Of a stretch of 64,000 nt of DNA, positions 1-64,000 are shown piece by piece. The notes under the pieces were generated by a model. The model was not told the origin of the DNA. It searched no databases and was given only the letters and a program-made list of their open reading frames with translations. The stretch is from Halalkaliarchaeum desulfuricum (lineage in GTDB: Archaea > Halobacteriota > Halobacteria > Halobacteriales > Haloferacaceae), in contig NZ_CP025066.1 of assembly GCF_002952775.1 (NCBI RefSeq), forward strand, positions 2,976,001-3,040,000, given 5' to 3'. The translations under genes and the position numbers were made by a program. Each line of letters opens with the position of its first letter. The first letter of the stretch is position 1.

Positions 1-2
1 CG

Positions 3-467
3 ATCCCAGTAAAGCACTATATCGAAGAGTATCACTTCGCTCCGACAGCAGCCCTGTTGCTTACTCGTGGCCTTATCGAGGAAGTAGGAACTTTTGATCC
101 AGAATTGACGTCTGGAGAGGACCGTGAGTTCGGAAATCGTGTATACGAACGAGGATATGAACTCTATGTGAGCGACTGTGAGGTGTATCACCCTCCCCGA
201 AAGAAGGTATCGGACCAAACTCAAAAAGCAATCAGAATCGGGGTTGGAATGGAGCAGCTCCGTCGCCAATACCCAGATAGATATTCGCTTCCGAGTTTGA
301 TGTCGCCGCTTTCGTATGCTCCTCCGAATCCCAAACGCCTCAGATCTCGACTTTCGAGTAATAGTTACAAGCCAGACTTCCTCGAATGGATGCTCTTTTA
401 TTTATTTAATTACTTTTTGAAATTGTACCAACAACTCGGCCGATGGCAGCACTTTCGTAACCGTTAG
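3..467 (+). CDS. Glycosyltransferase family 2, C-terminal part (cut by window edge)
   Basis: The open frame runs from the window edge with no stop, so only about the last 154 residues of a GT2-type sugar transferase are present. The segment YIEEYHFAPTAALL, a GEDREFGNRVYERGY segment and a following HPPRKK align with equivalent parts of the next gene (YIERQQFAPTCCLF, GGDKEFGNRVHDAGY, HPTRNS). The two are therefore paralogues. The usual N-terminal nucleotide-sugar domain lies outside the window. This gene is clearly AT-richer than its neighbour, which suggests different origins for the two copies. Donor and acceptor sugars cannot be inferred. Confidence 0.85.
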   Translation: MPVKHYIEEYHFAPTAALLLTRGLIEEVGTFDPELTSGEDREFGNRVYERGYELYVSDCEVYHPPRKKVSDQTQKAIRIGVGMEQLRRQYPDRYSLPSLMSPLSYAPPNPKRLRSRLSSNSYKPDFLEWMLFYLFNYFLKLYQQLGRWQHFRNR

Positions 468-604
468 TAGGATAGATCATATCTCTGGAAAACAAGCTTC
501 TATTGAATACCATTGATAAATGATTTTTCTCAATATCTCGACGATCCCCTGTTTCAACGCATTCATACCATGATTAGAAGTCACTTACACCCACTGAACT
601 ACCG

Positions 605-1507
605 ATGATTGACTCATCAGTCGATATCATAACCCCCGTCTACAACGATCCCAACGGAATCACCGAGACCCTCGACTCCCTCCTCGCTCAGTCTACCACA
701 CACGACTACCACATCGCTATCGTCGACAACGACTCCACCGATCGCACCCCCGACATCGTCCGTTCGTACGACCACGACCACCTCACTCTCCATCACGAAC
801 GCGAGGTCCAGTCCTCTTACGCCGCCCGCAACACGGGCATCCGCAACACCGACAGCGATATCCTCGCATTCGTCGACGCCGATATGTCCGTTCCCGAGAA
901 CTGGCTCGAGGACGCTCTCACCGCGTTCCGCGCCGCCGAAGCCGACTACATGGGCTGTCACGTCGAGCTCGAACTCCCGGAGAATCCGACTCTCGCCGCA
1001 CGCTACGACCACCACACAGGCTTCCCAGTCGAGGGCTACATCGAACGACAGCAGTTCGCCCCGACCTGCTGTCTGTTCGTCCGCCGCGAGGTGTTTGCGG
1101 ACGTCGGCCTGTTCGATCACCGCCTCGAGTCCGGCGGCGACAAGGAGTTCGGAAACCGCGTTCACGACGCGGGCTACGACCAGCACTTCGCGAGCGATGT
1201 CACGATGACGCACCCGACCAGGAACTCGATCCCCCAACTCGTCTCGAAGGACCGCCGCGTCGGCCGCGGCCTCTGCCAGCTCCAGCGGTACCACCCCGAC
1301 CGCTACGGTACGCCCGGCGTCCCGCCGCGTCCGACCGGGATCAAGCGCCCCGATCGCGATCTCCCGACGCGTGATCGCCTCGCGTTCGGCACACTCTCGA
1401 CGTTCCTCACGGGCGTCCGGGGACTCGGCTACTACCAGGAGTACCTGACTGGCGACCGACGTGACGACGGCGACGGAATCCCGCAGCTTCCGGCTGCCGA
1501 TCGATAA
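605..1507 (+). CDS. Glycosyltransferase family 2
   Basis: A 300-residue GT-A fold enzyme that should transfer a sugar from a nucleotide- or lipid-linked donor at the cytoplasmic face. The start ATG is followed by the GT2 N-terminus (DIITPVYNDPNGITETLDSLL). The segment VDNDSTDRTPDIV follows, then the DxD-like FVDADMS near residue 98, which should bind the metal-nucleotide. The length is normal for soluble GT2 enzymes and no membrane segment is seen. It lies 137 bases after a truncated paralogue in the same direction. Third positions are strongly GC-rich, unlike that paralogue. The specific sugar is unknown. Confidence 0.9.
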   Translation: MIDSSVDIITPVYNDPNGITETLDSLLAQSTTHDYHIAIVDNDSTDRTPDIVRSYDHDHLTLHHEREVQSSYAARNTGIRNTDSDILAFVDADMSVPENWLEDALTAFRAAEADYMGCHVELELPENPTLAARYDHHTGFPVEGYIERQQFAPTCCLFVRREVFADVGLFDHRLESGGDKEFGNRVHDAGYDQHFASDVTMTHPTRNSIPQLVSKDRRVGRGLCQLQRYHPDRYGTPGVPPRPTGIKRPDRDLPTRDRLAFGTLSTFLTGVRGLGYYQEYLTGDRRDDGDGIPQLPAADR

Positions 1508-1685
1508 CGTCGATCCTACGGCGATCGTCGAGGTGAACGGTACGCCGCCCATCGAGGACCTCTTCCGCAACAACCTCGCGGACGTCGCCAATCGACAGCA
1601 GGAGGACCGCGTCGATTCCGCGTTCATCGTCGAAGAGTCCCCCTGCTCGCCGGCGGTGGGTGATGGTTCAGCAGCGACGGAATAG
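1461..1685 (+). CDS. Possible small protein or gene remnant
   Basis: The 74-codon frame overlaps the end of the preceding transferase in another frame. From about position 1500 it has a convincing GC-rich third-position pattern and a protein-like acidic composition (VDPTAIVEVNGTPPIEDLF). I do not recognise a family. It may be a short real gene or the 3' remnant of a gene whose start was deleted when it was joined to the transferase. The GTG start chosen is simply the most upstream one. Confidence 0.3.
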   Translation: MTTATESRSFRLPIDNVDPTAIVEVNGTPPIEDLFRNNLADVANRQQEDRVDSAFIVEESPCSPAVGDGSAATE

Positions 1686-1787
1686 CCCCAGGCCCCCAGC
1701 GCCACAGACCCTCGACTGCGAACCGCACAGCGATCCTCGATCCGGAGAGTGACAGGATTTTTGCGAGTCCCTTCGAACACCCCCACC

Positions 1788-2599
1788 ATGTCGTCGCCCT
1801 CCACCAGCCCCTCCAGGAGTCCGCCATCGCTCGATCAACTCCTCACCCGCACGCTCGCGCATCTCGATCGCCTGCTCGTGCTGGCAGCCGTCCCGCTTGT
1901 GACGTCCTTGCTCAACGTCAGCGACCTGTTGGCCACCGCGCAGACGCGTGGGATGTCCGTCACCGCATCGTTTCCGGTGTATCGCTACGACCTCTGGAGC
2001 TTCGTCGACGCCCCCGACGACGGTGGCCTCACGGTCTCGGTGCCGTTCGGGACGGTGGAGTCGATCGCGCTCGTGATTCCCCTGCTCGTGGCCTACGTGA
2101 TCGTGTCCGGCGCCCTCAGTGCAGGGTATTTCGGCAGCATCGCGTCGGGACTTACGACCGGGTCGTTCGATTTCGTCGCCAACGTGCGCCGGTTCGGCCT
2201 CCGGATGATCGCACTCGAGGTGCTCGTGATCGCCGCGTTGCTCGTCGTCTTCCTCCCGTTGCTCGTGGTCCCCCCGCTGTTCGTCCTCGCGATCCTCGCC
2301 GTCCTGGTCCTCGCGTACTTCCTGTTCCCGACCGTCTACGTGCTCGTACTGGAGGACCGCGGCATCGAGTCCGCCCTCCGCCGGGGGTATGACCTCGTGA
2401 CGACACACCAGCCGATCGTGGTCTTCCTCGCGATCGTCGTGGCGACGCTCATGTGTTCGGTCCCGCTGAGCTCCTGGCGTATTCGGGGATCGGTGGCGCG
2501 CTCGTGGCCGCACTCCTCGCCGCACCCCTCGGGCTCGCGTTCAACGTCGCGACCATGGTGATGGTGCCCAGCATGGTCGACGTCAGCGTGGTGGAGTGA
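1788..2599 (+). pseudogene. Haloarchaeal multi-pass membrane protein with a C-terminal frameshift
   Basis: From ATG 1788 the frame encodes hydrophobic stretches at about 30-50, 90-120, 140-190 and 210-225 (for example VLVIAALLVVFLPLLVVPP), as in small haloarchaeal polytopic proteins of unknown function. Near 2455-2480 the coding signal leaves this frame and continues one frame earlier as LLAYSGIGGALVAALLAAPL, ending at TGA 2597-2599. This is what a single missing base would do. Without the shift the frame runs into an Arg/Ser-rich tail to 2561. It could be a true pseudogene or a sequencing error. It is not clearly linked to the neighbouring transferases. Confidence 0.6.
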
Positions 2600-2634
2600 G
2601 GTCCATCGTCGAAACTGCTTCCAGTTGGGGGACC

Positions 2635-2712
2635 CACACCTCGTACCGAGTGAAATATGGATGGCTGACGATCACCAGCACTCGGCGGGAGCAGCCCGGT
2701 CGGGACGTTCCC
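2635..2712. repeat. Class A ORB-like repeat with a 60-base tail (copy 1)
   Basis: The core CACACCTCGTACCGAGTG contains arms CTCG/CGAG around TAC. A tail (GATCACCAGCACTCGGCGGG and onward) follows and recurs almost identically at 4536-4612. The same core without this tail recurs beside the orc1/cdc6 gene further on. Confidence 0.6.
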
Positions 2713-2800
2713 GAGTGGAAGCGTCTCCCTCTTCTCTTTCCGTTCCATCCTTCCCCCTCCCGTCACGCTAGCGTCTTCCGATCGCTGTCGTCGTCGAACT

Positions 2801-2845
2801 GACTCACCACGATTCGACTCACCACGATTCGATCCGTCGCGATTC
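2801..2845. repeat. Three 15-bp tandem repeats
   Basis: GACTCACCACGATTC occurs at 2801-2815 and 2816-2830, with a divergent third copy (GATCCGTCGCGATTC) at 2831-2845. They lie just downstream of the PIN toxin gene, outside any convincing frame. Function unknown. Confidence 0.6.
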
Positions 2846-2887
2846 GACCCGCCGCCATCTCGCCTATCGGGGTAGATCAGGTCAGCA

Positions 2888-3325
2888 TCAGTCGAGCAGC
2901 GTTTCGGGGACGAGCCGATCGACCAGGCCGTCGAAATCGTCGTCGAAGCTCAACACCGAGTCGACGTCGTGGTGCTCGACCATCGCGACGGTCATCGCGT
3001 CGGTGAAGTTGAGTCCGTGGTCGTCGTACCGTTCGTAGATTGCGACGGCGTCCTCGAAGCGCCGTGGCGAGGAGTAGAGCAACTCGATGGCGTCCGGATA
3101 TCCCGCTCCCCGGATCCGGCGCCCGACCGTCACCGCGTCGGATACCCGTCCCGTCTGCCGGTGGGTGAGGGTCACCGTCTCGTCGTAGACGTAGTCGCTG
3201 GTCATCGGGCGGCCGTACTCCACCGATCGAAGGACGCGTTCCAGTGCCCGCGTGGCGACGTCGTGGCGGGTCGCGTCACGATCGTGGTGCGCGTACAGGA
3301 CGCCCGTGTCGAGGAAGACGCTCAT
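2888..3325 (-). CDS. PIN-domain ribonuclease toxin (VapC-like)
   Basis: This 145-residue protein begins MSVFLDTGVLYAHHD, the usual PIN start with the first acidic residue (D6). Conserved acidic positions continue with YVYDETV near residue 48, LNFTDAMTVAMV near 103 and VLSFDDDFDGL near 120, giving the expected metal-binding quartet. Family knowledge: PIN toxins cleave RNA and are held inactive by a co-transcribed antitoxin. The start was placed at ATG 3325 rather than further upstream because this gives the canonical PIN N-terminus and a 4-base gap from the upstream antitoxin gene. The protein appears full length. Confidence 0.85.
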   Translation of the reverse strand: MSVFLDTGVLYAHHDRDATRHDVATRALERVLRSVEYGRPMTSDYVYDETVTLTHRQTGRVSDAVTVGRRIRGAGYPDAIELLYSSPRRFEDAVAIYERYDDHGLNFTDAMTVAMVEHHDVDSVLSFDDDFDGLVDRLVPETLLD

Positions 3326-3329
3326 CCGT

Positions 3330-3605
3330 TCACCCGTACAGGATCTCGTCGATGTCGTCCTCGTCGGTCTCCACATCCGAGGAGATCTGTCCCTCGTGGA
3401 ACCGGGCGATCTCCTCCTCAGAAAGCGCCGTCGACCCGTCTCTAAACGAGTCGACGAACTCGTCGCGGGACTCGTAGGCGTCCTCGACGAGCCGTTCCAG
3501 GACCTCCTGTTGTGTCACTTTCGTTCCCGTCTCGAGTTTGATCGCCGCCTGGAGTTCCTCGAGGCGGGACTTCGTGTCTTCGTCCATCTTGACTGCCGTC
3601 GCCAT
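3330..3605 (-). CDS. Antitoxin of the PIN toxin (VapB-like)
   Basis: This 91-residue acidic protein lies immediately upstream of the PIN gene on the same strand, ending 4 bases before it. The N-terminus MATAVKMDEDTKSRLEELQ resembles the short DNA-binding part of haloarchaeal VapB-type antitoxins. The C-terminus (VETDEDDIDEILYG) is the kind of acidic tail that wraps its toxin. A TATA-like AATTAAG on the minus strand lies about 25-30 bases upstream (3628-3636), so the pair should start close to its start codon and be autoregulated. Family assignment rests on context and general character. Confidence 0.75.
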   Translation of the reverse strand: MATAVKMDEDTKSRLEELQAAIKLETGTKVTQQEVLERLVEDAYESRDEFVDSFRDGSTALSEEEIARFHEGQISSDVETDEDDIDEILYG

Positions 3606-3758
3606 AGATGTGGTTGTATCTGGAACTCAATTAAGTCTTCTACCGACTCGGCTGGGCGATCGTCCATCCACGAGCCGAATCGTCGTATCGAGAACGAGCA
3701 TTCCGAAACGGGTATTCACAGCCGTTCCCCGCGGGTATCGTCGACGATCGCTGACGTG

Positions 3759-4034
3759 TCACAGCGTTTCATCGTCAGGAGGGGACAGCGCGGCACGGCT
3801 CAACGCTTCGATATCCGCGATCACCTCGTCGTGGATCTCGCGATCGAGCACGCCGGCGCCCGTGACGTCGGCGAGTTGTCGACGATCCTCGAGATACTCC
3901 CGGATGACCTCGCTGAAGCTTCGATCGCCCTTCTCCGGTTCGAGCGACTGTTTCCGGGCGAGCAGCCTCGTTGCATCCGCCACGAACTCGACCTTGTCGA
4001 TAATTCGGTCGATCGTCCCGTCATCAAGCGTCAA
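3759..4034 (-). pseudogene. HepT-like stub fused to an antitoxin-like tail
   Basis: The first ~30 residues (TLDDGTIDRIIDKVEFVADA and on to ARKQSL) match the usual start of haloarchaeal HepT/DUF86 HEPN ribonucleases, the partners of MNT nucleotidyltransferases. The rest departs completely: RSFSEVIREYLEDRRQLADV reads like the C-terminus of a VapB-class antitoxin. The HEPN catalytic Arg-x(4-6)-His motif is absent. A TTG start at 4034 gives an 11-base overlap with the MNT gene, the usual mntA-hepT arrangement. I infer a recombinant chimera. Whether it still binds the MNT partner is unknown. Confidence 0.55.
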
Positions 4035-4464
4035 CGGCGTCCTCCATCTCGGTGAGTAGCGCGTCGAATCGGTCGAGCCGATCACCGCGCGTGTCTTCAG
4101 TCGTTCGATCGGCGAACTCTCGCCGTCGCCGATCGGCCCGTCCGGGGCTCCCGACGAGGAGCACCCCCCGTTCGAGGGCTGCCTTCCCGATCGCCGGGCG
4201 AACCCCGTCGAGATCGACGACGTCGACGTCGTCAGTTCCCAGTTCTCGGGTCAGATCGACGATCACGTCGAGTCGTGCCCGCCGTCTCTCGTCGGGTGAG
4301 AGCTCCCCGTCGAATTCGACGGCAACGTCGACGTCGCTGTGGGCGTGTGTCGATCCGGTCGCCCGCGAGCCGAAGAGGACACCGAGTCGAATCGGGTACC
4401 CCTCGAGGACACGCCGGATCGCATCGACGTCGATTGCATCCGTATCGTCGGCGGTGCCGGCCAT
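4024..4464 (-). CDS. MNT-type nucleotidyltransferase (MntA-like antitoxin)
   Basis: This 146-residue minimal nucleotidyltransferase carries GSRATGSTHAHSDVDVAVEF (near residues 32-51), the GSxxxG...SDxDxAV signature that binds NTP and metal. A further acidic strand, DVDVVDLD, follows. Family knowledge: MntA proteins inactivate HepT toxins by adding AMP to a Tyr next to the HEPN active site. The adjacent hepT here is chimeric and lacks its active site, so the enzyme may be an orphan. ATG 4464 was chosen over further upstream frame because the upstream part is repeat-derived. A TATA-like box at 4488-4496 fits this start. Confidence 0.85.
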   Translation of the reverse strand: MAGTADDTDAIDVDAIRRVLEGYPIRLGVLFGSRATGSTHAHSDVDVAVEFDGELSPDERRRARLDVIVDLTRELGTDDVDVVDLDGVRPAIGKAALERGVLLVGSPGRADRRRREFADRTTEDTRGDRLDRFDALLTEMEDAVDA

Positions 4465-4487
4465 ACGAGTGGATAGCTCCGCTTCGC

Positions 4488-4496
4488 GTATAAAGC
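4488..4496 (-). promoter_or_regulatory. TATA-like box for the MNT gene
   Basis: Minus-strand GCTTTATAC lies 24-32 bases before ATG 4464, the usual haloarchaeal spacing for leaderless or short-leader transcripts. Confidence 0.5.
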
Positions 4497-4535
4497 ATGG
4501 CTCGCGATGGCAGATCACGGTCGGAAAATGAACCA

Positions 4536-4612
4536 TCACACCTCGTACCGAGTGACGGACGTGCAACTGAGGATCACCAGCACTCGGCGGGAGCAGCCCG
4601 GGCGGGACCTTC
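4536..4612. repeat. Class A ORB-like repeat with a 60-base tail (copy 2)
   Basis: Near-identical to 2635-2712: the same TCGTACCGAG core and the same tail. Together the two copies bracket the PIN/antitoxin and MNT/HepT genes as direct repeats. Confidence 0.6.
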
Positions 4613-4724
4613 CTGAAAACAATCGCCCAGCCCACCCCGTCAACCTACCGTCTTTCGCTTGCTGTGATCACCGGGCGCAGTTGTTTCCGGGCCTGGCAGC
4701 GTGCCCGCCCCTCTCCCCTGGGGT

Positions 4725-5456
4725 TCAACATTCCAGAACCGTTCCGTTTCGAGGGTCTGCATCCTCGTCATCGGTGCGATAGATGACTCCGGGGGCGACG
4801 TAGTAGGCGGCAGACAGATAGTGATCCCCGTGGACGCCCGGGAGCTCGCTCTCCGAGACCCGGATCAGGTCACCCTGGTAGTCGATGACGACCCCGTCGA
4901 CGTCGCCGGCCGCCGCCTCGAGTTGGTCCCGGGTCCGTCGGTAGTCGGGGTGTTTCTCGGGAATGTCGGCGGTCCGGTCCCCCGTGGCGGCCTGCTCGAG
5001 CGCCTCCTGGAGCGTCGGGTTGTCTTCGAACGTCTCGTGGTCCCACGGGACGGGATCCGTCGCCGCGTCCGTCACCAGTTCGAATCCGAGGACCGTCCGG
5101 TCCGGTTCCCACGTCGCCCAGAAGGTTTCGACTGTGACACGATAGCCCTCGTCGACGTGCGTCACGTCCACGATGCTGGTTCCCGGATCCTCGATCCGGT
5201 CGTACTGCTCGCGATCGATCCGGGTTTGATCGACGTAGGCCGGTTCGTACTGTTCGAGGAAGGATTCGACAGTGTCACGGTCTAGTTCTGTCGGTGGCTC
5301 CACGTCTTCGACGGTGTCGACGGGACACGCCTCCGGGCGGGCGTCGTCGGGCTGGGGTCCGGCGCCGTCGCCGCCGTCGCCGCCGTCGCCGAGACAGCCA
5401 GCACTCGCGAGGGGCGGGAGGCCGCCGAGCGACGCGAGGACGGTGCGTCTGTGCAT
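4725..5456 (-). CDS. Tat-exported lipoprotein of unknown function
   Basis: From ATG 5456 the protein has 243 residues. It begins MHRRTVLASLGGL and has a lipobox (LASAGC) with Cys near residue 20, then a Gly/Asp linker, the typical form of a twin-arginine-translocated, lipid-anchored haloarchaeal surface protein. The rest is acidic and soluble with no family I recognise. A YRVTVETFWATWEPDRTVLG segment and four Cys including one at the extreme C-terminus can be noted. An upstream in-frame ATG exists, but the Tat signal favours this start. It stands alone between an MNT module and the origin scar. Confidence 0.75.
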   Translation of the reverse strand: MHRRTVLASLGGLPPLASAGCLGDGGDGGDGAGPQPDDARPEACPVDTVEDVEPPTELDRDTVESFLEQYEPAYVDQTRIDREQYDRIEDPGTSIVDVTHVDEGYRVTVETFWATWEPDRTVLGFELVTDAATDPVPWDHETFEDNPTLQEALEQAATGDRTADIPEKHPDYRRTRDQLEAAAGDVDGVVIDYQGDLIRVSESELPGVHGDHYLSAAYYVAPGVIYRTDDEDADPRNGTVLEC

Positions 5457-5552
5457 GGGGTCCGGTGAGTCGCTGGGGGAATAACGGTGTTCGAGACTGA
5501 AACAGTCACCTGGGTGTTGGTCGGGCATTGTGTGGGGTCCGACGTGGGACGA

Positions 5553-5590
5553 CTGGCGTGTTCCGTGCGCTCAGGAGTCAGCGATCGGAT
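5553..5590. repeat. Short direct repeat (copy 1 of 2)
   Basis: About 37 bases (GCGTGTTCCGTGCGCTCAGG and onward) recur with few changes at 7087-7124. The two copies bracket the origin scar and a hairpin element. Confidence 0.5.
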
Positions 5591-5669
5591 GCCGTTTCGC
5601 GTACTGTACTGGTATAACGGAGCGATGTACGGCCGTCGCACGTCGACGGTATATCCGTGCTAACCACTA

Positions 5670-5945
5670 CACCCACCCACACACCTCGTACCGAGTGTAC
5701 TACTCGCGGTCGGGGGCTTCGAGGACGAGCACAGGAGATTGAAACAACCGGTGGACACGATCGGTCACCCCCACCCCCGGGTGTGTCGTGAACTATTGAG
5801 AACTCCTCTACCCCATCCGTGGTTGTTCTCGGCAGGCGGTCCGATTCAACTCGATCACTGTAAGGTCGATCCTCCGATTCGAGTTCGCGACATACCCGGG
5901 AGTGGGTTGATCAGTAACCAGTCCGAGATATCGTGCCGCGCGAGC
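5670..5945. other. Decayed replication origin scar (orc gene lost)
   Basis: In order: a class A repeat (core near 5682-5699), about 35 bases matching the last codons of the Orc C-terminal relic at 9265 (minus strand reads LVLEAPDRE then stop), a class B repeat (5766-5799), about 85 bases nearly identical to 9815-9900, and a second class B repeat. That second repeat runs into sequence matching the downstream side of the intact orc gene (GATCAGTAACCAGTCCGAG against 11203 onward). The order is that of the intact origin with the orc gene removed. Confidence 0.65.
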
Positions 5946-6866
5946 GAGTGTCCGAGATATTTTGTAACTCCTTCGGCGACGGCGATCAGGTTGCTGTCCG
6001 ACAAGTAGCGGATGGTGGGAATCCGACAACGTTTCATCACCCGAATTGGAGTCACGGCCGAAAGCCGACCATTGCAAACAAACGACCCCAAACAGAGCCC
6101 GACCCACCCCCAAAGACGGCCATCGACAGTCACCGGAACCCCGGCACGTCGACGCGAGGTCGGCTGCCACACTGACGACCCATCTGATCCGCGGGCGCAG
6201 TCGCAGTCACCCGCCATCCCGGCCGACCGAGAGGACTGCAGACAGGCACCCGGCAGCGACAGCGTCTCTCGACAGCCGTGTGCCGTCGGCGAGGCGGAAC
6301 ACCGTACTCCCGGGAAGTCCGGGTGGCGACACCGACGCCTGAAACCGACGTCGTGGCTGTCGCCGCTGCGACCGACGTCGTCGGCACGCACCGGGTAGGT
6401 CTCGTCACCTCCCGTCATCGCCGTTCCCGGCGACTCCAGTCCTGACTCGACCGCACTCGATCTCTACCCTCATCTTCTCGGTCCGGGTTCTCGAGCGACA
6501 GATCGGCCGTCGCTCGTCACACCTGTGTGTGTCATGTATCCTGTACTCCGGAACGAAGAGATGTCTGTCAGGCCACTGTGGAGCTATTGCAACCCCCGAG
6601 TCCATCTGTGACCGCACCTGTAGCCGTCAATAGTGCTGTCACAGCTGGTATCTCGCTTCAGGAGACGGGACCCCATCAGGGGACGTCGCCGCTGGATCGC
6701 TACGAGTTGGATGCGCCTGGGTGTTCGGCGATCCGGACGCTTTCGTCGGTTTCGGCCGAAATGTTCGAGCGGGTGTTGACGGCGGACGGGGGGTGATGGT
6801 GGGACTGGTAGCGATCGGGATGGCGGCGAGAGGATGGAGACGGTGTCGAAGGGAGACGGACATCCA
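5946..6866. other. Gene-poor spacer
   Basis: Open frames occur on both strands but none shows consistent codon bias, a recognisable family or a promoter. I see nothing I can support here. Confidence 0.4.
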
Positions 6867-7066
6867 GAAAGCCCCCGGCCGCTCGACTTCGTTCGCTCCT
6901 TCGGCGGTCTCCCGGCGGTCGACCGCCCGTCGCTCACCCGCCGGGGCTTGCTGCGCGCTTCCCTCGCTTTTCGAGGTCTCCCTTCGGTCGACCTCGCCTC
7001 GCTCGGTGCAGTGCTTGCGGCGCCCGGGCGGGATCGAGCGGCCGGCCCCTTTCAGTCCCGCCCGGG
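6867..7066 (+). repeat. Covarying hairpin element, copy 1
   Basis: Ends GAAAGCCCC and CCCCTTTCAGTCCC enclose a perfect 11-bp stem (CGGCCGCTCGA with TCGAGCGGCCG) and a GC-rich interior of about 160 bases. Two shorter relatives with the same ends but different stems lie at 12105-12220 and 40725-40840. Confidence 0.6.
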
Positions 7067-7086
7067 ATGTTTGGGTGGCTTCGGGG

Positions 7087-7124
7087 CGGCTGGCGTGTTC
7101 TGTGCGCTCAGGAGTCAGCGATTG
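7087..7124. repeat. Short direct repeat (copy 2 of 2)
   Basis: Partner of 5553-5590 (GCGTGTTCTGTGCGCTCAGG and onward), immediately after the hairpin element. Confidence 0.5.
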
Positions 7125-7284
7125 ATTTCATGACTGATAATCGGGAGGAATGGTTTAATTACCACCTCTCAGTAGGATGTGATATCCACCACCGGAGATG
7201 CGGGGGTGCGGCGGCGGTGTCGCAGCCGCGTTTGGTGGGGAGGATCGAAGACGACAACCGATTCGAAACACAACGAGACAAATC

Positions 7285-7743
7285 ATGCAATTGAAAGCGT
7301 TTTTCGAAGACAGAGAGGCGGTATCGCCCGTAATCGGGGTCATTCTCATGGTCGCGATTACGGAGATCCTGGCTGCGGTGATCGGGACGTTCGTGCTCGG
7401 GCTGGGTGACCAGGTCGGGGAGACGGCGCCGAATGCGAATTGGGGTACTGACGTTAATGAGGATGAAACGGAGGTAACGTTCACTCACAACGGCGGGGAC
7501 AGCGTTGACAAAGACGAACTCCGATTCACGGTGTCAGGTGATGTTTCGCTTGAGGACGCGGATGATCACGGGGATGGCGGGGAATTAAAAGAGGCAGTCG
7601 ACACCCCACTAACCGCTGGAAGCAGCATCACAGCGGTCGTATCTGTTGATAATGATGATGATACTGGAACAGTAACACTCGTCTGGGAATCTGGAGACCA
7701 ATCTAGCGTTCTTAAATCGGTTGATGTTGATCCCGACGCATAA
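7285..7743 (+). CDS. Type IV pilin (PilA-like) with Glu inside the hydrophobic segment
   Basis: This 152-residue archaeal pilin has a short charged leader (MQLKAFFEDREA), then the haloarchaeal [20 protein letters not shown] segment and TFVLGLG. The leader should be removed by the prepilin peptidase PibD; the hydrophobic helix then packs in the pilus core. The C-terminal part is an acidic beta-rich head (TLVWESGDQSSVL near the end). The conserved Val in [11 protein letters not shown] is Glu here, whereas the next pilin keeps Val. ATG 7285 is the only start that gives a proper class III leader. It is tandem with a second pilin, with no secretion ATPase or membrane platform nearby. Confidence 0.9.
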   Translation: MQLKAFFEDREAVSPVIGVILMVAITEILAAVIGTFVLGLGDQVGETAPNANWGTDVNEDETEVTFTHNGGDSVDKDELRFTVSGDVSLEDADDHGDGGELKEAVDTPLTAGSSITAVVSVDNDDDTGTVTLVWESGDQSSVLKSVDVDPDA

Positions 7744-7957
7744 GCTGTAGAACTTCTTATTTATTCATCTGCTATATAGATATACATCTATAGCTATGCT
7801 TCTCAAATTTTTCACCCATGATAATTAGCAGAAAGGCTTTATCAGTGAGACAAAAGAATCGGCAAGTCACCACCACGATGCTAGGGGCACACGACACACT
7901 AGCGGTGCAAGAGATGGCTAGCGCTGCGTGTCACCCATCAGTGGGGGATTCAAAATC

Positions 7958-8473
7958 ATGCACTTGAGAGAGTTATTCAAGGACAGAGAGGCGGTATCGC
8001 CCGTAATCGGGGTTATTCTTATGGTCGCGATTACGGTAATCCTGGCAGCAGTGATCGGGACGTTCGTGCTAGGTCTCGGAGATCAGGTGGGAGATACGGC
8101 ACCGAACTCGCAGTTCGAAGGGGAACAATTGACCGAAGATATGGAAGGACAGGATGTGGAGGAAATTGTAGACTTCCGCCATACCGGCGGAGATAGCGTT
8201 GAGGGCAGTGCACTTGGGATAAGTGTTAGCGGACTTAGTGGGGAAGATGTTGACTCTGAGAATATTGAGTTTGATCTGTTAACTGATGAGGGTTCCTTGA
8301 GTGCAGGTGACACCGCCACAGTTGAAGTAGAAGTTACTGGAGGTGACCCTACTTCCGAGGACGTAGTAGTTAATGAAGGTACAGAGATCAGCCTTACGTG
8401 GGAAAGCGGAGATCGGTCGTCCGTACTCCGTGCATACGAACTACCAAATGACATCGAGTACGGCGAAGAATAA
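7958..8473 (+). CDS. Type IV pilin (PilA-like)
   Basis: This 171-residue pilin starts [20 protein letters not shown] and continues with the standard [20 protein letters not shown] helix. The head domain is more divergent and longer than that of the upstream pilin, but both end with a similar WESGDxSSVL strand. Such genes occur as variable sets whose pilins support adhesion and microcolony formation. ATG 7958 gives the expected leader. The head domain is AT-richer than the conserved N-terminus, as expected of a fast-evolving surface part. Confidence 0.9.
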
Positions 8474-9238
8474 GGAGTCAACCTTAGCGTGAAGGAAGCG
8501 GCCGAGCAAGGGTGGATTGGTGGTTCAACAATGCTCAACCGCATGGTTGAGAAGACTCGCCAACAGGAAGTATTTCCCCGAGGGAACACCCCGACCGAGC
8601 GGCGTGTCCTCGCAGCGTTTTTGTACATGCTGGCCCCTCGATCAGCGGATCGTACCGTTAGTCGGTCCTGTTTTTGAAGGAAATACTCAACAGTGCCGAG
8701 GTCGCCCGCTGGTGCGGGCTGATCGCGGCCCGTAGTACGATTGGACGCTGAAATTGTTAGACTGCGAGTATGAATGTAAAACGTGGGAAATCGGTCACTG
8801 ATTAAGGTGTGGTTCGGGGTTTTCAAGTACCGAACCAAACGATTTTATCACCGATTCCCCTTCCACAACATCGACAGCTCAACCAGATCGCGGCTCACAG
8901 CCTTTGCCGCTCTTCAAATGCCACGCTCTAACCTTGACACCCTTGTAATTCATCTATGATCCAACTCTTTGCGTTTCAGCGATCCGCTCAGCTTAAGTAA
9001 ACAGTTCAAAGATGAGCCCGTGGTACGACCGACATTCACCGAGATACGTTCTCAATGCGCTCTCGAACGTCGACGATCACATCGACACCAAGGGGCAATC
9101 GAAGAACGCCAATACCGGATCAGCGTTTCCGACTACATCGGTAACTCGTCACCGACGGCCGTGAACAGCGTGACGTGTTCGATGCCAAGAGGAAACAGCA
9201 CGAAGCGTCGCCGACACCGAGATTCCATCATAGAACTG
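8474..9238. other. Intergenic stretch without a supported gene
   Basis: There is a weak stem (GGTTCGG at 8811-8817 with CCGAACC at 8830-8836). A short coding-looking stub around 9010-9140 (plus strand, SPWYDRHSPRYVLNALSN) is not recognisable. Nothing else can be supported. Confidence 0.35.
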
Positions 9239-9265
9239 GACCCACACACCTCGTACCGAGTGTAC
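9239..9265. repeat. Class A ORB-like repeat at the 3' end of the Orc relic
   Basis: CCCACACACCTCGTACCGAG followed by TGTAC, abutting the stop codon of the orc relic; the same arrangement survives in the origin scar at 5670. Confidence 0.65.
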
Positions 9266-9546
9266 TACTCGCGGTCGAGGGCTTCGACGACGACCTCGGG
9301 GGACCGGAGCAACCGATGGACGCGATAGCTCCCTTCCCCATGGCCACCGCCAGTGTACTCGCTTTCGGTGATACCCAAAAACGCCTGTTCCTTGAGGAGA
9401 CGCTGCACGCGATCGTAACTCAAGGGAGACGTGTTCGTTTGACTGACGACGTTCTCGTAGGCGTCGTACACCTCCGCAGTGCGGAATCGGGTCCTGCCAG
9501 TCTCTTCGGTGAGTAACGCAAGCGCGCGAAGGATGTGTTGTTCTAG
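9265..9546 (-). pseudogene. Orc1/Cdc6 C-terminal winged-helix relic
   Basis: About 93 codons (EQHILRALALLTEETG through FRTAEVYDAYENVV, RVQRLLKEQAFLGITESEYT and SYRVHRLLRSPEVVVEAL) match the C-terminal wHTH of Orc1/Cdc6. The closest partner in this window is the minus-strand orc at 43130 (FRTTEVFDVYRLV, RVRELLDEQAFLDITEAHVT, YKLHRLLKDPDVV). The AAA+ part with Walker motifs is missing. The upstream open frame to 9624 is unrelated sequence. It is a third, dead orc paralogue next to the living orc gene. Confidence 0.75.
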
Positions 9547-9686
9547 GTCGCACGACCTCGCGGAGGGCAGAAGTGTAGTCTCCCCTTTTAGGCACCTGTG
9601 TTTGATTGACGGCCGTTTTCGCATCCGACAGTGGGATCGCTCGCACCCAGAGATTACTGCGCCCCCAGCTTCGAATAGTAGAAACT

Positions 9687-9927
9687 ACCCCCACCCCCGG
9701 GTGTGTCGTGAACTTCGAGCGGTTACTCTCGCTTGGAGCCTTCCCTCCGATCGATCACGGTCGACGTGACGGGAGACGATAGATCACCCCCACCCCCGGG
9801 TGTGTCGCGAACTATTGAGGATTTCTCCACCCCATCCGTAGTTGTTCTCGGCAGGCGGTTCCGATACAACTCGATCACTGTGAGCTCGATCCTCCGATTC
9901 GAGTTCGCGACACACCCGGGGGCTTGA
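9687..9927. other. Replication origin, upstream half (class B ORB-like repeats)
   Basis: There are three class B repeats: 9687-9714 and 9785-9819 (CACCCCCGGGTGTGTCG) and the inverted 9901-9927 (TTCGCGACACACCCGGGGGC). The last lies about 20 bases from the TATA box of orc1/cdc6. Repeats beside an orc gene are the normal setting of archaeal origin recognition boxes. Function is inferred from position, GC-string structure and duplication in the 5.7-kb scar. Confidence 0.65.
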
Positions 9928-9946
9928 CGACGTTCACGATGCACAA

Positions 9947-9956
9947 GTTATATATG
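9947..9956 (+). promoter_or_regulatory. TATA box of orc1/cdc6
   Basis: GTTATATATG is centred about 27 bases before ATG 9979 in an otherwise GC-rich stretch, with a class B ORB-like repeat immediately upstream. Initiator binding there could repress its own promoter. Confidence 0.6.
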
Positions 9957-9978
9957 AAAGACTGATTATGAACAACCT

Positions 9979-11172
9979 ATGCCGGAGTATTTTCAGGACC
10001 GGTCGTCGATTTTTGCCGACGAGTCCGTTCTGGTTGAAGAATACACGCCGGACGAACTCCCGGAACGCGAGGCCGAACTCACGGAATTAGGCGCTGCCCT
10101 GAGTCCCGGGTTGGGGACTGGCAGGCCTCACGACGTGTTCCTCCAGGGGAAGACAGGTCAGGGAAAGACGGCCGCGGCTCGGTTCATCCTCGATGAGTTC
10201 GAAGCCGAGGCGGCCGACAAGGACGTCGATCTCACGACGATCTTTCACACGTGTGCCGGACAGACCTCGTCGTATCAAGTCGTCTGTAATCTCGTCGAAC
10301 AGCAGACGGGTGAGAACCCGAACGGCCATCCAAAGCGAACGGTGTTCGATCACTTTTATGATCTCCTCAACGATATCGGCGGGACGATCGTCCTCGTTCT
10401 CGACGAAGTCGACGCCATCGGGCAAAACGACCTCCTCCTGTACGAACTGAGTCGTGCGAAGGACAACGACCACATCGCCGACGACGTCGACGTGAGTGTG
10501 ATCGGCATCAGCAACGACGGGAACTTCCTCGCAGAGCTCTCGCCGAAAGTGAAAGACTCGTTCCGGGAGCGTAGGGTCATGTTCGACGCGTACGACGCGG
10601 AGCAGCTCCGGTCGATCCTCGAACGTCGCGTCGAGAAAGCCTTCGTCGACGATGCCGTCGACGAGAGCGCGATCGCGCTGTGTGCCGGCTACGCCGCGAA
10701 CGATCAGGGCTCCGCCCGGCAGGCGATCGACTACCTCTACGAGGCCGGCGAGATCGCGCTCCGGCAGGGCGACACGCGAGTGACGGACGAACACGCCGAG
10801 CAGGCCGAGGCGAAAGTCGACCGGCGGTCCGTCATGCGAAGCATCGAGGAGCTCACGCTCCAGGACCATCTGGCCCTCGTCGCGCTCGTCGTCCTGGAGG
10901 CTCACGGAGAGACCCCCGCACGGACGCGACGGGTGTATGCGACCTACCGAAACGTCTGTGCGGAGATCGACGCAAACGACATTTCGCTGGACCGCGTCCG
11001 TGACCATCTCAAGGAACTCGATCTGCTCGGCGTTACGCAGTACACGACCCGGACAGCCGGATCCGAAGGGGGACGGAAGTACTTCTGGGAACTCAATACG
11101 GATCTGGGTGCGACGATCGAAGTCCTGGATTCGATCGATCGGCTCGACGGGGTGATGCATCTGGTCAGATAG
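9979..11172 (+). CDS. orc1/cdc6: Orc1/Cdc6 replication initiator (first copy)
   Basis: This 397-residue AAA+ initiator binds origin repeats and recruits MCM. Walker A QGKTGQGKTAAA is near residues 56-66, Walker B LVLDEVDAIG near 139-147, and sensor 1 IGISNDGNF near 175. The C-terminal winged helix runs from about 305 (LALVALVVLEAHGE ... RVRDHLKELDLLGV). It starts at ATG 9979 with a TATA box at the right distance. ORB-like repeats lie on both sides, one overlapping its stop codon. It is clearly different from the orc at 43130 and probably serves a different origin. Length and motifs are those of an active protein. Confidence 0.93.
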   Translation: MPEYFQDRSSIFADESVLVEEYTPDELPEREAELTELGAALSPGLGTGRPHDVFLQGKTGQGKTAAARFILDEFEAEAADKDVDLTTIFHTCAGQTSSYQVVCNLVEQQTGENPNGHPKRTVFDHFYDLLNDIGGTIVLVLDEVDAIGQNDLLLYELSRAKDNDHIADDVDVSVIGISNDGNFLAELSPKVKDSFRERRVMFDAYDAEQLRSILERRVEKAFVDDAVDESAIALCAGYAANDQGSARQAIDYLYEAGEIALRQGDTRVTDEHAEQAEAKVDRRSVMRSIEELTLQDHLALVALVVLEAHGETPARTRRVYATYRNVCAEIDANDISLDRVRDHLKELDLLGVTQYTTRTAGSEGGRKYFWELNTDLGATIEVLDSIDRLDGVMHLVR

Positions 11173-11508
11173 TTCACGACACACCCGGGGGTGGGGGGTG
11201 GGTCGATCAGCAGCCAGTCCGATATCGTGGTGGAGGCGACACCGGCGAGTTCGGCAGGTAGCAGTCTCTCTCGGAGTTGCGAAAGACTCGGTCAGAATTC
11301 GACCGGAAGAACTGCGTCGAGACGGCCAGTTTCGAATCACCGGATGGTCGGTCGTACACGACGGGGGCAGCCCGGGCCGTGTCGACGTCTCGGACGGTGA
11401 CAGTGGATCCGTCTCGATCTTCACTCGGTACGAGGTGTGTGGGTGGGGGATCGTACGGTGCTGCAGTTGGTCACAGAGTTCGCGACACACCCGGGGGTGG
11501 GGGTGTAT
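11171..11508. other. Replication origin, downstream half (class A and B repeats)
   Basis: Class B repeats lie at 11171-11206 and 11475-11508 (CGACACACCCGGGGGTGGGG). An inverted class A repeat lies at 11422-11450 (CACTCGGTACGAGGTGTGTG then GGTGGGGG). No gene is supported between 11173 and 11559. The repeats face those upstream of the orc gene, giving a roughly symmetric arrangement. Confidence 0.65.
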
Positions 11509-11559
11509 CGATTAGGGACCAAAACGATGATCGAATTGCAGGGATCATCACTCCCTGGA

Positions 11560-12009
11560 TCACACCGCGGGGTCGTCGACGACTCGATCGAGGAGTTTCC
11601 CGATCGGTGTGAGTTCGAGGGATGGCCGGACGAGGAACCAGACGAGGACGAGGCTCGCGCCGAGGGTGTTGACGATGACGTCAGCGACCATGAAGTGGGT
11701 TCGTTCGGGCACGAACACCTGACCAAACTCCATGAGGATCCCGTACGAGGCGGCGATGGCGATCACGAGGGCGGCGTGGCGCCAGCGCGGCAGTCGCCAG
11801 TGGTCGGTGGCGTACGCGAGGGTGCCGGCGAGGGTGCAGTAGGCGACGAAGTGACGCCAGTACGAGAGTGGACTGAACCACGGGCGGGCGTCGTCGACGA
11901 TCGTCTCCGGTGGGGGTGACAACAGGGAGGCGTAGAGTATAAGGCCGGCGACGGCGGCGACGGCCGTCCATCGGATCGGACGGGGCAACAGGGGGATGGT
12001 TGGCCGCAT
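11560..12009 (-). CDS. VanZ-like membrane protein
   Basis: A 149-residue protein with four predicted membrane helices (about 12-30, 48-65, 80-97 and 115-133). The VanZ-family pattern is visible: SYWRHFVAYCTLAGTLAYA in the first half, then GILMEFGQVFVPERTHFMVA and DVIVNTLGA near the end. The start at ATG 12009 gives the natural N-terminus; upstream frame is low-complexity and repeat-derived. VanZ relatives are small envelope proteins of uncertain role in archaea. Nothing nearby suggests an operon. Confidence 0.8.
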   Translation of the reverse strand: MRPTIPLLPRPIRWTAVAAVAGLILYASLLSPPPETIVDDARPWFSPLSYWRHFVAYCTLAGTLAYATDHWRLPRWRHAALVIAIAASYGILMEFGQVFVPERTHFMVADVIVNTLGASLVLVWFLVRPSLELTPIGKLLDRVVDDPAV

Positions 12010-12531
12010 TGGATTCGGGTGGTTGGTGTGGTTTGAAGGGTGTTGTGGTTTTAGGGTGATTTCGAGTGCAGTTTTGTTGGAGTTGGCAGAGCTGTGACTT
12101 CCTCGAAAGCCCCCGCCAGTTCGACTCCCGGGACCGCGGCTGCGCTCCTCGCTCCCTCCGGTCGCTGCGGTGCTTGCCGGGTCCGGGTTCGCCGAACTGG
12201 CGGCCCCTTTCAGTCCCACCCGATGGTAATTAGCTAGGCTACAGTGGGTAAGAGAGAAAATGGGACTGGCAGTTCGGAAAACCAGGAGTAGCAACCCTAC
12301 GAAAAATGAGGGCCGGACAGGGAAAGCGCCTCAGATCACTCGAAAGGTGACCAAAAGTAACCGCGAGAGTCCCGGAAGCCACCATCGTGGGTATTTATAA
12401 GGAGCTCGGGGGTTCTGACCGAAAAATTCAGGTGATTTACCTCAGATATAACAAATTTATGATTTTTTGAGATATACTTATTACCGCAGCTTGATTATGT
12501 CAATACACCCACACTGGTGGGGGAGAAATAC
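12010..12531. other. Intergenic stretch with hairpin element and promoter region
   Basis: It contains the second covarying hairpin element (12105-12220) and, near 12450-12480, AT-rich sequence (AGATATACTTATT) that may hold the promoter of the beta-helix gene. Otherwise nothing is seen. Confidence 0.4.
12105..12220 (+). repeat. Covarying hairpin element, copy 2
   Basis: Begins GAAAGCCCC and ends CCCCTTTCAGTCCC. The stem CGCCAGTTCG pairs with CGAACTGGCG, a different sequence from copies 1 and 3. The interior has TGCGCTCCTCGCTC and CGGTGCTTGC, shared in similar form with copy 3. Confidence 0.65.
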
Positions 12532-13524
12532 ATGAACCGCGAAACTCAGCCGTTTCGACGACGTACAATGCTTAAAACGATCGGCGCGTCCGTAGTTGCG
12601 AGTGGCGCGTTAGCGGGAGGCGCAGTCGGCAGCGATCACTGTGACCACACAGTAGAGGATGGGGAATCTATTCAAGCTGCAATTAATGAGGCAGAAGATG
12701 GCGATGTCATTTGCATTGAGTCAGGCACGTACGAGGAGAGTCTCAACATTACTCAGGCAGACGGCTTGACGCTCGAAGGTGCCGGGCCTGGTGAAGTAGT
12801 GGTCGATGCCTCGGGAGAAAAGGGGTATGGTGTAGATGGCGTCTTCTCGTCAGATGAGTGGGGCAGTGACGTTACACTTCGCGGATTCACCTTAAAAGGC
12901 CCGAGGCAAGGAACCGCATCACAGAACTTCGGACTGAAACTCTCATATATAGATGGGTTGACCGTTGAGAACGTGCACGTCACAGAGAGTCGTCGGACAG
13001 GTATCGATGTCAATCCTGCCGAGAATGTATCGTTACGTGATGTCAAATCGACGGACAATGATGCAAACGGGATCGCCATCCGGGACGCTGCCGACGTGAC
13101 TGTCGACAATGCGACGACTGAGGGCAATGCGTGGGGAGGGTTTGCTTTCTATGCACTAGGCGAGGAGAGCGTAGACAATGTGGTCATCTCCAATTCGACT
13201 TTCCAGAACGAACCAGCGGGCATCTATCTACAACATACTGATCATACAAATATTCGTATTAGAGAGAGTTCTCTCGTGGATAACACGGTGGGATTGGCGG
13301 TGGCGGAAAGCGTAGACGGTGGAGAAGTAACGGCGAACAACAACAATATCGAAGGCAATGCCGATTATGGTGTCGTGAATCAAAGCGATGGTATCCTCGA
13401 TGCTCGACGGTGCTGGTGGGGCGACAGACGAGGACCGAACAATCCCGCAGATGAACGTGGTGGCGACGGGGACACAGTTTCCGAGAACGTGCGCTTTCGC
13501 CCCCACCGGAATAGACCAGTCTGA
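12532..13524 (+). CDS. Tat-exported right-handed beta-helix (NosD-like) protein
   Basis: This 330-residue secreted protein has an N-terminal twin-arginine signal (FRRRTMLKTIGAS) that ends around ALAGGAVGS with no lipobox Cys. The mature part opens with the DGESIQAAINEAEDGDVICI motif that starts many parallel beta-helix proteins. Repeated turns follow (GLTLEGAG, LTVENVHV, VSLRDVKS, VTVDNATT). Near the end come NADYGVVNQSDG and WWGDRRGPNNP, common in NosD/pectate-lyase-like folds. ATG 12532 was preferred over GTG 12517. A role in binding or cleaving surface polysaccharide is possible given the neighbouring island, but substrate residues cannot be assigned. Confidence 0.8.
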   Translation: MNRETQPFRRRTMLKTIGASVVASGALAGGAVGSDHCDHTVEDGESIQAAINEAEDGDVICIESGTYEESLNITQADGLTLEGAGPGEVVVDASGEKGYGVDGVFSSDEWGSDVTLRGFTLKGPRQGTASQNFGLKLSYIDGLTVENVHVTESRRTGIDVNPAENVSLRDVKSTDNDANGIAIRDAADVTVDNATTEGNAWGGFAFYALGEESVDNVVISNSTFQNEPAGIYLQHTDHTNIRIRESSLVDNTVGLAVAESVDGGEVTANNNNIEGNADYGVVNQSDGILDARRCWWGDRRGPNNPADERGGDGDTVSENVRFRPHRNRPV

Positions 13525-13827
13525 TCAGCGTATCGGCATCTATCTCATCTCAGATGTCTCCGCCGTTCCTTGATTGGTGGTTCGTCAAAACCAAGGGTTC
13601 AGTCGGTATATGACGTCGAATCGAACTACCCGTCATGCCACATCCGCCTCTGTTTTGCAGGACGTTGGTCAGTTTCCTTGAGTAAGCAAGAGCCGTTCTA
13701 AAACCGACTCACAGACATCTCTCGACACCACCTTCTGGCACTGACGCCCCAAATTGAATAACGAGGACCGAACTGGTCACAAAACGAATCCAATGCGTAT
13801 AAACGAAGGTAACCCGACCACCCGATA
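13525..13827. other. Spacer before the exporter gene
   Basis: No supported gene or repeat. It marks the left edge of the polysaccharide island. Confidence 0.4.
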
Positions 13828-15630
13828 ATGAGCGAGGCCGAAGAGATCAGTCGGCGCGAGCAGCTCCGGGCGCTGATACGGGTCGCCAGATATCGCCCGG
13901 TGTTTACCGCCGCGATCGTGGTCGGCGGCGTCTTCGCCGCCCTGCTCGAGGGCGTCGGCCTGAGTTTTATCCTCCCGATCGTCGAGATCGTCCAGGCCCC
14001 CGGCGATCCCGCAGCCGAAGCCGACGGGGTGATGCTTGCGTTCGTGACTGCCTATCAGTACCTCGGCATTCCCTTCACCCTCGGATTCGTCATCGCCGGC
14101 GTGAGTCTGGTGCTCGCGATACGGTGGACGTCGACGTTCCTGGTTCGGTGGCTTCGAGAGGCACTGGTCGTCGATTACACGCGAGAGATCCAGAAGCGTT
14201 CCTTCGACAATGCGCTGGATGCACGAATCGCGTACTTCGACGAGGAGGGATCCGACGACATCCTCAACGCCATCGTCACGCAGGCTGAGTATGCCGGGCG
14301 GACGATCAAGTACGTGATTCAACTGATAGAGCAGTTCTTCTTGGCCTTAATGTATCTCGCAATCGCACTCATTCTGGCCCCGTATCTGACGCTGTTTGCG
14401 ATCGCGCTGCTGGGTGGGTTTACAGTGTTGTTCCGGTACGTCGTCGAGCCGGGATACGAACTCGGTGACAAGGTCGCCGAGGCGAACGAACTCGTCCAAC
14501 AGACGGCGCAGGCAGGGACACAGGGGATTCGGGACACGAAGGCGTTCGGACTCAGAAAAGAACTGTTTCAGGACTTCCTCGATGCAGTGAACCAATTCGC
14601 GGAGTCGAGTATCAAGCTTCGCCGAAATGAGCAGGCGATCAAGAGCTTTTACAACCTGTTGACTGCCGTATCCGTGTTCATTCTGATCTATCTGGCCATC
14701 GTCTTTGCCGACATGTCGCTTGGCGCGTTGGGGATCTTCCTGTTCGCGATGTTCCGGTTGGGGCCGAAGGCGAGTAACCTGAACTCGCTGTTTTATAAGG
14801 TCGAGAACAACCTTCCGCACCTGGTTCGAACCCAGCAGTTCATCGACGAACTCGAACGGAACAGCGAGCCCGACGCCGATGCAGAGCCGGTTCCAAGCGA
14901 GGTTCGGACCGTCGAGTTCGACGACGTGTGGTTCTCCTATAACGACGACGAGCAGGTTCTTCGCGGCATCGACTTCGAGGTGGAGAAGGGCGAGTTTATC
15001 GGGTTCGTCGGGCAGTCGGGTGCCGGGAAGTCGACGATCGTGTCGTTGCTGGCACGGATGTACGAGGTCGATCGAGGAGAGATTCGGGCGAACGGTCGGC
15101 CGATCGACGAGATGGACATCGACGAGTGGCGCGATCGGCTGTCGTTGGTACGGCAGAGTCCGTTTATCTTCAACGACACGCTTCGGTACAATCTGACGGT
15201 CGGGAACCGGGACGTGAGCGAGCGGGAGCTGGATCGGGTGTGTGAGATCGCGAAGGTGGACGAGTTCATGATGGATCTGCCCGAGGGATACGACACGATG
15301 TTGGGAGATGATGGGGTTCGGCTTTCTGGTGGGCAGAAGCAGCGGGTTGCGTTGGCGCGGGCGTTGATCGAGGACGCGGATCTGTTGGTTCTGGACGAGG
15401 CAACGAGTGACCTAGACTCGAATCTGGAGAAGCAGGTGCAGCAGGCGATCGAAGAGATGGAACGCGACTATGCTATTATTACGATTGCGCATCGGTTGTC
15501 GACGGTGAAGAACGCGGATCGGATCTATACGGTCGAGGATGGCCGGATTACGGAGGCTGGGGAGCACGGAGAGTTGGTCGATAACGGTGGGAAATACGCA
15601 GAGCTGTACGGAATCCAGTCGAGTGGATAG
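13828..15630 (+). CDS. ABC exporter, fused permease and ATPase (glycolipid flippase type)
   Basis: A 600-residue half-transporter. Residues 1-330 hold about six membrane helices (for example FTAAIVVGGVFAALLEGVGL and MYLAIALILAPYLTLFAIAL). Residues 350-600 form the ATPase: Walker A GQSGAGKST near 394-402, signature LSGGQKQRVALARAL near 499, Walker B LLVLDEATSDLD near 519, and an IAHRLST switch His near 554. It belongs to the MsbA/PglK-like class and should work as a homodimer moving a lipid-linked glycan across the membrane. It opens the polysaccharide island. No Wzx-type flippase is seen, so this is the best candidate for export. Confidence 0.88.
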   Translation: MSEAEEISRREQLRALIRVARYRPVFTAAIVVGGVFAALLEGVGLSFILPIVEIVQAPGDPAAEADGVMLAFVTAYQYLGIPFTLGFVIAGVSLVLAIRWTSTFLVRWLREALVVDYTREIQKRSFDNALDARIAYFDEEGSDDILNAIVTQAEYAGRTIKYVIQLIEQFFLALMYLAIALILAPYLTLFAIALLGGFTVLFRYVVEPGYELGDKVAEANELVQQTAQAGTQGIRDTKAFGLRKELFQDFLDAVNQFAESSIKLRRNEQAIKSFYNLLTAVSVFILIYLAIVFADMSLGALGIFLFAMFRLGPKASNLNSLFYKVENNLPHLVRTQQFIDELERNSEPDADAEPVPSEVRTVEFDDVWFSYNDDEQVLRGIDFEVEKGEFIGFVGQSGAGKSTIVSLLARMYEVDRGEIRANGRPIDEMDIDEWRDRLSLVRQSPFIFNDTLRYNLTVGNRDVSERELDRVCEIAKVDEFMMDLPEGYDTMLGDDGVRLSGGQKQRVALARALIEDADLLVLDEATSDLDSNLEKQVQQAIEEMERDYAIITIAHRLSTVKNADRIYTVEDGRITEAGEHGELVDNGGKYAELYGIQSSG

Positions 15631-15672
15631 TCACCGAAAAGGAATAGCTACCGGATTCGAACAAGGTAGTCT

Positions 15673-15698
15673 CGATTAGGGAGATTTTTCCCTAATCG
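15673..15698. promoter_or_regulatory. Perfect 10-bp inverted repeat before the epimerase gene
   Basis: CGATTAGGGA and TCCCTAATCG flank a 6-base T-rich loop, between the exporter stop (15630) and the epimerase ATG (15715). It could be an operator, or a stem affecting transcription between the two genes. Confidence 0.5.
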
Positions 15699-15714
15699 TT
15701 GAATCTGCCATTGT

Positions 15715-16635
15715 ATGCACAACAAGCGAGTGCTTGTAACTGGTGGTGCCGGATTTATCGGCTCGAATCTCGCCAACTATCTCGCAGACGATAACGAAGT
15801 ACACGTGGTCGATGACGGATATTTGGGAACTCCGGAAAACCTTGACGACGACGTGATGTATCACGAACGCAGCGTGCTCGAAGATGACCTCCCAACTGAT
15901 GTCGATGTCGTGTTTCACCTTGCAGCACTCTCCTCGTATGCCATGCACGAGGAGGATCCCCAACGTGGGGCTCGCGTAAATGTAGAGGGGTTCGTGAACG
16001 TGGTCCAACAGGCTCGTCAGGACGGATGTGATACCATAGTCTATGCAACGACGTCATCCATCTACGGGAGTCGAACCGAGCCGTCCCCAGTCGACATGGA
16101 CGTGACTGTCAATACGGGATACGAAGCGTCCAAAATGGCCCGAGAGAAGTATGCCGAATACTTCTCGAATCACTATGACCTCTCGATGGCCGGACTTCGG
16201 TATTTTTCAGTTTATCAGGGTTACGGTGGGGCAGAAGCGCACAAGGGTGAGTACGCGAACGTCATCGCACAGTTTGCAGACGACATAGCAAATGGTCGGT
16301 CCCCCAAACTCTACGGGGATGGCAAGCAGACCCGTGACTTCACCCACGTCTCAGACATCGTACGTGGGACCGTACTCGCCGCCGAAAACGAACTCGATGG
16401 TGTCTACAATCTCGGCACCGGTGACCGCTATTCATTCAACACCGTCGTGGATATGATCAACGACGAACTCGGCACCGATGTCGAACCCGAATATGTGGAG
16501 AACCCAATCCCATCGGACGTTTACGTTCACGACACGTGTGCCGATACATCCAAGATTCGTTCGGAAACCGGATGGAAACCGGAAATTGAATTTGAAGAAG
16601 GAATCGAACGCGTTTGTAGACAGTACAAGAGCTGA
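15715..16635 (+). CDS. NAD-dependent sugar epimerase/dehydratase
   Basis: A 306-residue extended short-chain dehydrogenase acting on a nucleotide sugar. The dinucleotide site VTGGAGFIGSNL is at residues 7-18, VFHLAALSSYA near 64, the catalytic Ser/Thr region YATTSSIYGSR near 110, and Tyr-x3-Lys as YEASK near 135. DFTHVSDIVRGT and YNLGTGDRYS are typical of UDP-glucose 4-epimerase-like members. The exact reaction cannot be fixed from motifs. It lies 85 bases after the exporter gene and 105 before the NeuB fusion, so it probably supplies a precursor sugar for the same glycan. Confidence 0.88.
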   Translation: MHNKRVLVTGGAGFIGSNLANYLADDNEVHVVDDGYLGTPENLDDDVMYHERSVLEDDLPTDVDVVFHLAALSSYAMHEEDPQRGARVNVEGFVNVVQQARQDGCDTIVYATTSSIYGSRTEPSPVDMDVTVNTGYEASKMAREKYAEYFSNHYDLSMAGLRYFSVYQGYGGAEAHKGEYANVIAQFADDIANGRSPKLYGDGKQTRDFTHVSDIVRGTVLAAENELDGVYNLGTGDRYSFNTVVDMINDELGTDVEPEYVENPIPSDVYVHDTCADTSKIRSETGWKPEIEFEEGIERVCRQYKS

Positions 16636-16740
16636 AAGGGAGAACTCCAAGCGACATGCTTCGGGAGGGCCAGTGACTTTCTGATATAACTGGCGGAACG
16701 AATGGGAATCCTTTAGCCGAAGAATATATAGTGCAAATAC

Positions 16741-18618
16741 ATGACAGAGCAGATCCGTGTCGGCAATCGAACGATCAGTCACGACGACCCAGCGTACGTG
16801 ATCGCCGAGGCCGGAATCAACCACAACGGAAGTATCCAGATCGCGAAGGAACTCGTCGACGTCGCGGTCGAGGCGGGGGCGGACGCCGTGAAGTTCCAGA
16901 AGCGGAAACTCACAGAGACGTACGTCGAGGATATTGTCGAGGATCCGGCAATCGCCGAGATGGGCGTCGAGTATACAGTATCCAATCTGAAGGACGTCCT
17001 ACTGACAGACAACCAGTACCGTGAACTGGCGGAATACTGTGAGGAACAGGGAATCCAGTTCCTGTGCTCCCCCTGGGATGAAGACAGCGTTGACTTCCTA
17101 GAGGATATCGGTATCCCAGCATACAAAGTCGGATCCCCAGACATGACGAATTTCGTACTGCTGGAACGACTGCTGGAAACTGGGAAACCACTCCTGCTGT
17201 CGACGGGTATGTCCGAGGAGAGAGAAATTGATCGCACCGTCGAATTCCTCCAAGAACGGGATGCTGAATTTGGACTATTACACTGTCGAAGTACGTACCC
17301 CTCTCCATTCCATAACCTCAACCTCGACTTCATGAACGAACTGAAACGGCGATATCAGGTTCCGGTCGGATATTCCGGGCACGAACGGGGTATCGCTGTT
17401 TCGTCTTCGGCTGTCGCGATGGGTGCTTGTGTGATCGAGCGACACTTCACTCTCTCGCGTGACATGGATGGTCCCGATCACTCCGCTAGTTTGGAGCCCC
17501 AGGGACTCGAAAAGCTCATCCGAGATATCAGAAATATCGAAGAAAGTCGGGGGACACCTCGGCGATACATTACACGCGGGGAGTACAACAATCGAGTCTC
17601 CCTGGCCAAGAGTCTAGCGACAACACGAAATATTCAAAAAGGCGAAGAGATCACTCGGGAGGACCTTACTTCGAAGAGTCCGGCAAAGGGAATCTCACCG
17701 CAAGAATTGTACAACGTCGTTGGGAAGCGCGCCCAGCGTGATATTGGGTCAGATGAACTCCTCCAATGGGAGGCTATTGAAGACATCGACGGGGAAAAAT
17801 TTGATATCGACCTCGAAAACTGGGGGATTGTCGTCCGATTCTCAGATATCTCCGAACACGACTGGGGGAATCCGGATGTCTTCGAGTTCCGGATCAACGG
17901 GGCGGATCTCGAACAGAAGTTCGAGATCGAATCCTACGATAAGCAACTCGGTATTCACGCACCCGAACAAAAAGGCCACGACGTAGTCGACCTCAGCGCT
18001 CGTGACGAAACCCGTAGGCAGGAAGCGGTGGACATCATGCAACGGGTCATCGACAAAGTCCGGGAAGACGTCAAACCACACTTCGAGACGGAGGAACCAC
18101 CGATCGTTATTCATCCTGGAGGGATCACGGAACACGACATGAATTTAGAAGCTGTCCCGGAGATGAACGACGCGCTGGAGCGCAGTATGAACGAACTAGA
18201 CGATGACGGTGTCCAACTGTTATTGGAGAACATGCCGCCGCTTCCGTGGATCTACGGCGGCCAGCAGTACCACAATAACTTCATGGACGCCGACGAGATT
18301 GCAGAGTACTGCGAGAGAACCGGACAGAAGATCTGTTACGACACATCTCACGCGAAATTGTGGTGTAACTACGCGGGCGAGGATCTCTACGAGCACGCCA
18401 AAACGCTACGACCGTACACAGAGTATCTACACGTTGCAGATGGAATCGGTGTCGACGGCGAAGGAATACAAATCGGAGAAGGAGAGATCGATTTCGCTCG
18501 TCTTATGGAACTCTATCAGGACTTTGATGGCCCGATCGTGACTGAGATCTGGCGAGGCCACGAACGAAAGGGTCGAGGGTTCAAGAAGGCAGCTGAAACG
18601 CTGTCTCAATACATCTGA
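16741..18618 (+). CDS. NeuB-type nonulosonate synthase fused to a sugar isomerase-like TIM barrel
   Basis: A 625-residue two-part enzyme. Residues 1-275 are a sialic-acid-synthase barrel: VIAEAGINHNGS at 20-31, DAVKFQKRKL near 50, STYPSPFHNLNL near 184, GYSGHERGI near 210, ERHFTLSRDMDGPDHSASLE near 231. This domain condenses PEP with a hexosamine-derived sugar to a nine-carbon acid. Residues 280-345 form the SAF/antifreeze-like domain (NIQKGEEITREDL, VGKRAQRDI). Residues 355-625 are an unexpected xylose-isomerase/AP-endonuclease-2 barrel with likely metal ligands in LLENMPPL, CYDTSHAKLW, LHVADG and VTEIW. The second half may make or epimerise the sugar substrate. The start is well supported. 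Confidence 0.85.
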   Translation: MTEQIRVGNRTISHDDPAYVIAEAGINHNGSIQIAKELVDVAVEAGADAVKFQKRKLTETYVEDIVEDPAIAEMGVEYTVSNLKDVLLTDNQYRELAEYCEEQGIQFLCSPWDEDSVDFLEDIGIPAYKVGSPDMTNFVLLERLLETGKPLLLSTGMSEEREIDRTVEFLQERDAEFGLLHCRSTYPSPFHNLNLDFMNELKRRYQVPVGYSGHERGIAVSSSAVAMGACVIERHFTLSRDMDGPDHSASLEPQGLEKLIRDIRNIEESRGTPRRYITRGEYNNRVSLAKSLATTRNIQKGEEITREDLTSKSPAKGISPQELYNVVGKRAQRDIGSDELLQWEAIEDIDGEKFDIDLENWGIVVRFSDISEHDWGNPDVFEFRINGADLEQKFEIESYDKQLGIHAPEQKGHDVVDLSARDETRRQEAVDIMQRVIDKVREDVKPHFETEEPPIVIHPGGITEHDMNLEAVPEMNDALERSMNELDDDGVQLLLENMPPLPWIYGGQQYHNNFMDADEIAEYCERTGQKICYDTSHAKLWCNYAGEDLYEHAKTLRPYTEYLHVADGIGVDGEGIQIGEGEIDFARLMELYQDFDGPIVTEIWRGHERKGRGFKKAAETLSQYI

Positions 18619-18660
18619 GACGTGTGCGTCATGAAGTAATTGGACGATCTATCCGGACTG

Positions 18661-19341
18661 TTAGTGATCCTTGGCCGCGAACTTGATGTTTTTGCCGATT
18701 GCTTCGACGATTCGGTAATCTTCAGGCGTATCGATTTCAAAGCTCATCTCTTTGGGCATTTCGTGGATACCGATAGATCCCCCCAGTCGGCATTGCTCTT
18801 CTTCCAGAATTTCTCGTTTCATCACGTAGATGGACCCGTTCTCTTGATACCGTCTGTCAAGATCCTGTCGGCGCTTTCGTTCGGCCGGATCGTAATTGAT
18901 AGGAACGGCAGTATTGTCTTCGTAGGTCCAGTAGAAACTGTGGTCTTCACAGCAACTTACTACAGAATCGTAACCCTCGTCTTTTACCAGACGGATCGCC
19001 TCGTCGAGATCGTCTTCTCGGCGAAGGGGGGAAGTACACTGGAGTAGGACGACTATTTCGGGAGACTCCGGAATTGATTCAAGGGCGTGTAAAAGCGCCT
19101 CTTCAGTTGAGGAGGTATCACGAGCCAGTTCGGCGGGCCGATCAATGATTGTTGCACCAGCCTTTCGGCTAACCTCTGCGATGTGGTCGTCATCGGTCGA
19201 CACGTACGTCTGATCCACAAGATCAGTCGTTTCAGACTGGCGAATCGTATAGGAAATAAGCGGTCGACCCAGAAACGGGACGACGTTTTTCTTCGGAATT
19301 GCTTTGCTTCCACCGCGTGCCGGGATAACAGTGTTGATCAC
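18661..19341 (-). CDS. CMP-nonulosonate (acylneuraminate) cytidylyltransferase
   Basis: This 226-residue NeuA-type enzyme activates a nonulosonic acid with CTP. It begins INTVIPARGGSKAIPKKNVV, the PARGGSK nucleotide-binding signature. The family's LLQCTSPLRREDDLDEAI follows near residue 95 and EIDTPEDYRIVEA at the C-terminus. The length matches single-domain synthetases. It converges on the NeuB fusion, with only 42 bases between the two stops, so the two form a functional pair despite opposite strands. Product identity (sialic, legionaminic or pseudaminic type) is not determinable; the missing sugar-modifying enzymes may lie elsewhere. Confidence 0.88.
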   Translation of the reverse strand: MINTVIPARGGSKAIPKKNVVPFLGRPLISYTIRQSETTDLVDQTYVSTDDDHIAEVSRKAGATIIDRPAELARDTSSTEEALLHALESIPESPEIVVLLQCTSPLRREDDLDEAIRLVKDEGYDSVVSCCEDHSFYWTYEDNTAVPINYDPAERKRRQDLDRRYQENGSIYVMKREILEEEQCRLGGSIGIHEMPKEMSFEIDTPEDYRIVEAIGKNIKFAAKDH

Positions 19342-19461
19342 GAGTTATATCTATTTCACGTGGTCAAAATCACTTGCGACTGAATGGATAAGGCAGATCT
19401 TGCGAAGAAAATATTATAACGGATTGCTTTCTATTAATTAATCTCGTGTGATGGAAAGCCA

Positions 19462-20286
19462 ATGAACACCGTTCAGAGAGCACTTCAAATACTTCAAACA
19501 GATGGGGTAAAAGTCCTCACACAAAAATCTGCACATAAATTAAAAGATAAGATTATCACAAATATGTTCACATATGCTAATAATCCAATTCCGCTGCTTC
19601 AAAGATATTATTCTACATGCAGACTATTGTTCCCCGATCGTTATACTGATGCTGATCCTTTCAAAGTAATTTATGTTGATCCTCACGATATCCGATTTGA
19701 ACAAGGCCTACAATATAATACGCGGGACGGGCCTACTGGATGGGCACGTGTTGTTGAGGGAGATTGGGATAAGAATAAAATCAGGTTTGATGATTGTTTC
19801 AAATATAAATCGATCTATAGAAGGTACAAAGAGAAAGTCCCATGGGAAAAGACAGAGTACTACCAGCGATATGTTGAGAAGGTCAAAACAGATCCACCGG
19901 TATATGGTTGTGAATCGCCAAATGAAATGAAAGCAAGATTTCAACACCTCGATGATATTTATGAATCTATCCAGGAAAATGGATTCAAAACACAAAAACA
20001 ACTTTTAGCGAAAAATCCAGATCTAACTCAACGCGATTTAAATGATGGATATCACCCATTAATGAACGAAATTACTGTGAACATCACTCGAAATGGAAAT
20101 CTCATTTATTCTTGTAGTGGCCGTAATCGGTTATGTATGGCAAAAGTTTCAGATGTTGATAAAGTTCCCGTCCAAGTAAGAACGCGACATAAATCATGGC
20201 AAGAAGTGCGAGAAAATATCTTGAGTTCAAGAAATGACCGGAAGAGAATTTCTGATCATCCAGATCTCCAAGATCTCATTCACTAA
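19462..20286 (+). CDS. Unknown protein with a ParB-like C-terminal motif
   Basis: This 274-residue AT-rich gene begins the low-GC section. I do not recognise the whole protein. Residues 195-250 read DGYHPLMNEITVNITRNGNL, then SGRNRLCMAKVSDVDKVPVQ and VRTRHKSWQ. This resembles the ParB/Srx-fold pattern in which a GRHR-like loop precedes an AKxxGxxxIPV strand; in ParB relatives that loop binds a nucleotide. There are no membrane helices. It sits between NeuA and a pyruvyltransferase, so a role as a sugar-modifying or regulatory kinase-like protein in glycan synthesis is possible but speculative. Confidence 0.6.
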   Translation: MNTVQRALQILQTDGVKVLTQKSAHKLKDKIITNMFTYANNPIPLLQRYYSTCRLLFPDRYTDADPFKVIYVDPHDIRFEQGLQYNTRDGPTGWARVVEGDWDKNKIRFDDCFKYKSIYRRYKEKVPWEKTEYYQRYVEKVKTDPPVYGCESPNEMKARFQHLDDIYESIQENGFKTQKQLLAKNPDLTQRDLNDGYHPLMNEITVNITRNGNLIYSCSGRNRLCMAKVSDVDKVPVQVRTRHKSWQEVRENILSSRNDRKRISDHPDLQDLIH

Positions 20287-20344
20287 TGGGGACTACTTGC
20301 GTCAATATCAAAAACGACTTCTTTGGTGAATTAGAGTTAAGACT

Positions 20345-21655
20345 ATGACTGATGTCTATTTTGTAAACGATACGACTACAGCTAAAAATTGGGGTGCTCG
20401 TGGCACTACACGGGCACTGCGAGGATTGGTAGAAGAAACTGGTGCAAATATCACCCATACGCTCTATCTCTCAGAAATGTCTAAGCGAAAACCACTGTTA
20501 CTACACCACATCTTCCCAGATAGAGTTAGAAGATATATAGTAAAAAATTATGGAATTCAAGAATCGTATCTCTGGTTCCAACGAAACATTACTGGAAAGT
20601 CTCATCTTGAGGCTTTCAAGTCTTATGAGTCACTCACCTCAAATTGGGATACCGTACCTGGATCTTGGAACGAATTTGACAACTTTGCTTCCAAAGTTAA
20701 AAAAGAAGAATTACTAGAACCTGTCGCTGAAGCCATCCAAGCTACAGATATCGTGGTGATAAATGGTGAAGGGAGTATCTATGATCGGCAGCGGAAAGGA
20801 CGTATGATGCTATTTGTTGCTTATCTCGCAAAGGAATATTTCGATACAGACACCATTTTGGTTAATCATACGGCCGATTTGTCTGATAAAGAGATGCGGA
20901 AGATGGCCGCAAACGTGTACCCGATCCTTGATGATGTGGTGTTCCGTGAACCGGCCTCCGCTGACCATGTAAGCAACGTAATCCAGAATGTAGAGTATCG
21001 GACTGCAGCAGATGCAGCATTTGTATACGACCCAATAAAAGACCACAATTCATGGGAAACCGTGGCCAACCGCAACGGTTATTACAGCGTTTGGCCAGAT
21101 TCGGCGGCTGGATTTGATCTCACAGAAGATTATATCTGTGTCGGTGGAAGTTCTATCTACAATCGTCCAGATCGACCACCGTACGATCCGGTACCAGCGT
21201 TCCAGAATCTATGTCAACGCCTCAAATCAGAGGTAGGTCCAGTTGTACTAACGGCATGTTCAGGCGATATCGATATCATCCGACCTATTGCTGATGAGTT
21301 GGATCTGCCTGTTATTGGTCCCCGAACCCCCATACAACAACTGGTAGACGTTTTTGGAAACGCATCTTTGTTTATTTCCGGGCGCTGGCATTCAAGCGTG
21401 TACGCATTGACTGGGGGAGTCCCAATTATAACGCTAACAGCAAATACACACAAGACAAAAGGAATTCTCGACTTAGTAGGATTGGACCAACCTGTCTTCG
21501 ACGCACTCGATCTCGATTCAGAGGTTGAGTCAATCGTCAGCTTAGCCGAAGAATTGATCCAATCACCTGTGAAAAAAGATTTACAAAATCGATCTGTTGA
21601 ACTTTCAGATTCCACTCGAAGTAATATAAGATACATTGAAAAATACCCCCAATAG
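20345..21655 (+). CDS. Polysaccharide pyruvyl transferase family protein
   Basis: This 436-residue protein has the CsaB/PssM-type layout. It has an N-terminal TDVYFVNDTTTAKNWGARGT (family pattern: N.GD-like start), VVINGEGSIYDRQRKGRM near residue 138, and C-terminal ISGRWHSSVYALTGGVPIIT near 341, in which the Arg-His pair is typical. The family adds pyruvate ketals from PEP to sugars of surface polymers. Low GC and recent-transfer character match the preceding gene. Its C-terminal SEVESIVSLAEELIQ is echoed in the broken fragment just downstream on the other strand, so a second copy once existed. Confidence 0.82.
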   Translation: MTDVYFVNDTTTAKNWGARGTTRALRGLVEETGANITHTLYLSEMSKRKPLLLHHIFPDRVRRYIVKNYGIQESYLWFQRNITGKSHLEAFKSYESLTSNWDTVPGSWNEFDNFASKVKKEELLEPVAEAIQATDIVVINGEGSIYDRQRKGRMMLFVAYLAKEYFDTDTILVNHTADLSDKEMRKMAANVYPILDDVVFREPASADHVSNVIQNVEYRTAADAAFVYDPIKDHNSWETVANRNGYYSVWPDSAAGFDLTEDYICVGGSSIYNRPDRPPYDPVPAFQNLCQRLKSEVGPVVLTACSGDIDIIRPIADELDLPVIGPRTPIQQLVDVFGNASLFISGRWHSSVYALTGGVPIITLTANTHKTKGILDLVGLDQPVFDALDLDSEVESIVSLAEELIQSPVKKDLQNRSVELSDSTRSNIRYIEKYPQ

Positions 21656-21750
21656 TATACAAAATTTTACAAGAATATCAGTGCACTATAAGTGAAGTGC
21701 GTGAATACGTCTGTAGTCAGGCCTGATACGAGGGTCCTGTCGTTAGTCAA

Positions 21751-21881
21751 CTAGTTGAGGATTTCGCGCAGCCGTTCCGTTGAACTTGGTGCAAAGTAGT
21801 AACCGTTGTCGAACGAGGCGTCATTCGTCCCGAGCGACGACGCCAGTTCCTCGGCCAAAGAGATCAGTTCGGTCTCGTGGC
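21751..21881 (-). pseudogene. 3' remnant of a second pyruvyltransferase-like gene
   Basis: Minus-strand codons read ETELISLAEELASS, then NDASFDNGYYFAPS and ERLREILN before a stop at 21751. The LISLAEELASS part resembles the C-terminus of the intact pyruvyltransferase beside it (IVSLAEELIQS). The upstream part is cut off by an insertion-sequence fragment at 21885. Confidence 0.45.
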
Positions 21882-21884
21882 GGG

Positions 21885-22091
21885 GACGATGTCGAAGTCT
21901 GGTACTTCCCGTCGAAGCTTCCCGAATTAAACGCCGTCGAAGGATTCTGAGATCAGCTACAAGAGTGGTTCAAGTATTGGCTCGTGCCAGATCTTTCGTC
22001 GCTGAAAGACTAAATCTCACGAGGAGTGAACGCGATCAGCGAACCAAACATTTGGCCGTATCTTATCGAGCGTGTCATAGAAAACCGTCCA
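21885..22091 (+). pseudogene. IS630-type transposase C-terminal fragment
   Basis: Plus-strand codons read DDVEVWYFPSKLPELNAVEG, a stop, then DQLQEWFKYWLVPDLSSLKD, a stop, and ISRGVNAISEPNIW. This is the C-terminal part of an IS630 DDE transposase with two in-frame stops. It ends where the first ISH3-like element begins. Confidence 0.6.
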
Positions 22092-22095
22092 TGGA

Positions 22096-23555
22096 CGGTA
22101 CTTCCCGAACGAGTCGAAACAGCGGTGTCTGAACGGCCAGAAATAGTCACTTGTTGTATGGTTCTACGCCGAACTCCGGTCATGACTGGAGAGTAACTGA
22201 CCGGAGAAGTGGTTCACCGCTTCAGACGGACGATCCCACCTGCTTGTTGCCGCCTCTCGAAGAGAGCAGTCGCTCACGGCGTGGCAACTGGCCGTGGGCT
22301 GACCAGGGTCGGCCCGCGGCCACAGCCTGTGACGCCGGCACACCAACACCATTCATCTTGATCCTCCAGCGACGCCGTAACTCTGCTTCCAGCTCGTGTC
22401 GGATCCAGTCGCAGAACGTCTTGAACGTGAACTCCTCGGGCAGGTCGCGCCCGCCCCGTCGCAGGCGGGCGACGACCGCCCATCGCAGCACCAACCACAA
22501 GTTCTCCAGCAGTGCTGCAACGAGCATGATCGCAAACCGCGCGAGGGGATCACGTGTCGTCGTGATCTCTCGTACTTGCCGAAGCAGTCGGTAGCTCGTT
22601 TCGATGCCTGAACGCTTCCTGTAGAGGCGTTCGACCTACTTTGCTGATCGATCAATCACGCCGCAAGCCCCGTAGCCACGAACAACCTCACCACTCTTGC
22701 CTCGATCTCCTGCGTGATAGGAGACAGCGACCGCGAGCGGGAAGCGCAGTTCCCGCTCGCTGTCCTTGTACATGCGATAGGTCGTCATGTACGACTTGTG
22801 GATGTCGAGTTTGTCTTTCATCCGCTCGCTCTTCTTTGGCACGTGGACGACCGTTGCAGCGATCTGACGAGACCGGCGAATGACGCGCTCGTTGTAGAAG
22901 CCGCTGTCGGCGAGCAGCAGATCGATCTCGAAGGGATAGTTCTCGACGCGGGCGAGCACGCGCTCGACCGCGTCGGCCTCGTCTTCGTCGTTACGGACGT
23001 ACGTCATCGCCAGCGTCACCGGCTTTTCGTTTGAGACGACCTACGCTGTACAGTATCGGTGGCAAGTGGTTGTCCCGTCTTTGGGAGCGATCGAGCAGAG
23101 TTCGCCTTCATCGACGTAGTGCTCGCCGTGGTAGGGGTTGACGATGAAGTCGATGGAGACGATTCTCGACCCTGACCGGTCGAGAATCGTCATGGCAAGG
23201 CGTCTTAGCAGAAGGTTTGCGACAAACTCAAGCCAGTATCGGTCGAGAGTGTGGAGCCACGTCAAGAGGGTGTCGTCACACGGCGTTCCGTCGGTGTCTT
23301 TTCAGGTTTCCCAGATCGAAGTTTCGTTGACACAGGCTAAGATAACGACGAGCCAGATATCGCCGGGGTTGAGGGGGCTCCCCCCGACACCCGGCAACGG
23401 GAGCGGAGTGATGACTTCTTCCGCTACGCCTTTTACGTCCGAGGCCGAAAGGTATTCGTCTGGGTCTGGTATGCTGAACACATCCTGATCCAGACACTTT
23501 CTCGTGGTTAACTCGGCGATTCAATCTGACCGATTACGTTAGTTGGGAAGTACCG
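22096..23555 (-). mobile_element. Degenerate ISH3-like element (IS4 superfamily), copy 1
   Basis: Inverted ends CGGTACTTCCCGAACG and GTTGGGAAGTACCG enclose 1460 bases closely similar to the intact element at 25899-27359. The transposase is dead. A Gln codon (CAG in copy 2) is TAG at 22636-22638, a Tyr codon is TAG near 23041, and further shifts break the frame near 22350 and 23270. No target duplication is present (left ATGGA, right AAATC). The left flank is an IS630 fragment and the right a DUF772-type fragment, so rearrangement followed insertion. Confidence 0.85.
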
Positions 23556-23877
23556 AAATCAGTGATGAACCGCGAGAGCGTCCACCGGGACGGTGGGCGC
23601 TCGAAGCCGCATTGTCGCCACACGTCTTCGTTGCGGAGTTCTCGCGCTATTGGGCGTAGTCCGTAAATATCGTTGTAGAAGCAGTGAAGAACAGCTTTCA
23701 GCAACTCTGGGGGCTCATGGACCCGTGTTCGCCCCCGATCGAGGGGGCGAACACGGGCAAGTCAATGAGAAAGGAGAGATCAAGGTGTTCGAACAGCGCT
23801 GTCGTCTCTGTTTCCAGTGCTTTGAAGACCTGTTCGACCGTATCGTTATCTGGTAGGACGGCTTTGGTCGTAGACAC
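23556..23877 (-). pseudogene. N-terminal fragment of a DUF772-type (IS5/IS1182-like) transposase
   Basis: Minus-strand frames read VSTTKAVLPDNDTVEQVFKA from GTG 23877. After a frame change come ELLKAVLHCFYNDIYGLRPI, ARELRNEDVWRQCGF and WTLSRFITDF, the usual N-terminal domain of these transposases. It is cut exactly at the right end of the degenerate ISH3-like element. A perfect palindrome sits at the point of frame change. Confidence 0.55.
23722..23757. repeat. Perfect 15-bp inverted repeat, 6-base loop
   Basis: CCCGTGTTCGCCCCC and GGGGGCGAACACGGG flank GATCGA. The hairpin lies inside the transposase fragment and coincides with its frame disruption. Confidence 0.85.
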
Positions 23878-23927
23878 ATCAAATTCGTCCTACCGCTTTC
23901 CTTGTGAAGACTTCTGCACCACTCCTC

Positions 23928-24980
23928 TTAATCACTATCAATAACTGATTCAAAATCAATTCTGGGATGGATCTCTAGTTCTCCACCAATAGTAGCGTTA
24001 TAAATTTGGGCTTCTCTTTCCATTAATTTATCACGAGCTAATAAATGTGCCCTCCTTTGGCGATCATCCTCCCCAATCATAATCGTGCTGGTACCATATC
24101 CGTCAAAATGTGGATCTTTCGCACTAAGCAGCCTTGGGATGTGGCTTGTAAACCAACCATATAGGCCATTAAAAAAAGATAAAAGTTTATTATTTGATTC
24201 TAATATAAAATGCAAATATAATAAGCTTGTTGAATCATATTTCCCTCTATTATTCCTTTTATAGGAATATGGATTACTACCAGAAGCAAATAACAAATGT
24301 TGATTACCGATCTCGACTGCAGCTAGATTCAATATAGATTTGATAGGGTGATCAGAATTTCTTATGAATTCAGAATAGATACTCAGAGGATACTCACCGC
24401 TATAATCGGATAGATTATTATTAAGGAACTTAATGGGGTCCCCACTATCTTCAAATAACAGGTAGTCTATATCCATTCCTAGGTCACATCCTATAAGGAT
24501 TATTTTTTCAAATCCCATATAATATGCCATTTGATAAAGAGGATAAATTGAAGAATTATACAAATATACATAATCTGATAATTGATCCGACCAATAACTT
24601 CTCGCTTCATTCGGAATGGAGACGTTATCGAAACATTCAATAAGTGGATCATTATCTGGATGACATACATCAATAGGAATCGTACCCTTATACTCTGAAA
24701 GTATTTCTTGTCTTTTCGAATTTATAAAACATGTAGTACTATATCCCACAACATTTGACATGTCGTTGGTTTTAATATCATCAGTCATACTTGATAAAAG
24801 ATAATAATCGGGCCTCCATTCTGTACTATCGTATATTTTATAAATTTTGTTTGTGGCTATTGTGTATTCGTCTTGTAATTGTTTAAGCGGTGTCTTAGCC
24901 AAACTAGGTCCATTCCCAACAATAAATACCCTCTCTCCAGAATGGATATCCTCATAGTCACCAACCTTATTTTCAGTCAT
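23928..24980 (-). CDS. DUF115/sialyltransferase-like glycan protein
   Basis: About 350 residues, AT-rich. It starts near the motif RVFIVGNGPSLAKTPLKQL followed by YTIATNKIYKIYDS and WRPDYYLL. This GNGPSL...N-x-I-Y pattern is shared by DUF115 (MptE-like) proteins and, in outline, by GT42 sialyltransferases, both found in surface-glycan loci. The segment MGFEKIILIGCDLGMD near residue 165 adds a second conserved acidic site. Its co-occurrence with NeuB and NeuA makes transfer of a nonulosonic acid an attractive guess, not proven. ATG 24980 overlaps the upstream methyltransferase by 8 bases; an ATG at 24992 is also possible. Confidence 0.6.
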   Translation of the reverse strand: MTENKVGDYEDIHSGERVFIVGNGPSLAKTPLKQLQDEYTIATNKIYKIYDSTEWRPDYYLLSSMTDDIKTNDMSNVVGYSTTCFINSKRQEILSEYKGTIPIDVCHPDNDPLIECFDNVSIPNEARSYWSDQLSDYVYLYNSSIYPLYQMAYYMGFEKIILIGCDLGMDIDYLLFEDSGDPIKFLNNNLSDYSGEYPLSIYSEFIRNSDHPIKSILNLAAVEIGNQHLLFASGSNPYSYKRNNRGKYDSTSLLYLHFILESNNKLLSFFNGLYGWFTSHIPRLLSAKDPHFDGYGTSTIMIGEDDRQRRAHLLARDKLMEREAQIYNATIGGELEIHPRIDFESVIDSD

Positions 24981-25665
24981 TTCCAGATACAAAGACGAAC
25001 ATATTATCTTTTATCCATGTGGATTTTTCAAGGTTAAGATTTTGTTTAAGTCTAGTTTCTATCATATTATCTCGTATATATCCTTTTTCTTCAAACTTTT
25101 TTTCCCAGTAGGAATCTTTTTTAAGGTTTATGTGGTGTGTGCCCTGTTGACCTGGTGGTGCAGCCGTAAAGAACACACTTTCAGCTGAGTCAGTAAGTGA
25201 GGCAACAAGTTGATTAGCATATCGTTCTGGTATATGTTCTGCAACTTCGATGCAAAGTGCTAGATCCCTCTGTTTAGTGATTTCATACGGCTCTCGAAGG
25301 TCATGTTCCTCCAGATATTCATTTGGTATTAATGAATACTCAAAAGCTGTTGTATTTCCTTCAATTCCACAGACCTCAATTCCATGTTCGTGAAACCATT
25401 CTAAATGACCACCGATAGCACAGCCAAAATCAATTACTGATTCCGGTTCAAACTCATCATATAAGACTCGACTTACTTCGCGTGCATCCGAACGCCACGG
25501 GTCTTTTTTTCGTTTCCTGTAGTAGTCGTTATTGTATATTTTATTGGGACCAATAATTCCATATCCATCTCCAATTTTATAAAGTTTGTCACGGATATAT
25601 TTTGCACTTTGTTTAATTTGTTCTAAAGTTACACTCAGATACAAAACCATCTGCCTATACGTCAA
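24973..25665 (-). CDS. Class I SAM-dependent methyltransferase
   Basis: This 230-residue enzyme has motif I as SVIDFGCAIGGHLEWFHEHG near residues 75-94, EVCGIEG next (acidic residue for the adenosyl ribose) and LALCIEVAEHIPERYANQLV as motif II/III. It is translationally coupled to the following DUF115-like gene, so it probably methylates the same glycan or its precursor. It is low in GC like its partner. Only insertion-sequence debris lies upstream, so its promoter must lie within the 230 bases before the intact element. Some N-terminal residues may be extra; ATG at codon 6 is an alternative. Confidence 0.8.
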   Translation of the reverse strand: MTYRQMVLYLSVTLEQIKQSAKYIRDKLYKIGDGYGIIGPNKIYNNDYYRKRKKDPWRSDAREVSRVLYDEFEPESVIDFGCAIGGHLEWFHEHGIEVCGIEGNTTAFEYSLIPNEYLEEHDLREPYEITKQRDLALCIEVAEHIPERYANQLVASLTDSAESVFFTAAPPGQQGTHHINLKKDSYWEKKFEEKGYIRDNMIETRLKQNLNLEKSTWIKDNMFVFVSGND

Positions 25666-25898
25666 AATGAGGCGGAGTCTTAAATGGATAACGTATGACT
25701 TTTATCCGGGGTGAGAGCTTGTCCGAAAAACATCGGACACTCCTCTGTGAAATTGCGGTTCCACCTGAAACGCCCTCCTAATTTAACTAACTGCAAGTCC
25801 ATCATTTCAATAGAATGGCTGTGTTGAATCACTAGACTGCGGCGGAACAAGCCAGTAAATCAAAGGCGTTGAAGCGGGAGACTCCGGTTGCCTATGAC
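25666..25898. other. Insertion-sequence debris left of the intact element
   Basis: GGCTGTGTTGAATC at about 25819 recurs at 27366, right of the intact element, and looks like the end of an older IS5-type element. No gene is supported. Confidence 0.4.
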
Positions 25899-27359
25899 CG
25901 GTACTTCCCGAACGAGTCGAAACAGCGGTGTCTGAACGCCCTGAAATAGTCACTTCTTGTATGGTTCTACGCCGAACTCCCGTCATGACTGGAGAGTAAC
26001 TGACTAGAGAAGCGATTCACCGCTTCAGACGGACGATCTCACCCGCTTGTTGCCGCCTATCGAAGAGAGCAGTCGCTCACGGCGTGGCAGACTGGCCGTG
26101 GGCTGACCCCGGTCAGCCCGCGGCCACAGCCTGTGACGCCGGCACACCAACTCCATTCATCTTGAGTCTCCACCGACGCCGTAACTCTGCTTCCAGTTCG
26201 TGTCGAATCCAGTCGCAGAACGTCTTGAACGTGAACTCCTCGGGCAGGTCGCGCCCGCCCCGCCGCGGGCGGGCGACGACCGCCCATCGCAGCACCAACC
26301 ACAGATTCTCCAGCAGCGCTGCAACGAGCATGATCGCAAACCGCACGACGGGATCACGTGTCGTCGTGATCCCTCGTGCTTGCCGAAGCAGTCGGTAGCT
26401 CGTTTCGATGCCTGATCGCTTTCTGTAGAGGCGTTCGACCTGCTTTGCTGATCGATCAGTCACGCCGCAAGCCACGTAGCCTCGGACAACCTCGCCGTGC
26501 TTGCCCCGATTACCGTTCTGGTAGGAAACAGCGACCGCGAGCGGGAAGCGCAGTTCCCGCTCGCTGTCCTTGTACATGCGGTAGGTCGTCATGTACGACT
26601 TGTGGACGTCGAGTTTGTCCTTCATCCGCTCACCCTTCTTGGGGACGTGAACGACCGTTGCAGCGATCTCACGAGACCGGCGGATGACGCGCTCGTTGTA
26701 GAAGCCGCTGTCGGCAAGCAAAAGATCGATCTCGAACGGATAGTTCTCGACGCGGGCGAGCACGCGCTCGACCGCGTCGGCCTCGTCTTCGTCGTTGCGG
26801 ACGTACGTCATCGCCAGAGTCACCGGCTTTTCGTTTGAGACAACGTATGCCGTACAGTACCGATGGCACGTGGTCGTGCCATCTTTCGGAGCCATCGAGC
26901 AGAGTTCACCTTCATCGACGTAGTGATCACCGTGGTAGGGATTGTCGATGAAGTCGATGGAGACGATTCTCGACCGGTCTGGGTCGAGAATCGTCATAGC
27001 AAGGCGTTTAAGCAGGAGGTTAGCGACGACTTCGAGCCACTCACGGTTGAGGGTGTGGAGCCACGTGAAGGTGGTGTCGTCACATGGCGTTCCGTCGGTG
27101 TCTTTGCAGGTTTCCCAGATCGAGGTCTCGTTGACGCAGGCTAATATGACGACGAGCCAGATGTCGCCGGGGTCGAGGGGGCTCCCCTCGACACCCGGCA
27201 ACGGGAGTGGAGTGATGACTTCTTCCGCTACATCTTTGACGTCCGATGCCGAAAGATAACCGTCTGGTTCGGGGATCTTGAACACATCCAGAACCAGACA
27301 CTTTCTCGTGGTTAATCCGACGATTCAATTCCACTGATTACGCCGGTTGGGAAGTACCG
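25899..27359 (-). mobile_element. Intact ISH3-like insertion sequence (IS4 superfamily), copy 2
   Basis: 1461 bases with imperfect 16-bp inverted ends (CGGTACTTCCCGAACG against CGGTACTTCCCAACCG, 14 of 16). It is flanked by a 5-bp target duplication ATGAC at 25894-25898 and 27360-27364. It carries one full transposase gene on the minus strand. Intact ends, duplication and open frame imply recent, possibly active transposition into older IS5-type debris. Confidence 0.92.
26113..27285 (-). CDS. ISH3-like DDE transposase
   Basis: This 390-residue transposase catalyses cut-and-paste movement of the surrounding element. Catalytic acidic residues are likely in SIDFIDNPYHGD (near 95), DLLLADSGFYNERV (near 190) and the YREK-type box YRKRSGIETSYRLLR (near 291-305), with Arg at the last position instead of Lys. 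It starts MFKIPEPDGYLS, a natural N-terminus. The C-terminal region is basic with a hydrophobic helix (MLVAALLENLWLVLRWAV). A diverged, stop-ridden copy lies at 22096-23555. Confidence 0.9.
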   Translation of the reverse strand: MFKIPEPDGYLSASDVKDVAEEVITPLPLPGVEGSPLDPGDIWLVVILACVNETSIWETCKDTDGTPCDDTTFTWLHTLNREWLEVVANLLLKRLAMTILDPDRSRIVSIDFIDNPYHGDHYVDEGELCSMAPKDGTTTCHRYCTAYVVSNEKPVTLAMTYVRNDEDEADAVERVLARVENYPFEIDLLLADSGFYNERVIRRSREIAATVVHVPKKGERMKDKLDVHKSYMTTYRMYKDSERELRFPLAVAVSYQNGNRGKHGEVVRGYVACGVTDRSAKQVERLYRKRSGIETSYRLLRQARGITTTRDPVVRFAIMLVAALLENLWLVLRWAVVARPRRGGRDLPEEFTFKTFCDWIRHELEAELRRRWRLKMNGVGVPASQAVAAG

Positions 27360-27364
27360 ATGAC

Positions 27365-27490
27365 GGCTGTGTTGAATCGCCATAAGGCAGTGGAATTCAC
27401 TGTTTTACGGCACGCTTGATGTTGTAGACGACACACATCAGGGCAATTTCTCGAAACTCACGGAACCAAGATCGCGCTCGCACGGCGATA
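27365..27490 (-). pseudogene. 3' end of an IS5-type transposase gene with its terminal repeat
   Basis: Minus-strand codons end WFREFREIALMCVVYNIKRA then VKQ and stop at 27397, the usual C-terminus of haloarchaeal IS5-group transposases. The end repeat GGCTGTGTTGAATC follows. The rest is lost at the junction with the IS630 element. Confidence 0.6.
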
Positions 27491-27494
27491 GTGA

Positions 27495-28600
27495 TTAGGA
27501 TAAGAACTGCAAGCGATTTCCGAGGAAATCGTCGATCCAAGACCGAGCGAAGCTTAGTCGTGAGGTGAGTTCCTCGAAGAGATCTTCGACGAGAGCGCGG
27601 AATTCGGTCGCGCTCTCGACGATGAGCGGTGAGGCTTCCCATTTCAACTGTTTCCAGACCTGTTCGATTGGGTTGAGGTCTGGCGATCCAACGGGTAAAA
27701 AGACGAGATCGATACCGAGTTGATGGGCACGTTTCCGCGTGTACTCACACGTGTGTGCGAAGTGGTTATCCAACACGAGCAGAATCCGCACGGCGGGATT
27801 CTGCTCGCGGACCCGTTCGAGCACTCGCAGATCCGTTCTTTCGTCTGATCTTCGGGGAAGCTAACCACGCTTTCTCCCTCAAGCGCATAGAAGCCGACCG
27901 CTGGTTCATGGAGATTCACCAGCGGTCGTTCAATATGCGGATCATCGACGTACCACAGCCGGTGAGAATTGTCCCACGGCTGTGGATGTGACGCATCAAA
28001 AAATCCCAGTACAGTACCGCCGTCTGTGCAGATATCGTCGTCAACCACCCAACCTTCCTCCTCGTCACCTTTGCGTTTGTTATGAGGCTCATCGGTGTTA
28101 CCCTCGTCGAGCGCGTCGGCGACGCGCTCGTCGAGAATTTCTTCGGCATCATCCGGTCGTGAAGGCCGTTTAGTTCGAGGTATAGAGTAGGAGAGACCAA
28201 GATCGTCGAGAAATTGACTGAGGTAAACCGGATGGTACTCAACGTCGAACTCTTCGTTAAGGAGATGCTGGATCTCCTGTGATTTCCACGGTTGTCCATC
28301 ACGAAGGAGTTCAAGGAGCTGTTGTTGTTCGGTTTCGCCGAGCTTCGGGGGACGTCCGTCCCCGAAGTTCGGCGTAAGAAGTCCGAGACCACCCTCGTTC
28401 CAGCGTCGTGCCCAGCGACTCCCAGTTGATTCTGACTTGCCGACACGGTTGGCTGCCTCTTCGAGAGTATCGCCTCGATAGAGATTCTTGATGAAGATGA
28501 GACGCTTGCTGATCTTTTCATCGTCTGTTTCGGCCAACAGGCGGTCGAGATCGTCCTCACTCAAGTGACGGACGATCTCTTTCCGACGCTTCTCGCTCAT
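27495..28600 (-). pseudogene. IS630-family transposase with one frameshift
   Basis: The first frame, from ATG 28600, has a helix-turn-helix N-terminus (DTLEEAANRVGKSESTGSRW) and reads through to SVVSFPEDQTKER near 27835. Coding then continues in another frame as VLERVREQNPAVRILLVLDN, the DDE segment, and NPIEQVWKQLKWEA, ending at 27495. Together they give a full IS630 protein of about 365 residues. A single missing G near 27830 would explain the shift. A programmed frameshift is less likely because no slippery stretch is seen. Inverted ends were not identified. Confidence 0.75.
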
Positions 28601-29175
28601 TGAGTGAACTTCTCACGCCATCCCCATAACTTCCCTTACGTACTAGCCAGCCCAGGTCAGCACGCCATCGCCTACTGGCAAGACTACTCTGTCCCAACTC
28701 ACAGTACAGCTGTCGCTGTCTTCGCTCGTGTTCTCTCGTTTCAGTGATCGACATGACGACTGAACCGACCGATGAATCATCTCACCGACTCTCCGAGTTA
28801 TCCAAATCAGCAACTACTGTTTAGGTGTGCGATCGTCTCGACCGGTTCAAAGAGTCCGATAGCGGCTAAATTCACACAAACCAACCAAGCGAATCTAGAG
28901 AAGGCGATGCTCGTCACGCGTGATGCGCCGATTTCTCCCCCGAAGTATCGCAAGAGTCACCAACACATTTGACTTCATTTTTGATCACAGGAACGGGTAT
29001 GGTAAATACAAAATTATATTTCAATGTCGTCTGTATATCGCGTTTTCGTATCGATAACTTAAACTAAACAACGAATGAATTAGAAACCGTGATTTCGGTA
29101 ACACACAATTTGATCATGCGGCCGACATCAACAATCGAAAGACACGTCACATCCACTGCTCTGTACAAGGAATAA
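28601..29175. other. Spacer between IS630 and the glycosyltransferase
   Basis: No supported gene. It becomes AT-rich from about 28970, where the promoter of the next gene probably lies. Confidence 0.4.
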
Positions 29176-30168
29176 ATGAGTGGTATAACTGAAGCTGTCC
29201 CACATATCAGTGTGGTCATCCCGACGTACGAACGCCCAGAGTTCCTTCGAGGTGCGATAGAGACAGCTCTTGGACAGACCCACAACGATCTTGATATCGT
29301 CGTGGTAGATGACGGATCATCTGAACAATATGCTGAGGAAATAGTCGCCGAGTTTCCAGAGATAGTCCGCTGTGTTCGTCATAAGGAGAACAAGGGACTT
29401 TCAGCAGCTCGAAACACCGGTGTCAGCGAATCCAGCAGCGAGTACATAGCCTTTCTTGACGACGACGACCGATGGCACCGGGAAAAAATCGCTCGTCAAG
29501 TAGACGCGCTTGAGCGAAACGACACGGCCGGTATAGCCACTTGTCTCGTTGGTGCAATCACACCAAACAACGAACTCATCCACTGCGAGCAAAGCGCACC
29601 AAGTGGAGACTGCTCAGAGACCATTCTCGTAGGGAATCAGATCGGAACCCCGTCACGCGTTCTCGTTCGTCGAGATGCCTTCAAGGATGTCGGCGGCTTC
29701 GACGAATCACTCCCGACGAAACAGGACTGGGATTTCTACATCCGACTCTGTCAACAGTGGACGGTTGCTGCGGTACCGGAACACCTCTGTTTCAGGATGG
29801 TTCACCAGAGTATGTCTAGTTCACCGGAATCCGCGAAACGAGACAATGCCGCGATACTAGACAAACACGCCGCGTTGCTACGTAAACAAGATAGGTGGGA
29901 GAAAGCGCAAGCAGAGGTTGCAGAACGAGTGGGAAGAGCGTATTTACGAAACGGAAAACAGCCCAGTGCGCGGGAACAGTTTGAGAGGTCCCTACGATTC
30001 GACCCAACCATTCAACGGGCCGTACTGTATCTACTCACTGTCACACCACCCGCCGTCGTCAAAAAGCTACGAAAGATAAAAAGGCAACGTTCAATTCGGA
30101 AAAGCGGCTGTGACGATATGTTGACAACAGATGAGGTGAAGTTTACTGATGAGAAAGATATTATATGA
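29176..30168 (+). CDS. Glycosyltransferase family 2
   Basis: A 330-residue GT-A transferase beginning ISVVIPTYERPEFLRGAIET. DIVVVDDGSSEQYAEEI gives the nucleotide-binding aspartates and FLDDDDRWHREKI near residue 93 the DxD site. KQDWDFYIRLCQQW near 181 is the usual acceptor-side ED/QD-W motif. The C-terminal third is a basic, helical extension (LRKIKRQRSIRKS) that may hold it at the membrane. Its last codons overlap the next gene's ATG by 4 bases, so the two are co-translated. Sugar specificity unknown. Confidence 0.9.
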   Translation: MSGITEAVPHISVVIPTYERPEFLRGAIETALGQTHNDLDIVVVDDGSSEQYAEEIVAEFPEIVRCVRHKENKGLSAARNTGVSESSSEYIAFLDDDDRWHREKIARQVDALERNDTAGIATCLVGAITPNNELIHCEQSAPSGDCSETILVGNQIGTPSRVLVRRDAFKDVGGFDESLPTKQDWDFYIRLCQQWTVAAVPEHLCFRMVHQSMSSSPESAKRDNAAILDKHAALLRKQDRWEKAQAEVAERVGRAYLRNGKQPSAREQFERSLRFDPTIQRAVLYLLTVTPPAVVKKLRKIKRQRSIRKSGCDDMLTTDEVKFTDEKDII

Positions 30169-31106
30169 GCAGAATAAAACGCATTAGACGAGCCCTCAAG
30201 AGTCCGCGACTATTCATCCGAGGCTTCAATAGGCTCTATCACCGCCGTGGAGGATCACGATCCGAAAACACCGCTGGCATAGGGGTGTTCAACGAGGACT
30301 GGGATACTCTCGTTGTGCTTGATGCCTGCCGGTACGATATGTTCGAGTCGACGAGTCAACTCGATGGGAGACTATCGTCACGCGGTTCTAAAGGTTCGTC
30401 GACTACGGAGTGGCTGCAAGCGAATTTTGACGGTCGCGATCTTCGAGATACCGTCTACGTCACGAGTAATCCCCAGCTCGAACGAAACCGAGATCGATGG
30501 GACATCACGCTTCACGAAACTATCAACGTCTGGCTCAATGACGGTTGGGACGACGAGACGGGGACAGTACTCGCCGAAACAATGAACGAAGCAGCCCTTG
30601 ACGCCGCCGAACGATTCCCACACAAGCGTCTCGTCGTCCATTACATGCAACCTCACTATCCATTCGTTCCAGTTGACACTGAGTTCGACAAAGACCATCT
30701 TAGGCAGATAACCAGCACCGAATCTGGACCAACGGGGGAAAACGTCTGGAATCAAAAATTCATCGGTACTCTTGATGTATCTCGGGACGACCTTTGGACG
30801 ATGTACGTAAGGAATCTCGAATATGTACTCGAGCACGTCGAAGAATTATTGGAAGAACTCTCAGGGAAGACAGTAGTCACAGGAGATCACGGGAATTATG
30901 TCGGTGAACGTGCGTCACCGATACCGATTCGAGAGTATGGCCACCCTCGCGGTTTGTATGACGAGCCCGTAGTTCGGGTGCCATGGCTTGAATATAACAG
31001 GGGAGAAAGGCGAGAGATTATTGCCGACTCTGTTCAGTCAGAGCGGAACGAAGTTGAGTCTGAAAAAGTTATTAATAGACTACGAGACCTTGGTTATACA
31101 GAGTAG
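30165..31106 (+). CDS. Alkaline-phosphatase/sulfatase-superfamily protein
   Basis: This 313-residue protein has a metal site typical of the superfamily. DWDTLVVLDACRYDMFE near residue 45 gives the first Asp, LVVHYMQPHYPFVPVD near 160 the substrate-side His, and TVVTGDHGNYVGER near 241 the Asp-His pair. GSKGSSTTEWLQANF may contain the Thr/Ser nucleophile; no Cys-x-Pro-x-Arg sulfatase signature is seen. A phosphoryl-transferring or hydrolysing role on the glycan is therefore as likely as sulfatase activity. It overlaps the GT2 gene by 4 bases. No signal peptide is seen, so action at the cytoplasmic face is suggested. Confidence 0.75.
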   Translation: MSRIKRIRRALKSPRLFIRGFNRLYHRRGGSRSENTAGIGVFNEDWDTLVVLDACRYDMFESTSQLDGRLSSRGSKGSSTTEWLQANFDGRDLRDTVYVTSNPQLERNRDRWDITLHETINVWLNDGWDDETGTVLAETMNEAALDAAERFPHKRLVVHYMQPHYPFVPVDTEFDKDHLRQITSTESGPTGENVWNQKFIGTLDVSRDDLWTMYVRNLEYVLEHVEELLEELSGKTVVTGDHGNYVGERASPIPIREYGHPRGLYDEPVVRVPWLEYNRGERREIIADSVQSERNEVESEKVINRLRDLGYTE

Positions 31107-31149
31107 ATGAGACGATGTTGACAAATGTCCATCCAAGAGTGAGGTATCT

Positions 31150-32382
31150 CTATTTTGTGACCTGGTACCCCATAACTATTGAAATTATTACAGAGTGTAA
31201 CGAGATTCCGATAAACGTGAGAGAATTAAACATCTGGATGATGAAAAATGAAACGAGAAACATCGATAGTAAAACTCCTGTTTTAGACACCGCTTCCAGC
31301 GCACTCTTGAAGAGTGTACTCAAAAAGAGTCCCAAGTACGCTATCCCACCTCCCACCCCCAGTGCAAGGAAAGCCCGAAGATATGAATTATGCACATTTG
31401 CAGGACTGCTGGGGGGCACCCGAGTACTAACTACATCAGCTGTATTTCCAAATCCATAGCCTAAGAGGTACTGCTGTTTGAAAACATCCGCACCTGCTAC
31501 CCAAGACCCCCTACGATTGTTTAGCGAAAGTTCTGTAAGAAAGGCAGGACCCGGTATGATTTTGAACATCATAGCTAAGGCGACTACTGTAGTCAAAATC
31601 CCACCAGCGGTGAGTAACACGATCGCATCTCGGTTCAATAAAATGTATCCAGCCAATATACCGATAGCGGCGGCAAACGCAACCCAACCAGTACGATAGT
31701 TAGTAAAAAGTAATCCAACAAAATTTATGAATATTAGATATTTTGATATTGATGATTTGAATTTCCACCACTCCCCAATGGCAGATAGAGATCCGACTAA
31801 CGTTAAAAAGCCCAGCCAATTTGCACCAACGAACACGCTTGTTAATGGACTAAGGTTAGGATACCAGTACAGTCGTGCGCCCCAGAGAGACAAGTCAATC
31901 ACGCCGATCTGCGTTGGTCCTCCCAGATAAGGTAAAAATCCAAGGAGAACGATTCCAGCAGTGACTCTACTAGAAGCGAATAGAAAATGGTCAAAATCTA
32001 TTATTTTTGGGAGAATAAACAGATTCATACTAGTAAATACAACAAAGGCCCCAAACCGACTAAAACTGCTTGCAGTTAGATTAAACATAGTTGATAATAA
32101 AATAGAAAAAGACAATAATAAAAACAACATAAAATAAATTTTCTCTGTTTTGATTTTTAAATCAGATATGGTCAAAAATACACCTAAAATAATAACATAT
32201 ACAAACGTGATAAAAGGTAAGCTCGCAACAGACGGAATCCCGGTATGGCGAGAAATAACCGACAATAAGAGTAGTACGGCTAGTACCAATGAAAGACGGT
32301 GTAGAGCCGTAATATCATGCCCTTGTTTTAAACTCTGTGTCGCGTTTCCATCCAACCATCTACTGAATATTATACTAAACAT
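31150..32382 (-). CDS. Wzy/O-antigen-ligase-like membrane protein
   Basis: This 410-residue, very hydrophobic protein has 10-12 likely membrane helices. The largest external loop follows the NYRTGWVAFAAAIGIL helix and holds SLNNRRGSWVAGADVFKQQY then LLGYGFGN and NVHNSYLRAFLALGVGGG. This Arg...GxG...HN-S-Y-L arrangement is the Wzy_C/WaaL pattern. The family polymerises or ligates lipid-linked glycans on the outer face of the membrane. It is AT-rich and transcribed against its neighbours. It would act after the ABC exporter. Confidence 0.82.
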   Translation of the reverse strand: MFSIIFSRWLDGNATQSLKQGHDITALHRLSLVLAVLLLLSVISRHTGIPSVASLPFITFVYVIILGVFLTISDLKIKTEKIYFMLFLLLSFSILLSTMFNLTASSFSRFGAFVVFTSMNLFILPKIIDFDHFLFASSRVTAGIVLLGFLPYLGGPTQIGVIDLSLWGARLYWYPNLSPLTSVFVGANWLGFLTLVGSLSAIGEWWKFKSSISKYLIFINFVGLLFTNYRTGWVAFAAAIGILAGYILLNRDAIVLLTAGGILTTVVALAMMFKIIPGPAFLTELSLNNRRGSWVAGADVFKQQYLLGYGFGNTADVVSTRVPPSSPANVHNSYLRAFLALGVGGGIAYLGLFLSTLFKSALEAVSKTGVLLSMFLVSFFIIQMFNSLTFIGISLHSVIISIVMGYQVTK

Positions 32383-32603
32383 GAACGAAACACCAGATCA
32401 CAGATATGCACCATAACAATGGTGTATCCAAGTCAAGGTTAAATTAGGTACAACCAATAATAATGATTCGGTTCCAGGTATGGGAGTAGACCAACGGAGC
32501 AATCTAATAGTGAGAGGTATGAACTATCAGTGCGTTACTCTAATACGTACTGGAGCCACAAACAACTATCAACTATGACAGTAGGAATAGGTATTAGAGA
32601 ACG

Positions 32604-33707
32604 ATGATTCGCGCACTCATCTTTTTGAACAGTATTACCCATACATCAATTCCGTTTGAATTATCTGTGCGTATTGCAGAGATAACGGAGGGAGAAATTG
32701 TTATCGCGTCATTTTACGACGACGATTTTGATGATCAATCCCCTGTTGAGGATATAGCAGACCTCCCAGTCGATGTTCGAACGTTCGGTGCCACATCTAG
32801 ATTCGATCAGAAAGCGTGGTCAGCATTCCACAACGAGTTAAACCAGGGATATGACCTGATTCATACCCACCACAACTTCTCCGGATCGGTGGCCAGACTT
32901 CTTGCAACGAAAGAAGACCACCCCATCGTCAATACGGAACATCGAAACCACCGATCGAATTCACCACTTCAAAACATCGTTAATGCACCTACACTCCCTC
33001 TAGCTGATCGAATCGTTTCGAACTCACAAATAACACAGGATTCGTTCCGATGGTATGAACGTCTCCTTCTCAAGGATAGCCAGCTAGATGTCATTCACAA
33101 CGGTGTTGACATTGAACGCATCGACAACGTCATAACAGAAACACCGAATCTAAATGAAGAATCCTCGTTGCGTATCTGTACCGTAGGTCGGATGGTTCCG
33201 GTCAAAAACCAGTCGACACTATTGCGAGCATTTGATTCTGTTGTTGAAGAACATCAGCAAGCAGAATTGCTTTTCGTGGGAGATGGACCTCTCCGAAGCG
33301 AACTCGAAACGCTCGCTGTTGATCTCGGCATCAACGATAACGTTCAGTTCACAGGGGAAGTACCTCGTCATCGCGTGTACGAAATCTTTGCACAGAGTGA
33401 CGTCTTTGCGATGCCTTCGATCGCGGAGGGGTTTTGTGTCGCTGTCGTCGAAGCGATGGCTGCTGGGCTTCCCGTAGTTGTCAGTGATATTCCGATCTTC
33501 CATGAAGTGGTCGATGATGTAGGGATCTTCGCACAAGCGAACGATCCATCACAATTCACCACCGCAATCAGCAAATTACTGTCAAAGCCTGTAGAACGTG
33601 ATCGACTTGGAAAACTCGGGAGTCGCCGCGTTCGCGAGCAATTCTCACTTGAGGAGACCGCAAAACAGTATATTGAAGTCTATGAACAGTGTGTCGCCGA
33701 TTTATGA
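32604..33707 (+). CDS. Glycosyltransferase family 4
   Basis: A 367-residue GT-B transferase. The N-terminal acceptor domain ends near YDLIHTHHNFSGSVARLL. The C-terminal donor domain starts with VGRMVPVKNQSTLLRAFDSV near residue 196. It then shows ELLFVGDGPLRSELETLA, VQFTGEVPRHRVYEIF and the retaining E-x7-E box AEGFCVAVVEAMAAGLPVVV near 273-292. It shares a 4-base overlap with the following kinase-like gene. Specific sugar unknown. Confidence 0.9.
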   Translation: MIRALIFLNSITHTSIPFELSVRIAEITEGEIVIASFYDDDFDDQSPVEDIADLPVDVRTFGATSRFDQKAWSAFHNELNQGYDLIHTHHNFSGSVARLLATKEDHPIVNTEHRNHRSNSPLQNIVNAPTLPLADRIVSNSQITQDSFRWYERLLLKDSQLDVIHNGVDIERIDNVITETPNLNEESSLRICTVGRMVPVKNQSTLLRAFDSVVEEHQQAELLFVGDGPLRSELETLAVDLGINDNVQFTGEVPRHRVYEIFAQSDVFAMPSIAEGFCVAVVEAMAAGLPVVVSDIPIFHEVVDDVGIFAQANDPSQFTTAISKLLSKPVERDRLGKLGSRRVREQFSLEETAKQYIEVYEQCVADL

Positions 33708-35221
33708 TCGATACGGTCGCCGAGCTATTCACAGACCTCGACGACCGCGGGATAACCTACTGCCACTGGAAGAGTAACGAGAAGCTTCAAGCGGCACTTA
33801 ACGCAAATACAGATCTCGATATTCTTTGTCACCATGGTGATCAGCGGACGTTTCACGAGGTTCTAAAAGATCACAGATTCATCAGACAGAAGGACGTCAT
33901 ATTCACCGGGTATCCGGGAATCGAGAACTACGTCGGCCATGACCCAGAAACCGGCCGTTGTATCCACGTTCATCTCCACACCGAGCTCACATTTGGCACA
34001 CCATTCTTGAAGGAATTCGTCACCCCCTGGGGCCCATACGTACTCGAGAGAAGAATCATTGATCCAGAATCCGGCGTGTCGATCACCGACCCGACTACGG
34101 AACTCTTTCTCCTAATCGTCCGATACGCCCTGAAAATTCGTCGCTACAATCCGATCGCTCGACGGTCCTACTTCGAAGAGTTCCTCGAGGAATACGACTG
34201 GCTAGCCGAGCGCGCCGATGAATCCGAGGTGGAAACGATCGCTCGTGATTTACTGAATCCGAGAGCTGCAGACCGAATCCGTGACGTTTTCGACGGTGAT
34301 CCGACGATCCGTGATCTCATCCGGGTTGGGAAACCCATCCGATCAGAACTCGATCCATATAGCACGTATCCATCGTGGACGACGACGCCGATCGCGCTGG
34401 CACGGAAGGGATTTCGCGGAATCGGAAAGCTCAACCGCGAGTTCTTGAACCGACCGTATCCTTCGAGACGAAAGCTTCCGAACCGCGGCATCGAGATTGC
34501 GATCATCGGGATCGACGGCTCGGGAAAGTCGACACATCTCTCCTCGCTTCACGACTGGCTCTCCTGGAAGATGGATGTCCACTCGGTCTACTTCGGCAGC
34601 GGTGATGGTCCATCCTCGCTCCTGCGATATCCTTTGAAAAAACTCAACGAACTTCGGACCAAGTTCAATGATGGCAGTGCAACGGGTTCCGGAGACGAAT
34701 CCACGGATCTACACATAGCTCCGAAACAATCCGACGGTGATGATCAAAAGGAGAAAACAAATACTGACACAAGTGTTGGTCTTGCCAAGGCCGTCTGGGC
34801 AATACTACTCGCCCGTGAAAAACGAAAGAAACGACGAAGGGCGACTCGGGCCCGAAACCGGGGGATGATTGTCTTAATGGATCGATATCCGCAGAACCAG
34901 TTCGAAGACATCAACGACGGGCCACTCTTGCAGGGATGGCTCAACGGCAACTCGAAGCTTTTAGAGAAAATCGCAACGTGGGAACGAGACATCTACGCTG
35001 ACTTGGAGGAAAACTCACCTGACCTCGTGATCAAACTCGAGACCGATCCGGAAGTAGCCAAAGAGCGGAAACCCGAAACACCGATGTCAAACCTGCAACG
35101 AAAGGCCGAAGTCATCGACTCGCTCGAATACGAGAACAGTCGTGTAGTCACCGTCAATACCCATCGCGATATCGATGACGTTCTGAACGAGATCAAAAAG
35201 GAAGTATGGGCCGAAATCTAA
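33704..35221 (+). CDS. Thymidylate-kinase-like protein with nucleotidyltransferase-like N-terminus
   Basis: A 505-residue protein. Residues 1-140 (GITYCHWKSNEKLQAALNAN, TDLDILC, FLKEFVTPWGPYVL) resemble the nucleotidyltransferase-like domain seen in bacterial polysaccharide loci, where a DLD triplet is conserved. Residues 265-500 form a P-loop kinase: IEIAIIGIDGSGKSTHLSSL Walker A near 270, a basic linker (AREKRKKRRRATRARNRG), and MIVLMDRYPQNQF as the DRY motif. Phosphorylation of a sugar, lipid or nucleotide is likely but the substrate is unknown. ATG 33704 gives the 4-base overlap with GT4 and is preferred. It overlaps the next gene by 16 bases. Confidence 0.75.
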   Translation: MIDTVAELFTDLDDRGITYCHWKSNEKLQAALNANTDLDILCHHGDQRTFHEVLKDHRFIRQKDVIFTGYPGIENYVGHDPETGRCIHVHLHTELTFGTPFLKEFVTPWGPYVLERRIIDPESGVSITDPTTELFLLIVRYALKIRRYNPIARRSYFEEFLEEYDWLAERADESEVETIARDLLNPRAADRIRDVFDGDPTIRDLIRVGKPIRSELDPYSTYPSWTTTPIALARKGFRGIGKLNREFLNRPYPSRRKLPNRGIEIAIIGIDGSGKSTHLSSLHDWLSWKMDVHSVYFGSGDGPSSLLRYPLKKLNELRTKFNDGSATGSGDESTDLHIAPKQSDGDDQKEKTNTDTSVGLAKAVWAILLAREKRKKRRRATRARNRGMIVLMDRYPQNQFEDINDGPLLQGWLNGNSKLLEKIATWERDIYADLEENSPDLVIKLETDPEVAKERKPETPMSNLQRKAEVIDSLEYENSRVVTVNTHRDIDDVLNEIKKEVWAEI

Positions 35222-35940
35222 AACCTTCTGAAAAACAGTATAGTATCTCTAGTCCTATAGTCGTCGAGTTCGTGGGCCTTCCAGGTGTTGGCAAGTCCAC
35301 CCTCTCAAGCCGAACCGCCGCAGCACTTGCGAATGACCACAACAAAGTCTCGGAACCAACTCGTCACGTCGACAATCGATCCGGACCCCACCGAGTTCTC
35401 TCGAAAGCCCGCTTTGTCGCCGAACACTCATTCCGACGTCCACGAACCGCCCTCGCAACTACACGAGGCCTACTTAAAACAAATCAGGCCTCAACCGCCG
35501 ATCGCGTCCATGTGAGTTTCAACCTCCAGTACGTCGCCGGGGTCGTGGCTCGCGCCCAGTCGATTCCCTGCGTGACGCTCCTCGATCAAGGCCCATATCA
35601 GGGTGTCTGGTCGGTCGGCCTCCATTCGACAACCGAGTGGGATTCCCTCTTCGATCAATTCGACCGATTCCTCTCACAAACTGCACCCGACCTAGTGGTC
35701 CTCGTTGAGGCCGACACGGACACGATCGCCGATCGCCTCCGGTCGCGCGAAGCTGGTGACACCCGATTCGCCCCCGACAGCCCGGTGTTCGACCGTGGCG
35801 TCGACGGCTACGAAACGCTAAAAGAGCGGATCCAGTCCGAAGACACCCCCAGATCGATAGTCGTCGAAAACAAAACTCATGCAGACCTCGACGCGGGCGC
35901 CAATCGAGTCGCAGAGACCGTCGAATCGCTCTACGATTAA
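35206..35940 (+). CDS. P-loop kinase-like NTPase
   Basis: This 244-residue protein has Walker A VVEFVGLPGVGKSTLSSRTA near residues 19-38 and a DQGPYQGVW segment near 128, an acidic site in the position of nucleoside-kinase DR motifs. APDLVVLVEADTDTIADRLR near 160 is typical of the kinase lid approach. Its start lies inside the end of the preceding kinase-like gene, so the two are translationally coupled and probably act on related substrates in glycan or precursor activation. The N-terminal 15 residues could be trimmed if a later start is used. Confidence 0.7.
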   Translation: MGRNLKPSEKQYSISSPIVVEFVGLPGVGKSTLSSRTAAALANDHNKVSEPTRHVDNRSGPHRVLSKARFVAEHSFRRPRTALATTRGLLKTNQASTADRVHVSFNLQYVAGVVARAQSIPCVTLLDQGPYQGVWSVGLHSTTEWDSLFDQFDRFLSQTAPDLVVLVEADTDTIADRLRSREAGDTRFAPDSPVFDRGVDGYETLKERIQSEDTPRSIVVENKTHADLDAGANRVAETVESLYD

Positions 35941-37031
35941 CTCTTGCAGATCCCTTCGAGCATCGACGTCGTCCGCTCGACTGTCTCCCCCCAGCGATGC
36001 CCGCCCGCACCTGCTTCCCCATCCGTAGCCGATCCGAGTACGTCCGTAACAGCTCTGGCGAAGGATTCGGGGGTCGCCTCGTCGACGCCTCGGTCCTGAT
36101 CCCGAAGCACCTCGCGCACGTGATCGAGATCGTTCATCACGACCCGCACCCCACTCGCCATCGCCTCCAGCACTGTCCGGGGGACCCCCTCGGCCCGACT
36201 CGGCAACACCAGCACGTCGCCGCTCCGGTACACCTTCGGCATCTCGTCGTAGGGCACGTGCCCCAGGAACGTCACCGACTCGCCGATCCCCAGCTCCCGA
36301 ACCTGCGCTTCCAGATCCGCACGCAACGGTCCGTCCCCACACAGGTATAGCTCCGCGTCGGGATACTCATCTAACACCTCCGCGAACGCCTCGACCGCGA
36401 TCCAGGGACGCTTCCCCTCTGCAAAGCGCCCGACGAACAGCACCACCGGACCCGACGCGTCGATCAACTCGCTTTCGGGCCCCGCGGGCGTGAACCGCTC
36501 GGTGTCGATCCCGTTCGACACGACCTCGATCCGACTCGTCACGCCCAGCTCCCGCACCCGGTCCCGATCCGTCTCGGTGTAACAGAACACCACGTCGGCC
36601 TGATTGAACGTCCACCGCCCGAGCGTCTTCAGGTACCACCGGAACACGCGCTCGGGTGCCGATTGAGAATAGAGCCCGTGGTTCGTGAGCGCAAGCGGGA
36701 TATCGCCGAGTCGACGCTTCAGCGCCGCCAGATTCGTCGTCAGGTAATAATGCGAGTGCGCGTGCATCACGTCGAACCCGTCGGCAGCGGCCAGATACCG
36801 GGCCAGCCCCGGCGAGACCTCGTTGCCGAGTGGGCTGGCGATGGAATCGAATCGCCGAACCGTGTAGCCGTCGCGCTCCTCGACCCGGGGCAACGACTCG
36901 TCGTGCCGGATCGTCACCACCGTCACGTCGTGCCCCATCGCCGCCTGATCCCGACTCATCGCGTGGACGTGGTACTGGCCCCCGCCCTTGGTGTCGGGGT
37001 ACAGCCACGGTGCGACCCGGAGGATTCGCAT
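35937..37031 (-). CDS. Glycosyltransferase family 4
   Basis: A 364-residue GT-B transferase starting MRILRVAPWLYPDTKGGGQY. The N-domain has FDVMHAHSHYYLTTNLAALK. The C-domain shows VVLFVGRFAEGKRPWIAVEA near residue 190, LYLCGDGPLRADLEAQV, and the retaining E-x7-E box AEGVPRTVLEAMASGVRVVM. ATG 37031 is supported by alignment with copied fragments of this gene elsewhere in the window, which preserve the same start. It converges on the P-loop gene with a 4-base overlap. High GC contrasts with the centre of the island. Confidence 0.9.
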   Translation of the reverse strand: MRILRVAPWLYPDTKGGGQYHVHAMSRDQAAMGHDVTVVTIRHDESLPRVEERDGYTVRRFDSIASPLGNEVSPGLARYLAAADGFDVMHAHSHYYLTTNLAALKRRLGDIPLALTNHGLYSQSAPERVFRWYLKTLGRWTFNQADVVFCYTETDRDRVRELGVTSRIEVVSNGIDTERFTPAGPESELIDASGPVVLFVGRFAEGKRPWIAVEAFAEVLDEYPDAELYLCGDGPLRADLEAQVRELGIGESVTFLGHVPYDEMPKVYRSGDVLVLPSRAEGVPRTVLEAMASGVRVVMNDLDHVREVLRDQDRGVDEATPESFARAVTDVLGSATDGEAGAGGHRWGETVERTTSMLEGICKS

Positions 37032-37127
37032 TCGGCCGATGGATTCCGGACCGAGGTACAAGAGCACCCCGATTCCCGGCTGTACGGCCTGGGGTCGAAC
37101 GTAACTGGCGAGCAGGCAACGTTCCGC

Positions 37128-37166
37128 CGACACAGACACACCACCGTTTCAATCGTTCTCGCTTTC
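37128..37166. repeat. Class C ORB-like repeat, isolated
   Basis: GACACACCACCGTTTCAATC on the plus strand is the inverse of the repeats at 45096 and 47562 (GATTGAAACGGTGGTGTGTC). It lies about 100 bases upstream of the GT4 gene and 7 kb from the orc gene it seems to belong to. Confidence 0.55.
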
Positions 37167-37362
37167 GAGAGGGGTGGGGAGACAGACGGACACCCCGAGT
37201 CACCCCACGATCCTCCGAACTCGAAACCACTCCCCACGATCCCCACCAAAAACGAATGAAAGCGGTGTGTCTTCCAACCCGATCCGGTTCGACGATAGAA
37301 CGCTCGACACGCGAGGGAGCGGCCGATAGTTTATGTGCGGTGACGGCCAATCCACCCACACG

Positions 37363-37641
37363 ATGACACGCATCGTCCGGACCGACGACGTCCTCGGCGG
37401 GGAGCCTCGCATCGAGGGGACCCGGATCGGCGTCCGTCACGTCGCCGCCCGGACGGTCGACGCCGGCCAGCCGCCCGTTCACGTGGCCGACCAACTCGGG
37501 GTTTCTCTCTCTGAGGTGTACGAGGGGCTGTCCTACTACTATGCGCACGTCGAGGAACTCCGCGAATTCGAACGAGCGAACGAGGCCGCTTTCGACCGCA
37601 TCGAGAACGAGTCGCTGGAGCCGAACGAGCGAGTCCAGTGA
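37363..37641 (+). CDS. DUF433-type antitoxin
   Basis: This 92-residue protein has the DUF433 layout: TDDVLGGEPRIEGTRIGVRH at the N-terminus, then a helix-turn-helix with VHVADQLGVSLSEVYEGLSY and a helical acidic tail. DUF433 proteins pair with DUF5615 PIN-like toxins, exactly the order seen here (4-base overlap with the next frame). Start ATG 37363 has a TATA-like TTTATG about 30 bases upstream at 37330. Full length; partner broken. Confidence 0.82.
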   Translation: MTRIVRTDDVLGGEPRIEGTRIGVRHVAARTVDAGQPPVHVADQLGVSLSEVYEGLSYYYAHVEELREFERANEAAFDRIENESLEPNERVQ

Positions 37642-38004
37642 CCGATCCGACGATCCGTCTGGACGAACAGTCGGAGAGTCTTCGAAACCGTCCTTCGGGA
37701 GCGCGGCTACGAAACCATCCAGGCCAAAGATCAGTTCGGAGAGGAAACCGTCGACTGGGAACTGCTGGAGTGGTGTGGCGAACACGGAATCGTGTTGCTC
37801 TCGAACAACGCGAAGGACTTCGAGCCGCTCCATCGAGATCGAACACACGCTGGGATCGTTCTGTACCGCGAACAGGATCTTCCCGACCGCGACCCCGAAG
37901 GGCTGGGTCGGGCCCTCGACGAGGTGTTCGCACAGTACGGAGCTGGCGGCCTCGAAAACGAGATTGTCGACCTCGGAGACTGGTACGACTGGCTCCACGA
38001 GTGA
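37638..38004 (+). pseudogene. DUF5615 PIN-like toxin with a frameshift near its start
   Basis: The GTG start overlaps the DUF433 stop by 4 bases and reads TDPTIRLDEQSE. Then the coding frame moves by one base near 37680 and continues VFETVLRERGYETIQAKDQF, IVLLSNNAKDFEPLHRDRTH and EIVDLGDWYDWLHE to 38004. The family's LLAD acidic site near the start is also partly lost (RLDEQ where RLLADEQ is usual). The toxin is probably dead while its antitoxin remains. Confidence 0.65.
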
Positions 38005-38087
38005 CCCGCAGGCACGGCCGTCGACTATTTCGGGGGCGACCGCGCCCTCCTGCGCGGTCGTCCCGGTAGGTAACGAGAGCTGACCGA

Positions 38088-38130
38088 CTTCGGGTACAGC
38101 CACGGTGCGATCCGGAGGATTCGGGTTCGA
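38088..38130 (-). pseudogene. Copied fragment of the GT4 gene 5' end
   Basis: GGGTACAGCCACGGTGCGAT and the following GGAGGATTCG match the region around the GT4 start codon at 37031 in the same orientation. The copy then departs into unrelated sequence. Confidence 0.5.
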
Positions 38131-38287
38131 ACCCGGATTGTGTACCCCGATACACGAGCGTGCCGATTCGATTTCCCCGATGGTCCGATCGAATTTCGGG
38201 GACGACGAGGTACCGAAGCGAGGAACACACCCCTCGGTTCGTCTGTTCTGGATCGAGTGTTCTTCCTCCCACACACTTATCTTCGGA

Positions 38288-38397
38288 ACGGCCCCGGACG
38301 AGTGACCCGGGGTTTTACAACCGATTACCCAACGAACTGCGTCCGGGATCAGAGGATCCAGAAATCACGTATGTCAGGGAGACAAAACAGCTGGCCA
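38288..38397. repeat. 110-bp direct repeat, copy 1
   Basis: About 92% identical by eye to 39606-39716; both contain GATCAGAGGATCCAGAAATC. They bracket the unknown pair and the broken RelE/antitoxin pair. Confidence 0.75.
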
Positions 38398-38442
38398 TCA
38401 AAAACGCGACGAAGAACTTCGAGCGGCCGTGTGTGATGAGAA

Positions 38443-38817
38443 ATGACGGACTACGAGGTAACGCCCCCGCCCGAGCGGCTGGCCGACCGCGTGCAGTTGC
38501 GCACGGCGTTCTCCACAGAGAGCGGCGAAGTGACCCGGTTTATGATCCAGTTGGAGTACTGGATCGACGGCGACTGGCAGGAGATCGTTCGGTACGATCA
38601 CGATCAGGACGCGCCCGGCGGCCACGACGTGACCGAAGAGGGGTTGCACCGTGACGTGTACCGCGACGGAGAGAAGTACCGCACAGAGGAGGTTTCGCCG
38701 CCGATTCCGGCGAACGAGGCGTTCGACTACGCCGAAGAAGATTTACGCGAGAACGCCGAACGATTCGTCAAGAGGTTTGAAAAATGGCACGGAGTGAAAG
38801 ACAGGAGCGGCCTGTAA
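38443..38817 (+). CDS. Hypothetical protein, possible toxin-antitoxin member
   Basis: This 124-residue acidic protein (MTDYEVTPPPERLADRVQLR, then FMIQLEYWIDGDWQEIVRYD, AFDYAEEDLRENAERFVKRF) belongs to no family I can name with confidence. Short proteins of this kind with a YWIDGxWxEIVRYDH strand occur in haloarchaea next to a very small partner, as here. It ends inside the start of a 43-codon gene. Surrounded by toxin-antitoxin modules, it may be part of one. Confidence 0.65.
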   Translation: MTDYEVTPPPERLADRVQLRTAFSTESGEVTRFMIQLEYWIDGDWQEIVRYDHDQDAPGGHDVTEEGLHRDVYRDGEKYRTEEVSPPIPANEAFDYAEEDLRENAERFVKRFEKWHGVKDRSGL

Positions 38818-38915
38818 GCGAAAACGAGTTCGAGTCGATGCCCGAGCGCATCAGCAGCCACTTCGACCGAGTACGTGAGCTGTTGAAGCAAGAAGCCGAC
38901 CGCTCTGACGCCTGA
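38784..38915 (+). CDS. 43-residue small protein coupled to the preceding gene
   Basis: The frame from ATG 38784 reads MARSERQERPVSENEFESMP, then ERISSHFDRVRELLKQEADR and SDA before TGA at 38913. It overlaps the preceding gene by 34 bases in another frame, with an amphipathic C-terminal helix. Such tight overlap suggests co-translation and complex formation with the 124-residue protein. Confidence 0.55.
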   Translation: MARSERQERPVSENEFESMPERISSHFDRVRELLKQEADRSDA

Positions 38916-38947
38916 ACGCTGCTTTTCTCAGCTCTCGATTGGAGAGA

Positions 38948-39103
38948 ACGATCTACGTAGTCGCTCGGATCACGCCACTGGTCGGTGACGATCTCGTCGA
39001 GTTTTGAGACGATGCGCTCCTGCTCGTGCGGCTGGAGCTTCTCGTATTCACGTTCCGCGGGGTCAGTTAACTTCCAGTCCCACTCGTCGTCACTCGCTGG
39101 CAT
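38948..39103 (-). pseudogene. RelE/ParE-type toxin, 3' half deleted
   Basis: From ATG 39103 the codons read EWDWKLTDPAEREYEKLQPH then EQERIVSKLDEIVTDQWRDP and SDYVDR, the first half of a RelE/ParE fold. The conserved C-terminal half with its catalytic basic residues is absent. The frame runs instead into sequence antisense to the 43-residue gene. The toxin should be inactive. Confidence 0.65.
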
Positions 39104-39386
39104 CCGTGTCCTCATTCAGACGCGCTCGAATCTCGTCGCTGCTATAGGTTCGTCCCTCACCGGTCGCCAGCTGGTGTTCGCTGGCGGCGATGTCCTTCCA
39201 GCCCTTCCGCGAGAACGAGGGGTGCTTCACGGCGTCTCGAAGCGCCCATCGGATGAACTCGCTACGGGACGGGAAGTGTTCGGCCCGCCAGGTCGCATCG
39301 AGGTCGTCAAGGAACGCCTGTGGAATCTTGAGCGTGATGGTGGTCATGTTGGGGTCGTCGTTGGCCCCTGCGTCAGCGTCGGACAT
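39090..39386 (-). CDS. Ribbon-helix-helix antitoxin (ParD-like)
   Basis: This 98-residue protein has an RHH DNA-binding core (MTTITLKIPQAFLDDLDATW, then FPSRSEFIRWALRDAV) followed by a toxin-binding tail (SEHQLATGEGRTYSSDEIRA). It overlaps the truncated RelE/ParE gene by 14 bases, so it was the first gene of the operon. The true start may be the ATG at 39347, directly before the RHH core. Two tandem 11-bp repeats lie immediately upstream of 39386 and look like its operator. Confidence 0.8.
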   Translation of the reverse strand: MSDADAGANDDPNMTTITLKIPQAFLDDLDATWRAEHFPSRSEFIRWALRDAVKHPSFSRKGWKDIAASEHQLATGEGRTYSSDEIRARLNEDTDASE

Positions 39387-39389
39387 ACG

Positions 39390-39411
39390 TCTGTATTACC
39401 TCTGTATTACC
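39390..39411 (-). promoter_or_regulatory. Tandem 11-bp operator repeats
   Basis: TCTGTATTACC occurs twice head-to-tail (39390-39400 and 39401-39411), 3 bases before the first possible start of the RHH antitoxin. RHH repressors commonly bind such tandem sites. Confidence 0.6.
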
Positions 39412-39513
39412 ATAAGCGTTGTCGGTGTGTCGGAGGAGATATTGCACCACGCGGGGGAAGACTTCAGGGCACACCACTTGGTGCAGAATAGCCAGCGAGC
39501 GAGGACCCTCGCG

Positions 39514-39537
39514 ACACCGACACACCCAGTCCAACTG
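39514..39537. repeat. Class D ORB-like repeat, isolated
   Basis: CGACACACCCAGTCCAACTG is the dyad type found in the array upstream of the orc gene at 43130-44431. Confidence 0.5.
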
Positions 39538-39605
39538 GAATCGAACTACTCAGCGTCCTCGAGTGACGTGAATAGAGAACGGACTGACGCGCTCCGTTTT
39601 CTCTG

Positions 39606-39716
39606 AACGGCCCCGGACGAGTGTCCCGGGGTTTTACAACCGATAGCCCAACGGAATGCGTCCGAGATCAGAGGATCCAGAAATCACGTATGTCACGGAG
39701 ACGAAGCAGCTGGCCA
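39606..39716. repeat. 110-bp direct repeat, copy 2
   Basis: Partner of 38288-38397; ends shortly before the AbrB-PIN module. Confidence 0.75.
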
Positions 39717-39739
39717 CTGGCCGGTACGTTCAAGACGCT

Positions 39740-39758
39740 GGGTAAGGAATTCTTACCC
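39740..39758 (+). promoter_or_regulatory. Operator palindrome of the AbrB-PIN module
   Basis: GGGTAAG and CTTACCC around GAATT, ending 3 bases before ATG 39762. The same 7-5-7 layout against the start codon is found in the other AbrB-PIN module (47372-47390). Confidence 0.6.
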
Positions 39759-39761
39759 ACA

Positions 39762-40022
39762 ATGAGTACAGACGATCCAGAAGTGGCGACGGTCACCTCG
39801 AAGGGCCAGATCACGATTCCGAGCCGGTTCAGGGAACAGCTCGGCCTCGAAAAGGGCACGAAATTGATGGTCGTTCCGACCGACTACGGGCTCGTCTTGA
39901 AGAAGATCGAACTGCCGTCGGTCGAGGAGTTCAAAGAGCGCGTGGAAGGTCGAGACGACGAGGTCGAACTATCCATCGACGAGATCGACCGACTGGTTCA
40001 CGAGGCACGAGGAGCCGAATGA
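39762..40022 (+). CDS. AbrB/MazE-type antitoxin
   Basis: This 86-residue protein has the swapped-hairpin AbrB motif VATVTSKGQITIPSRFREQL near residues 9-28 and GTKLMVVPTDYGLVLKKIEL behind it. The acidic C-terminal helix (DDEVELSIDEIDRLVHEA) should bind the toxin. It shares a 4-base overlap with the PIN toxin gene. ATG 39762 is supported by the palindrome directly upstream; a longer in-frame ORF only covers repeat sequence. Confidence 0.88.
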   Translation: MSTDDPEVATVTSKGQITIPSRFREQLGLEKGTKLMVVPTDYGLVLKKIELPSVEEFKERVEGRDDEVELSIDEIDRLVHEARGAE

Positions 40023-40432
40023 AAGCGGTTCTCGATACGAACGTCCTCATCTCGGCGGTGATCTCGACTGGAACGCCTCACGAAGTTGTGGTGGCAGGAT
40101 TCGAAGATGAGTATCGAATAGTCGTCTCAGTCGCCACGCTTGCGGAGTTTCGAGAGACGTTGCGCAAGTATCCAGAACGATTCCACCTGGACGAAGAGGA
40201 GGTTCAAAAGGAAGTCGAAACGATCCGATATTTCGCGGAGTTCGTCGAACCGAACGAGGAAATTGCTGCAGTCGATGACGATCCGGACGATGACAAGTTT
40301 TTGGAGGCTGCTGTCGCTGGAAACGTTGAGTATCTGGTATCCGGTGATCGACACCTACTCGACATCGATTCGTTTCGTGGGATCGACATCGTCACACCGA
40401 GGGAGTTTTACACCGTTCTCGAAGGCCGTTGA
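40019..40432 (+). CDS. PIN-family toxin (COG1569-like)
   Basis: A 137-residue protein starting MKAVLDTNVLISAVISTGTP, the classic PIN start with D6. ATLAEFRETLRKYPERFHL supplies the second acid (E near 43), then DDDPDDDKFLEAAVAGNVEY near 90-109 and YLVSGDRHLLDID near 109 complete the active site. Length and all acidic positions appear intact, so this is one of the complete modules in the region. Confidence 0.9.
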   Translation: MKAVLDTNVLISAVISTGTPHEVVVAGFEDEYRIVVSVATLAEFRETLRKYPERFHLDEEEVQKEVETIRYFAEFVEPNEEIAAVDDDPDDDKFLEAAVAGNVEYLVSGDRHLLDIDSFRGIDIVTPREFYTVLEGR

Positions 40433-40459
40433 GACACCCCCTCGATCTCCCGGGCTGTG

Positions 40460-40648
40460 ACTCGTCCACCTTCGTCGTCAGGACGGTGACGGCGTGTCCC
40501 ATCTCCGCCTGATCCCGACTCATCGCGTGGACGTGGTACTGGCCCCGCCCTTGGTGTCGGGGTACAGCCACGGTGCGACCCGGAGGATTCGCATTCGCCT
40601 GAGAGATTCCGGACCGAGGTACAAGAGCACCCCGATTCCGGGCTGTAT
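40460..40648 (-). pseudogene. Copied promoter and 5' end of the GT4 gene, frameshifted
   Basis: The sequence closely follows 36907-37085, including about 55 bases upstream of the start. The start (40594) encodes MRILRVAPWLYPDTKGG. A run of five C in the parent is four here, which shifts the frame before YHVHAMS. It ends after about 45 codons. The gene at 35937 is the intact source or sister. Confidence 0.75.
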
Positions 40649-40724
40649 TCGGCCATTGGTCGGTTTGGGGTCTACAGGGAAGATGGGACAGTCGGATACT
40701 TCGAGGTACCCAATCAGCCGGTTC

Positions 40725-40840
40725 GGGTGGGACTGAAAGGGGCGAGTCGCTGGAGGAAGGCGGCCGAAGTAAGCACCGAAGCGAACGAAGTGAGCAAGGA
40801 GCGCAGCGAGGCCCCCGACTCCAGCGACTCGGGGCTTTCG
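40725..40840 (-). repeat. Covarying hairpin element, copy 3 (opposite orientation)
   Basis: On the minus strand it runs GAAAGCCCC ... GCCCCTTTCAGTCCC, with the stem GAGTCGCTGG pairing with CCAGCGACTC. Ends are shared with copies at 6867 and 12105 while the stem sequence differs. Confidence 0.65.
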
Positions 40841-40988
40841 AGGTCGTCTCAACTGTCGTAGAGCACCACCAGTCACTAATGAGGTCTCCTACCTCCATCG
40901 AAGCCTCCGATGATCGAAATCTCACCGGACCCTCAGCACCCCAAGTTAATGAACCAACGACCGCACGAACAGGACAGATCGCATTAGT

Positions 40989-41684
40989 TTACAGTTCGAT
41001 CTCGAAGACGTGCTCAGTTGGTTCGTCAACGTACAGTTCCGCAGAGTCGAGGTGGGTTCTCCATTCCCATTCCCCATCGGGATGATAAACGTTTGTATAA
41101 ACCGGTCCGCTCACTTCGATTCCCGGTTTATCGGCTCCCCCGAACACGAACATCCCATCTTCATTCGTTTCGTGACGACCGCTACCGTACCAGGATTCAC
41201 ACTCAGCAGCTAAACACGTCGCGACCCTGACACCGGCTCCCTCAACCGGATCTCCTGCTTTGTTCTCTACCTTCACGTTGAGTACGTGACCTTCCGGGAG
41301 TTGCAAGTTGCCGACGTTTAGAGGCCGGGGTCCAACGGATACGTCTTTTATGTAGTACAGATCTGGAATCCCGTCCCTTTCTGTGATAGACTTGCCACTC
41401 AGACCCCAATAAACGATTCGTACCTGACTTGGCTCAGTGAGCGCGTGCTCGAAACGACCACTAGGACCTAGTTCGATGATTTCATAGTATCGGTTTTGAC
41501 CTCCATCGGGTTTGATGTCCAAGAACACCACGTGCTCAGTTTGTGGTCTGTTGTCCGGTCGCTGTATCCGCCCACGTATCACTGGATTCGACCCGGAGTT
41601 GTTTCTTCCCACTACGGTCGTCGACCCAAAGACGCCAATTCCGGAACCACTACCGAGTGCTCTGAGAACTGATCTTCTTTTCAT
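40989..41684 (-). CDS. Tat-exported hypothetical protein with a carboxypeptidase-regulatory-like fold
   Basis: About 231 residues with an N-terminal KRRSVLRALGSGSGIGVFGS twin-arginine signal and no lipobox. The mature part contains LNVKVENKAGDPVEGAGVRV and HETNEDGMFVFGGADKPGIE, the pattern of carboxypeptidase regulatory-like or Cna-B-type beta sandwiches. An extracellular structural or adhesive role is likely. ATG 41684 is preferred; ATG 41693 would add three residues. It stands alone. Confidence 0.65.
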   Translation of the reverse strand: MKRRSVLRALGSGSGIGVFGSTTVVGRNNSGSNPVIRGRIQRPDNRPQTEHVVFLDIKPDGGQNRYYEIIELGPSGRFEHALTEPSQVRIVYWGLSGKSITERDGIPDLYYIKDVSVGPRPLNVGNLQLPEGHVLNVKVENKAGDPVEGAGVRVATCLAAECESWYGSGRHETNEDGMFVFGGADKPGIEVSGPVYTNVYHPDGEWEWRTHLDSAELYVDEPTEHVFEIEL

Positions 41685-41840
41685 GATTGTCATTCCCACC
41701 CACTATTGAAGAATATACAGTCCCTTCTTATTAAAATGATTTATCATAAACATTCATCATCAAGAATGGCCGCCTTTGGATGCTACCGCCAAGAACATCC
41801 ATCCAAGTGAAATCTAATATCCTCGTTAAATGGCATCTAC
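41685..41840. other. AT-rich upstream region
   Basis: Contains AT-rich sequence (about 41725-41750) that may hold the promoter of the minus-strand gene. No gene seen. Confidence 0.3.
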
Positions 41841-41931
41841 ACTAGTGCGGCTTCAGTCGTGAAACGCTAGATTCACGGCCTACAACGCCTCTGCTCAGAT
41901 TCTATCAGTTCAGAGTTGACGTGGCACTAGT
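41841..41931. repeat. MITE-like repeat, copy 1
   Basis: Perfect 8-bp inverted ends ACTAGTGC and GCACTAGT enclose about 75 bases including CTTCAGTCGTGA. A related copy lies at 42701-42788, on the other side of the metallophosphoesterase gene. Confidence 0.5.
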
Positions 41932-41981
41932 CGATTTCTTGAACAATGAACTCAAGGCGACCCAACACGAGGAGTCAAAAA

Positions 41982-42668
41982 ATGAAACTTGCTGTGCTGT
42001 CCGATCTCCACGCGAATCATCCTGCGCTCGAAGCAGTCTTCGCGGATTTACCGAACACTATCGATAATGAAATCTATCTGGGTGATTTCGTCGGCCTGAT
42101 GGGATTCCCGCGGGAGACAGTTATTGCTGCGAGAGAGCATGCGGATTTCGCAGTGAAGGGCAACCATGACGTTGCCGTCCTCGAGCGAAAAGAAGGTCAC
42201 GTCAACAGCCAGGCGCTCTCAGAATTTGAATGTGAGCAGACATGGGCGGCACTTGATGCAGAACACCGCGATTGGATCGCTGGACTCCAGCCGTACGCTG
42301 AACTGCCTGACTTTGGGCTGTTGCTCGCCCATGCAAAGCCAACACCGGAGGCTGCAATCGGAATCTCTCCCCGCAATGCTGGCGTCGAGAAAGGTGGATT
42401 CACTCAGGTTGCGGCGTCTGTTGATACCATTACCTTCGACTACGTCATGTTAGGCCATACTCACGAGCAGGCGGTGCTTGACTGTTCACGGTTCGGAAAT
42501 AACGTCACGGTCTTGAATCCGGGTAGTATCGGTCAGCCGATGGGGGAAGCCAATTACGCAGTGGTCGACTTGTGTGATGATAGCGTCGACCTCCGAACGG
42601 TTGAGTACGATGTCGATCCTGTCATCTCCAGGCTGGAAGACGCTGGTGTACCGATGACCTGGTGGTAA
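41982..42668 (+). CDS. Calcineurin-like metallophosphoesterase (YfcE/MJ0936-like)
   Basis: This 228-residue phosphodiesterase has all metal motifs: LAVLSDLHANHPALEA (D-x-H), EIYLGDFVG (GD), FAVKGNHDVAV (GNHD), LLLAHAKP (H) and VMLGHTHEQAVL (GHTH), ending VLNPGSIGQP. ATG 41982 was chosen over 41946 because it gives the standard family N-terminus. It lies between two MITE-like repeats with no partner gene, so it may have moved as a cassette. The natural substrate of this family is usually unknown. Confidence 0.88.
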   Translation: MKLAVLSDLHANHPALEAVFADLPNTIDNEIYLGDFVGLMGFPRETVIAAREHADFAVKGNHDVAVLERKEGHVNSQALSEFECEQTWAALDAEHRDWIAGLQPYAELPDFGLLLAHAKPTPEAAIGISPRNAGVEKGGFTQVAASVDTITFDYVMLGHTHEQAVLDCSRFGNNVTVLNPGSIGQPMGEANYAVVDLCDDSVDLRTVEYDVDPVISRLEDAGVPMTWW

Positions 42669-42700
42669 ACTGCCGCAGCGCGTATGTCAAGGCGTAGCGT

Positions 42701-42788
42701 AGTGGGACTTCAGTCGTGATTAGCTAGATCCACACTACAGGCCGTCTATCGCTCGTATCTAGCAGTTCAGCGTTGAAGAGGCACTAGA
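42701..42788. repeat. MITE-like repeat, copy 2
   Basis: Begins AGTGGGACTTCAGTCGTGA and ends GGCACTAG, matching copy 1 in order with roughly three quarters identity. It supplies the last codons of the minus-strand gene at 42759. Confidence 0.5.
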
Positions 42789-43130
42789 CTCCAACACGTC
42801 ATACGAGGTAAACCGAATCTCATCGGGATCCGCCACAAGCAACGGACCCAACAATTCGTCCTCCCATTCGAGCCACGGATCCGGATACTCCGCCTTCGGC
42901 TTCGGATCCTCGACGGGACCCCATAGCTCCCGCCACGCCTCCCGACTCTCGTACTGCCAAACAGCAGTGTACTGGTCAACACGATCACCCTTGATTCCCA
43001 TGAGGAACCAGTACTCCGTCAACCCCGGAAGGTCGAACAACTCTCGCGACTCCGCCTCGTCAACAGCTGCCTCGAATTCTGCTGGCGTTGCATCGTCGGC
43101 CAGTTCGTATTCGTGAATACTGACGATCAT
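42759..43130 (-). CDS. Hypothetical dimeric alpha-beta barrel-like protein
   Basis: This 123-residue protein begins MIVSIHEYELADDATPAEFE, and LTEYWFLMGIKGDRVDQYTA then VWQYESREAWRELWG follow. This is a strand-helix-strand pattern with aromatic residues as in small dimeric alpha-beta barrel proteins. The family is not certain. Its start overlaps the stop of the orc1/cdc6 gene by one base, so it is probably co-transcribed with the initiator. The final residues (SSASSTLNC) come from the MITE-like repeat and may replace an original tail. Confidence 0.6.
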   Translation of the reverse strand: MIVSIHEYELADDATPAEFEAAVDEAESRELFDLPGLTEYWFLMGIKGDRVDQYTAVWQYESREAWRELWGPVEDPKPKAEYPDPWLEWEDELLGPLLVADPDEIRFTSYDVLESSASSTLNC

Positions 43131-44431
43131 TATTCTTCGAGATCCTCGGGTGTCGTCCCGAACTCCGAGTTGACGCAGTTGCGAACCACGTCCGGATCCT
43201 TCAACAGGCGGTGGAGTTTGTACGTTCCCGCCCCGCGACCGCCGCTGGTCACGTGGGCCTCCGTGATGTCCAGGAACGCCTGTTCGTCGAGGAGCTCCCG
43301 AACCCGGTCGAGTTTCAGCGCTTCGATTCCCTCGTTCGCACAGACGAGCCGGTACACGTCGAACACTTCCGTCGTCCGGAACTCGTCGCGATCGCGGTGT
43401 TCGGTCAGGGAGGCGAGCGCGAGGAGCACGTGCTTGGCGTGAGGCGTCTGCGTCGAGAGCAACTCCAGCAGCCGGTCGGCCTCCGCACGCTTTTTGGCGG
43501 CCGTGAGATGCGACTCCCGGACCATCTCGTCGGCACGTCCCTCGGCGATCTCGCCGGCGTTCTTGAGGATCCGAATCGCCTTCCGGGCGTCGCCGTGCTC
43601 CCGGGCGGCGAGGGCGGCCGCCTTCGGGATCACCTCCTCGGCGAGGGCACCCTCCCGGAACGCGTCCTCGCGGGCATACATGATGTCCCGAAGCTGGTCG
43701 GCGTCGTACGGGGGGAAAATGAGCTCTTCGCTGCCCAGCGAGGAACGAACCCGCTGGTTGAGTTCCTTCCCCCAGTCGATCTTGTTGGAGATGCCGATGA
43801 TCCCGACGTCAGTGTCGATCTTGCCCGCCTCCCGTGCCCGGGAGAGCTGCATCAGGATGTTGTCGCGGTTGCCGTCGGCGTCGGGCTGCAGGCGGTCGAT
43901 CTCATCGAGGATCACGATCGCGCCGTCGAAGTGCGTCTCGAGCAGCTCCCACGTGTACGTGTAGTAGTGAGATCGGCCGAGCCCCTTCAGGGGAATCCGT
44001 TCCGGAGACCCGGCAGCGGTGTTCAGCGCTCGGGCCACGGCGCAGGCGGCCTGCGCTTCCGTCGAGTGTTGCGCGCAGTCGACGTACGCGACCGCGAGAC
44101 GCCGACCGCGTCGGTCCGCCTCCGCCCGGGCGCGCTCCGAGACGTGCCGAGACACCAGCGATTTTCCGGTCCCGGTCTTGCCGTACACGAGTACTGGCGT
44201 CGGCGCGGCACCGGAAACTACTGGACGGATGTAGCCCGCGAGATCCTGTATCTCCTCGTCCCGCCCGACGATGCGATCCGAATCGGGAACCGTCCCCACC
44301 TCCAGCAGCGTCCGGTCCCTGAACAGCGTCGTGGTTTCGTCGTCGTCCGGGGCAAAAAGCGGATCCGGACCCGACGCAGCCGAGTCGTTCGTCCCGGACC
44401 CCGTCTCACCGGGGCGTGGATCGTCGGTCAC
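43130..44431 (-). CDS. orc1/cdc6: Orc1/Cdc6 replication initiator (second copy)
   Basis: A 433-residue AAA+ initiator. Walker A VLVYGKTGTGKSLVSR is at 80-95, Walker B AIVILDEIDRLQPDADGN near 170, and sensor 1 VGIIGISNKIDWGKEL near 208. The winged helix from about 335 contains FRTTEVFDVYRLV and RVRELLDEQAFLDI. The N-terminus has the R-x-LLEVGTVPDSDRIVGRDEE segment typical of haloarchaeal Orc proteins. It starts at GTG 44431 with a TATA box 24-33 bases upstream. An array of class D and C repeats follows upstream, presumably its origin. It differs strongly from the orc at 9979. Confidence 0.93.
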   Translation of the reverse strand: MTDDPRPGETGSGTNDSAASGPDPLFAPDDDETTTLFRDRTLLEVGTVPDSDRIVGRDEEIQDLAGYIRPVVSGAAPTPVLVYGKTGTGKSLVSRHVSERARAEADRRGRRLAVAYVDCAQHSTEAQAACAVARALNTAAGSPERIPLKGLGRSHYYTYTWELLETHFDGAIVILDEIDRLQPDADGNRDNILMQLSRAREAGKIDTDVGIIGISNKIDWGKELNQRVRSSLGSEELIFPPYDADQLRDIMYAREDAFREGALAEEVIPKAAALAAREHGDARKAIRILKNAGEIAEGRADEMVRESHLTAAKKRAEADRLLELLSTQTPHAKHVLLALASLTEHRDRDEFRTTEVFDVYRLVCANEGIEALKLDRVRELLDEQAFLDITEAHVTSGGRGAGTYKLHRLLKDPDVVRNCVNSEFGTTPEDLEE

Positions 44432-44454
44432 GTCCGGCTCGTTACCACGGGCAG

Positions 44455-44464
44455 TATAAAATAG
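44455..44464 (-). promoter_or_regulatory. TATA box of the second orc1/cdc6
   Basis: Minus-strand CTATTTTATA lies 24-33 bases before GTG 44431, between the gene and its ORB-like array. Confidence 0.6.
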
Positions 44465-44547
44465 TACCTAACCCGAGTCAAAGTGTAAATACTATTGAAC
44501 CGGGGTTTGATGGGTATAACCCATACTATCTCAATGTGAAGCCTACA

Positions 44548-44958
44548 GACACACACCTCAGTCCAACTGTATTCTCCGAACGTTCCAGTGAGCACTCCCC
44601 GAAGAGGAGGTGTATTCAGTCTCTGGAGACGCGAACGTTTCAACCGACCACCGACGGGCATGGATATTCGACGGCGCAGAGACGAATCTGGTCCGAAATC
44701 ACTGAATCGAACGAGGGGGCACACACCTCAGTCAAACTGTATTCGTCGGACAGTCGTGACGAGAAGTCGGGGTTGAGGAAACGGGGGACACACCCCAGTC
44801 CAACTGAAAACGAACGCTCGAGGAACGTTTCGAGGATCCGACACCACTACCAGAACCACCCGCAGTATGGCGATTCGGTACAGTTTCGTCCCGAGACGTC
44901 GGACGCCCCCACCTGCCGCCGAACGCTTACACTTGGACTGGGGTGTGTCTCCGGGGGT
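44548..44958. other. Replication origin candidate: class D ORB-like array
   Basis: Four repeats: 44548-44574, 44718-44744, 44785-44812 and inverted at 44930-44958. The common core is ACACACCTCAGTCCAACTG with arms CAGT/ACTG around CCA. The inverted copy continues into GGTGTGTCTCCGGGGG. No coding sequence is supported from 44465 to 45597. Confidence 0.65.
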
Positions 44959-45095
44959 CCGGCGGCAGTTATTACGAGTACGAACTGTCAGTGACTCTCG
45001 ACACGGCACTCTCCGCTTCCGAGGACGGCATTGCGCTCGACGGAATCGATATAGAGGCCCCGAGTTCGCGCCTGACGAACGACCGAGAGCGCTCA

Positions 45096-45358
45096 GAACG
45101 ATTGAAACGGTGGTGTGTCTCTCCCAACTCGACTGCAGAACACTCGACGCGGTGGGGTGTGCCGAACCACACACCGGCAGTTCGGATGACGAGTGACTGT
45201 CCAGTACGTCCCCGGCGTTATCGCGCTTCACTTGCAGCAGTGGTGTGATGCTTCACTTGCAACGGTGGTGTGTCTCTCCGGACCGCCCTATCGGTTAGAG
45301 AGACACGGACCGGTATGGGGCCCTCGAGAACGAATGAAACGGTGGTGTGTGGGTGTCG
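45096..45358. other. Replication origin candidate: class C ORB-like cluster
   Basis: Repeats lie at 45096-45125 (GATTGAAACGGTGGTGTGTC), 45132-45163 (ACTCGACGCGGTGGGGTGTG), 45223-45246, 45247-45280 and 45328-45358 (GAATGAAACGGTGGTGTGTG). All share GGTGGTGTG or GGTGGGGTGTG with differing left parts. Much of the cluster is repeated at 47562-47740. Confidence 0.65.
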
Positions 45359-45597
45359 TAATTTACTGGGGAGAGTACGGTTCGATAGCACTCGCTCTGT
45401 TGCAGTCACATCTGCCGACGTCCTTCCGATCTACCGGTTCGGGTGGAGCGTTCGAAGTCGTCTCGACTGTCGGGGAAGCACCGAAACTCAGGTCCGAGTC
45501 GTCCACTGACTGTCGAAGCCTCCCTCATACGGACGGATGTAGGGACTAACGCACGCGTGGGTACGGTCGCTCCTGGAATAACCGACGTCCGACCGGA

Positions 45598-46104
45598 TCA
45601 CTCCTCGAGAAACACGTCGAAGTCGCGGGCGGGCGACCGGAAACCGGCCTCGTCGATCCAGCGTTTGAGATACTCGTCGGCCGTCGACGCCGAGGTGTGG
45701 CCGTCTTCGACGAATCGTACCAGAAGGCCGATGGACCCCGTCAGATCCACACCGCGCTGCTTGGCAATCGTGCGCGCATCGCCGTCGTCGGTGACGAGCA
45801 TGCCGTTTGCAACCGCTGCGACGGCCAGCGCCTGTGCCTCCCCGGGATCCAGCGATGCGAGGAGTTGTTCCTCCAGTTTCTCCGCCGATCCAGATGGAGT
45901 GACGACGGGGATCTCTCTCCCAATGAGGGCCAGTGCGTGTTCGACGTACGAGTGCGTTTCAGCCCCGGCTCCGAGTTCTTCCCGAACGGCATCCACGGTC
46001 ACCGGTCGGGGTAACTCCAGTAGCAACTCGACGTGATCCACCTGGGCAAAATTCGAAAGAACGGTCGTGTCGAGAACCGTCGCGTTTCCCGGTGGGCCGT
46101 TCAT
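45598..46104 (-). CDS. PIN-domain toxin (COG2405/DUF3368-like)
   Basis: This 168-residue protein has PIN features: TVLDTTVLSNFAQVDHVELL (first Asp) near residue 9, a DAVREEL acid near 39, LDPGEAQALAVAAVANGMLV (Glu) near 86 and LVTDDGDARTIAKQRGVDLT near 105. The last is the DxxAR pattern of this PIN subgroup, followed by GSIGLLVRFVEDG. It overlaps its antitoxin gene by 4 bases. Full length with all acidic positions present. Confidence 0.85.
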   Translation of the reverse strand: MNGPPGNATVLDTTVLSNFAQVDHVELLLELPRPVTVDAVREELGAGAETHSYVEHALALIGREIPVVTPSGSAEKLEEQLLASLDPGEAQALAVAAVANGMLVTDDGDARTIAKQRGVDLTGSIGLLVRFVEDGHTSASTADEYLKRWIDEAGFRSPARDFDVFLEE

Positions 46105-46427
46105 TCGAGGTTGCGGGCGGCCTCGATCTCGTCTCTTGCGGCGTCCATGTCTTCGGGGCCAAACCGCAGTTCCACGCCCTCTTCCCGCAGGATATCTCGC
46201 ATCTCGAACCGGTTGACGCCGGCGAGCCGGGCGGCCGTTCCGAGGGTGATCTCGCCGTCCTCGTACATCGAAACCGCAGCTGCAACCCTCGCGTTCCGGT
46301 TCTCTTCGAAGTACTCCCGGAGGACGTGACGAATGGCGTCGCTTTTGTTTTCGAAAATTCCCGCCCTGATAGCCCCCTCCATGAGATCGGTGAGATCATC
46401 CGGGATGGTGGCAGTGGTTCGGGACAT
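46101..46427 (-). CDS. RHH/UPF0175-type antitoxin
   Basis: This 108-residue protein begins SRTTATIPDDLTDLMEGAIR, a ribbon-helix-helix core with FENKSDAIRHVLREYFEE. A UPF0175-like helix-turn-helix follows (EDGEITLGTAARLAGVNRFE), then an acidic tail. UPF0175 proteins regularly precede DUF3368/COG2405 PIN toxins, as here, with a 4-base overlap. An inverted repeat overlapping a TATA-like sequence lies at 46448-46464. Confidence 0.85.
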   Translation of the reverse strand: MSRTTATIPDDLTDLMEGAIRAGIFENKSDAIRHVLREYFEENRNARVAAAVSMYEDGEITLGTAARLAGVNRFEMRDILREEGVELRFGPEDMDAARDEIEAARNLE

Positions 46428-46447
46428 GCCTTCACTCGACGTACGTC

Positions 46448-46464
46448 TTCATACATTATATGAA
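46448..46464 (-). promoter_or_regulatory. Inverted repeat over the antitoxin promoter
   Basis: TTCATA and TATGAA flank CATTA, 21-37 bases before ATG 46427. It coincides with the expected TATA position, as for an autorepressed module. Confidence 0.5.
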
Positions 46465-46481
46465 TTTGGATGGCCGACTCA

Positions 46482-46525
46482 TCGCGTGTCCGTGGTACAG
46501 CCCGCCGCCCGTGGTGTCATACTGG
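46482..46525 (-). pseudogene. Fourth copied fragment of the GT4 5' region
   Basis: GACTCATCGCGTG and the following GTGGTAC...GCCGCCCGTGGTGTC resemble 36955-36996 inside the GT4 gene, here isolated between two toxin-antitoxin modules. Confidence 0.4.
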
Positions 46526-46625
46526 CTGTTGTAGCGATTTACCGGTCGATCGGCCACCCGGCCCGCCGATCGCCCGGTTACGGCCGAGAACAGTCATTAT
46601 CCAGAATCGGGGGTGAAATCAGTTT

Positions 46626-47096
46626 TCAGTTTTCGAGGAACCTGTTCAGTTCGGCGAATTCGTCGGATGAAAGAATAACCTCGGTCTCGAACGCATCGAA
46701 CCGTTCGAAGTCGTCGTCGATCGTCAACACCGTATTCACTCCTTCGTCGATCGCAACCTGCGCATAATATCCGTCCCATCCAGCAACGCTTGCCTCGCTC
46801 GCCTGTGAAAACCCACCCCGAACGACATCCTGGGGCATCCGGTCGTACCACTGGATTCGCTTTGCATCCATGAAATTCTGGAGCAGACGCGACGCATCTG
46901 CGTTTGAATATCCATAGTACGTCGTGAGGACAGTGTGGGCTCCGAACAGCGCAGGATACGGAACGACGGCATCGATCTCTCCAGCGACACCCCCTCGAAC
47001 GTACGAGAGTGCACTATTACGAACCGGAGCCGTCGAATGTGCGAGGGCAATTACCCCGACGTCAAACAGATACGGGCCACCGGCGTCACTCGTCAC
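46626..47096 (-). CDS. PIN-domain toxin
   Basis: This 156-residue protein begins with PYLFDVGVIALAHSTAPVRN, a PIN start with Asp near residue 12. The internal part has VVPYPALFGAHTVLTTYYGY, and VAGWDGYYAQVAIDEGVNTV near 104-123 followed by LTIDDDFERFDAFE gives the late acidic residues. The order after an AbrB-type antitoxin with an 11-base overlap (27 to its alternative start) fits. Active-site acids appear complete, although the first motif is DVG rather than DTN. Confidence 0.82.
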   Translation of the reverse strand: MTSDAGGPYLFDVGVIALAHSTAPVRNSALSYVRGGVAGEIDAVVPYPALFGAHTVLTTYYGYSNADASRLLQNFMDAKRIQWYDRMPQDVVRGGFSQASEASVAGWDGYYAQVAIDEGVNTVLTIDDDFERFDAFETEVILSSDEFAELNRFLEN

Positions 47097-47370
47097 TGTC
47101 GTTCTCCGCTCCTCGTCGAACGGCAGCTCGATGCTTGCGAGCGATTGGATCGACTCCTTCAGGAAGCGGCGTCGTCTCCTCCCGGTTCGAAGCCGCTTCC
47201 TCGACGAGCTGTTCCATCCGTTCCAGAATTTCCTCGGGGCTGTCCTCGGGTTCGATAACCGCTTTCCCGTCTTCGTCGCGGACGTCTACCTCTGTACCCG
47301 GAGTGATACCGAGACGTTCTCGGACGTCCTGTGGGAGAACGATTCGTCCTTTTGAATCTACCGTGGGCAT
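47086..47370 (-). CDS. AbrB/MazE-type antitoxin
   Basis: From ATG 47370 the protein has 94 residues and starts MPTVDSKGRIVLPQDVRERL, a textbook AbrB hairpin. GTEVDVRDEDGKAVIEPEDS follows, then an acidic helical tail. An upstream ATG at 47397 is in frame, but the stretch between the two contains a palindrome that looks like the operator, so the shorter start is preferred. It overlaps its PIN toxin gene by 11 bases. Confidence 0.87.
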   Translation of the reverse strand: MPTVDSKGRIVLPQDVRERLGITPGTEVDVRDEDGKAVIEPEDSPEEILERMEQLVEEAASNREETTPLPEGVDPIARKHRAAVRRGAENDSDE

Positions 47371-47371
47371 A

Positions 47372-47390
47372 TTCCCACTTGCGGTGGGAA
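47372..47390 (-). promoter_or_regulatory. Operator palindrome of the second AbrB-PIN module
   Basis: TTCCCAC and GTGGGAA flank TTGCG, 1 base upstream of ATG 47370. Same 7-5-7 spacing and position as at 39740-39758. Confidence 0.6.
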
Positions 47391-47561
47391 CAGACATAAC
47401 CGTTTTGGGTGAGACACTGTTTCCAGCCTCGTATCTGAATCAGATAGACAGTCAGTCGGCCATCGGCTATTCCGGGGGCAACCGCGCCCTCGGGATTGTT
47501 CGATCGCCCCGAGAACTATCCGGCAGCCATAACACCCGAGCTACCTCGAGGGCGTGTCGAG

Positions 47562-47740
47562 TTTCAGTTGAAACGGTGGTGTGGTGGTGTCGTTCCATCA
47601 GAACCCACCGACAGTAACGGAAGAACACTCGACGCGGTGGGGTGTGTCTCTCCGGACTGGTCATCCGATCGAGTCGACCGAAACGGACCGATCAGGGATT
47701 CCCGGGAACGAATGAAACGGTGGTGTGTGAGTGTCATAAT
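47562..47740. other. Second class C ORB-like cluster (duplicate of 45096-45358)
   Basis: Repeats lie at 47562-47592, 47618-47652 (ACTCGACGCGGTGGGGTGTG) and 47704-47735 (GAACGAATGAAACGGTGGTG), in the same order as at 45.1-45.36 kb and with shared spacer pieces. Two toxin-antitoxin modules lie between the clusters. Confidence 0.65.
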
Positions 47741-47799
47741 TGACGGTCACGACTCGAATTCAGAAACGAAATCCTCGGCTAGTTCGTCAGCGAGTTCGC

Positions 47800-48070
47800 C
47801 ACCGGATCGCAGACGCAATCGAGGAAATTGAACGAAACGTCACAGGACTTCGGGAGTATCAGCAGTTGTCCCGGGCTGAGTATCTGGCACCGGATGCACA
47901 GAATCGCCGCGACGCCGCCGAGCGAAAGTTCGAAAAGCTCGTGGCGGCGACGATCGACGCAAGCGCAGAGATTTGCAAGATCGAGAAGGAGTCGACACCC
48001 GAACGGCGAAAGACAGTAATCACCGCCCTGGAGTCGGAAGGGATCGGGGATCCAGATCTCGCCGATCGTC
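47800..48070 (+). pseudogene. HepT-like toxin truncated at its C-terminus
   Basis: IADAIEEIERNVTGLREYQQ, LSRAEYLAPDAQNRRDAAER and KFEKLVAATIDASAEICKIE, then TALESEGIGDPDLADR, match the HepT/DUF86 fold. It stops just before the catalytic Arg-x(4-6)-His segment and then runs antisense into the end of the Fic gene. The start is also unclear (TTG 47740) because the 5' end lies in an ORB-like repeat. No MNT partner is present. Dead toxin. Confidence 0.6.
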
Positions 48071-48102
48071 CGGAGACGAAGAATCACAAAACGAACGCTC
48101 AG

Positions 48103-49245
48103 CTACGGCGACTCGACCACACGAAGGATCTCCGGGGCTTCGTACACGCGATACCGTTCTGAATCCGAGATCTCGTCGACGATGCCCGCCGCCTCGAGCG
48201 CCTCGATCGCGTCGTAGACGGCTTGCCGTGAGCGACCCGTCGCCTCGATTGCTCGCGTCGCCGTGAGATACGGTTCCTCGAAGACGTAATCGATCACGTC
48301 CCGGACGGCCGGGCGGTTCGGGAACCGCGAGTGGTACTCCCGGCGGAGCGTCTGCAATTCGACGCCACACTCGTAGGCGTCGATCGCCTGCTCGGCGATC
48401 GCGTTCAAGACGAAGGTGATCCACTGCTCCCACGCCCCGTCCCGGCTTACCGCAAGCAGGTAATCGAGATACTGCTGTCGATGACGGTTGAAGTACGCAC
48501 TTAAATACAGATACGGTTCCGGCAACAGCCCCGCATCGTACAGCTGAAGCATCATCAACAGGCGACCGAGTCGACCGTTTCCGTCGCGAAACGGGTGGAT
48601 CGTCTCGAACTGGTAGTGCGTGATCGCGACGTCGATCAGCGGCGGGTACGACCCGGCATTCATGTACGAGACGAGTTGTTCGAGGAGGAGATCCACGGTG
48701 TCGGGGTTCGCGGGGACGAATCGGGCCGACTCGGCCGAGCCATCGGGAGCGCCGATGTACACCGGCACCTCGCGCAGTTGTCCGGGGCGGTCCTCGCTCC
48801 CGCGGCCGTCGGCAAGCAGCGTTTCTTGGAGATCACAGACCAGGTCGACCGAGAGTTGTTCCCCGGCGGCGATGCGGTCGAACCCTTGCTGTATCGCGTC
48901 GACGTAGTTGTACGCCTCGGTGACGTCCTGGGAGTCCCCACCACTGCGCCGTGGTGAGGTGTCGATGTCGTGGAGGATGATGTCCGAGACGGTGACGTTC
49001 GTGCCCTCGATCTGTGAGCTCATCGCCGCCTCCCGAACCACGAACGGTGCAATGAGGAGGTTTTCGTTGTCCACGTTCCGGTGGAGTGTCGCCAGGCGTC
49101 CAAGCGCGTACTGGGCGTCGCCATACACGCACAGGATGGCATCGGTATACTCGATCTCCGGCGGGAGGCTCGCTGGTCGATAGCAGGCAAGCCCGTCGTA
49201 CTCGACGATCGTTCCAGGGCCATCCGCAAACTCGTCGGCGTCCAT
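48103..49245 (-). CDS. Fic-domain protein with inhibitory helix and winged-helix domain
   Basis: This 380-residue protein should transfer AMP from ATP to target proteins. The catalytic loop is HPFRDGNGRLGRLL near residue 217. REAAMSSQIEGTNVTVSD near 71-88 contains the S-x3-E-G inhibitory motif that blocks ATP in class II Fic proteins, so it is self-restrained. PTAL-like N-terminal residues (CYRPASLPPEIEY) match the family. Residues 325-375 form a winged helix (TATRAIEATGRSRQAVYDAI, EALEAAGIVDEIS) that could bind the palindrome upstream (49275-49305). Full length. Its 3' end abuts the HepT remnant. Confidence 0.9.
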   Translation of the reverse strand: MDADEFADGPGTIVEYDGLACYRPASLPPEIEYTDAILCVYGDAQYALGRLATLHRNVDNENLLIAPFVVREAAMSSQIEGTNVTVSDIILHDIDTSPRRSGGDSQDVTEAYNYVDAIQQGFDRIAAGEQLSVDLVCDLQETLLADGRGSEDRPGQLREVPVYIGAPDGSAESARFVPANPDTVDLLLEQLVSYMNAGSYPPLIDVAITHYQFETIHPFRDGNGRLGRLLMMLQLYDAGLLPEPYLYLSAYFNRHRQQYLDYLLAVSRDGAWEQWITFVLNAIAEQAIDAYECGVELQTLRREYHSRFPNRPAVRDVIDYVFEEPYLTATRAIEATGRSRQAVYDAIEALEAAGIVDEISDSERYRVYEAPEILRVVESP

Positions 49246-49274
49246 CTCGAGTTAGCGTTGCGTGGGCACCCATC

Positions 49275-49305
49275 TAAGTCTACTTATCCAAGATAAGTTG
49301 ACTTA
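49275..49305 (-). promoter_or_regulatory. Operator-like inverted repeat before the Fic gene
   Basis: TAAGTCTACTTATC and GATAAGTTGACTTA flank CAA; 13 of 14 positions pair. It lies 30-60 bases before ATG 49245, over the expected promoter. Confidence 0.6.
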
Positions 49306-49613
49306 GAGCCGTTTCTGAAGGGGCTAGATCAGCGAGACGGCCAGTTCACAGACTGCATGATTCGGGGAGCGGATCGGCTGGGACATCGAGCCGCGGTGGA
49401 ACCCCGAGACAGTTCCGTGTTCAGTCTCACCCGTCTGGGCGCGGGCGCTTGGGATAGTACCGCCGATACAGCGGGAGAAATACGGGAGCGAGCGCAAGGA
49501 AGACGAGAAACGCCACGACGACGAGCCAGTCCGGGAGCAGCGTTGTCCAGAGAACTCCCTTTTATCTCTCCGGCCCGCCAACCGTCGCTATCGGCAGCCC
49601 CGCCAACGCATCC
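49306..49613. other. Spacer before the cupin gene
   Basis: No supported gene or repeat; GC-rich background resumes here. Confidence 0.35.
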
Positions 49614-49955
49614 ATGTCAGACGACAGCTCCACCCACCCCGACGACATCGACGGTACCGTCTTCGAACTCCCCGACCTCGTCGACTACCAGACTGGCGCG
49701 ATCGTCAGCCGGACGCTGATCGACGACGAGGGCGGCTCCGTCACCGTCTTCGCGTTCGACGACGGGCAGAACCTCAGCGAACACACCGCCCCTCACGACG
49801 CGCTTTTGCAGGTGTTCGACGGCACCGCCGCCGTCACCCTCGACGGCGAGCGCCACGAACTGGAGGATGGCGAGTCGATACTCATGCCCGCCGACGTCCC
49901 CCACGCCGTCGACGCCGTCAGTTCCTTCAAGATGGCGCTGTCGATGATCCGGTGA
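49614..49955 (+). CDS. Small cupin-domain protein
   Basis: This 113-residue single cupin has motif 1 as LSEHTAPHDALLQVFDGTAA near residues 62-81, in which EHxxxHD supplies metal ligands. Motif 2 is DGESILMPADVPHAVDAVSS near 89. The family binds a divalent metal; many haloarchaeal members are uncharacterised. It stands alone, facing a convergent hypothetical gene. Confidence 0.85.
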   Translation: MSDDSSTHPDDIDGTVFELPDLVDYQTGAIVSRTLIDDEGGSVTVFAFDDGQNLSEHTAPHDALLQVFDGTAAVTLDGERHELEDGESILMPADVPHAVDAVSSFKMALSMIR

Positions 49956-49976
49956 GGGGCTGAGCCGGGATCGGTC

Positions 49977-50291
49977 CTAAATCACGTCGTCGGGATCGTG
50001 TTTCTCGGCCATCCGCTGGGCCTCGGCGGCGTACCGTTCACGTTCCGCCTCGTCTCTCACCCGCCCGAGATTCTCCGAGGCGGCCCACACCGCGGCCGTC
50101 GTTTCCCGGACATCGTCGAAGGAGGTCAACGCCCGTTCCTTCCGGAAGTATTGCCGGCCGTCGGTTGTGGCGTACGTCAGGATGATCAGGTTCTGTTCGT
50201 CGTCGGAGTAGGTGCGCTCCACCAGCCATACCCGGACGGAGTCGTCCTCGTCGGCGTCTTCGGTCACGGAACCACGTAGAGAGCCCACCAA
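49977..50291 (-). CDS. Haloarchaeal hypothetical protein
   Basis: This 104-residue acidic protein contains VWLVERTYSDDEQNLIILTY, TDGRQYFRKERALTS and a helical, highly charged C-terminus (EAERERYAAEAQRMAEKHDP). The composition and codon use are those of a real haloarchaeal gene, but I know no function. The first eight codons could be dropped if a later start is used. Confidence 0.65.
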   Translation of the reverse strand: MVGSLRGSVTEDADEDDSVRVWLVERTYSDDEQNLIILTYATTDGRQYFRKERALTSFDDVRETTAAVWAASENLGRVRDEAERERYAAEAQRMAEKHDPDDVI

Positions 50292-50398
50292 GAAGTGCGT
50301 TCGGACGACAGTTCATGGGCTGAAAACACGCATCTCCGAACACTGTATCTTCACAGTATCAAAATATTAATATAATATCCCGCCCGCGGTAGTAACGA
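50292..50398. other. Promoter region of the sugar transferase
   Basis: AT-rich stretch ATCAAAATATTAATATAATA (50357-50376) lies about 22-43 bases before ATG 50399 and probably holds the TATA box. Confidence 0.45.
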
Positions 50399-51892
50399 AT
50401 GCTCTCCGGCTGGCGGTACCGAATCGCGAGTGCAACCGGCGTGATCTGTCTCACGATTGGAGCCGTGCTGCTAGCCAACCATCCGACCGCCCAACTACTC
50501 TTTACGACCTACGTTCCGCTCTTCAACCGCCTCGAACCGACGGTTCTCACCGGCGACTCCCTCCAGCTCGCACTGCTCTTGAGCGTCGCTGCGATCGCCG
50601 GCAGCCTCGTCCCCCTTTATAAACCCCGTCCGCGACGAATCCTCGACACGATCTTCCTCGCACAAAAGCGCGTGCTCACCGGCGGCCTCGTACTGGCAAC
50701 CCTCGGGTTTTTCAAGTGGTCTCACCGCCTCCCCAGGGCGACGCTGACGATGCTGGTCGGGACCCTCCTCGTGGTGATCCCGCTGTGGTTCGTCTGGATC
50801 CGTCGTCCCGCCGACGAGGCCGACCGCGCCATCCTGGTGGGCGACGATCTCGAACAGATCCGTCGGATCACTCCCGACGTCGAGGGACACCTCATCGGCT
50901 GTCTCTGCCCGACGTACCTCAACGGCGCCGAGATCGCGGCCGAAAACTGGCTCGACGACGACGCCGGACGATACTCGACTAGCGTTCCGGACGGCGGTGC
51001 CACAGTCGACCATCCGCCGGCGGACGAACGCGTCCTCGAAATCGGCACCGACGCAGGGACGATTAAACGTCTCGGGGGACTCTCCCGACTGGAGGACGTC
51101 ATCCGGGAGTACGACGTCGACACTGCCGTGTTGGCGTTCCGGCACGCCGATCGGGCGGAGTTTTTCGGCGCACTGGACGCCTGCTACGAACACGGCGTCG
51201 CCGCCAAGGTCCACCGGGAGTTCGCCGACGCCGTCCTGACGTCCGACACCGGCGGCGGCCCACTCGTCGACGTCGAAATCGAACCCTGGGACCCACAGGA
51301 CTACGTCTTCAAACGCCTCTTCGACATCGCCTTCGCGACGGTGGGGCTGTTAGTTTTAACTCCAATAATTCTCGGTATTGCTATCGCGATAAAGCTCGAC
51401 GACGGCGGTTCAATTTTGTACGAACAAGAACGCACAGCAGCTTTCGGGGAGACATTCAGCATATACAAATTCCGCAGCATGATCGAAAACGCGGAATCCC
51501 AGACTGGTGTGAAAATCAGTGAGGAAGATGCAGGAGGAACGGACCCTCGCGTAACGAAAGTAGGACGAATACTCAGACAGACCCACATGGATGAAATCCC
51601 ACAACTGTGGTCTGTACTGGTTGGTAACATGAGCGTCGTCGGTCCACGACCGGAGCGCCCAGAATTGGACGCAGATATACAGATCGGAACGGGAGATTGG
51701 CACAAACGGTGGTTCGTCAAACCAGGGTTGACAGGGCTAGCCCAGGTAAACGATGTTACCGGATATCAACCGAAGCAAAAGCTACGTCACGACATCAAAT
51801 ATATCAAAAAACAGTCGTTCTGGGTCGATTTAAGGATCGTCGTCCGGCAGATTTGGAAGGTACTCTCGGACATGATTGAGGCAATTACATGA
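50399..51892 (+). CDS. Initiating phosphoglycosyltransferase (polyprenyl glycosylphosphotransferase family)
   Basis: A 497-residue membrane enzyme that should start glycan assembly by moving a sugar-phosphate to a lipid carrier. The N-terminal half has four to five helices and a soluble nucleotide-binding-like domain (ILVGDDLEQIRRITPDVEGH). From about residue 300 comes the catalytic domain: FKRLFDIAFATVGLLVLTPI, YEQERTAAFGETFSIYKFRS, then TDPRVTKVGRILRQTHMDEI, PQLWSVLVGNMSVVGPRPER and GLTGLAQVN. Base composition changes sharply near 51345: third positions are GC-rich before and AT-rich after, so the catalytic half was probably exchanged by recombination. It overlaps the epimerase gene by 4 bases. 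Confidence 0.9.
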   Translation: MLSGWRYRIASATGVICLTIGAVLLANHPTAQLLFTTYVPLFNRLEPTVLTGDSLQLALLLSVAAIAGSLVPLYKPRPRRILDTIFLAQKRVLTGGLVLATLGFFKWSHRLPRATLTMLVGTLLVVIPLWFVWIRRPADEADRAILVGDDLEQIRRITPDVEGHLIGCLCPTYLNGAEIAAENWLDDDAGRYSTSVPDGGATVDHPPADERVLEIGTDAGTIKRLGGLSRLEDVIREYDVDTAVLAFRHADRAEFFGALDACYEHGVAAKVHREFADAVLTSDTGGGPLVDVEIEPWDPQDYVFKRLFDIAFATVGLLVLTPIILGIAIAIKLDDGGSILYEQERTAAFGETFSIYKFRSMIENAESQTGVKISEEDAGGTDPRVTKVGRILRQTHMDEIPQLWSVLVGNMSVVGPRPERPELDADIQIGTGDWHKRWFVKPGLTGLAQVNDVTGYQPKQKLRHDIKYIKKQSFWVDLRIVVRQIWKVLSDMIEAIT

Positions 51893-52839
51893 TCCCGTCG
51901 ACCGTCTCTGCCGAAGAGTGTGGCGTAACCGACCGGACGATACTCGTCACCGGCGGCGCCGGGTTCGTCGGGGGCCACCTCGTCCGGGCGCTGTATCCGG
52001 ACAATGAGGTCCGGGTCCTGGACGACTTCTCGACCGGGCGCCGCGAGAACCTTCCGGACGGCGTGACGGTGTTCGAGGGGGACGTCCGCGAAGACGACCT
52101 CCTCGAACGCGCGGCGGCGGGCGTCGACGTCGTCTATCACCTGGCGGCGCTCGTGAGCGTCGAGGAGTCGGTCCAGGACCCCGTGGGGACGCAGTCGATC
52201 AACGCCGACGCGACCCTGTCGGTCCTGGAAGCGGCCAGGAACGCTGATGCCAGACTCGTGTTCGCCTCGAGTGCAGCCGTCTACGGCGAGCCCGAATCGA
52301 TTCCCATCACCGAATCGCACCCGACAGAGCCGACCTCACCGTACGGGCTCTCGAAGCTCACCGCCGACAGGTACGCGAGGCTGTACACCCGGCTCTACGA
52401 CATCCCGACGGTGACGCTGCGGTACTTCAACATCTACGGCCCCGGACAGCAGGGTGGCGACTACAGCGGCGTGATCGATGTCTTCCTCGAACAGGCGCTT
52501 TCGGGGGCACCGATCACCGTCCACGGCGAGGGCACCCAGACCCGCGATTTCGTCCACGTCGCCGACGTCGTCGAGGCGAACCTCCGGGCGGCGACGACCG
52601 ACGCCGTCGGGCGGGCGTTCAACGTCGGCACCGGCACCGAAACCTCGGTGCTCGAACTCGCGGAGGTGATCCGGGACGCCGCCGACTCGGAGTCGAAAGT
52701 GGTCTTCGAGCCGGCCCGCCCCGGGGACATCTCCGAGAGCAGGGCAGATATCAGCCGGAGTCGCAAGGAACTGGATTTCGAGCCGGAAGTCTCGCTCGAA
52801 GCGGGGTTGAGACAGATCGTGGCGGTCCGACGCGGGTGA
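51889..52839 (+). CDS. NAD-dependent nucleotide-sugar epimerase
   Basis: A 316-residue extended SDR. TILVTGGAGFVGGHLVRALY is near 19, VYHLAALVSVEESVQDP near 83, FASSAAVYGEP near 126 (catalytic Ser), SPYGLSKLTADRYARLY near 146 (Tyr-x3-Lys) and RYFNIYGPGQQGGDYSGVID near 178. It resembles UDP-glucose/UDP-N-acetylglucosamine 4-epimerases. It is coupled to the sugar transferase by a 4-base overlap, so it probably makes the first sugar. It is GC-rich throughout, unlike the end of the preceding gene. Confidence 0.9.
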   Translation: MIPSTVSAEECGVTDRTILVTGGAGFVGGHLVRALYPDNEVRVLDDFSTGRRENLPDGVTVFEGDVREDDLLERAAAGVDVVYHLAALVSVEESVQDPVGTQSINADATLSVLEAARNADARLVFASSAAVYGEPESIPITESHPTEPTSPYGLSKLTADRYARLYTRLYDIPTVTLRYFNIYGPGQQGGDYSGVIDVFLEQALSGAPITVHGEGTQTRDFVHVADVVEANLRAATTDAVGRAFNVGTGTETSVLELAEVIRDAADSESKVVFEPARPGDISESRADISRSRKELDFEPEVSLEAGLRQIVAVRRG

Positions 52840-52921
52840 CGGCCACAGAAAAATCACGAGTACATGTTCCACAGGGGAGGGTATCGTATTTATCCCCGGC
52901 AATGCAACACGTTACCTGAGA

Positions 52922-53539
52922 ATGACAGAACTCCCAATCGACGTCCGGAACCGCGAACTCCGCACGGCCGACCAGTTCGGTATCAAGGAGACGTATCAGT
53001 CGGATCTCGAGGGGGTTTTGATCCCACGAGCGGAGATCGAGGATTGCGTGGCCCAGCTCGGGTCCGAGATCTCGGCGGAGTACCACTCGAATCCAGACTT
53101 CTACCCGATCTGTGTTCTCAAGGGGGCGATTCGGTTCTTCGTGGACCTGCTGCGCGAGGTCGATCTCGGCGTCCCCTACAGCGAGGGTGTCGTCCACTCC
53201 TCCCGATACCACGCCGGTCCGACCACCGACACGCCGACCGTGCAGTTCTTCCACGAAGAGCAGATCGAAGGCAAGGACGTCCTGTTGGTCGAGGACATCC
53301 TCGACGAGGGATACACGCTGGCGACGCTCCGTGACCGGATCGAGGAGTTCGACCCGTCCTCGATCCGAATCGTGACGCTGTTCGACAAGACTGTAAACCG
53401 GGAGGTTGCGGTCGACTCGGCGTTCACGGGGTTCACGGTCCCGGACGAGTTCTTCATCGGATACGGACTCGATTACGACGAGCAGTACCGGGACCTCCGT
53501 CATCTCGGCGTTCTCGATCCGGAAATCTTCCGCGGTTGA
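52922..53539 (+). CDS. Purine phosphoribosyltransferase (HGPRT-like)
   Basis: This 205-residue enzyme carries the PRPP-binding loop VLLVEDILDEGYTLATLRDR near residues 120-139. YPICVLKGAIRFFVDLLREV near 60-79 is the PPi-binding Lys-Gly loop. VPDEFFIGYGLDYDEQYRDL near 178 is the base-specific segment typical of hypoxanthine phosphoribosyltransferases. It should salvage hypoxanthine or guanine to its nucleotide. Length is standard. It is GC-rich and probably independent of the glycan genes. Confidence 0.88.
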   Translation: MTELPIDVRNRELRTADQFGIKETYQSDLEGVLIPRAEIEDCVAQLGSEISAEYHSNPDFYPICVLKGAIRFFVDLLREVDLGVPYSEGVVHSSRYHAGPTTDTPTVQFFHEEQIEGKDVLLVEDILDEGYTLATLRDRIEEFDPSSIRIVTLFDKTVNREVAVDSAFTGFTVPDEFFIGYGLDYDEQYRDLRHLGVLDPEIFRG

Positions 53540-53613
53540 CGTGCGAACCCACGGAACGGAACACCGCCCACGCCGGGGTCACGCCTATAGGTACCGATAC
53601 ACATGGATACGCT

Positions 53614-54510
53614 ATGAGCGAACAGTTCTCAGAGCAGGTCGATCCAGGAGCGGTGTTCTCGTTGCTGGGCAACGAGACGCGACTCGAGATACTCCAGACG
53701 CTCTGGGCGACCGACGTGGAGACGGTTCCCTTTTCAACGCTGTACGACGCCGTCGACGTCGACGACACAGGACAGTTCAATTACCACCTCGGCAACCTCG
53801 TCGGACAGTTCGTTGCAAAGACCGAAGACGGGTATCGGCTCACGCAGGCGGGCAGACACGTCAACGGGGCTATCGCGTCCGGAAGCTACACTGTCGAGGG
53901 CGAACTCGAGCCGATCGAACTGGACGGTTCGTGTCGTATGTGTGGAGGGAGCCAGTACCTCCAGTACGACACCGAGCGGGTCGAAGTCGAGTGTGACTCC
54001 TGTGCGGCCGGGTGGGAGGGAATCGTCCCGCCGGCGGTGCTGGCCGGGCGCGACCGCGAAGCGATTCCTACGGTCGTCAGCGATCACCTCCGGACCCAGT
54101 TCCGCCGGATCGCAGCCGGCTTCTGCCGCTATTGCAGCGGCGAGACAGTCCCGACGGTGCAACCGATCGCTGAGCTGGCCGTCGGTACCGAACCGGAGGA
54201 GGACGGCCCACCCGCCGATCAACCCGCCGTCCAGTTCGAGTGTCGGCGGTGTGGCCACCGTTCGGGACTCTCGCTGGATCACGCGCTCTTGCTGGTCGAA
54301 CCAGAGGTGGAGTGTTTCTTCTACGAACACGGGATTCACGTCCGAGAAACACCGGTCTGGAACGTTCCCGAGCTCGATCCCGGGAACGCCGCAGTCATTC
54401 AAACGGATCCGACCCGGGCACGAGCGACCTTCAGAATCGATGATGACGAGCTACTCGTGACTGTCGACGAGGAGTTGCAGGTTGTAGAAATCGATAGGCG
54501 CAACAACTGA
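53614..54510 (+). CDS. ArsR-type transcription regulator with zinc-ribbon repeats
   Basis: A 298-residue protein. Residues 10-85 form a winged helix (AVFSLLGNETRLEILQTLWA, then TGQFNYHLGNLVGQFVAKTE), as in the ArsR-like haloarchaeal regulators. Two Cys clusters follow: CRMCGG...CDSC near 108-127 and CRYCSG...CRRCG near 173-215, each able to bind a zinc. The C-terminal part ends with a beta segment (RARATFRIDDDELLVTVDEE). ATG 53614 gives the standard start. Targets unknown; it stands alone after the phosphoribosyltransferase. Confidence 0.8.
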   Translation: MSEQFSEQVDPGAVFSLLGNETRLEILQTLWATDVETVPFSTLYDAVDVDDTGQFNYHLGNLVGQFVAKTEDGYRLTQAGRHVNGAIASGSYTVEGELEPIELDGSCRMCGGSQYLQYDTERVEVECDSCAAGWEGIVPPAVLAGRDREAIPTVVSDHLRTQFRRIAAGFCRYCSGETVPTVQPIAELAVGTEPEEDGPPADQPAVQFECRRCGHRSGLSLDHALLLVEPEVECFFYEHGIHVRETPVWNVPELDPGNAAVIQTDPTRARATFRIDDDELLVTVDEELQVVEIDRRNN

Positions 54511-54578
54511 GGAAAAAGATTCCGCCATGTTTGCGTCATTCAGACTAAAATACGTCAATTCTATTGACAACAATTGAG

Positions 54579-55028
54579 ATGTTCGAGCGCACCGAACGGA
54601 GGTATCTCGAGTCCGCACCGATCGGTCGGCTCGCCACTGTCGACGTCGACGGACGACCACACGTCGTGCCAGTCTGCTTCGCGTTCGCCGACGGGAATAT
54701 CGTGACGCCGATCGACGAGAAACCACAGGACGTGGCGCCGAGGGAGCTCCGACGTAGTCGAAATATTCGGGAGAATCCCCGCGTCGCGCTCGTGGTCGAC
54801 CACTACACGGACAACTGGTCGGAGCTCGGCTGGGTGCAGGTGCGTGGAACAGCCACGCTCGTCGATCCCGACGACACGATCCACGCGGCGGCAGTGACTG
54901 CACTCCGGTCGAAGTACGACCAGTACGACGCTCACGACCTCGAAAGGCGACCGCTCATCCGGATTTCGCCGGGATCTGTTCGGTCCTGGGGGACACTCAC
55001 CTGTCCGGACGATTCCGGAGGAGCGTGA
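54579..55028 (+). CDS. PPOX-class F420/FMN-dependent enzyme
   Basis: This 149-residue split-barrel protein contains YLESAPIGRLATVDVDGRPH then VVPVCFAFADGNIVTPID, the N-terminal pyridoxamine-phosphate-oxidase-like barrel. GWVQVRGTATLVDPDDT and a LIRISPGSVRSWG tail follow, as in the short F420-binding family TIGR03668. It should reduce or oxidise a small substrate with F420 or FMN. ATG 54579 is preferred over TTG 54564. An AT-rich region directly upstream probably holds the promoter. Confidence 0.82.
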   Translation: MFERTERRYLESAPIGRLATVDVDGRPHVVPVCFAFADGNIVTPIDEKPQDVAPRELRRSRNIRENPRVALVVDHYTDNWSELGWVQVRGTATLVDPDDTIHAAAVTALRSKYDQYDAHDLERRPLIRISPGSVRSWGTLTCPDDSGGA

Positions 55029-55459
55029 GCGAACGGCCGTCGAACGCGTGAAAACTGCAGCCGCGAGCCGGACACTGTCGCGCCGGGCGTTCCGCGAAGA
55101 ACTGTTTGTCGTTCCGGCAGTGCTGACAGCCGACGAGCCACTGCGTGGGTTCGTCGATAGGCCCGATAGTATTACGATAATAGTCAAAAGTATTATTGAG
55201 GTTCCGGAGGGATCTTCAGCGGGATGCAGACTCGGAGGGTCGATTCGGGGACGCAGGCCGTAAGCGTCTGTGACGCCGAATCCGGGGCGGTGACGGCCAC
55301 AGCCGGCGGAACTCGGAGCCAACGCGCTGCCGACCGAGTAGCCCGAGTGACCCGCCGTTGCGACGCAGTCCGGACGGATTCCGCAGTACCGCACCAGAAT
55401 ATCCCCCGACGTCGACCGGGAGGCTCCGCGAAGGGGCACAGGAGCCAGGTCGGACAGTA
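55029..55459. other. Leader region of the ABC importer operon
   Basis: Contains an AT-rich operator-like zone (55168-55200). A 78-codon Arg-rich open frame (55224-55460) touches the permease start but shows no convincing codon signal. Otherwise nothing is seen. Confidence 0.4.
55168..55200. promoter_or_regulatory. AT-rich operator/promoter of the importer operon
   Basis: TATTA and TAATA flank CGA at 55170-55182, and a further TATTAT occurs at 55191-55196 in a GC-rich setting, 260-290 bases before the first gene. It is the likely promoter with a repressor site. Confidence 0.4.
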
Positions 55460-56407
55460 ATGAGACTGCGACGGATCGTGTTGCGGCGGATCGGTTCGGC
55501 CACCGTCGTCATGGTCGGGGTGTCCGTGATTACCTATTGGCTCCTCTTTCTCACCCCCGGCGATCCGGCGTACACGATTCTCCGCGCACAGCGAGGGGGC
55601 CAGCCGTCCACCGCCGAAGTCGAGGCGTTCCGTGCCGAACACGGATTCGACGACCCGTTCCTGTACCAGTACGCCGCCTGGATCACCGACGTGCTTCAGG
55701 GTGATCTCGGGACGTCCTACTCCTACTCGGAGCCGGTGGCGTCGCTCTTGCTCGCTTACCTCCCGAACACGCTGGAGTTGGCCATCGCGGCCATGGCGGT
55801 CTCGTTGGTCGTGGCGCTCCCGCTCGGTGTGTTGAGCGCGGTCCATCACGACACCTGGATCGACAGGGCGAGCCAACTCGCGGCTCTCGCGGGCGTGTCG
55901 ATTCCGAACTTCTGGCTTGGGTATCTGTTGATCCTCCTCGTCTCGCTGCAGTTGGGTCTGACCCCCACGTCCGGCTCCGGAACGGTCGCTCACCTCGTCC
56001 TGCCGGCGATCACGCTCGGGACCGGTCTCGCAGCCGTCGTCACGCGGCTCGTTCGTACGTCGATGCTGGACGTTCTCGGGGAAGCATACGTGGATACGGC
56101 GCGGTCGAAGGGGGTTCGCGAGCGACTCGTGATCTACAGACACGTCTTCCGGAACGCGTTGCTGCCCGTCGTGACGATCGTCGGCCTCCAGTTCGGGTTC
56201 GTGTTGAGTGGCGCGGTGATCGTCGAGGTCGTCTTCCAGCGGCCGGGGCTGGGGACGCTTCTGGTCGATGCCGTGTTCGCGCGGGACTACCCGGTCGTGC
56301 AGGGGGTCGTCCTCCTCATTGCAGCCGTGTTCGTCGCGGTGAACCAGCTCGTCGACCTCGCGTACGTGCTGTTGGATCCACGGATCGACCGCGGAGGGCG
56401 ACTGTGA
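55460..56407 (+). CDS. Dipeptide/nickel-type ABC importer permease (DppB-like)
   Basis: A 315-residue permease with six helices starting MRLRRIVLRRIGSATVVMVG. LLFLTPGDPAYTILRAQRGG near 28 is the conserved N-terminal GDP motif. The EAA-type ATPase contact LGEAYVDTARSKGVRERLVI lies near residue 207. The C-terminus VVFQRPGLGTLLVDAVFARD then YPVVQGVVLLIAAVFVAVNQ is typical of DppB/OppB/NikB. It overlaps the next gene by 4 bases. The operon brings in peptides, nickel or a related small solute. Confidence 0.92.
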   Translation: MRLRRIVLRRIGSATVVMVGVSVITYWLLFLTPGDPAYTILRAQRGGQPSTAEVEAFRAEHGFDDPFLYQYAAWITDVLQGDLGTSYSYSEPVASLLLAYLPNTLELAIAAMAVSLVVALPLGVLSAVHHDTWIDRASQLAALAGVSIPNFWLGYLLILLVSLQLGLTPTSGSGTVAHLVLPAITLGTGLAAVVTRLVRTSMLDVLGEAYVDTARSKGVRERLVIYRHVFRNALLPVVTIVGLQFGFVLSGAVIVEVVFQRPGLGTLLVDAVFARDYPVVQGVVLLIAAVFVAVNQLVDLAYVLLDPRIDRGGRL

Positions 56408-57333
56408 CCGACCCCACTACACTTCGGGAGCGCGTCGGGGCAGCCCCGTGGGGACTCTCGGCGTGGCTCCGCCGCGTCGACTCGTCGTTCGTGCGGTCGA
56501 TGCGGCACAACGCCGGCGTCCGTCTGGGCGGTTCGATCGTGGCGGTGCTGACGATCGTTGCCGTCCTGGGGCCGGTCGTCTCCCCGTACGATCCGACAGC
56601 GCAGGTTCTCGACTCCCGGCTTGCGGCACCGTCGCTCGCCCACCCGCTGGGAACGGACGCGCTCGGCCGTGACGTCGCCACGCGACTCGTCTACGGTGCC
56701 CGCGTCTCGCTCGTGCTCGCGTTGGTAGCGACGGCGGTTCGGCTGGGCGTGGGAACCGCTGTCGGACTGGTCGCGGGCTATGCAGGCGGGGTCGTCGACG
56801 CGGCGCTCATGCGGCTCGTCGACATCCAACTGGCGTTTCCCGGGCTCGTGCTCGCTCTCGTCGTCGCCGGTGTGCTCGGCCCGAGTCTCACGAACGTCCT
56901 GATCGCCCTCTCTGTGGTCGGCTGGGCGTCCTACGCCCGTGTCGTCCGGGCGAACGTCCTGGCTGTGAAGGATCGGGCGTTCGTCGAATCCGCCCAGCTC
57001 TACGGGACGCCGCCGCGACGCGTCGCCCGCCGCCATCTGATGCCGAACGTCGTCAATCCGGTGCTCGTGCTGGCGACGATGAACCTCGGGTCGATCGTGC
57101 TGACCGCGGCCGGGCTCTCGTTTCTGGGGCTGGGCGCACAACCACCGACACCGGAGTGGGGAACGATGATCGCCGGCGGCCGCGAGTACCTCCGTACGGC
57201 CCCGTGGCTCGTCACGGCCCCGGGCGTGGCAATCATGGTCACCGTCATCGGATGCAACGTCTTCGGTGACGGTCTCCGGGACGTTCTCGACCCCGATCAT
57301 CTCGGAAATCGTACCAGGAGGAAGCCAACGTGA
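56404..57333 (+). CDS. Dipeptide/nickel-type ABC importer permease (DppC-like)
   Basis: A 309-residue permease with an N-terminal DppC segment (LGPVVSPYDPTAQVLDSRLA, HPLGTDALGRDVATRLVYGA) and six helices. The ATPase contact loop VESAQLYGTPPRRVARRHLM lies near 198-217, and GLSFLGLGAQPPTPEWGTMI near 238 is the family C-terminal motif. GTG start 56404 overlaps the upstream stop by 4 bases; the end overlaps the ATPase gene by 4 bases. Complete. Confidence 0.92.
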   Translation: MTDPTTLRERVGAAPWGLSAWLRRVDSSFVRSMRHNAGVRLGGSIVAVLTIVAVLGPVVSPYDPTAQVLDSRLAAPSLAHPLGTDALGRDVATRLVYGARVSLVLALVATAVRLGVGTAVGLVAGYAGGVVDAALMRLVDIQLAFPGLVLALVVAGVLGPSLTNVLIALSVVGWASYARVVRANVLAVKDRAFVESAQLYGTPPRRVARRHLMPNVVNPVLVLATMNLGSIVLTAAGLSFLGLGAQPPTPEWGTMIAGGREYLRTAPWLVTAPGVAIMVTVIGCNVFGDGLRDVLDPDHLGNRTRRKPT

Positions 57334-59516
57334 CCCTCACCGTCGAGAACCTTCACGTCCGGTTTCCGACGGGATCTGCCCCCGTCCGCGCGGTCAACGG
57401 CGCGTCCTTCGAAGTCGGGGACGGGGAGATCGTCGGGCTGGTCGGCGAAAGCGGCTGTGGGAAGTCGGTGACCGCCCGCTCGATCGTCAGGCTCGAAGCG
57501 CCCGGCGAGATCGCCCGTGGAACCATTACCTTCGATGGGACGGACCTGACGACCGCCGGGAAGCCGACACTGCGTCGGCTTCGCAACCGGGAGCTCGGGA
57601 TCGTCTTCCAGCACCCTTCGGAGGCGCTGAACCCGGTCTACACCGTCGGCGAGCAGATCGCCGAGGCGCTTTGCGCCGATCGACAGCCGGACGATCAACC
57701 GGACAGTCGATCGCTCGTGGGAGCGCTGTTGTCCCGGGCGAGAACACGACTCGACACCGAACCTACCCGACACCGTGTCGTCGAGTTACTCGCGGAGGTC
57801 GGCATGCCCCAGCCCGCCGACCGCGTCGACGCCTATCCACACCAGCTCAGCGAGGGGATGTGCGAACGAGTGATGCTCGCGATCGCCCTCGCACGACGAC
57901 CGTCCGTCCTCGTCGCCGACGAACCGACGACCGCGCTCGACACGACCACACAGGCCGCGATCCTGGATCGTCTCGCGACGCTCAACGAGTCGTTCGGGAT
58001 GGGGATGCTCCTCATCAGCCACGATTTGGGCGTCGTGTCCCGAATCTGTGACCGTATCGTCGTCATGTACGAGGGGACCGTCGTCGAGACGGGACCGACC
58101 GGGGCGGTGCTGAGCGATCCGGTCCACCCGTACACCAAATCGCTGTTGGCGTGTCGTCCCGGCTGGACCGACCCCGGGAACCGACTGCCGACAGTCGGCG
58201 GCCGTCCCTCCTCCGAGACCGGGGGCGACGGCTGTGCGTTCGCTGACCGCTGTCCGGCCGCGGTCGAACACTGCCGGCGGTCGACGCCCCCGGTCGTCTC
58301 CGTGTCCGACGCCCACACCGTCCGCTGTGGGGTGTCCGACGCACGGGAAAGCCCCCTCCGGGCGCTTTCGAACCGCGGCGAGCGGGAGGATGTCCCCGGC
58401 GATACGACACATGCACGCAAATCGTCGGATGGGGGTTCGACCGCCCCGCCGGTCGAACTCGACGGAGTCACGAAATCCTTCCGCACCGACGACGGACTCT
58501 TGGCTCGGCTCCGCAAAACGACAGATCGGCTGACAGCAGTGTCGGACGTCTCGCTGAAACTCGAGGCCGGCGAGACCCTGACGCTGGTCGGCGAATCGGG
58601 ATGCGGGAAAACGACGCTGGCGCGACTGATCGCCGGTCTCGAGACGCCCGACAGGGGAACCGTTCGGCTGCACGGCGAGCCGGTCGGTGGTGTCGAGTCC
58701 CGGCAGCCAGACCAGCTCGAAGCGGTCGGCGTCGTCTTCCAGAACCCCGCAACCAGCCTCAATCCCCGTCGAACCGTCCGTGCGGCGATCGCGGAACCGC
58801 TCGTCGAAGCCGGGTGGTCCCCCTCGCGTCGACAGGATCGCATCGAGAACCTCCTCGAACTGGTCGACCTCCGGCCGGACCACGCCGAGCGGTATCCGCG
58901 CCAGCTCTCGGGCGGGCAACGACAGCGCGTCGCGATCGCCCGTGCGCTCGCGCTCGAACCGTCGGTGCTCGTCCTCGACGAGCCGACGACCGCCCTGGAC
59001 GTCTCGGTCCAGGCGCGGATCCTCAACCTGCTTTCGGACCTGCAGGCGGAACTCGGGGTGACGTATCTGTTCGTCACCCACGACCTCGAAGTCGCCCGTC
59101 ACGTCGCCGACAGGGTCGCCGTGATGTATCTCGGGGCGCTTTTCGAGACCGGCCCGGCCGAACAGGTGCTCTCGGAACCGCGCCACCCCTATACCGGGAC
59201 GCTGATGAGCGCCGCGCCGGGTACCGAAGGCGCCACAGTGGGCGACCTGGCGGGCGAGCCACCGGATCCGACGGAGCAGCCCGCCGGCTGTGCGTACCAC
59301 GACCGGTGTCCGATCGCCGACGAGACGTGTGAAACGTCCCGACCACCGGTCGTCACCGTCGGCGACGGACGTTCGCGGTGCCATCACGTTGACGCGTGGT
59401 TCCGGTACCACTCGCGAACAAAAACGGGAACGAGAACGGACACAGTCGCGAACGACGACATCCGGACGGACACGGCCTCGAACGACAGGGTTCAAAAACG
59501 ACAAACAAATGACTGA
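57330..59516 (+). CDS. Fused importer ATPase (DppD-DppF in one chain)
   Basis: A 728-residue protein with two ABC ATPase domains. The first has Walker A LVGESGCGKSVTARS near 38, signature LSEGMCERVMLAIALARRPS near 172 (Glu where most have Gly) and VLVADEPTTALDTT. A C-terminal Cys motif GCAFADRCPAAVEHC follows near 298. The second has LVGESGCGKTTLARL near 419, LSGGQRQRVAIARALALEPS near 525, VLVLDEPTTALDVS and GCAYHDRCPIADETC near 655. In most systems these are two genes. The end overlaps the binding-protein gene by 8 bases. Confidence 0.92.
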   Translation: MTLTVENLHVRFPTGSAPVRAVNGASFEVGDGEIVGLVGESGCGKSVTARSIVRLEAPGEIARGTITFDGTDLTTAGKPTLRRLRNRELGIVFQHPSEALNPVYTVGEQIAEALCADRQPDDQPDSRSLVGALLSRARTRLDTEPTRHRVVELLAEVGMPQPADRVDAYPHQLSEGMCERVMLAIALARRPSVLVADEPTTALDTTTQAAILDRLATLNESFGMGMLLISHDLGVVSRICDRIVVMYEGTVVETGPTGAVLSDPVHPYTKSLLACRPGWTDPGNRLPTVGGRPSSETGGDGCAFADRCPAAVEHCRRSTPPVVSVSDAHTVRCGVSDARESPLRALSNRGEREDVPGDTTHARKSSDGGSTAPPVELDGVTKSFRTDDGLLARLRKTTDRLTAVSDVSLKLEAGETLTLVGESGCGKTTLARLIAGLETPDRGTVRLHGEPVGGVESRQPDQLEAVGVVFQNPATSLNPRRTVRAAIAEPLVEAGWSPSRRQDRIENLLELVDLRPDHAERYPRQLSGGQRQRVAIARALALEPSVLVLDEPTTALDVSVQARILNLLSDLQAELGVTYLFVTHDLEVARHVADRVAVMYLGALFETGPAEQVLSEPRHPYTGTLMSAAPGTEGATVGDLAGEPPDPTEQPAGCAYHDRCPIADETCETSRPPVVTVGDGRSRCHHVDAWFRYHSRTKTGTRTDTVANDDIRTDTASNDRVQKRQTND

Positions 59517-61038
59517 TCTGACAGCAGGCGAATTCGACCGACGCACCGTCCTGCAAACGACCGCGGCCGCCGGCATCCTCGGCGTTGCCGGCTGTCTGGG
59601 TGGAGACGAGCGGGCGGCGTTACACGTCGGCTCACCGTGGGGCATCGACAGGGATCCCCTCGAATCCGGGTACGCCCTCCGTCGGGTCGGAATCACCGAA
59701 GCGCTGGTGGGCGTTTCTCACGACGTCGAACCGACCCCGAGCCTGGCGACCGACTGGGAGCAGGTCACACAGACGCGCTGGGAGTTCACGCTCCGGGAGG
59801 GCGTGACCTTCCACGACGGCCGGCAGCTCGATGCCCGGACTGCGCTCCCGTCGCTCCGTCGCGCCGCCAGCTCGAACGCGTTCGCCAACGTCCCGGTCCG
59901 GAGCGTCGAGGCCGTCGACGACGTGACGATCGCCATCGAAACCGAGACGCCGTTCGCGCCGCTTTTGGCTCACATGTCCCGCCACGAGGCGGTCGTGTTG
60001 AGTCCCGACGCCCTGGATGACGACCCAATCGAACCGATCGGGACCGGCCCGTTCGTTTTCGACTCGCTGGAGACCGGGGCCGAACTGCGTGCCCGAAGAA
60101 ATGAGGAGTATCACGGCACGGTTCCGTCGGTCGAGTCTGTCCGATACGAGGTCGTCGAGGACGATCAGACCCGCCGGCTGAAACTCGAGAACGGCGAACT
60201 CGAGATGGCCCGCATCCTGCCCCAGGAGTTCGTCGCGGATCTGGAAGCGGCGGACGGGATCGACGTGTACACGCCGACGATCCCCCGGCTCCGGTTTCTG
60301 ACGTTCGATACACAGTCCGCCCCGTTCGACGACAGCCGCGTTCGGCGGGCGGTCACCCACGGGATCGACAGGGCCGCGATCACCGAATCGGTCCTCGAGG
60401 GAATCGATGACCCGGTGGGCGAGCCGATCCCGCCGGTGATGTCCAGCTGGGCCGATCCCGACGTCGACGGACCGCAGTACGACCCGGAGCGAGCCGACGA
60501 CCTGTTGTCGACCGCGGGATGGACGACGGGATCGGACGGGACCCGAACGAACGGAGACGAACGGCTGTCAGTCGACTGTTACACCTACGACGCCCGGAGC
60601 CTGCCCCTGATTGGCGAGGTGCTCCAGAGTCAACTCGCCGACATCGGAATCGAGTTCGAACTCGCGATCCTCGAGTACGGAACCATGGTCGATCGAATCT
60701 CCCGGGATCCGTTCGACGCGTATCTGACCTCCTGGAACTGGCATTATCCGGATCCGGACAGGCTCACCGACCTGTTTCACTCTGCGGGAGCGCTCCAGCA
60801 CGGGTGGAACAACGACCGGGTGGATCGCCTGCTGGAGGAAGCCAGAGCGAGTTTCGATCCGGAAATTCGCCGACAGAAATACCACGCTGTCCAGTCGGCA
60901 GTCCTCGATGACGTGCCGATAGCCGTATTGACGGGCTACACGAACGTGATCGCGACATCGGCAGACGTCCGCGGTTACGACCCCCATCCGGCCGAGACGC
61001 AGTACGGGCTCGAACACGTCAATCTGGAGGGGAAATGA
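59509..61038 (+). CDS. Tat-exported solute-binding lipoprotein of the importer (family 5)
   Basis: This 509-residue protein has a twin-arginine signal with lipobox (RRTVLQTTAAAGILGVAGCL, Cys near 28). The mature part is a family-5 solute-binding protein: LATDWEQVTQTRWEFTLREG then VTFHDGRQLDA near 90, IGTGPFVFDSLETGAELRAR near 180, RAVTHGIDRAAITESVLEGI near 280. It should capture peptide, nickel or a related solute outside the cell and deliver it to the permeases. ATG 59509 gives the signal at the right place. It lies last in the importer operon, unlike most bacterial orders. Confidence 0.92.
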   Translation: MTDLTAGEFDRRTVLQTTAAAGILGVAGCLGGDERAALHVGSPWGIDRDPLESGYALRRVGITEALVGVSHDVEPTPSLATDWEQVTQTRWEFTLREGVTFHDGRQLDARTALPSLRRAASSNAFANVPVRSVEAVDDVTIAIETETPFAPLLAHMSRHEAVVLSPDALDDDPIEPIGTGPFVFDSLETGAELRARRNEEYHGTVPSVESVRYEVVEDDQTRRLKLENGELEMARILPQEFVADLEAADGIDVYTPTIPRLRFLTFDTQSAPFDDSRVRRAVTHGIDRAAITESVLEGIDDPVGEPIPPVMSSWADPDVDGPQYDPERADDLLSTAGWTTGSDGTRTNGDERLSVDCYTYDARSLPLIGEVLQSQLADIGIEFELAILEYGTMVDRISRDPFDAYLTSWNWHYPDPDRLTDLFHSAGALQHGWNNDRVDRLLEEARASFDPEIRRQKYHAVQSAVLDDVPIAVLTGYTNVIATSADVRGYDPHPAETQYGLEHVNLEGK

Positions 61039-61041
61039 GTC

Positions 61042-61413
61042 ATGACTGACAGGGATTCACCGGCGGAAACCAGCAAAACAGCGGTCGAACGCTACTGGGC
61101 TGGTCGAGCCGACGAATACGACAGTGACGGAATCTCCGGCATCCACAGCACAGACCAGCGTGACGCCTGGTTGGACCGGCTTCGGGCGTGGACGGGTGAA
61201 CATCCCCGTGACGTCCTCGACGTCGGGTGTGGGACCGGCGTCATCTCGTTGTTGCTTTCGGATCTGGGCCACAACGTCACCGGAGTCGACATCGCCGCCG
61301 AGATGATCGACCGGGCCCGTTCGAAAGCCGACAGCCGGGAACTCTCGGCCGGTTTTTGCATCGGCGACGCGGTGTCGTTGCCGTTTCCGGACGATCGATT
61401 CGACGTGTTGACG
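61042..61413 (+). pseudogene. SAM methyltransferase, C-terminal half deleted
   Basis: It starts 4 bases after the binding-protein gene. AVERYWAGRADEYDSDGISG then VLDVGCGTGVISLLLSDLGH, NVTGVDIAAEMIDRARSKAD and DAVSLPFPDDRFDVLTAR are the N-terminal half of a class I methyltransferase. The expected remaining 80-100 residues are missing; after DVLTAR the frame runs into out-of-phase sequence of another gene. The intact gene was presumably part of the importer operon, so it may have acted on the imported ligand. Confidence 0.7.
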
Positions 61414-61643
61414 GCCCGCTGCGGTTTCGCGACCTCGAATCGACCCTCGAGGTTCCCCCGAACACCCTCTCGACGCGGCTCGCCGAGTTGACCGACGCCG
61501 GACTGCTCTCGCGAACTGCCTACGACGAAGTTCCCCCGCGTGTGGAGTACGAACCGACCGAGAAGGCGCGGGCGCTGTTTCCCGCCTTCGGCCACCTCCA
61601 CGTCTGGGCACACGAATACGAACTGGCGACGGAAACTGAGTGA
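61410..61643 (+). pseudogene. HxlR-family regulator, N-terminal part deleted
   Basis: Codons from 61410 read DGPLRFRDLESTLEVPPNTL then STRLAELTDAGLLSRTAYDE, VPPRVEYEPTEKARALFPAF and a tail to 61643. This is the recognition helix and wing of an HxlR regulator without its first ~25 residues. It joins the methyltransferase remnant in a different frame, so one deletion removed the end of one gene and the start of the next. Confidence 0.7.
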
Positions 61644-61655
61644 GAAAACGAAAAC

Positions 61656-61985
61656 CTACGTCGCCTCCGCCCTCTCGATCGCGTCCGAGACGCGGACTAA
61701 CAGCGCCTCGATCTCCGGCCGGTCGAGCTCCCAGTCGGTCGGTGCGTGGTGATACGCCGACAGCACCGACTGCACCGCCTCGAGCTGTGCGAGCGTGAAC
61801 GCTGTCTCGCCGTCGTCCAGGCGATCGAACGCCCGATACACCTCGATCGACGGGGGCCCCAGCTCCGGGGACTCCGCCGTGCGTTCTCGTTCGATCCGGT
61901 CGAGGAGCACGTGGTGTAGCGTCCACTGCTCCTCCCGTGGGATCGATACCGCGACCGACCGACCTGTGTGCTGTGAACTGGACAT
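61656..61985 (-). CDS. Haloarchaeal conserved hypothetical protein (DUF7853-like)
   Basis: A 109-residue protein containing VSIPREEQWTLHHVLLDRIE, IEVYRAFDRLDDGETAFTLA, QLEAVQSVLSAYHH and a C-terminal helix (EIEALLVRVSDAIERAEA). This short helical, acidic layout is common across haloarchaea, where it carries no known function. Codon use is normal for the genome. Family name given with moderate certainty. Confidence 0.75.
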   Translation of the reverse strand: MSSSQHTGRSVAVSIPREEQWTLHHVLLDRIERERTAESPELGPPSIEVYRAFDRLDDGETAFTLAQLEAVQSVLSAYHHAPTDWELDRPEIEALLVRVSDAIERAEAT

Positions 61986-62122
61986 GACCTTCGATCTCGT
62001 GTTAGGCGTCCACCCCTACGTCATGCTCATTGTTAACTCTTACCACAGGTATCTCGAAAGATACTTCGGTCGGATCGGGTTCGGTTCCAGAAACGAGTCC
62101 GCGGGGACCGACTCGGGTTCGA

Positions 62123-62773
62123 CTAGGAATCGGTTTCCTCGACGGGCGCCCCGCCGACGTTCTTCTGGACGCTTCCGAGCCCCTGTTTTGCCTTCTGTTT
62201 GGAGGCGTACCCCTGCCCCGAATCCGCGATGACGTTACCGTTCTCGTGGCGGAGCCGCCAGCGCCAGCGCCCCTCGACGTCCTCGAACAGTTCGAACGTC
62301 GCGTTGCTGCCGCCCTCGGGAGGTGCCTCCTCGTCTTTCGACTCGTCGACGACGAACGCGCCCGGAGCGTTGCGCCGGACGCTCTCCAGTCCCTGCTTGG
62401 CCTTCTGTTTGGATGCGTATCCCTCGCCGGAGTCGGCGATCACGTTGCCGTTGCGGTGGACGAGCCGCCAGCGGACGTTCCCACCCCTGTCCTCGTACAC
62501 CTCGAAGCGAGCCTTGCTGGCGACGACGTCAGTCTCGATTTGTCCCCCGTCTTCGGGCCACTCGAGCCCGATGTCGAGGTGGATGTCGTCGCCATCCCGC
62601 GTGAGTTCGACCTCCATCTCCGCCTCCGCGGGCGGATCGATCGTCACGCTCTGGCCGTCGTCGATCGGGACCGCCTCGCCGCTCCGGAACCGATCGGCCA
62701 GCCGACCGAAGAACGTCGCCAGTCGGCCGCGCTTTTGTACCTCTGTAGACTCGTGGAGCGTCTCATCAGTCAT
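62123..62773 (-). CDS. HVO_2922-type protein with two YegP/DUF1508 repeats
   Basis: This 216-residue protein has an N-terminal segment (KRGRLATFFGRLADRFRSGE, then AEMEVELTRDGDDIHLDIGL), like the amphi-Trp-associated part of this haloarchaeal family. Two DUF1508 repeats follow: FEVYEDRGGNVRWRLVHRNG with VIADSGEGYASKQKAKQGLE, and FELFEDVEGRWRWRLRHENG with VIADSGQGYASKQKAKQGLG. YegP repeats form small dimeric beta-alpha folds; their role in archaea is unknown. ATG 62773 is chosen; the upstream frame is not coding-like. Confidence 0.85.
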   Translation of the reverse strand: MTDETLHESTEVQKRGRLATFFGRLADRFRSGEAVPIDDGQSVTIDPPAEAEMEVELTRDGDDIHLDIGLEWPEDGGQIETDVVASKARFEVYEDRGGNVRWRLVHRNGNVIADSGEGYASKQKAKQGLESVRRNAPGAFVVDESKDEEAPPEGGSNATFELFEDVEGRWRWRLRHENGNVIADSGQGYASKQKAKQGLGSVQKNVGGAPVEETDS

Positions 62774-62894
62774 ACAGTTGACTGATCGGCGGGAGACTAC
62801 AAGAAACACCAGGTCGGTCGGAGACTCGCGCGCCGAGGGACACCGGGCTAAATCGTGACGCCATTTTAAGTCTTTCGCGCAAGGGGACACGACC

Positions 62895-63761
62895 ATGCGA
62901 CGCGCCGCCCTCCATGCAGTGCTCGCCCTCCTGATCGGGATCGTCCACGCCGCCGTCGTGGTCGGGGTTGCGCTCCGATACGGCTACGACTACGGGCCCG
63001 GATCGCTGGCGCCGTCTGCGCTGGCGTGGCGCTACGGCGGGCTGGTGCTTTTGGGTGCGGTGCCGGCGTGGCTGGCGTTCGAGGATCGCCTGGCCTCGCC
63101 GCTTTTCGTCGTCGCCGTGATCGGCGGCTACGCGGTCGGGATGGAACTGGCACCGCCGGACCCGACGTTCGTTGACGTCGCCGATATCGAACCGGGCATC
63201 GACGAGCCGACCGGTCACACCGTCGTCGAGGACGGACTCTACATCGTCAAATACGTCGGGGCGTGGTACGTCTGGCTCGTCGGCGCCGTCCTCGCCGGGG
63301 TGTGGGAGCACGTCGCCCGGGCGCGCTCGGGTCGGGTTCCCGACCCGGGCGGGTGGTCGAGGCTGTCGTGGATCACGCGAACCACAACCCGAGAGGGTGC
63401 CCTCCGGGTCGCCCTCGCGGCCGGCGGACTCCACGCAGTCGCGTCGCTGGGCTATGCGGCCGGCTGGGGAATCTTCGGATCGCCATTGCTGTTGGTGTGG
63501 GGCGCGGTCGGCGGGGTTGCGCTTCTTGCGGTGCCGACGTATCTGCTCGTGCGCTTTGGACTCGTCTGGCCGCTCCCCGTCGCGATCGTCCTGTTTCTCA
63601 ACAGTGTCCACACCCAGGCGTACGTCGCGGGCCCGAGCGATCCTCACGCACTGTACGTCGGGGCGTGGTTCTTCTTTCTCGGCCTCCCGCTGCTCGTCGC
63701 CGCCGGAGAAGTGGCCGCGAGGAAGTTTTTAGGGACGTTCGATGCGTACAACCGGATATGA
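62895..63761 (+). CDS. Haloarchaeal multi-pass membrane protein
   Basis: A 288-residue hydrophobic protein with about seven helices (for example AVLALLIGIVHAAVVVGVAL and LVWGAVGGVALLAVPTYLLV). A central extracytoplasmic-looking loop (PPDPTFVDVADIEPGIDEPT) follows the third helix. I recognise no functional family. It overlaps the next gene by 4 bases, so both are probably one transcript; that partner is a cysteine hydrolase, which gives little hint about the membrane protein. Confidence 0.75.
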   Translation: MRRAALHAVLALLIGIVHAAVVVGVALRYGYDYGPGSLAPSALAWRYGGLVLLGAVPAWLAFEDRLASPLFVVAVIGGYAVGMELAPPDPTFVDVADIEPGIDEPTGHTVVEDGLYIVKYVGAWYVWLVGAVLAGVWEHVARARSGRVPDPGGWSRLSWITRTTTREGALRVALAAGGLHAVASLGYAAGWGIFGSPLLLVWGAVGGVALLAVPTYLLVRFGLVWPLPVAIVLFLNSVHTQAYVAGPSDPHALYVGAWFFFLGLPLLVAAGEVAARKFLGTFDAYNRI

Positions 63762-64000
63762 GCGAGTTCACGTTCGATTCCGACAGCACCGCACTCGTTG
63801 TGGTGGACATGCAAAACGGCTTCTGTCATCCCGACGGGAGCCTCTATGCCCCAGGCAGCGAAGATGCGCTCGACCCAATCTCGACACTCCTGGACAGGGC
63901 CCGCGAGGCGGACACCCAGGTGGTGTTCACTCGGGATGTCCACCCACCCGAGCAGTTCGAGGACGCCCACTACTACGACGAGTTCGAGCAGTGGGGCGAA
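63758..64000 (+). CDS. Cysteine hydrolase of the isochorismatase/nicotinamidase family (cut by window edge)
   Basis: The first 81 residues are present. TALVVVDMQNGFCHPDGSLY near 11-30 holds the catalytic Asp (in VVDMQ) and the NGF-x-HP motif. Then VVFTRDVHPPEQFEDAHYYD follows near 55. The catalytic Lys and Cys lie beyond the window. Such enzymes deamidate nicotinamide or hydrolyse related substrates. Start ATG overlaps the stop of the membrane protein gene. Confidence 0.88.
   Translation, partial: MSEFTFDSDSTALVVVDMQNGFCHPDGSLYAPGSEDALDPISTLLDRAREADTQVVFTRDVHPPEQFEDAHYYDEFEQWGE

Follow-up and report, generated by a model that had tools for sequence, protein, structure and literature searches.

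A probable relic of a duplicated orc/cdc6 origin in the chromosome of Halalkaliarchaeum desulfuricum

Layout of the two modules

The window, by which we mean the whole stretch of 64,000 nucleotides analysed (positions 2976001-3040000 of the genome, a single contig of 3.31 Mb whose ORB types, Orc families and relatives suggest a haloarchaeon), contains an origin at 9240-11229 and, about 4 kb away, a shortened copy of it at 5672-5935, named here the short module (Table 1). The intact origin carries a full orc1/cdc6 gene (orc), the remnant of another initiator gene (orcX), and class B boxes in the order plus, plus, minus, gene, minus, with a fifth (minus) further along. The DNA match of the orcX remnant to the orcX of G001, the one other genome of the genus compared, extends to 9539. 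Its winged-helix ORF is an open frame with low dN/dS against G001 over the common part; by analogy with Cdc6H_C of Haloarcula hispanica, it may still be expressed as a stand-alone protein. Two type IV pilin genes lie between the modules, with starts that are 86% identical (7280-7433 and 7953-8106), and in G001 similar stretches lie no more than 3 kb from an orc gene. A 40-base repeat (93%) brackets the short module at 5546-5585 and 7083-7122.

Table 1 Features of the short module, the intact origin and the modules of G002. Coordinates are those of the window, except for G002, where they are those of locus L164.
Feature	Position	Strand	Remark
Short module: class A box, putative ORB of OrcX type	5672-5697	+	Exact 16-mer at 6 genome places within 31 kb; A-type boxes beside orcX elsewhere
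Short module: decayed orcX tail, last ~20 codons	5700-5761	-	Part of 75/87 match to 9240-9326
Short module: left putative ORB, class B	5766-5794	+	28/28 identical to 9687-9714; 0 mismatches to B pattern
Short module: spacer between inverted ORBs	5795-5881	.	87 bases, 54% GC
Short module: right putative ORB, class B	5882-5906	-	2 mismatches to B pattern
Short module: flank like sequence 3' of intact orc	5909-5935	.	23/27 columns vs 11205-11229
Intact origin: class A box, directly past orcX stop codon	9240-9262	+	
orcX remnant, 119-aa ORF with Cdc6 C-terminal winged helix	9265-9624	-	Cdc6_C 1.4e-16
Putative ORB B1	9687-9714	+	
Putative ORB B2	9785-9813	+	
Intact spacer between inverted ORBs	9814-9901	.	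53% GC
Putative ORB B3, proposed left deletion partner	9902-9922	-	
Least stable 50 bases within 9660-9980	9930-9979	.	Lost in short module
Intact orc1/cdc6 gene, 397 aa	9979-11172	+	AAA_22, Cdc6_lid, Cdc6_C domains
Putative ORB B4, overlaps orc stop codon, proposed right deletion partner	11171-11197	-	
Flank common to intact origin and short module	11205-11229	.	
Class A box, reversed orientation	11422-11447	-	
Putative ORB B5 (11477-11505) with orc-tail-like stretch before it	11457-11505	-	
G002 modules	L164 5792-6086 and 9703-9998		orc-less

Alignment with the intact origin bears out the order of parts given in the preliminary description: A box, tail codons, B box, spacer, B box, flank. 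The spacer, put there at 85 bases, is two bases longer, and the "last codons of an orc" are indeed the tail of an initiator gene, but of orcX, a gene other than the orc missing on the right. The short module equals the intact origin minus 9327 to about 9771 and minus about 9923 to 11190. Its core is identical to 9772-9920 at 135 of 149 positions, and a two-gap model with breakpoints picked by the analyst aligns 230 of 270 columns over 5675-5935. The likeness begins at 5675 and stops at 5935, and the outer flanks score 22 and 21, inside the null (200 stretches each). The claim that the short module copies the intact origin thus holds for the order of parts, but in the intact copy tail and core are separated by 445 extra bases (9327-9771), which contain an additional B box (9687).

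The similarity was also said to pass into the matching downstream flank rather than to end before it, and the alignment does take in the flank. The region 5901-5960 scores 41 against 11192-11270, in a test that takes in the last G-string bases of the ORB, the highest scores of 5000 shuffles and of 5000 real stretches being 29 and 24, so that chance similarity was rejected; without the G-string and a possible ORB extension, GGGTYGAT, the score is 24, equalled by 3 of 5000 real stretches. GGGTYGAT is perhaps part of an extended ORB because a class B box in the genome G437 has a similar stretch after it. On the left side, the tail scores 44 against the orcX genes of other genomes, a value reached by 0 of 1000 stretches.

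The inverted pair of putative ORBs expected of a haloarchaeal orc/cdc6-adjacent origin is present in the short module. The G-string of its left ORB is intact; that of the right ORB is interrupted (GGGAGTGGG), and the two changes in this box are absent from the other six B boxes. A search of the own genome found no orc at the short module, the nearest full orc gene being that of the intact origin. Boxes kept and an initiator lost or broken are what marks a deficient origin of a variable region, and this is the state of the short module. The AT-rich unwinding stretch required of a haloarchaeal origin is absent from it: the least stable 50 bases of its spacer are matched in instability by 17% of window positions (20% for the spacer between the intact ORBs), and only 3.6% are as unstable as 9930-9979 beside the intact orc. 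GC skew in 4-kb windows climbs from -0.11 (1-4000) to +0.12 (12001-16000), which resembles the vicinity of an origin; gene direction could cause the same rise, and the two modules are inseparable by skew.

Searches of other collections returned little. Pfam gave no match at E up to 0.1 for five ORFs of 5855-9325, and Rfam none in window positions 1-14000. A plasmid collection had no match to 5600-6000; for 9200-11600, the matches listed cover at most 22% of the query and lie over annotated orc or AAA ATPase genes. Neither class B nor orc was found in viral contigs, and class A occurs in one such contig, with no orc or orcX match in its 3.3 kb.

Initiator genes beside the two box classes

Class B is rare. 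With up to 2 mismatches it occurs seven times in the genome, five times at the intact origin and twice in the short module, and in 7 of 392 genomes of the order. We excluded the reading of B as a common repeat, since beyond the seven sites of the genome there is one 3-mismatch site each in the own genome (98750) and in G001. The closest relatives of orc in the family come from 6 of 169 other genomes (E up to 1e-95). Among the five close relatives examined, B accompanies orc in two. In Halonotius pteroides, B follows an orc fragment that is 82% identical over residues 253-396, and two B-like boxes lie upstream past an insertion; G437 has an orc 53% identical with four B boxes upstream and none 3' of the gene. 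By blastn, no B box was found around three orcs that are 50-52% identical (G028, G163, G123), so B does not go with this orc family in general. Since B is seen with orc in two of these five, we take class B for the putative ORB of the intact orc. Apart from the own genome, orc lies inside the 3 kb fetched around the B site in G437 and G080, the G080 box lying 3' of its orc in the orientation opposite to B4; four genomes (G084, G196, G421, G449) have one 23-mer B site in common and no orc in the 3 kb fetched. The Halonotius pteroides locus (L061 10735-12550) is also a case of the same orc family broken, with the AAA part missing and B boxes remaining. The ORF in place of the AAA part is presumably transposon-like, judged by eye from sequence motifs.

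Class A keeps other company. With the 222 aa of G001 orcX as query, 22 of 170 family genomes match at E up to 1e-75. Twenty orcX loci were fetched: one is G001, where only the 222-aa C-terminal part remains, and 19 lie outside the genus, 18 with an open frame and one (L125) with one internal stop. All 19 of the latter have A-type boxes (up to 3 mismatches) upstream of orcX, in a zone from 600 bases before to 250 bases into the frame where shuffled sequence gave none; in 15 the boxes occupy both strands, and 9 of the 19 also have such boxes within 300 bases 3' of the orcX stop. On the strength of these 19 loci, class A is taken for the putative ORB of orcX, a second initiator.

Five of the six exact 16-mers in the genome are on the plus strand and the rightmost is on the minus strand, and one far-off site has two mismatches. 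Three of the six (window 2637-2652 and 4539-4554, genome 2956222-2956237) are orphans without orcX beside toxin-antitoxin genes (MNT, VapBC). These three share a flank of about 100 bases, and the orcX locus of G161 (L151) is also near a VapBC pair. A repeat of toxin-antitoxin cassettes was considered for class A, as these three exact copies adjoin MNT/VapBC, but the boxes upstream of all 19 orcX loci outside the genus make an ORB the better reading. The exact 16-mer is present in 10 of 170 family genomes. Five of the nine others (G012, G129, G139, G146, G161) are in the orcX list and four (G002, G042, G062, G125) are absent from it; orphan A boxes therefore occur elsewhere too, which speaks against a strict link of A to orcX. 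The stretches taken around the A sites of G042 and G125 contain no orc match; of the two from G002, one has none and the other only a C-terminal orc fragment, and that of G062 has an orc 27% identical.

G002, which belongs to another genus, contains a module of 295-296 bases twice, 3.9 kb apart and 94.9% alike. In each, an A-like box (1 mismatch) is joined by sequence resembling the 3' ends of orcX genes and by a pair of third-class boxes. The order of parts is similar to that of the short module, but the paired boxes face the same way, whereas those of the short module are inverted. The orcX likeness, tested in one copy, scores 41, reached by 0 of 972 stretches. The orc and orcX queries found nothing in 15 kb around the modules; an orc C-terminal fragment is about 6 kb from them, and further third-class boxes adjoin a split orc match at a distance of 80 kb. 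The joining of a cut tail to foreign boxes is therefore not peculiar to this window.

Proposed loss of the initiator genes and rival readings

The short module carries putative boxes of two initiator systems, and both genes are gone. We consider it likely that 5672-5935 is what remains of a second 9240-11229 module from which orcX and orc were deleted, orc via B3 x B4. Because the two modules share order and ends, we take the parent for a probable duplicate of the origin; alternatively, two related plasmids may have arrived. The ancestral module would have been compound, a B-spacer-B core flanked by a leftward orcX with its A boxes and a rightward orc with its B boxes, and duplication would have preceded the losses. 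One copy would then have retained orc together with no more than the C-terminal part of orcX. The second copy would have lost orcX except for its last ~20 codons through a deletion involving no B box, the junction of which lies at the short similarity GGACGCGAT/GGAGACGAT, and would have lost orc, the promoter region and the AT-rich stretch through recombination of the same-orientation ORBs B3 and B4. Such a module would presumably have no origin activity at present.

Recombination between B repeats had been proposed in the preliminary description for the scar as a whole; it suits the right half, while the removal of orcX went outside the B boxes. Among models of the right half, a B3-by-B4 deletion (9902 x 11171) scores 240, a B3-by-B5 deletion (11477) 232 and no deletion 225, so loss of orc by B x B recombination would be the best fit by a modest margin. 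A third scar at 11457 was also considered; the orc-tail likeness before B5 is reached by chance in 33 of 5000, too weak to claim. Within 600 bases upstream and 400 downstream of orc, same-orientation 12-mers bracket the gene in 10 of 16 loci (L001 and L002 of the own genome, L021, L022, L025, L027, L029, L030, L031 and L061), so that looping out is possible there; not every one of these 12-mers need be an ORB. They were not found in this zone in the other six (L018, L019, L020, L023, L024, L028), of which L018 and L019 are the closest relatives.

The orcX tail of the short module has decayed. With G001 as outgroup, it has 10 specific changes, the intact tail 1 and G001 10, and one site differs in all three (10 versus 1, p=0.012). 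The tail of the short module thus seems to have drifted, and the orcX fragment of the intact copy either did not or broke later. Over orcX, the window and G001 differ by dN 0.069 and dS 0.68, and the OrcX protein was therefore under selection for much of their separation. The suggested search of relatives for an orc at the site of the short module yielded none, with one other genome of the genus (G001) compared. G001 has no full match of 5100-6100, and 51 kb of the own genome against 35 kb of this single relative gives scattered matches in rearranged order. Against a relic weighs the shared right flank, which is only 27 bases long and in part perhaps an extended ORB; so do the lack of B boxes around the three orcs 50-52% identical and 3' of the G437 orc, the six loci in which no bracketing 12-mer was found, and the want of a relative with orc in place at this site.

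Against plain decay weighs a core less altered than the tail. The left ORB has 1/29 changes relative to the intact copy, the spacer 9/87 (one a gap) and the right ORB 2/21. The core sum of 12/137 compares with 12/49 in the tail (p=0.011), counted by hand from the alignment with the split drawn after the data were seen; the A box with the next 15 bases has 0/38 changes (p=0.0009 against the tail), and ORBs and spacer do not differ in change rate (p=0.54). These counts and the perfect left B box would suit a working Orc-binding site that the product of the orc 4 kb off reaches in trans and that titrates or assists initiation, as oriC2D probably does for Cdc6E in H. hispanica. The available text on H. 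hispanica describes Cdc6 acting in trans, and an 11-ORB cluster that restrains oriC2, probably by titration (PMC3936714), and G002 retains two orc-less modules. We regard this as rather unlikely: the same source reports that mutating either G-string stopped oriC1, and the right G-string of the short module is broken; the unstable stretch 9930-9979 is lost; the boxes number two against 11 in oriC2D; and the core-tail comparison is post hoc, gene conversion with the intact copy giving the same picture. It is a long shot that orc-less ORB modules, made up of one initiator's box, an orc tail and two boxes of another initiator, are kept and copied as chromosomal decoys soaking up plasmid-type initiators. 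Were it so, they would tune the integrated origin or exclude plasmids with the same boxes, with the short module and the G002 pair as instances from two genera.

The direction of change may also be questioned. Deletion and insertion via a repeat would leave the same sequence, and several related orcs are without B boxes, so the orc-less order could be ancestral, with orc arriving later when an orc-B circle recombined into a B box. As orc and B boxes occur together in two other haloarchaea, loss is favoured over gain, and since the short module carries cut-short orcX codons, it would itself be a deletion product on that side; we think a later gain of orc improbable. A patchwork in which small transpositions, one after another, brought unconnected ORB and tail pieces together, instead of a deletion inside one origin copy, would account for the scattered A boxes without orcX and for the abrupt end of the likeness on both sides. 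It has little to recommend it as long as A box, tail, core and flank keep the order and orientation of one origin throughout. We retain the relic reading, in which the short module is a clear case of origin decay, a known process.

Comparison with known haloarchaeal origins

The locus looks like an origin duplicated within one chromosome, and we read the short module as what is left of such a duplicate, in what may be a variable region; decay of this kind has been described for Haloarcula. Wu et al. (2014) report, in the text available to us, origins added, deleted and disrupted in Haloarcula variable regions, including a detached winged-helix ORF (PMC4441112), and ORBs on both sides of orc were already known (PMC3528665). 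No loss of an initiator gene through flanking ORBs is described in the titles and abstract openings among the matches listed, a set drawn from outside subscription journals. Such a loss would suggest a simple off-switch for an archaeal origin, namely the looping out of an initiator gene that has its own binding sites on either side. Because an initiator may be lost from between its sites, lone ORB clusters should not be counted as origins without seeking the missing gene.

As far as the consulted parts of the three papers go, the short module has counterparts in two species. Like oriC2D of H. hispanica, it has ORBs apart from an origin that could in principle bind the same Cdc6; however, oriC2D comprises 11 ORBs directly 3' of cdc6E and is genetically tested, whereas the short module has two ORBs 4 kb away and is known from sequence (PMC3936714). 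It resembles dormant oriC4-cdc6H and oriP1-cdc6L of Haloferax mediterranei in being a spare origin by active ones, the context of oriC4 being variable, but those still have a cdc6 next to them, and their firing once the others are gone was shown or inferred, whereas the short module is without cdc6 (PMC4595724). With the deficient origins of H. hispanica (oriC3-cdc6D, oriC4-cdc6G, oriC5-cdc6H), which are unconserved and in variable regions, it has in common a broken initiator or origin, and the orcX remnant has a parallel in Cdc6H_C, a detached ORF for the C-terminal winged helix (PMC4441112). Those origins became deficient because a transposase had inserted, 203 bp had been lost along with the promoter, or the gene was split (PMC4441112); in the short module, by contrast, an entire gene is lacking from between two ORBs, and the module is a paralogue of an intact origin on the same contig.
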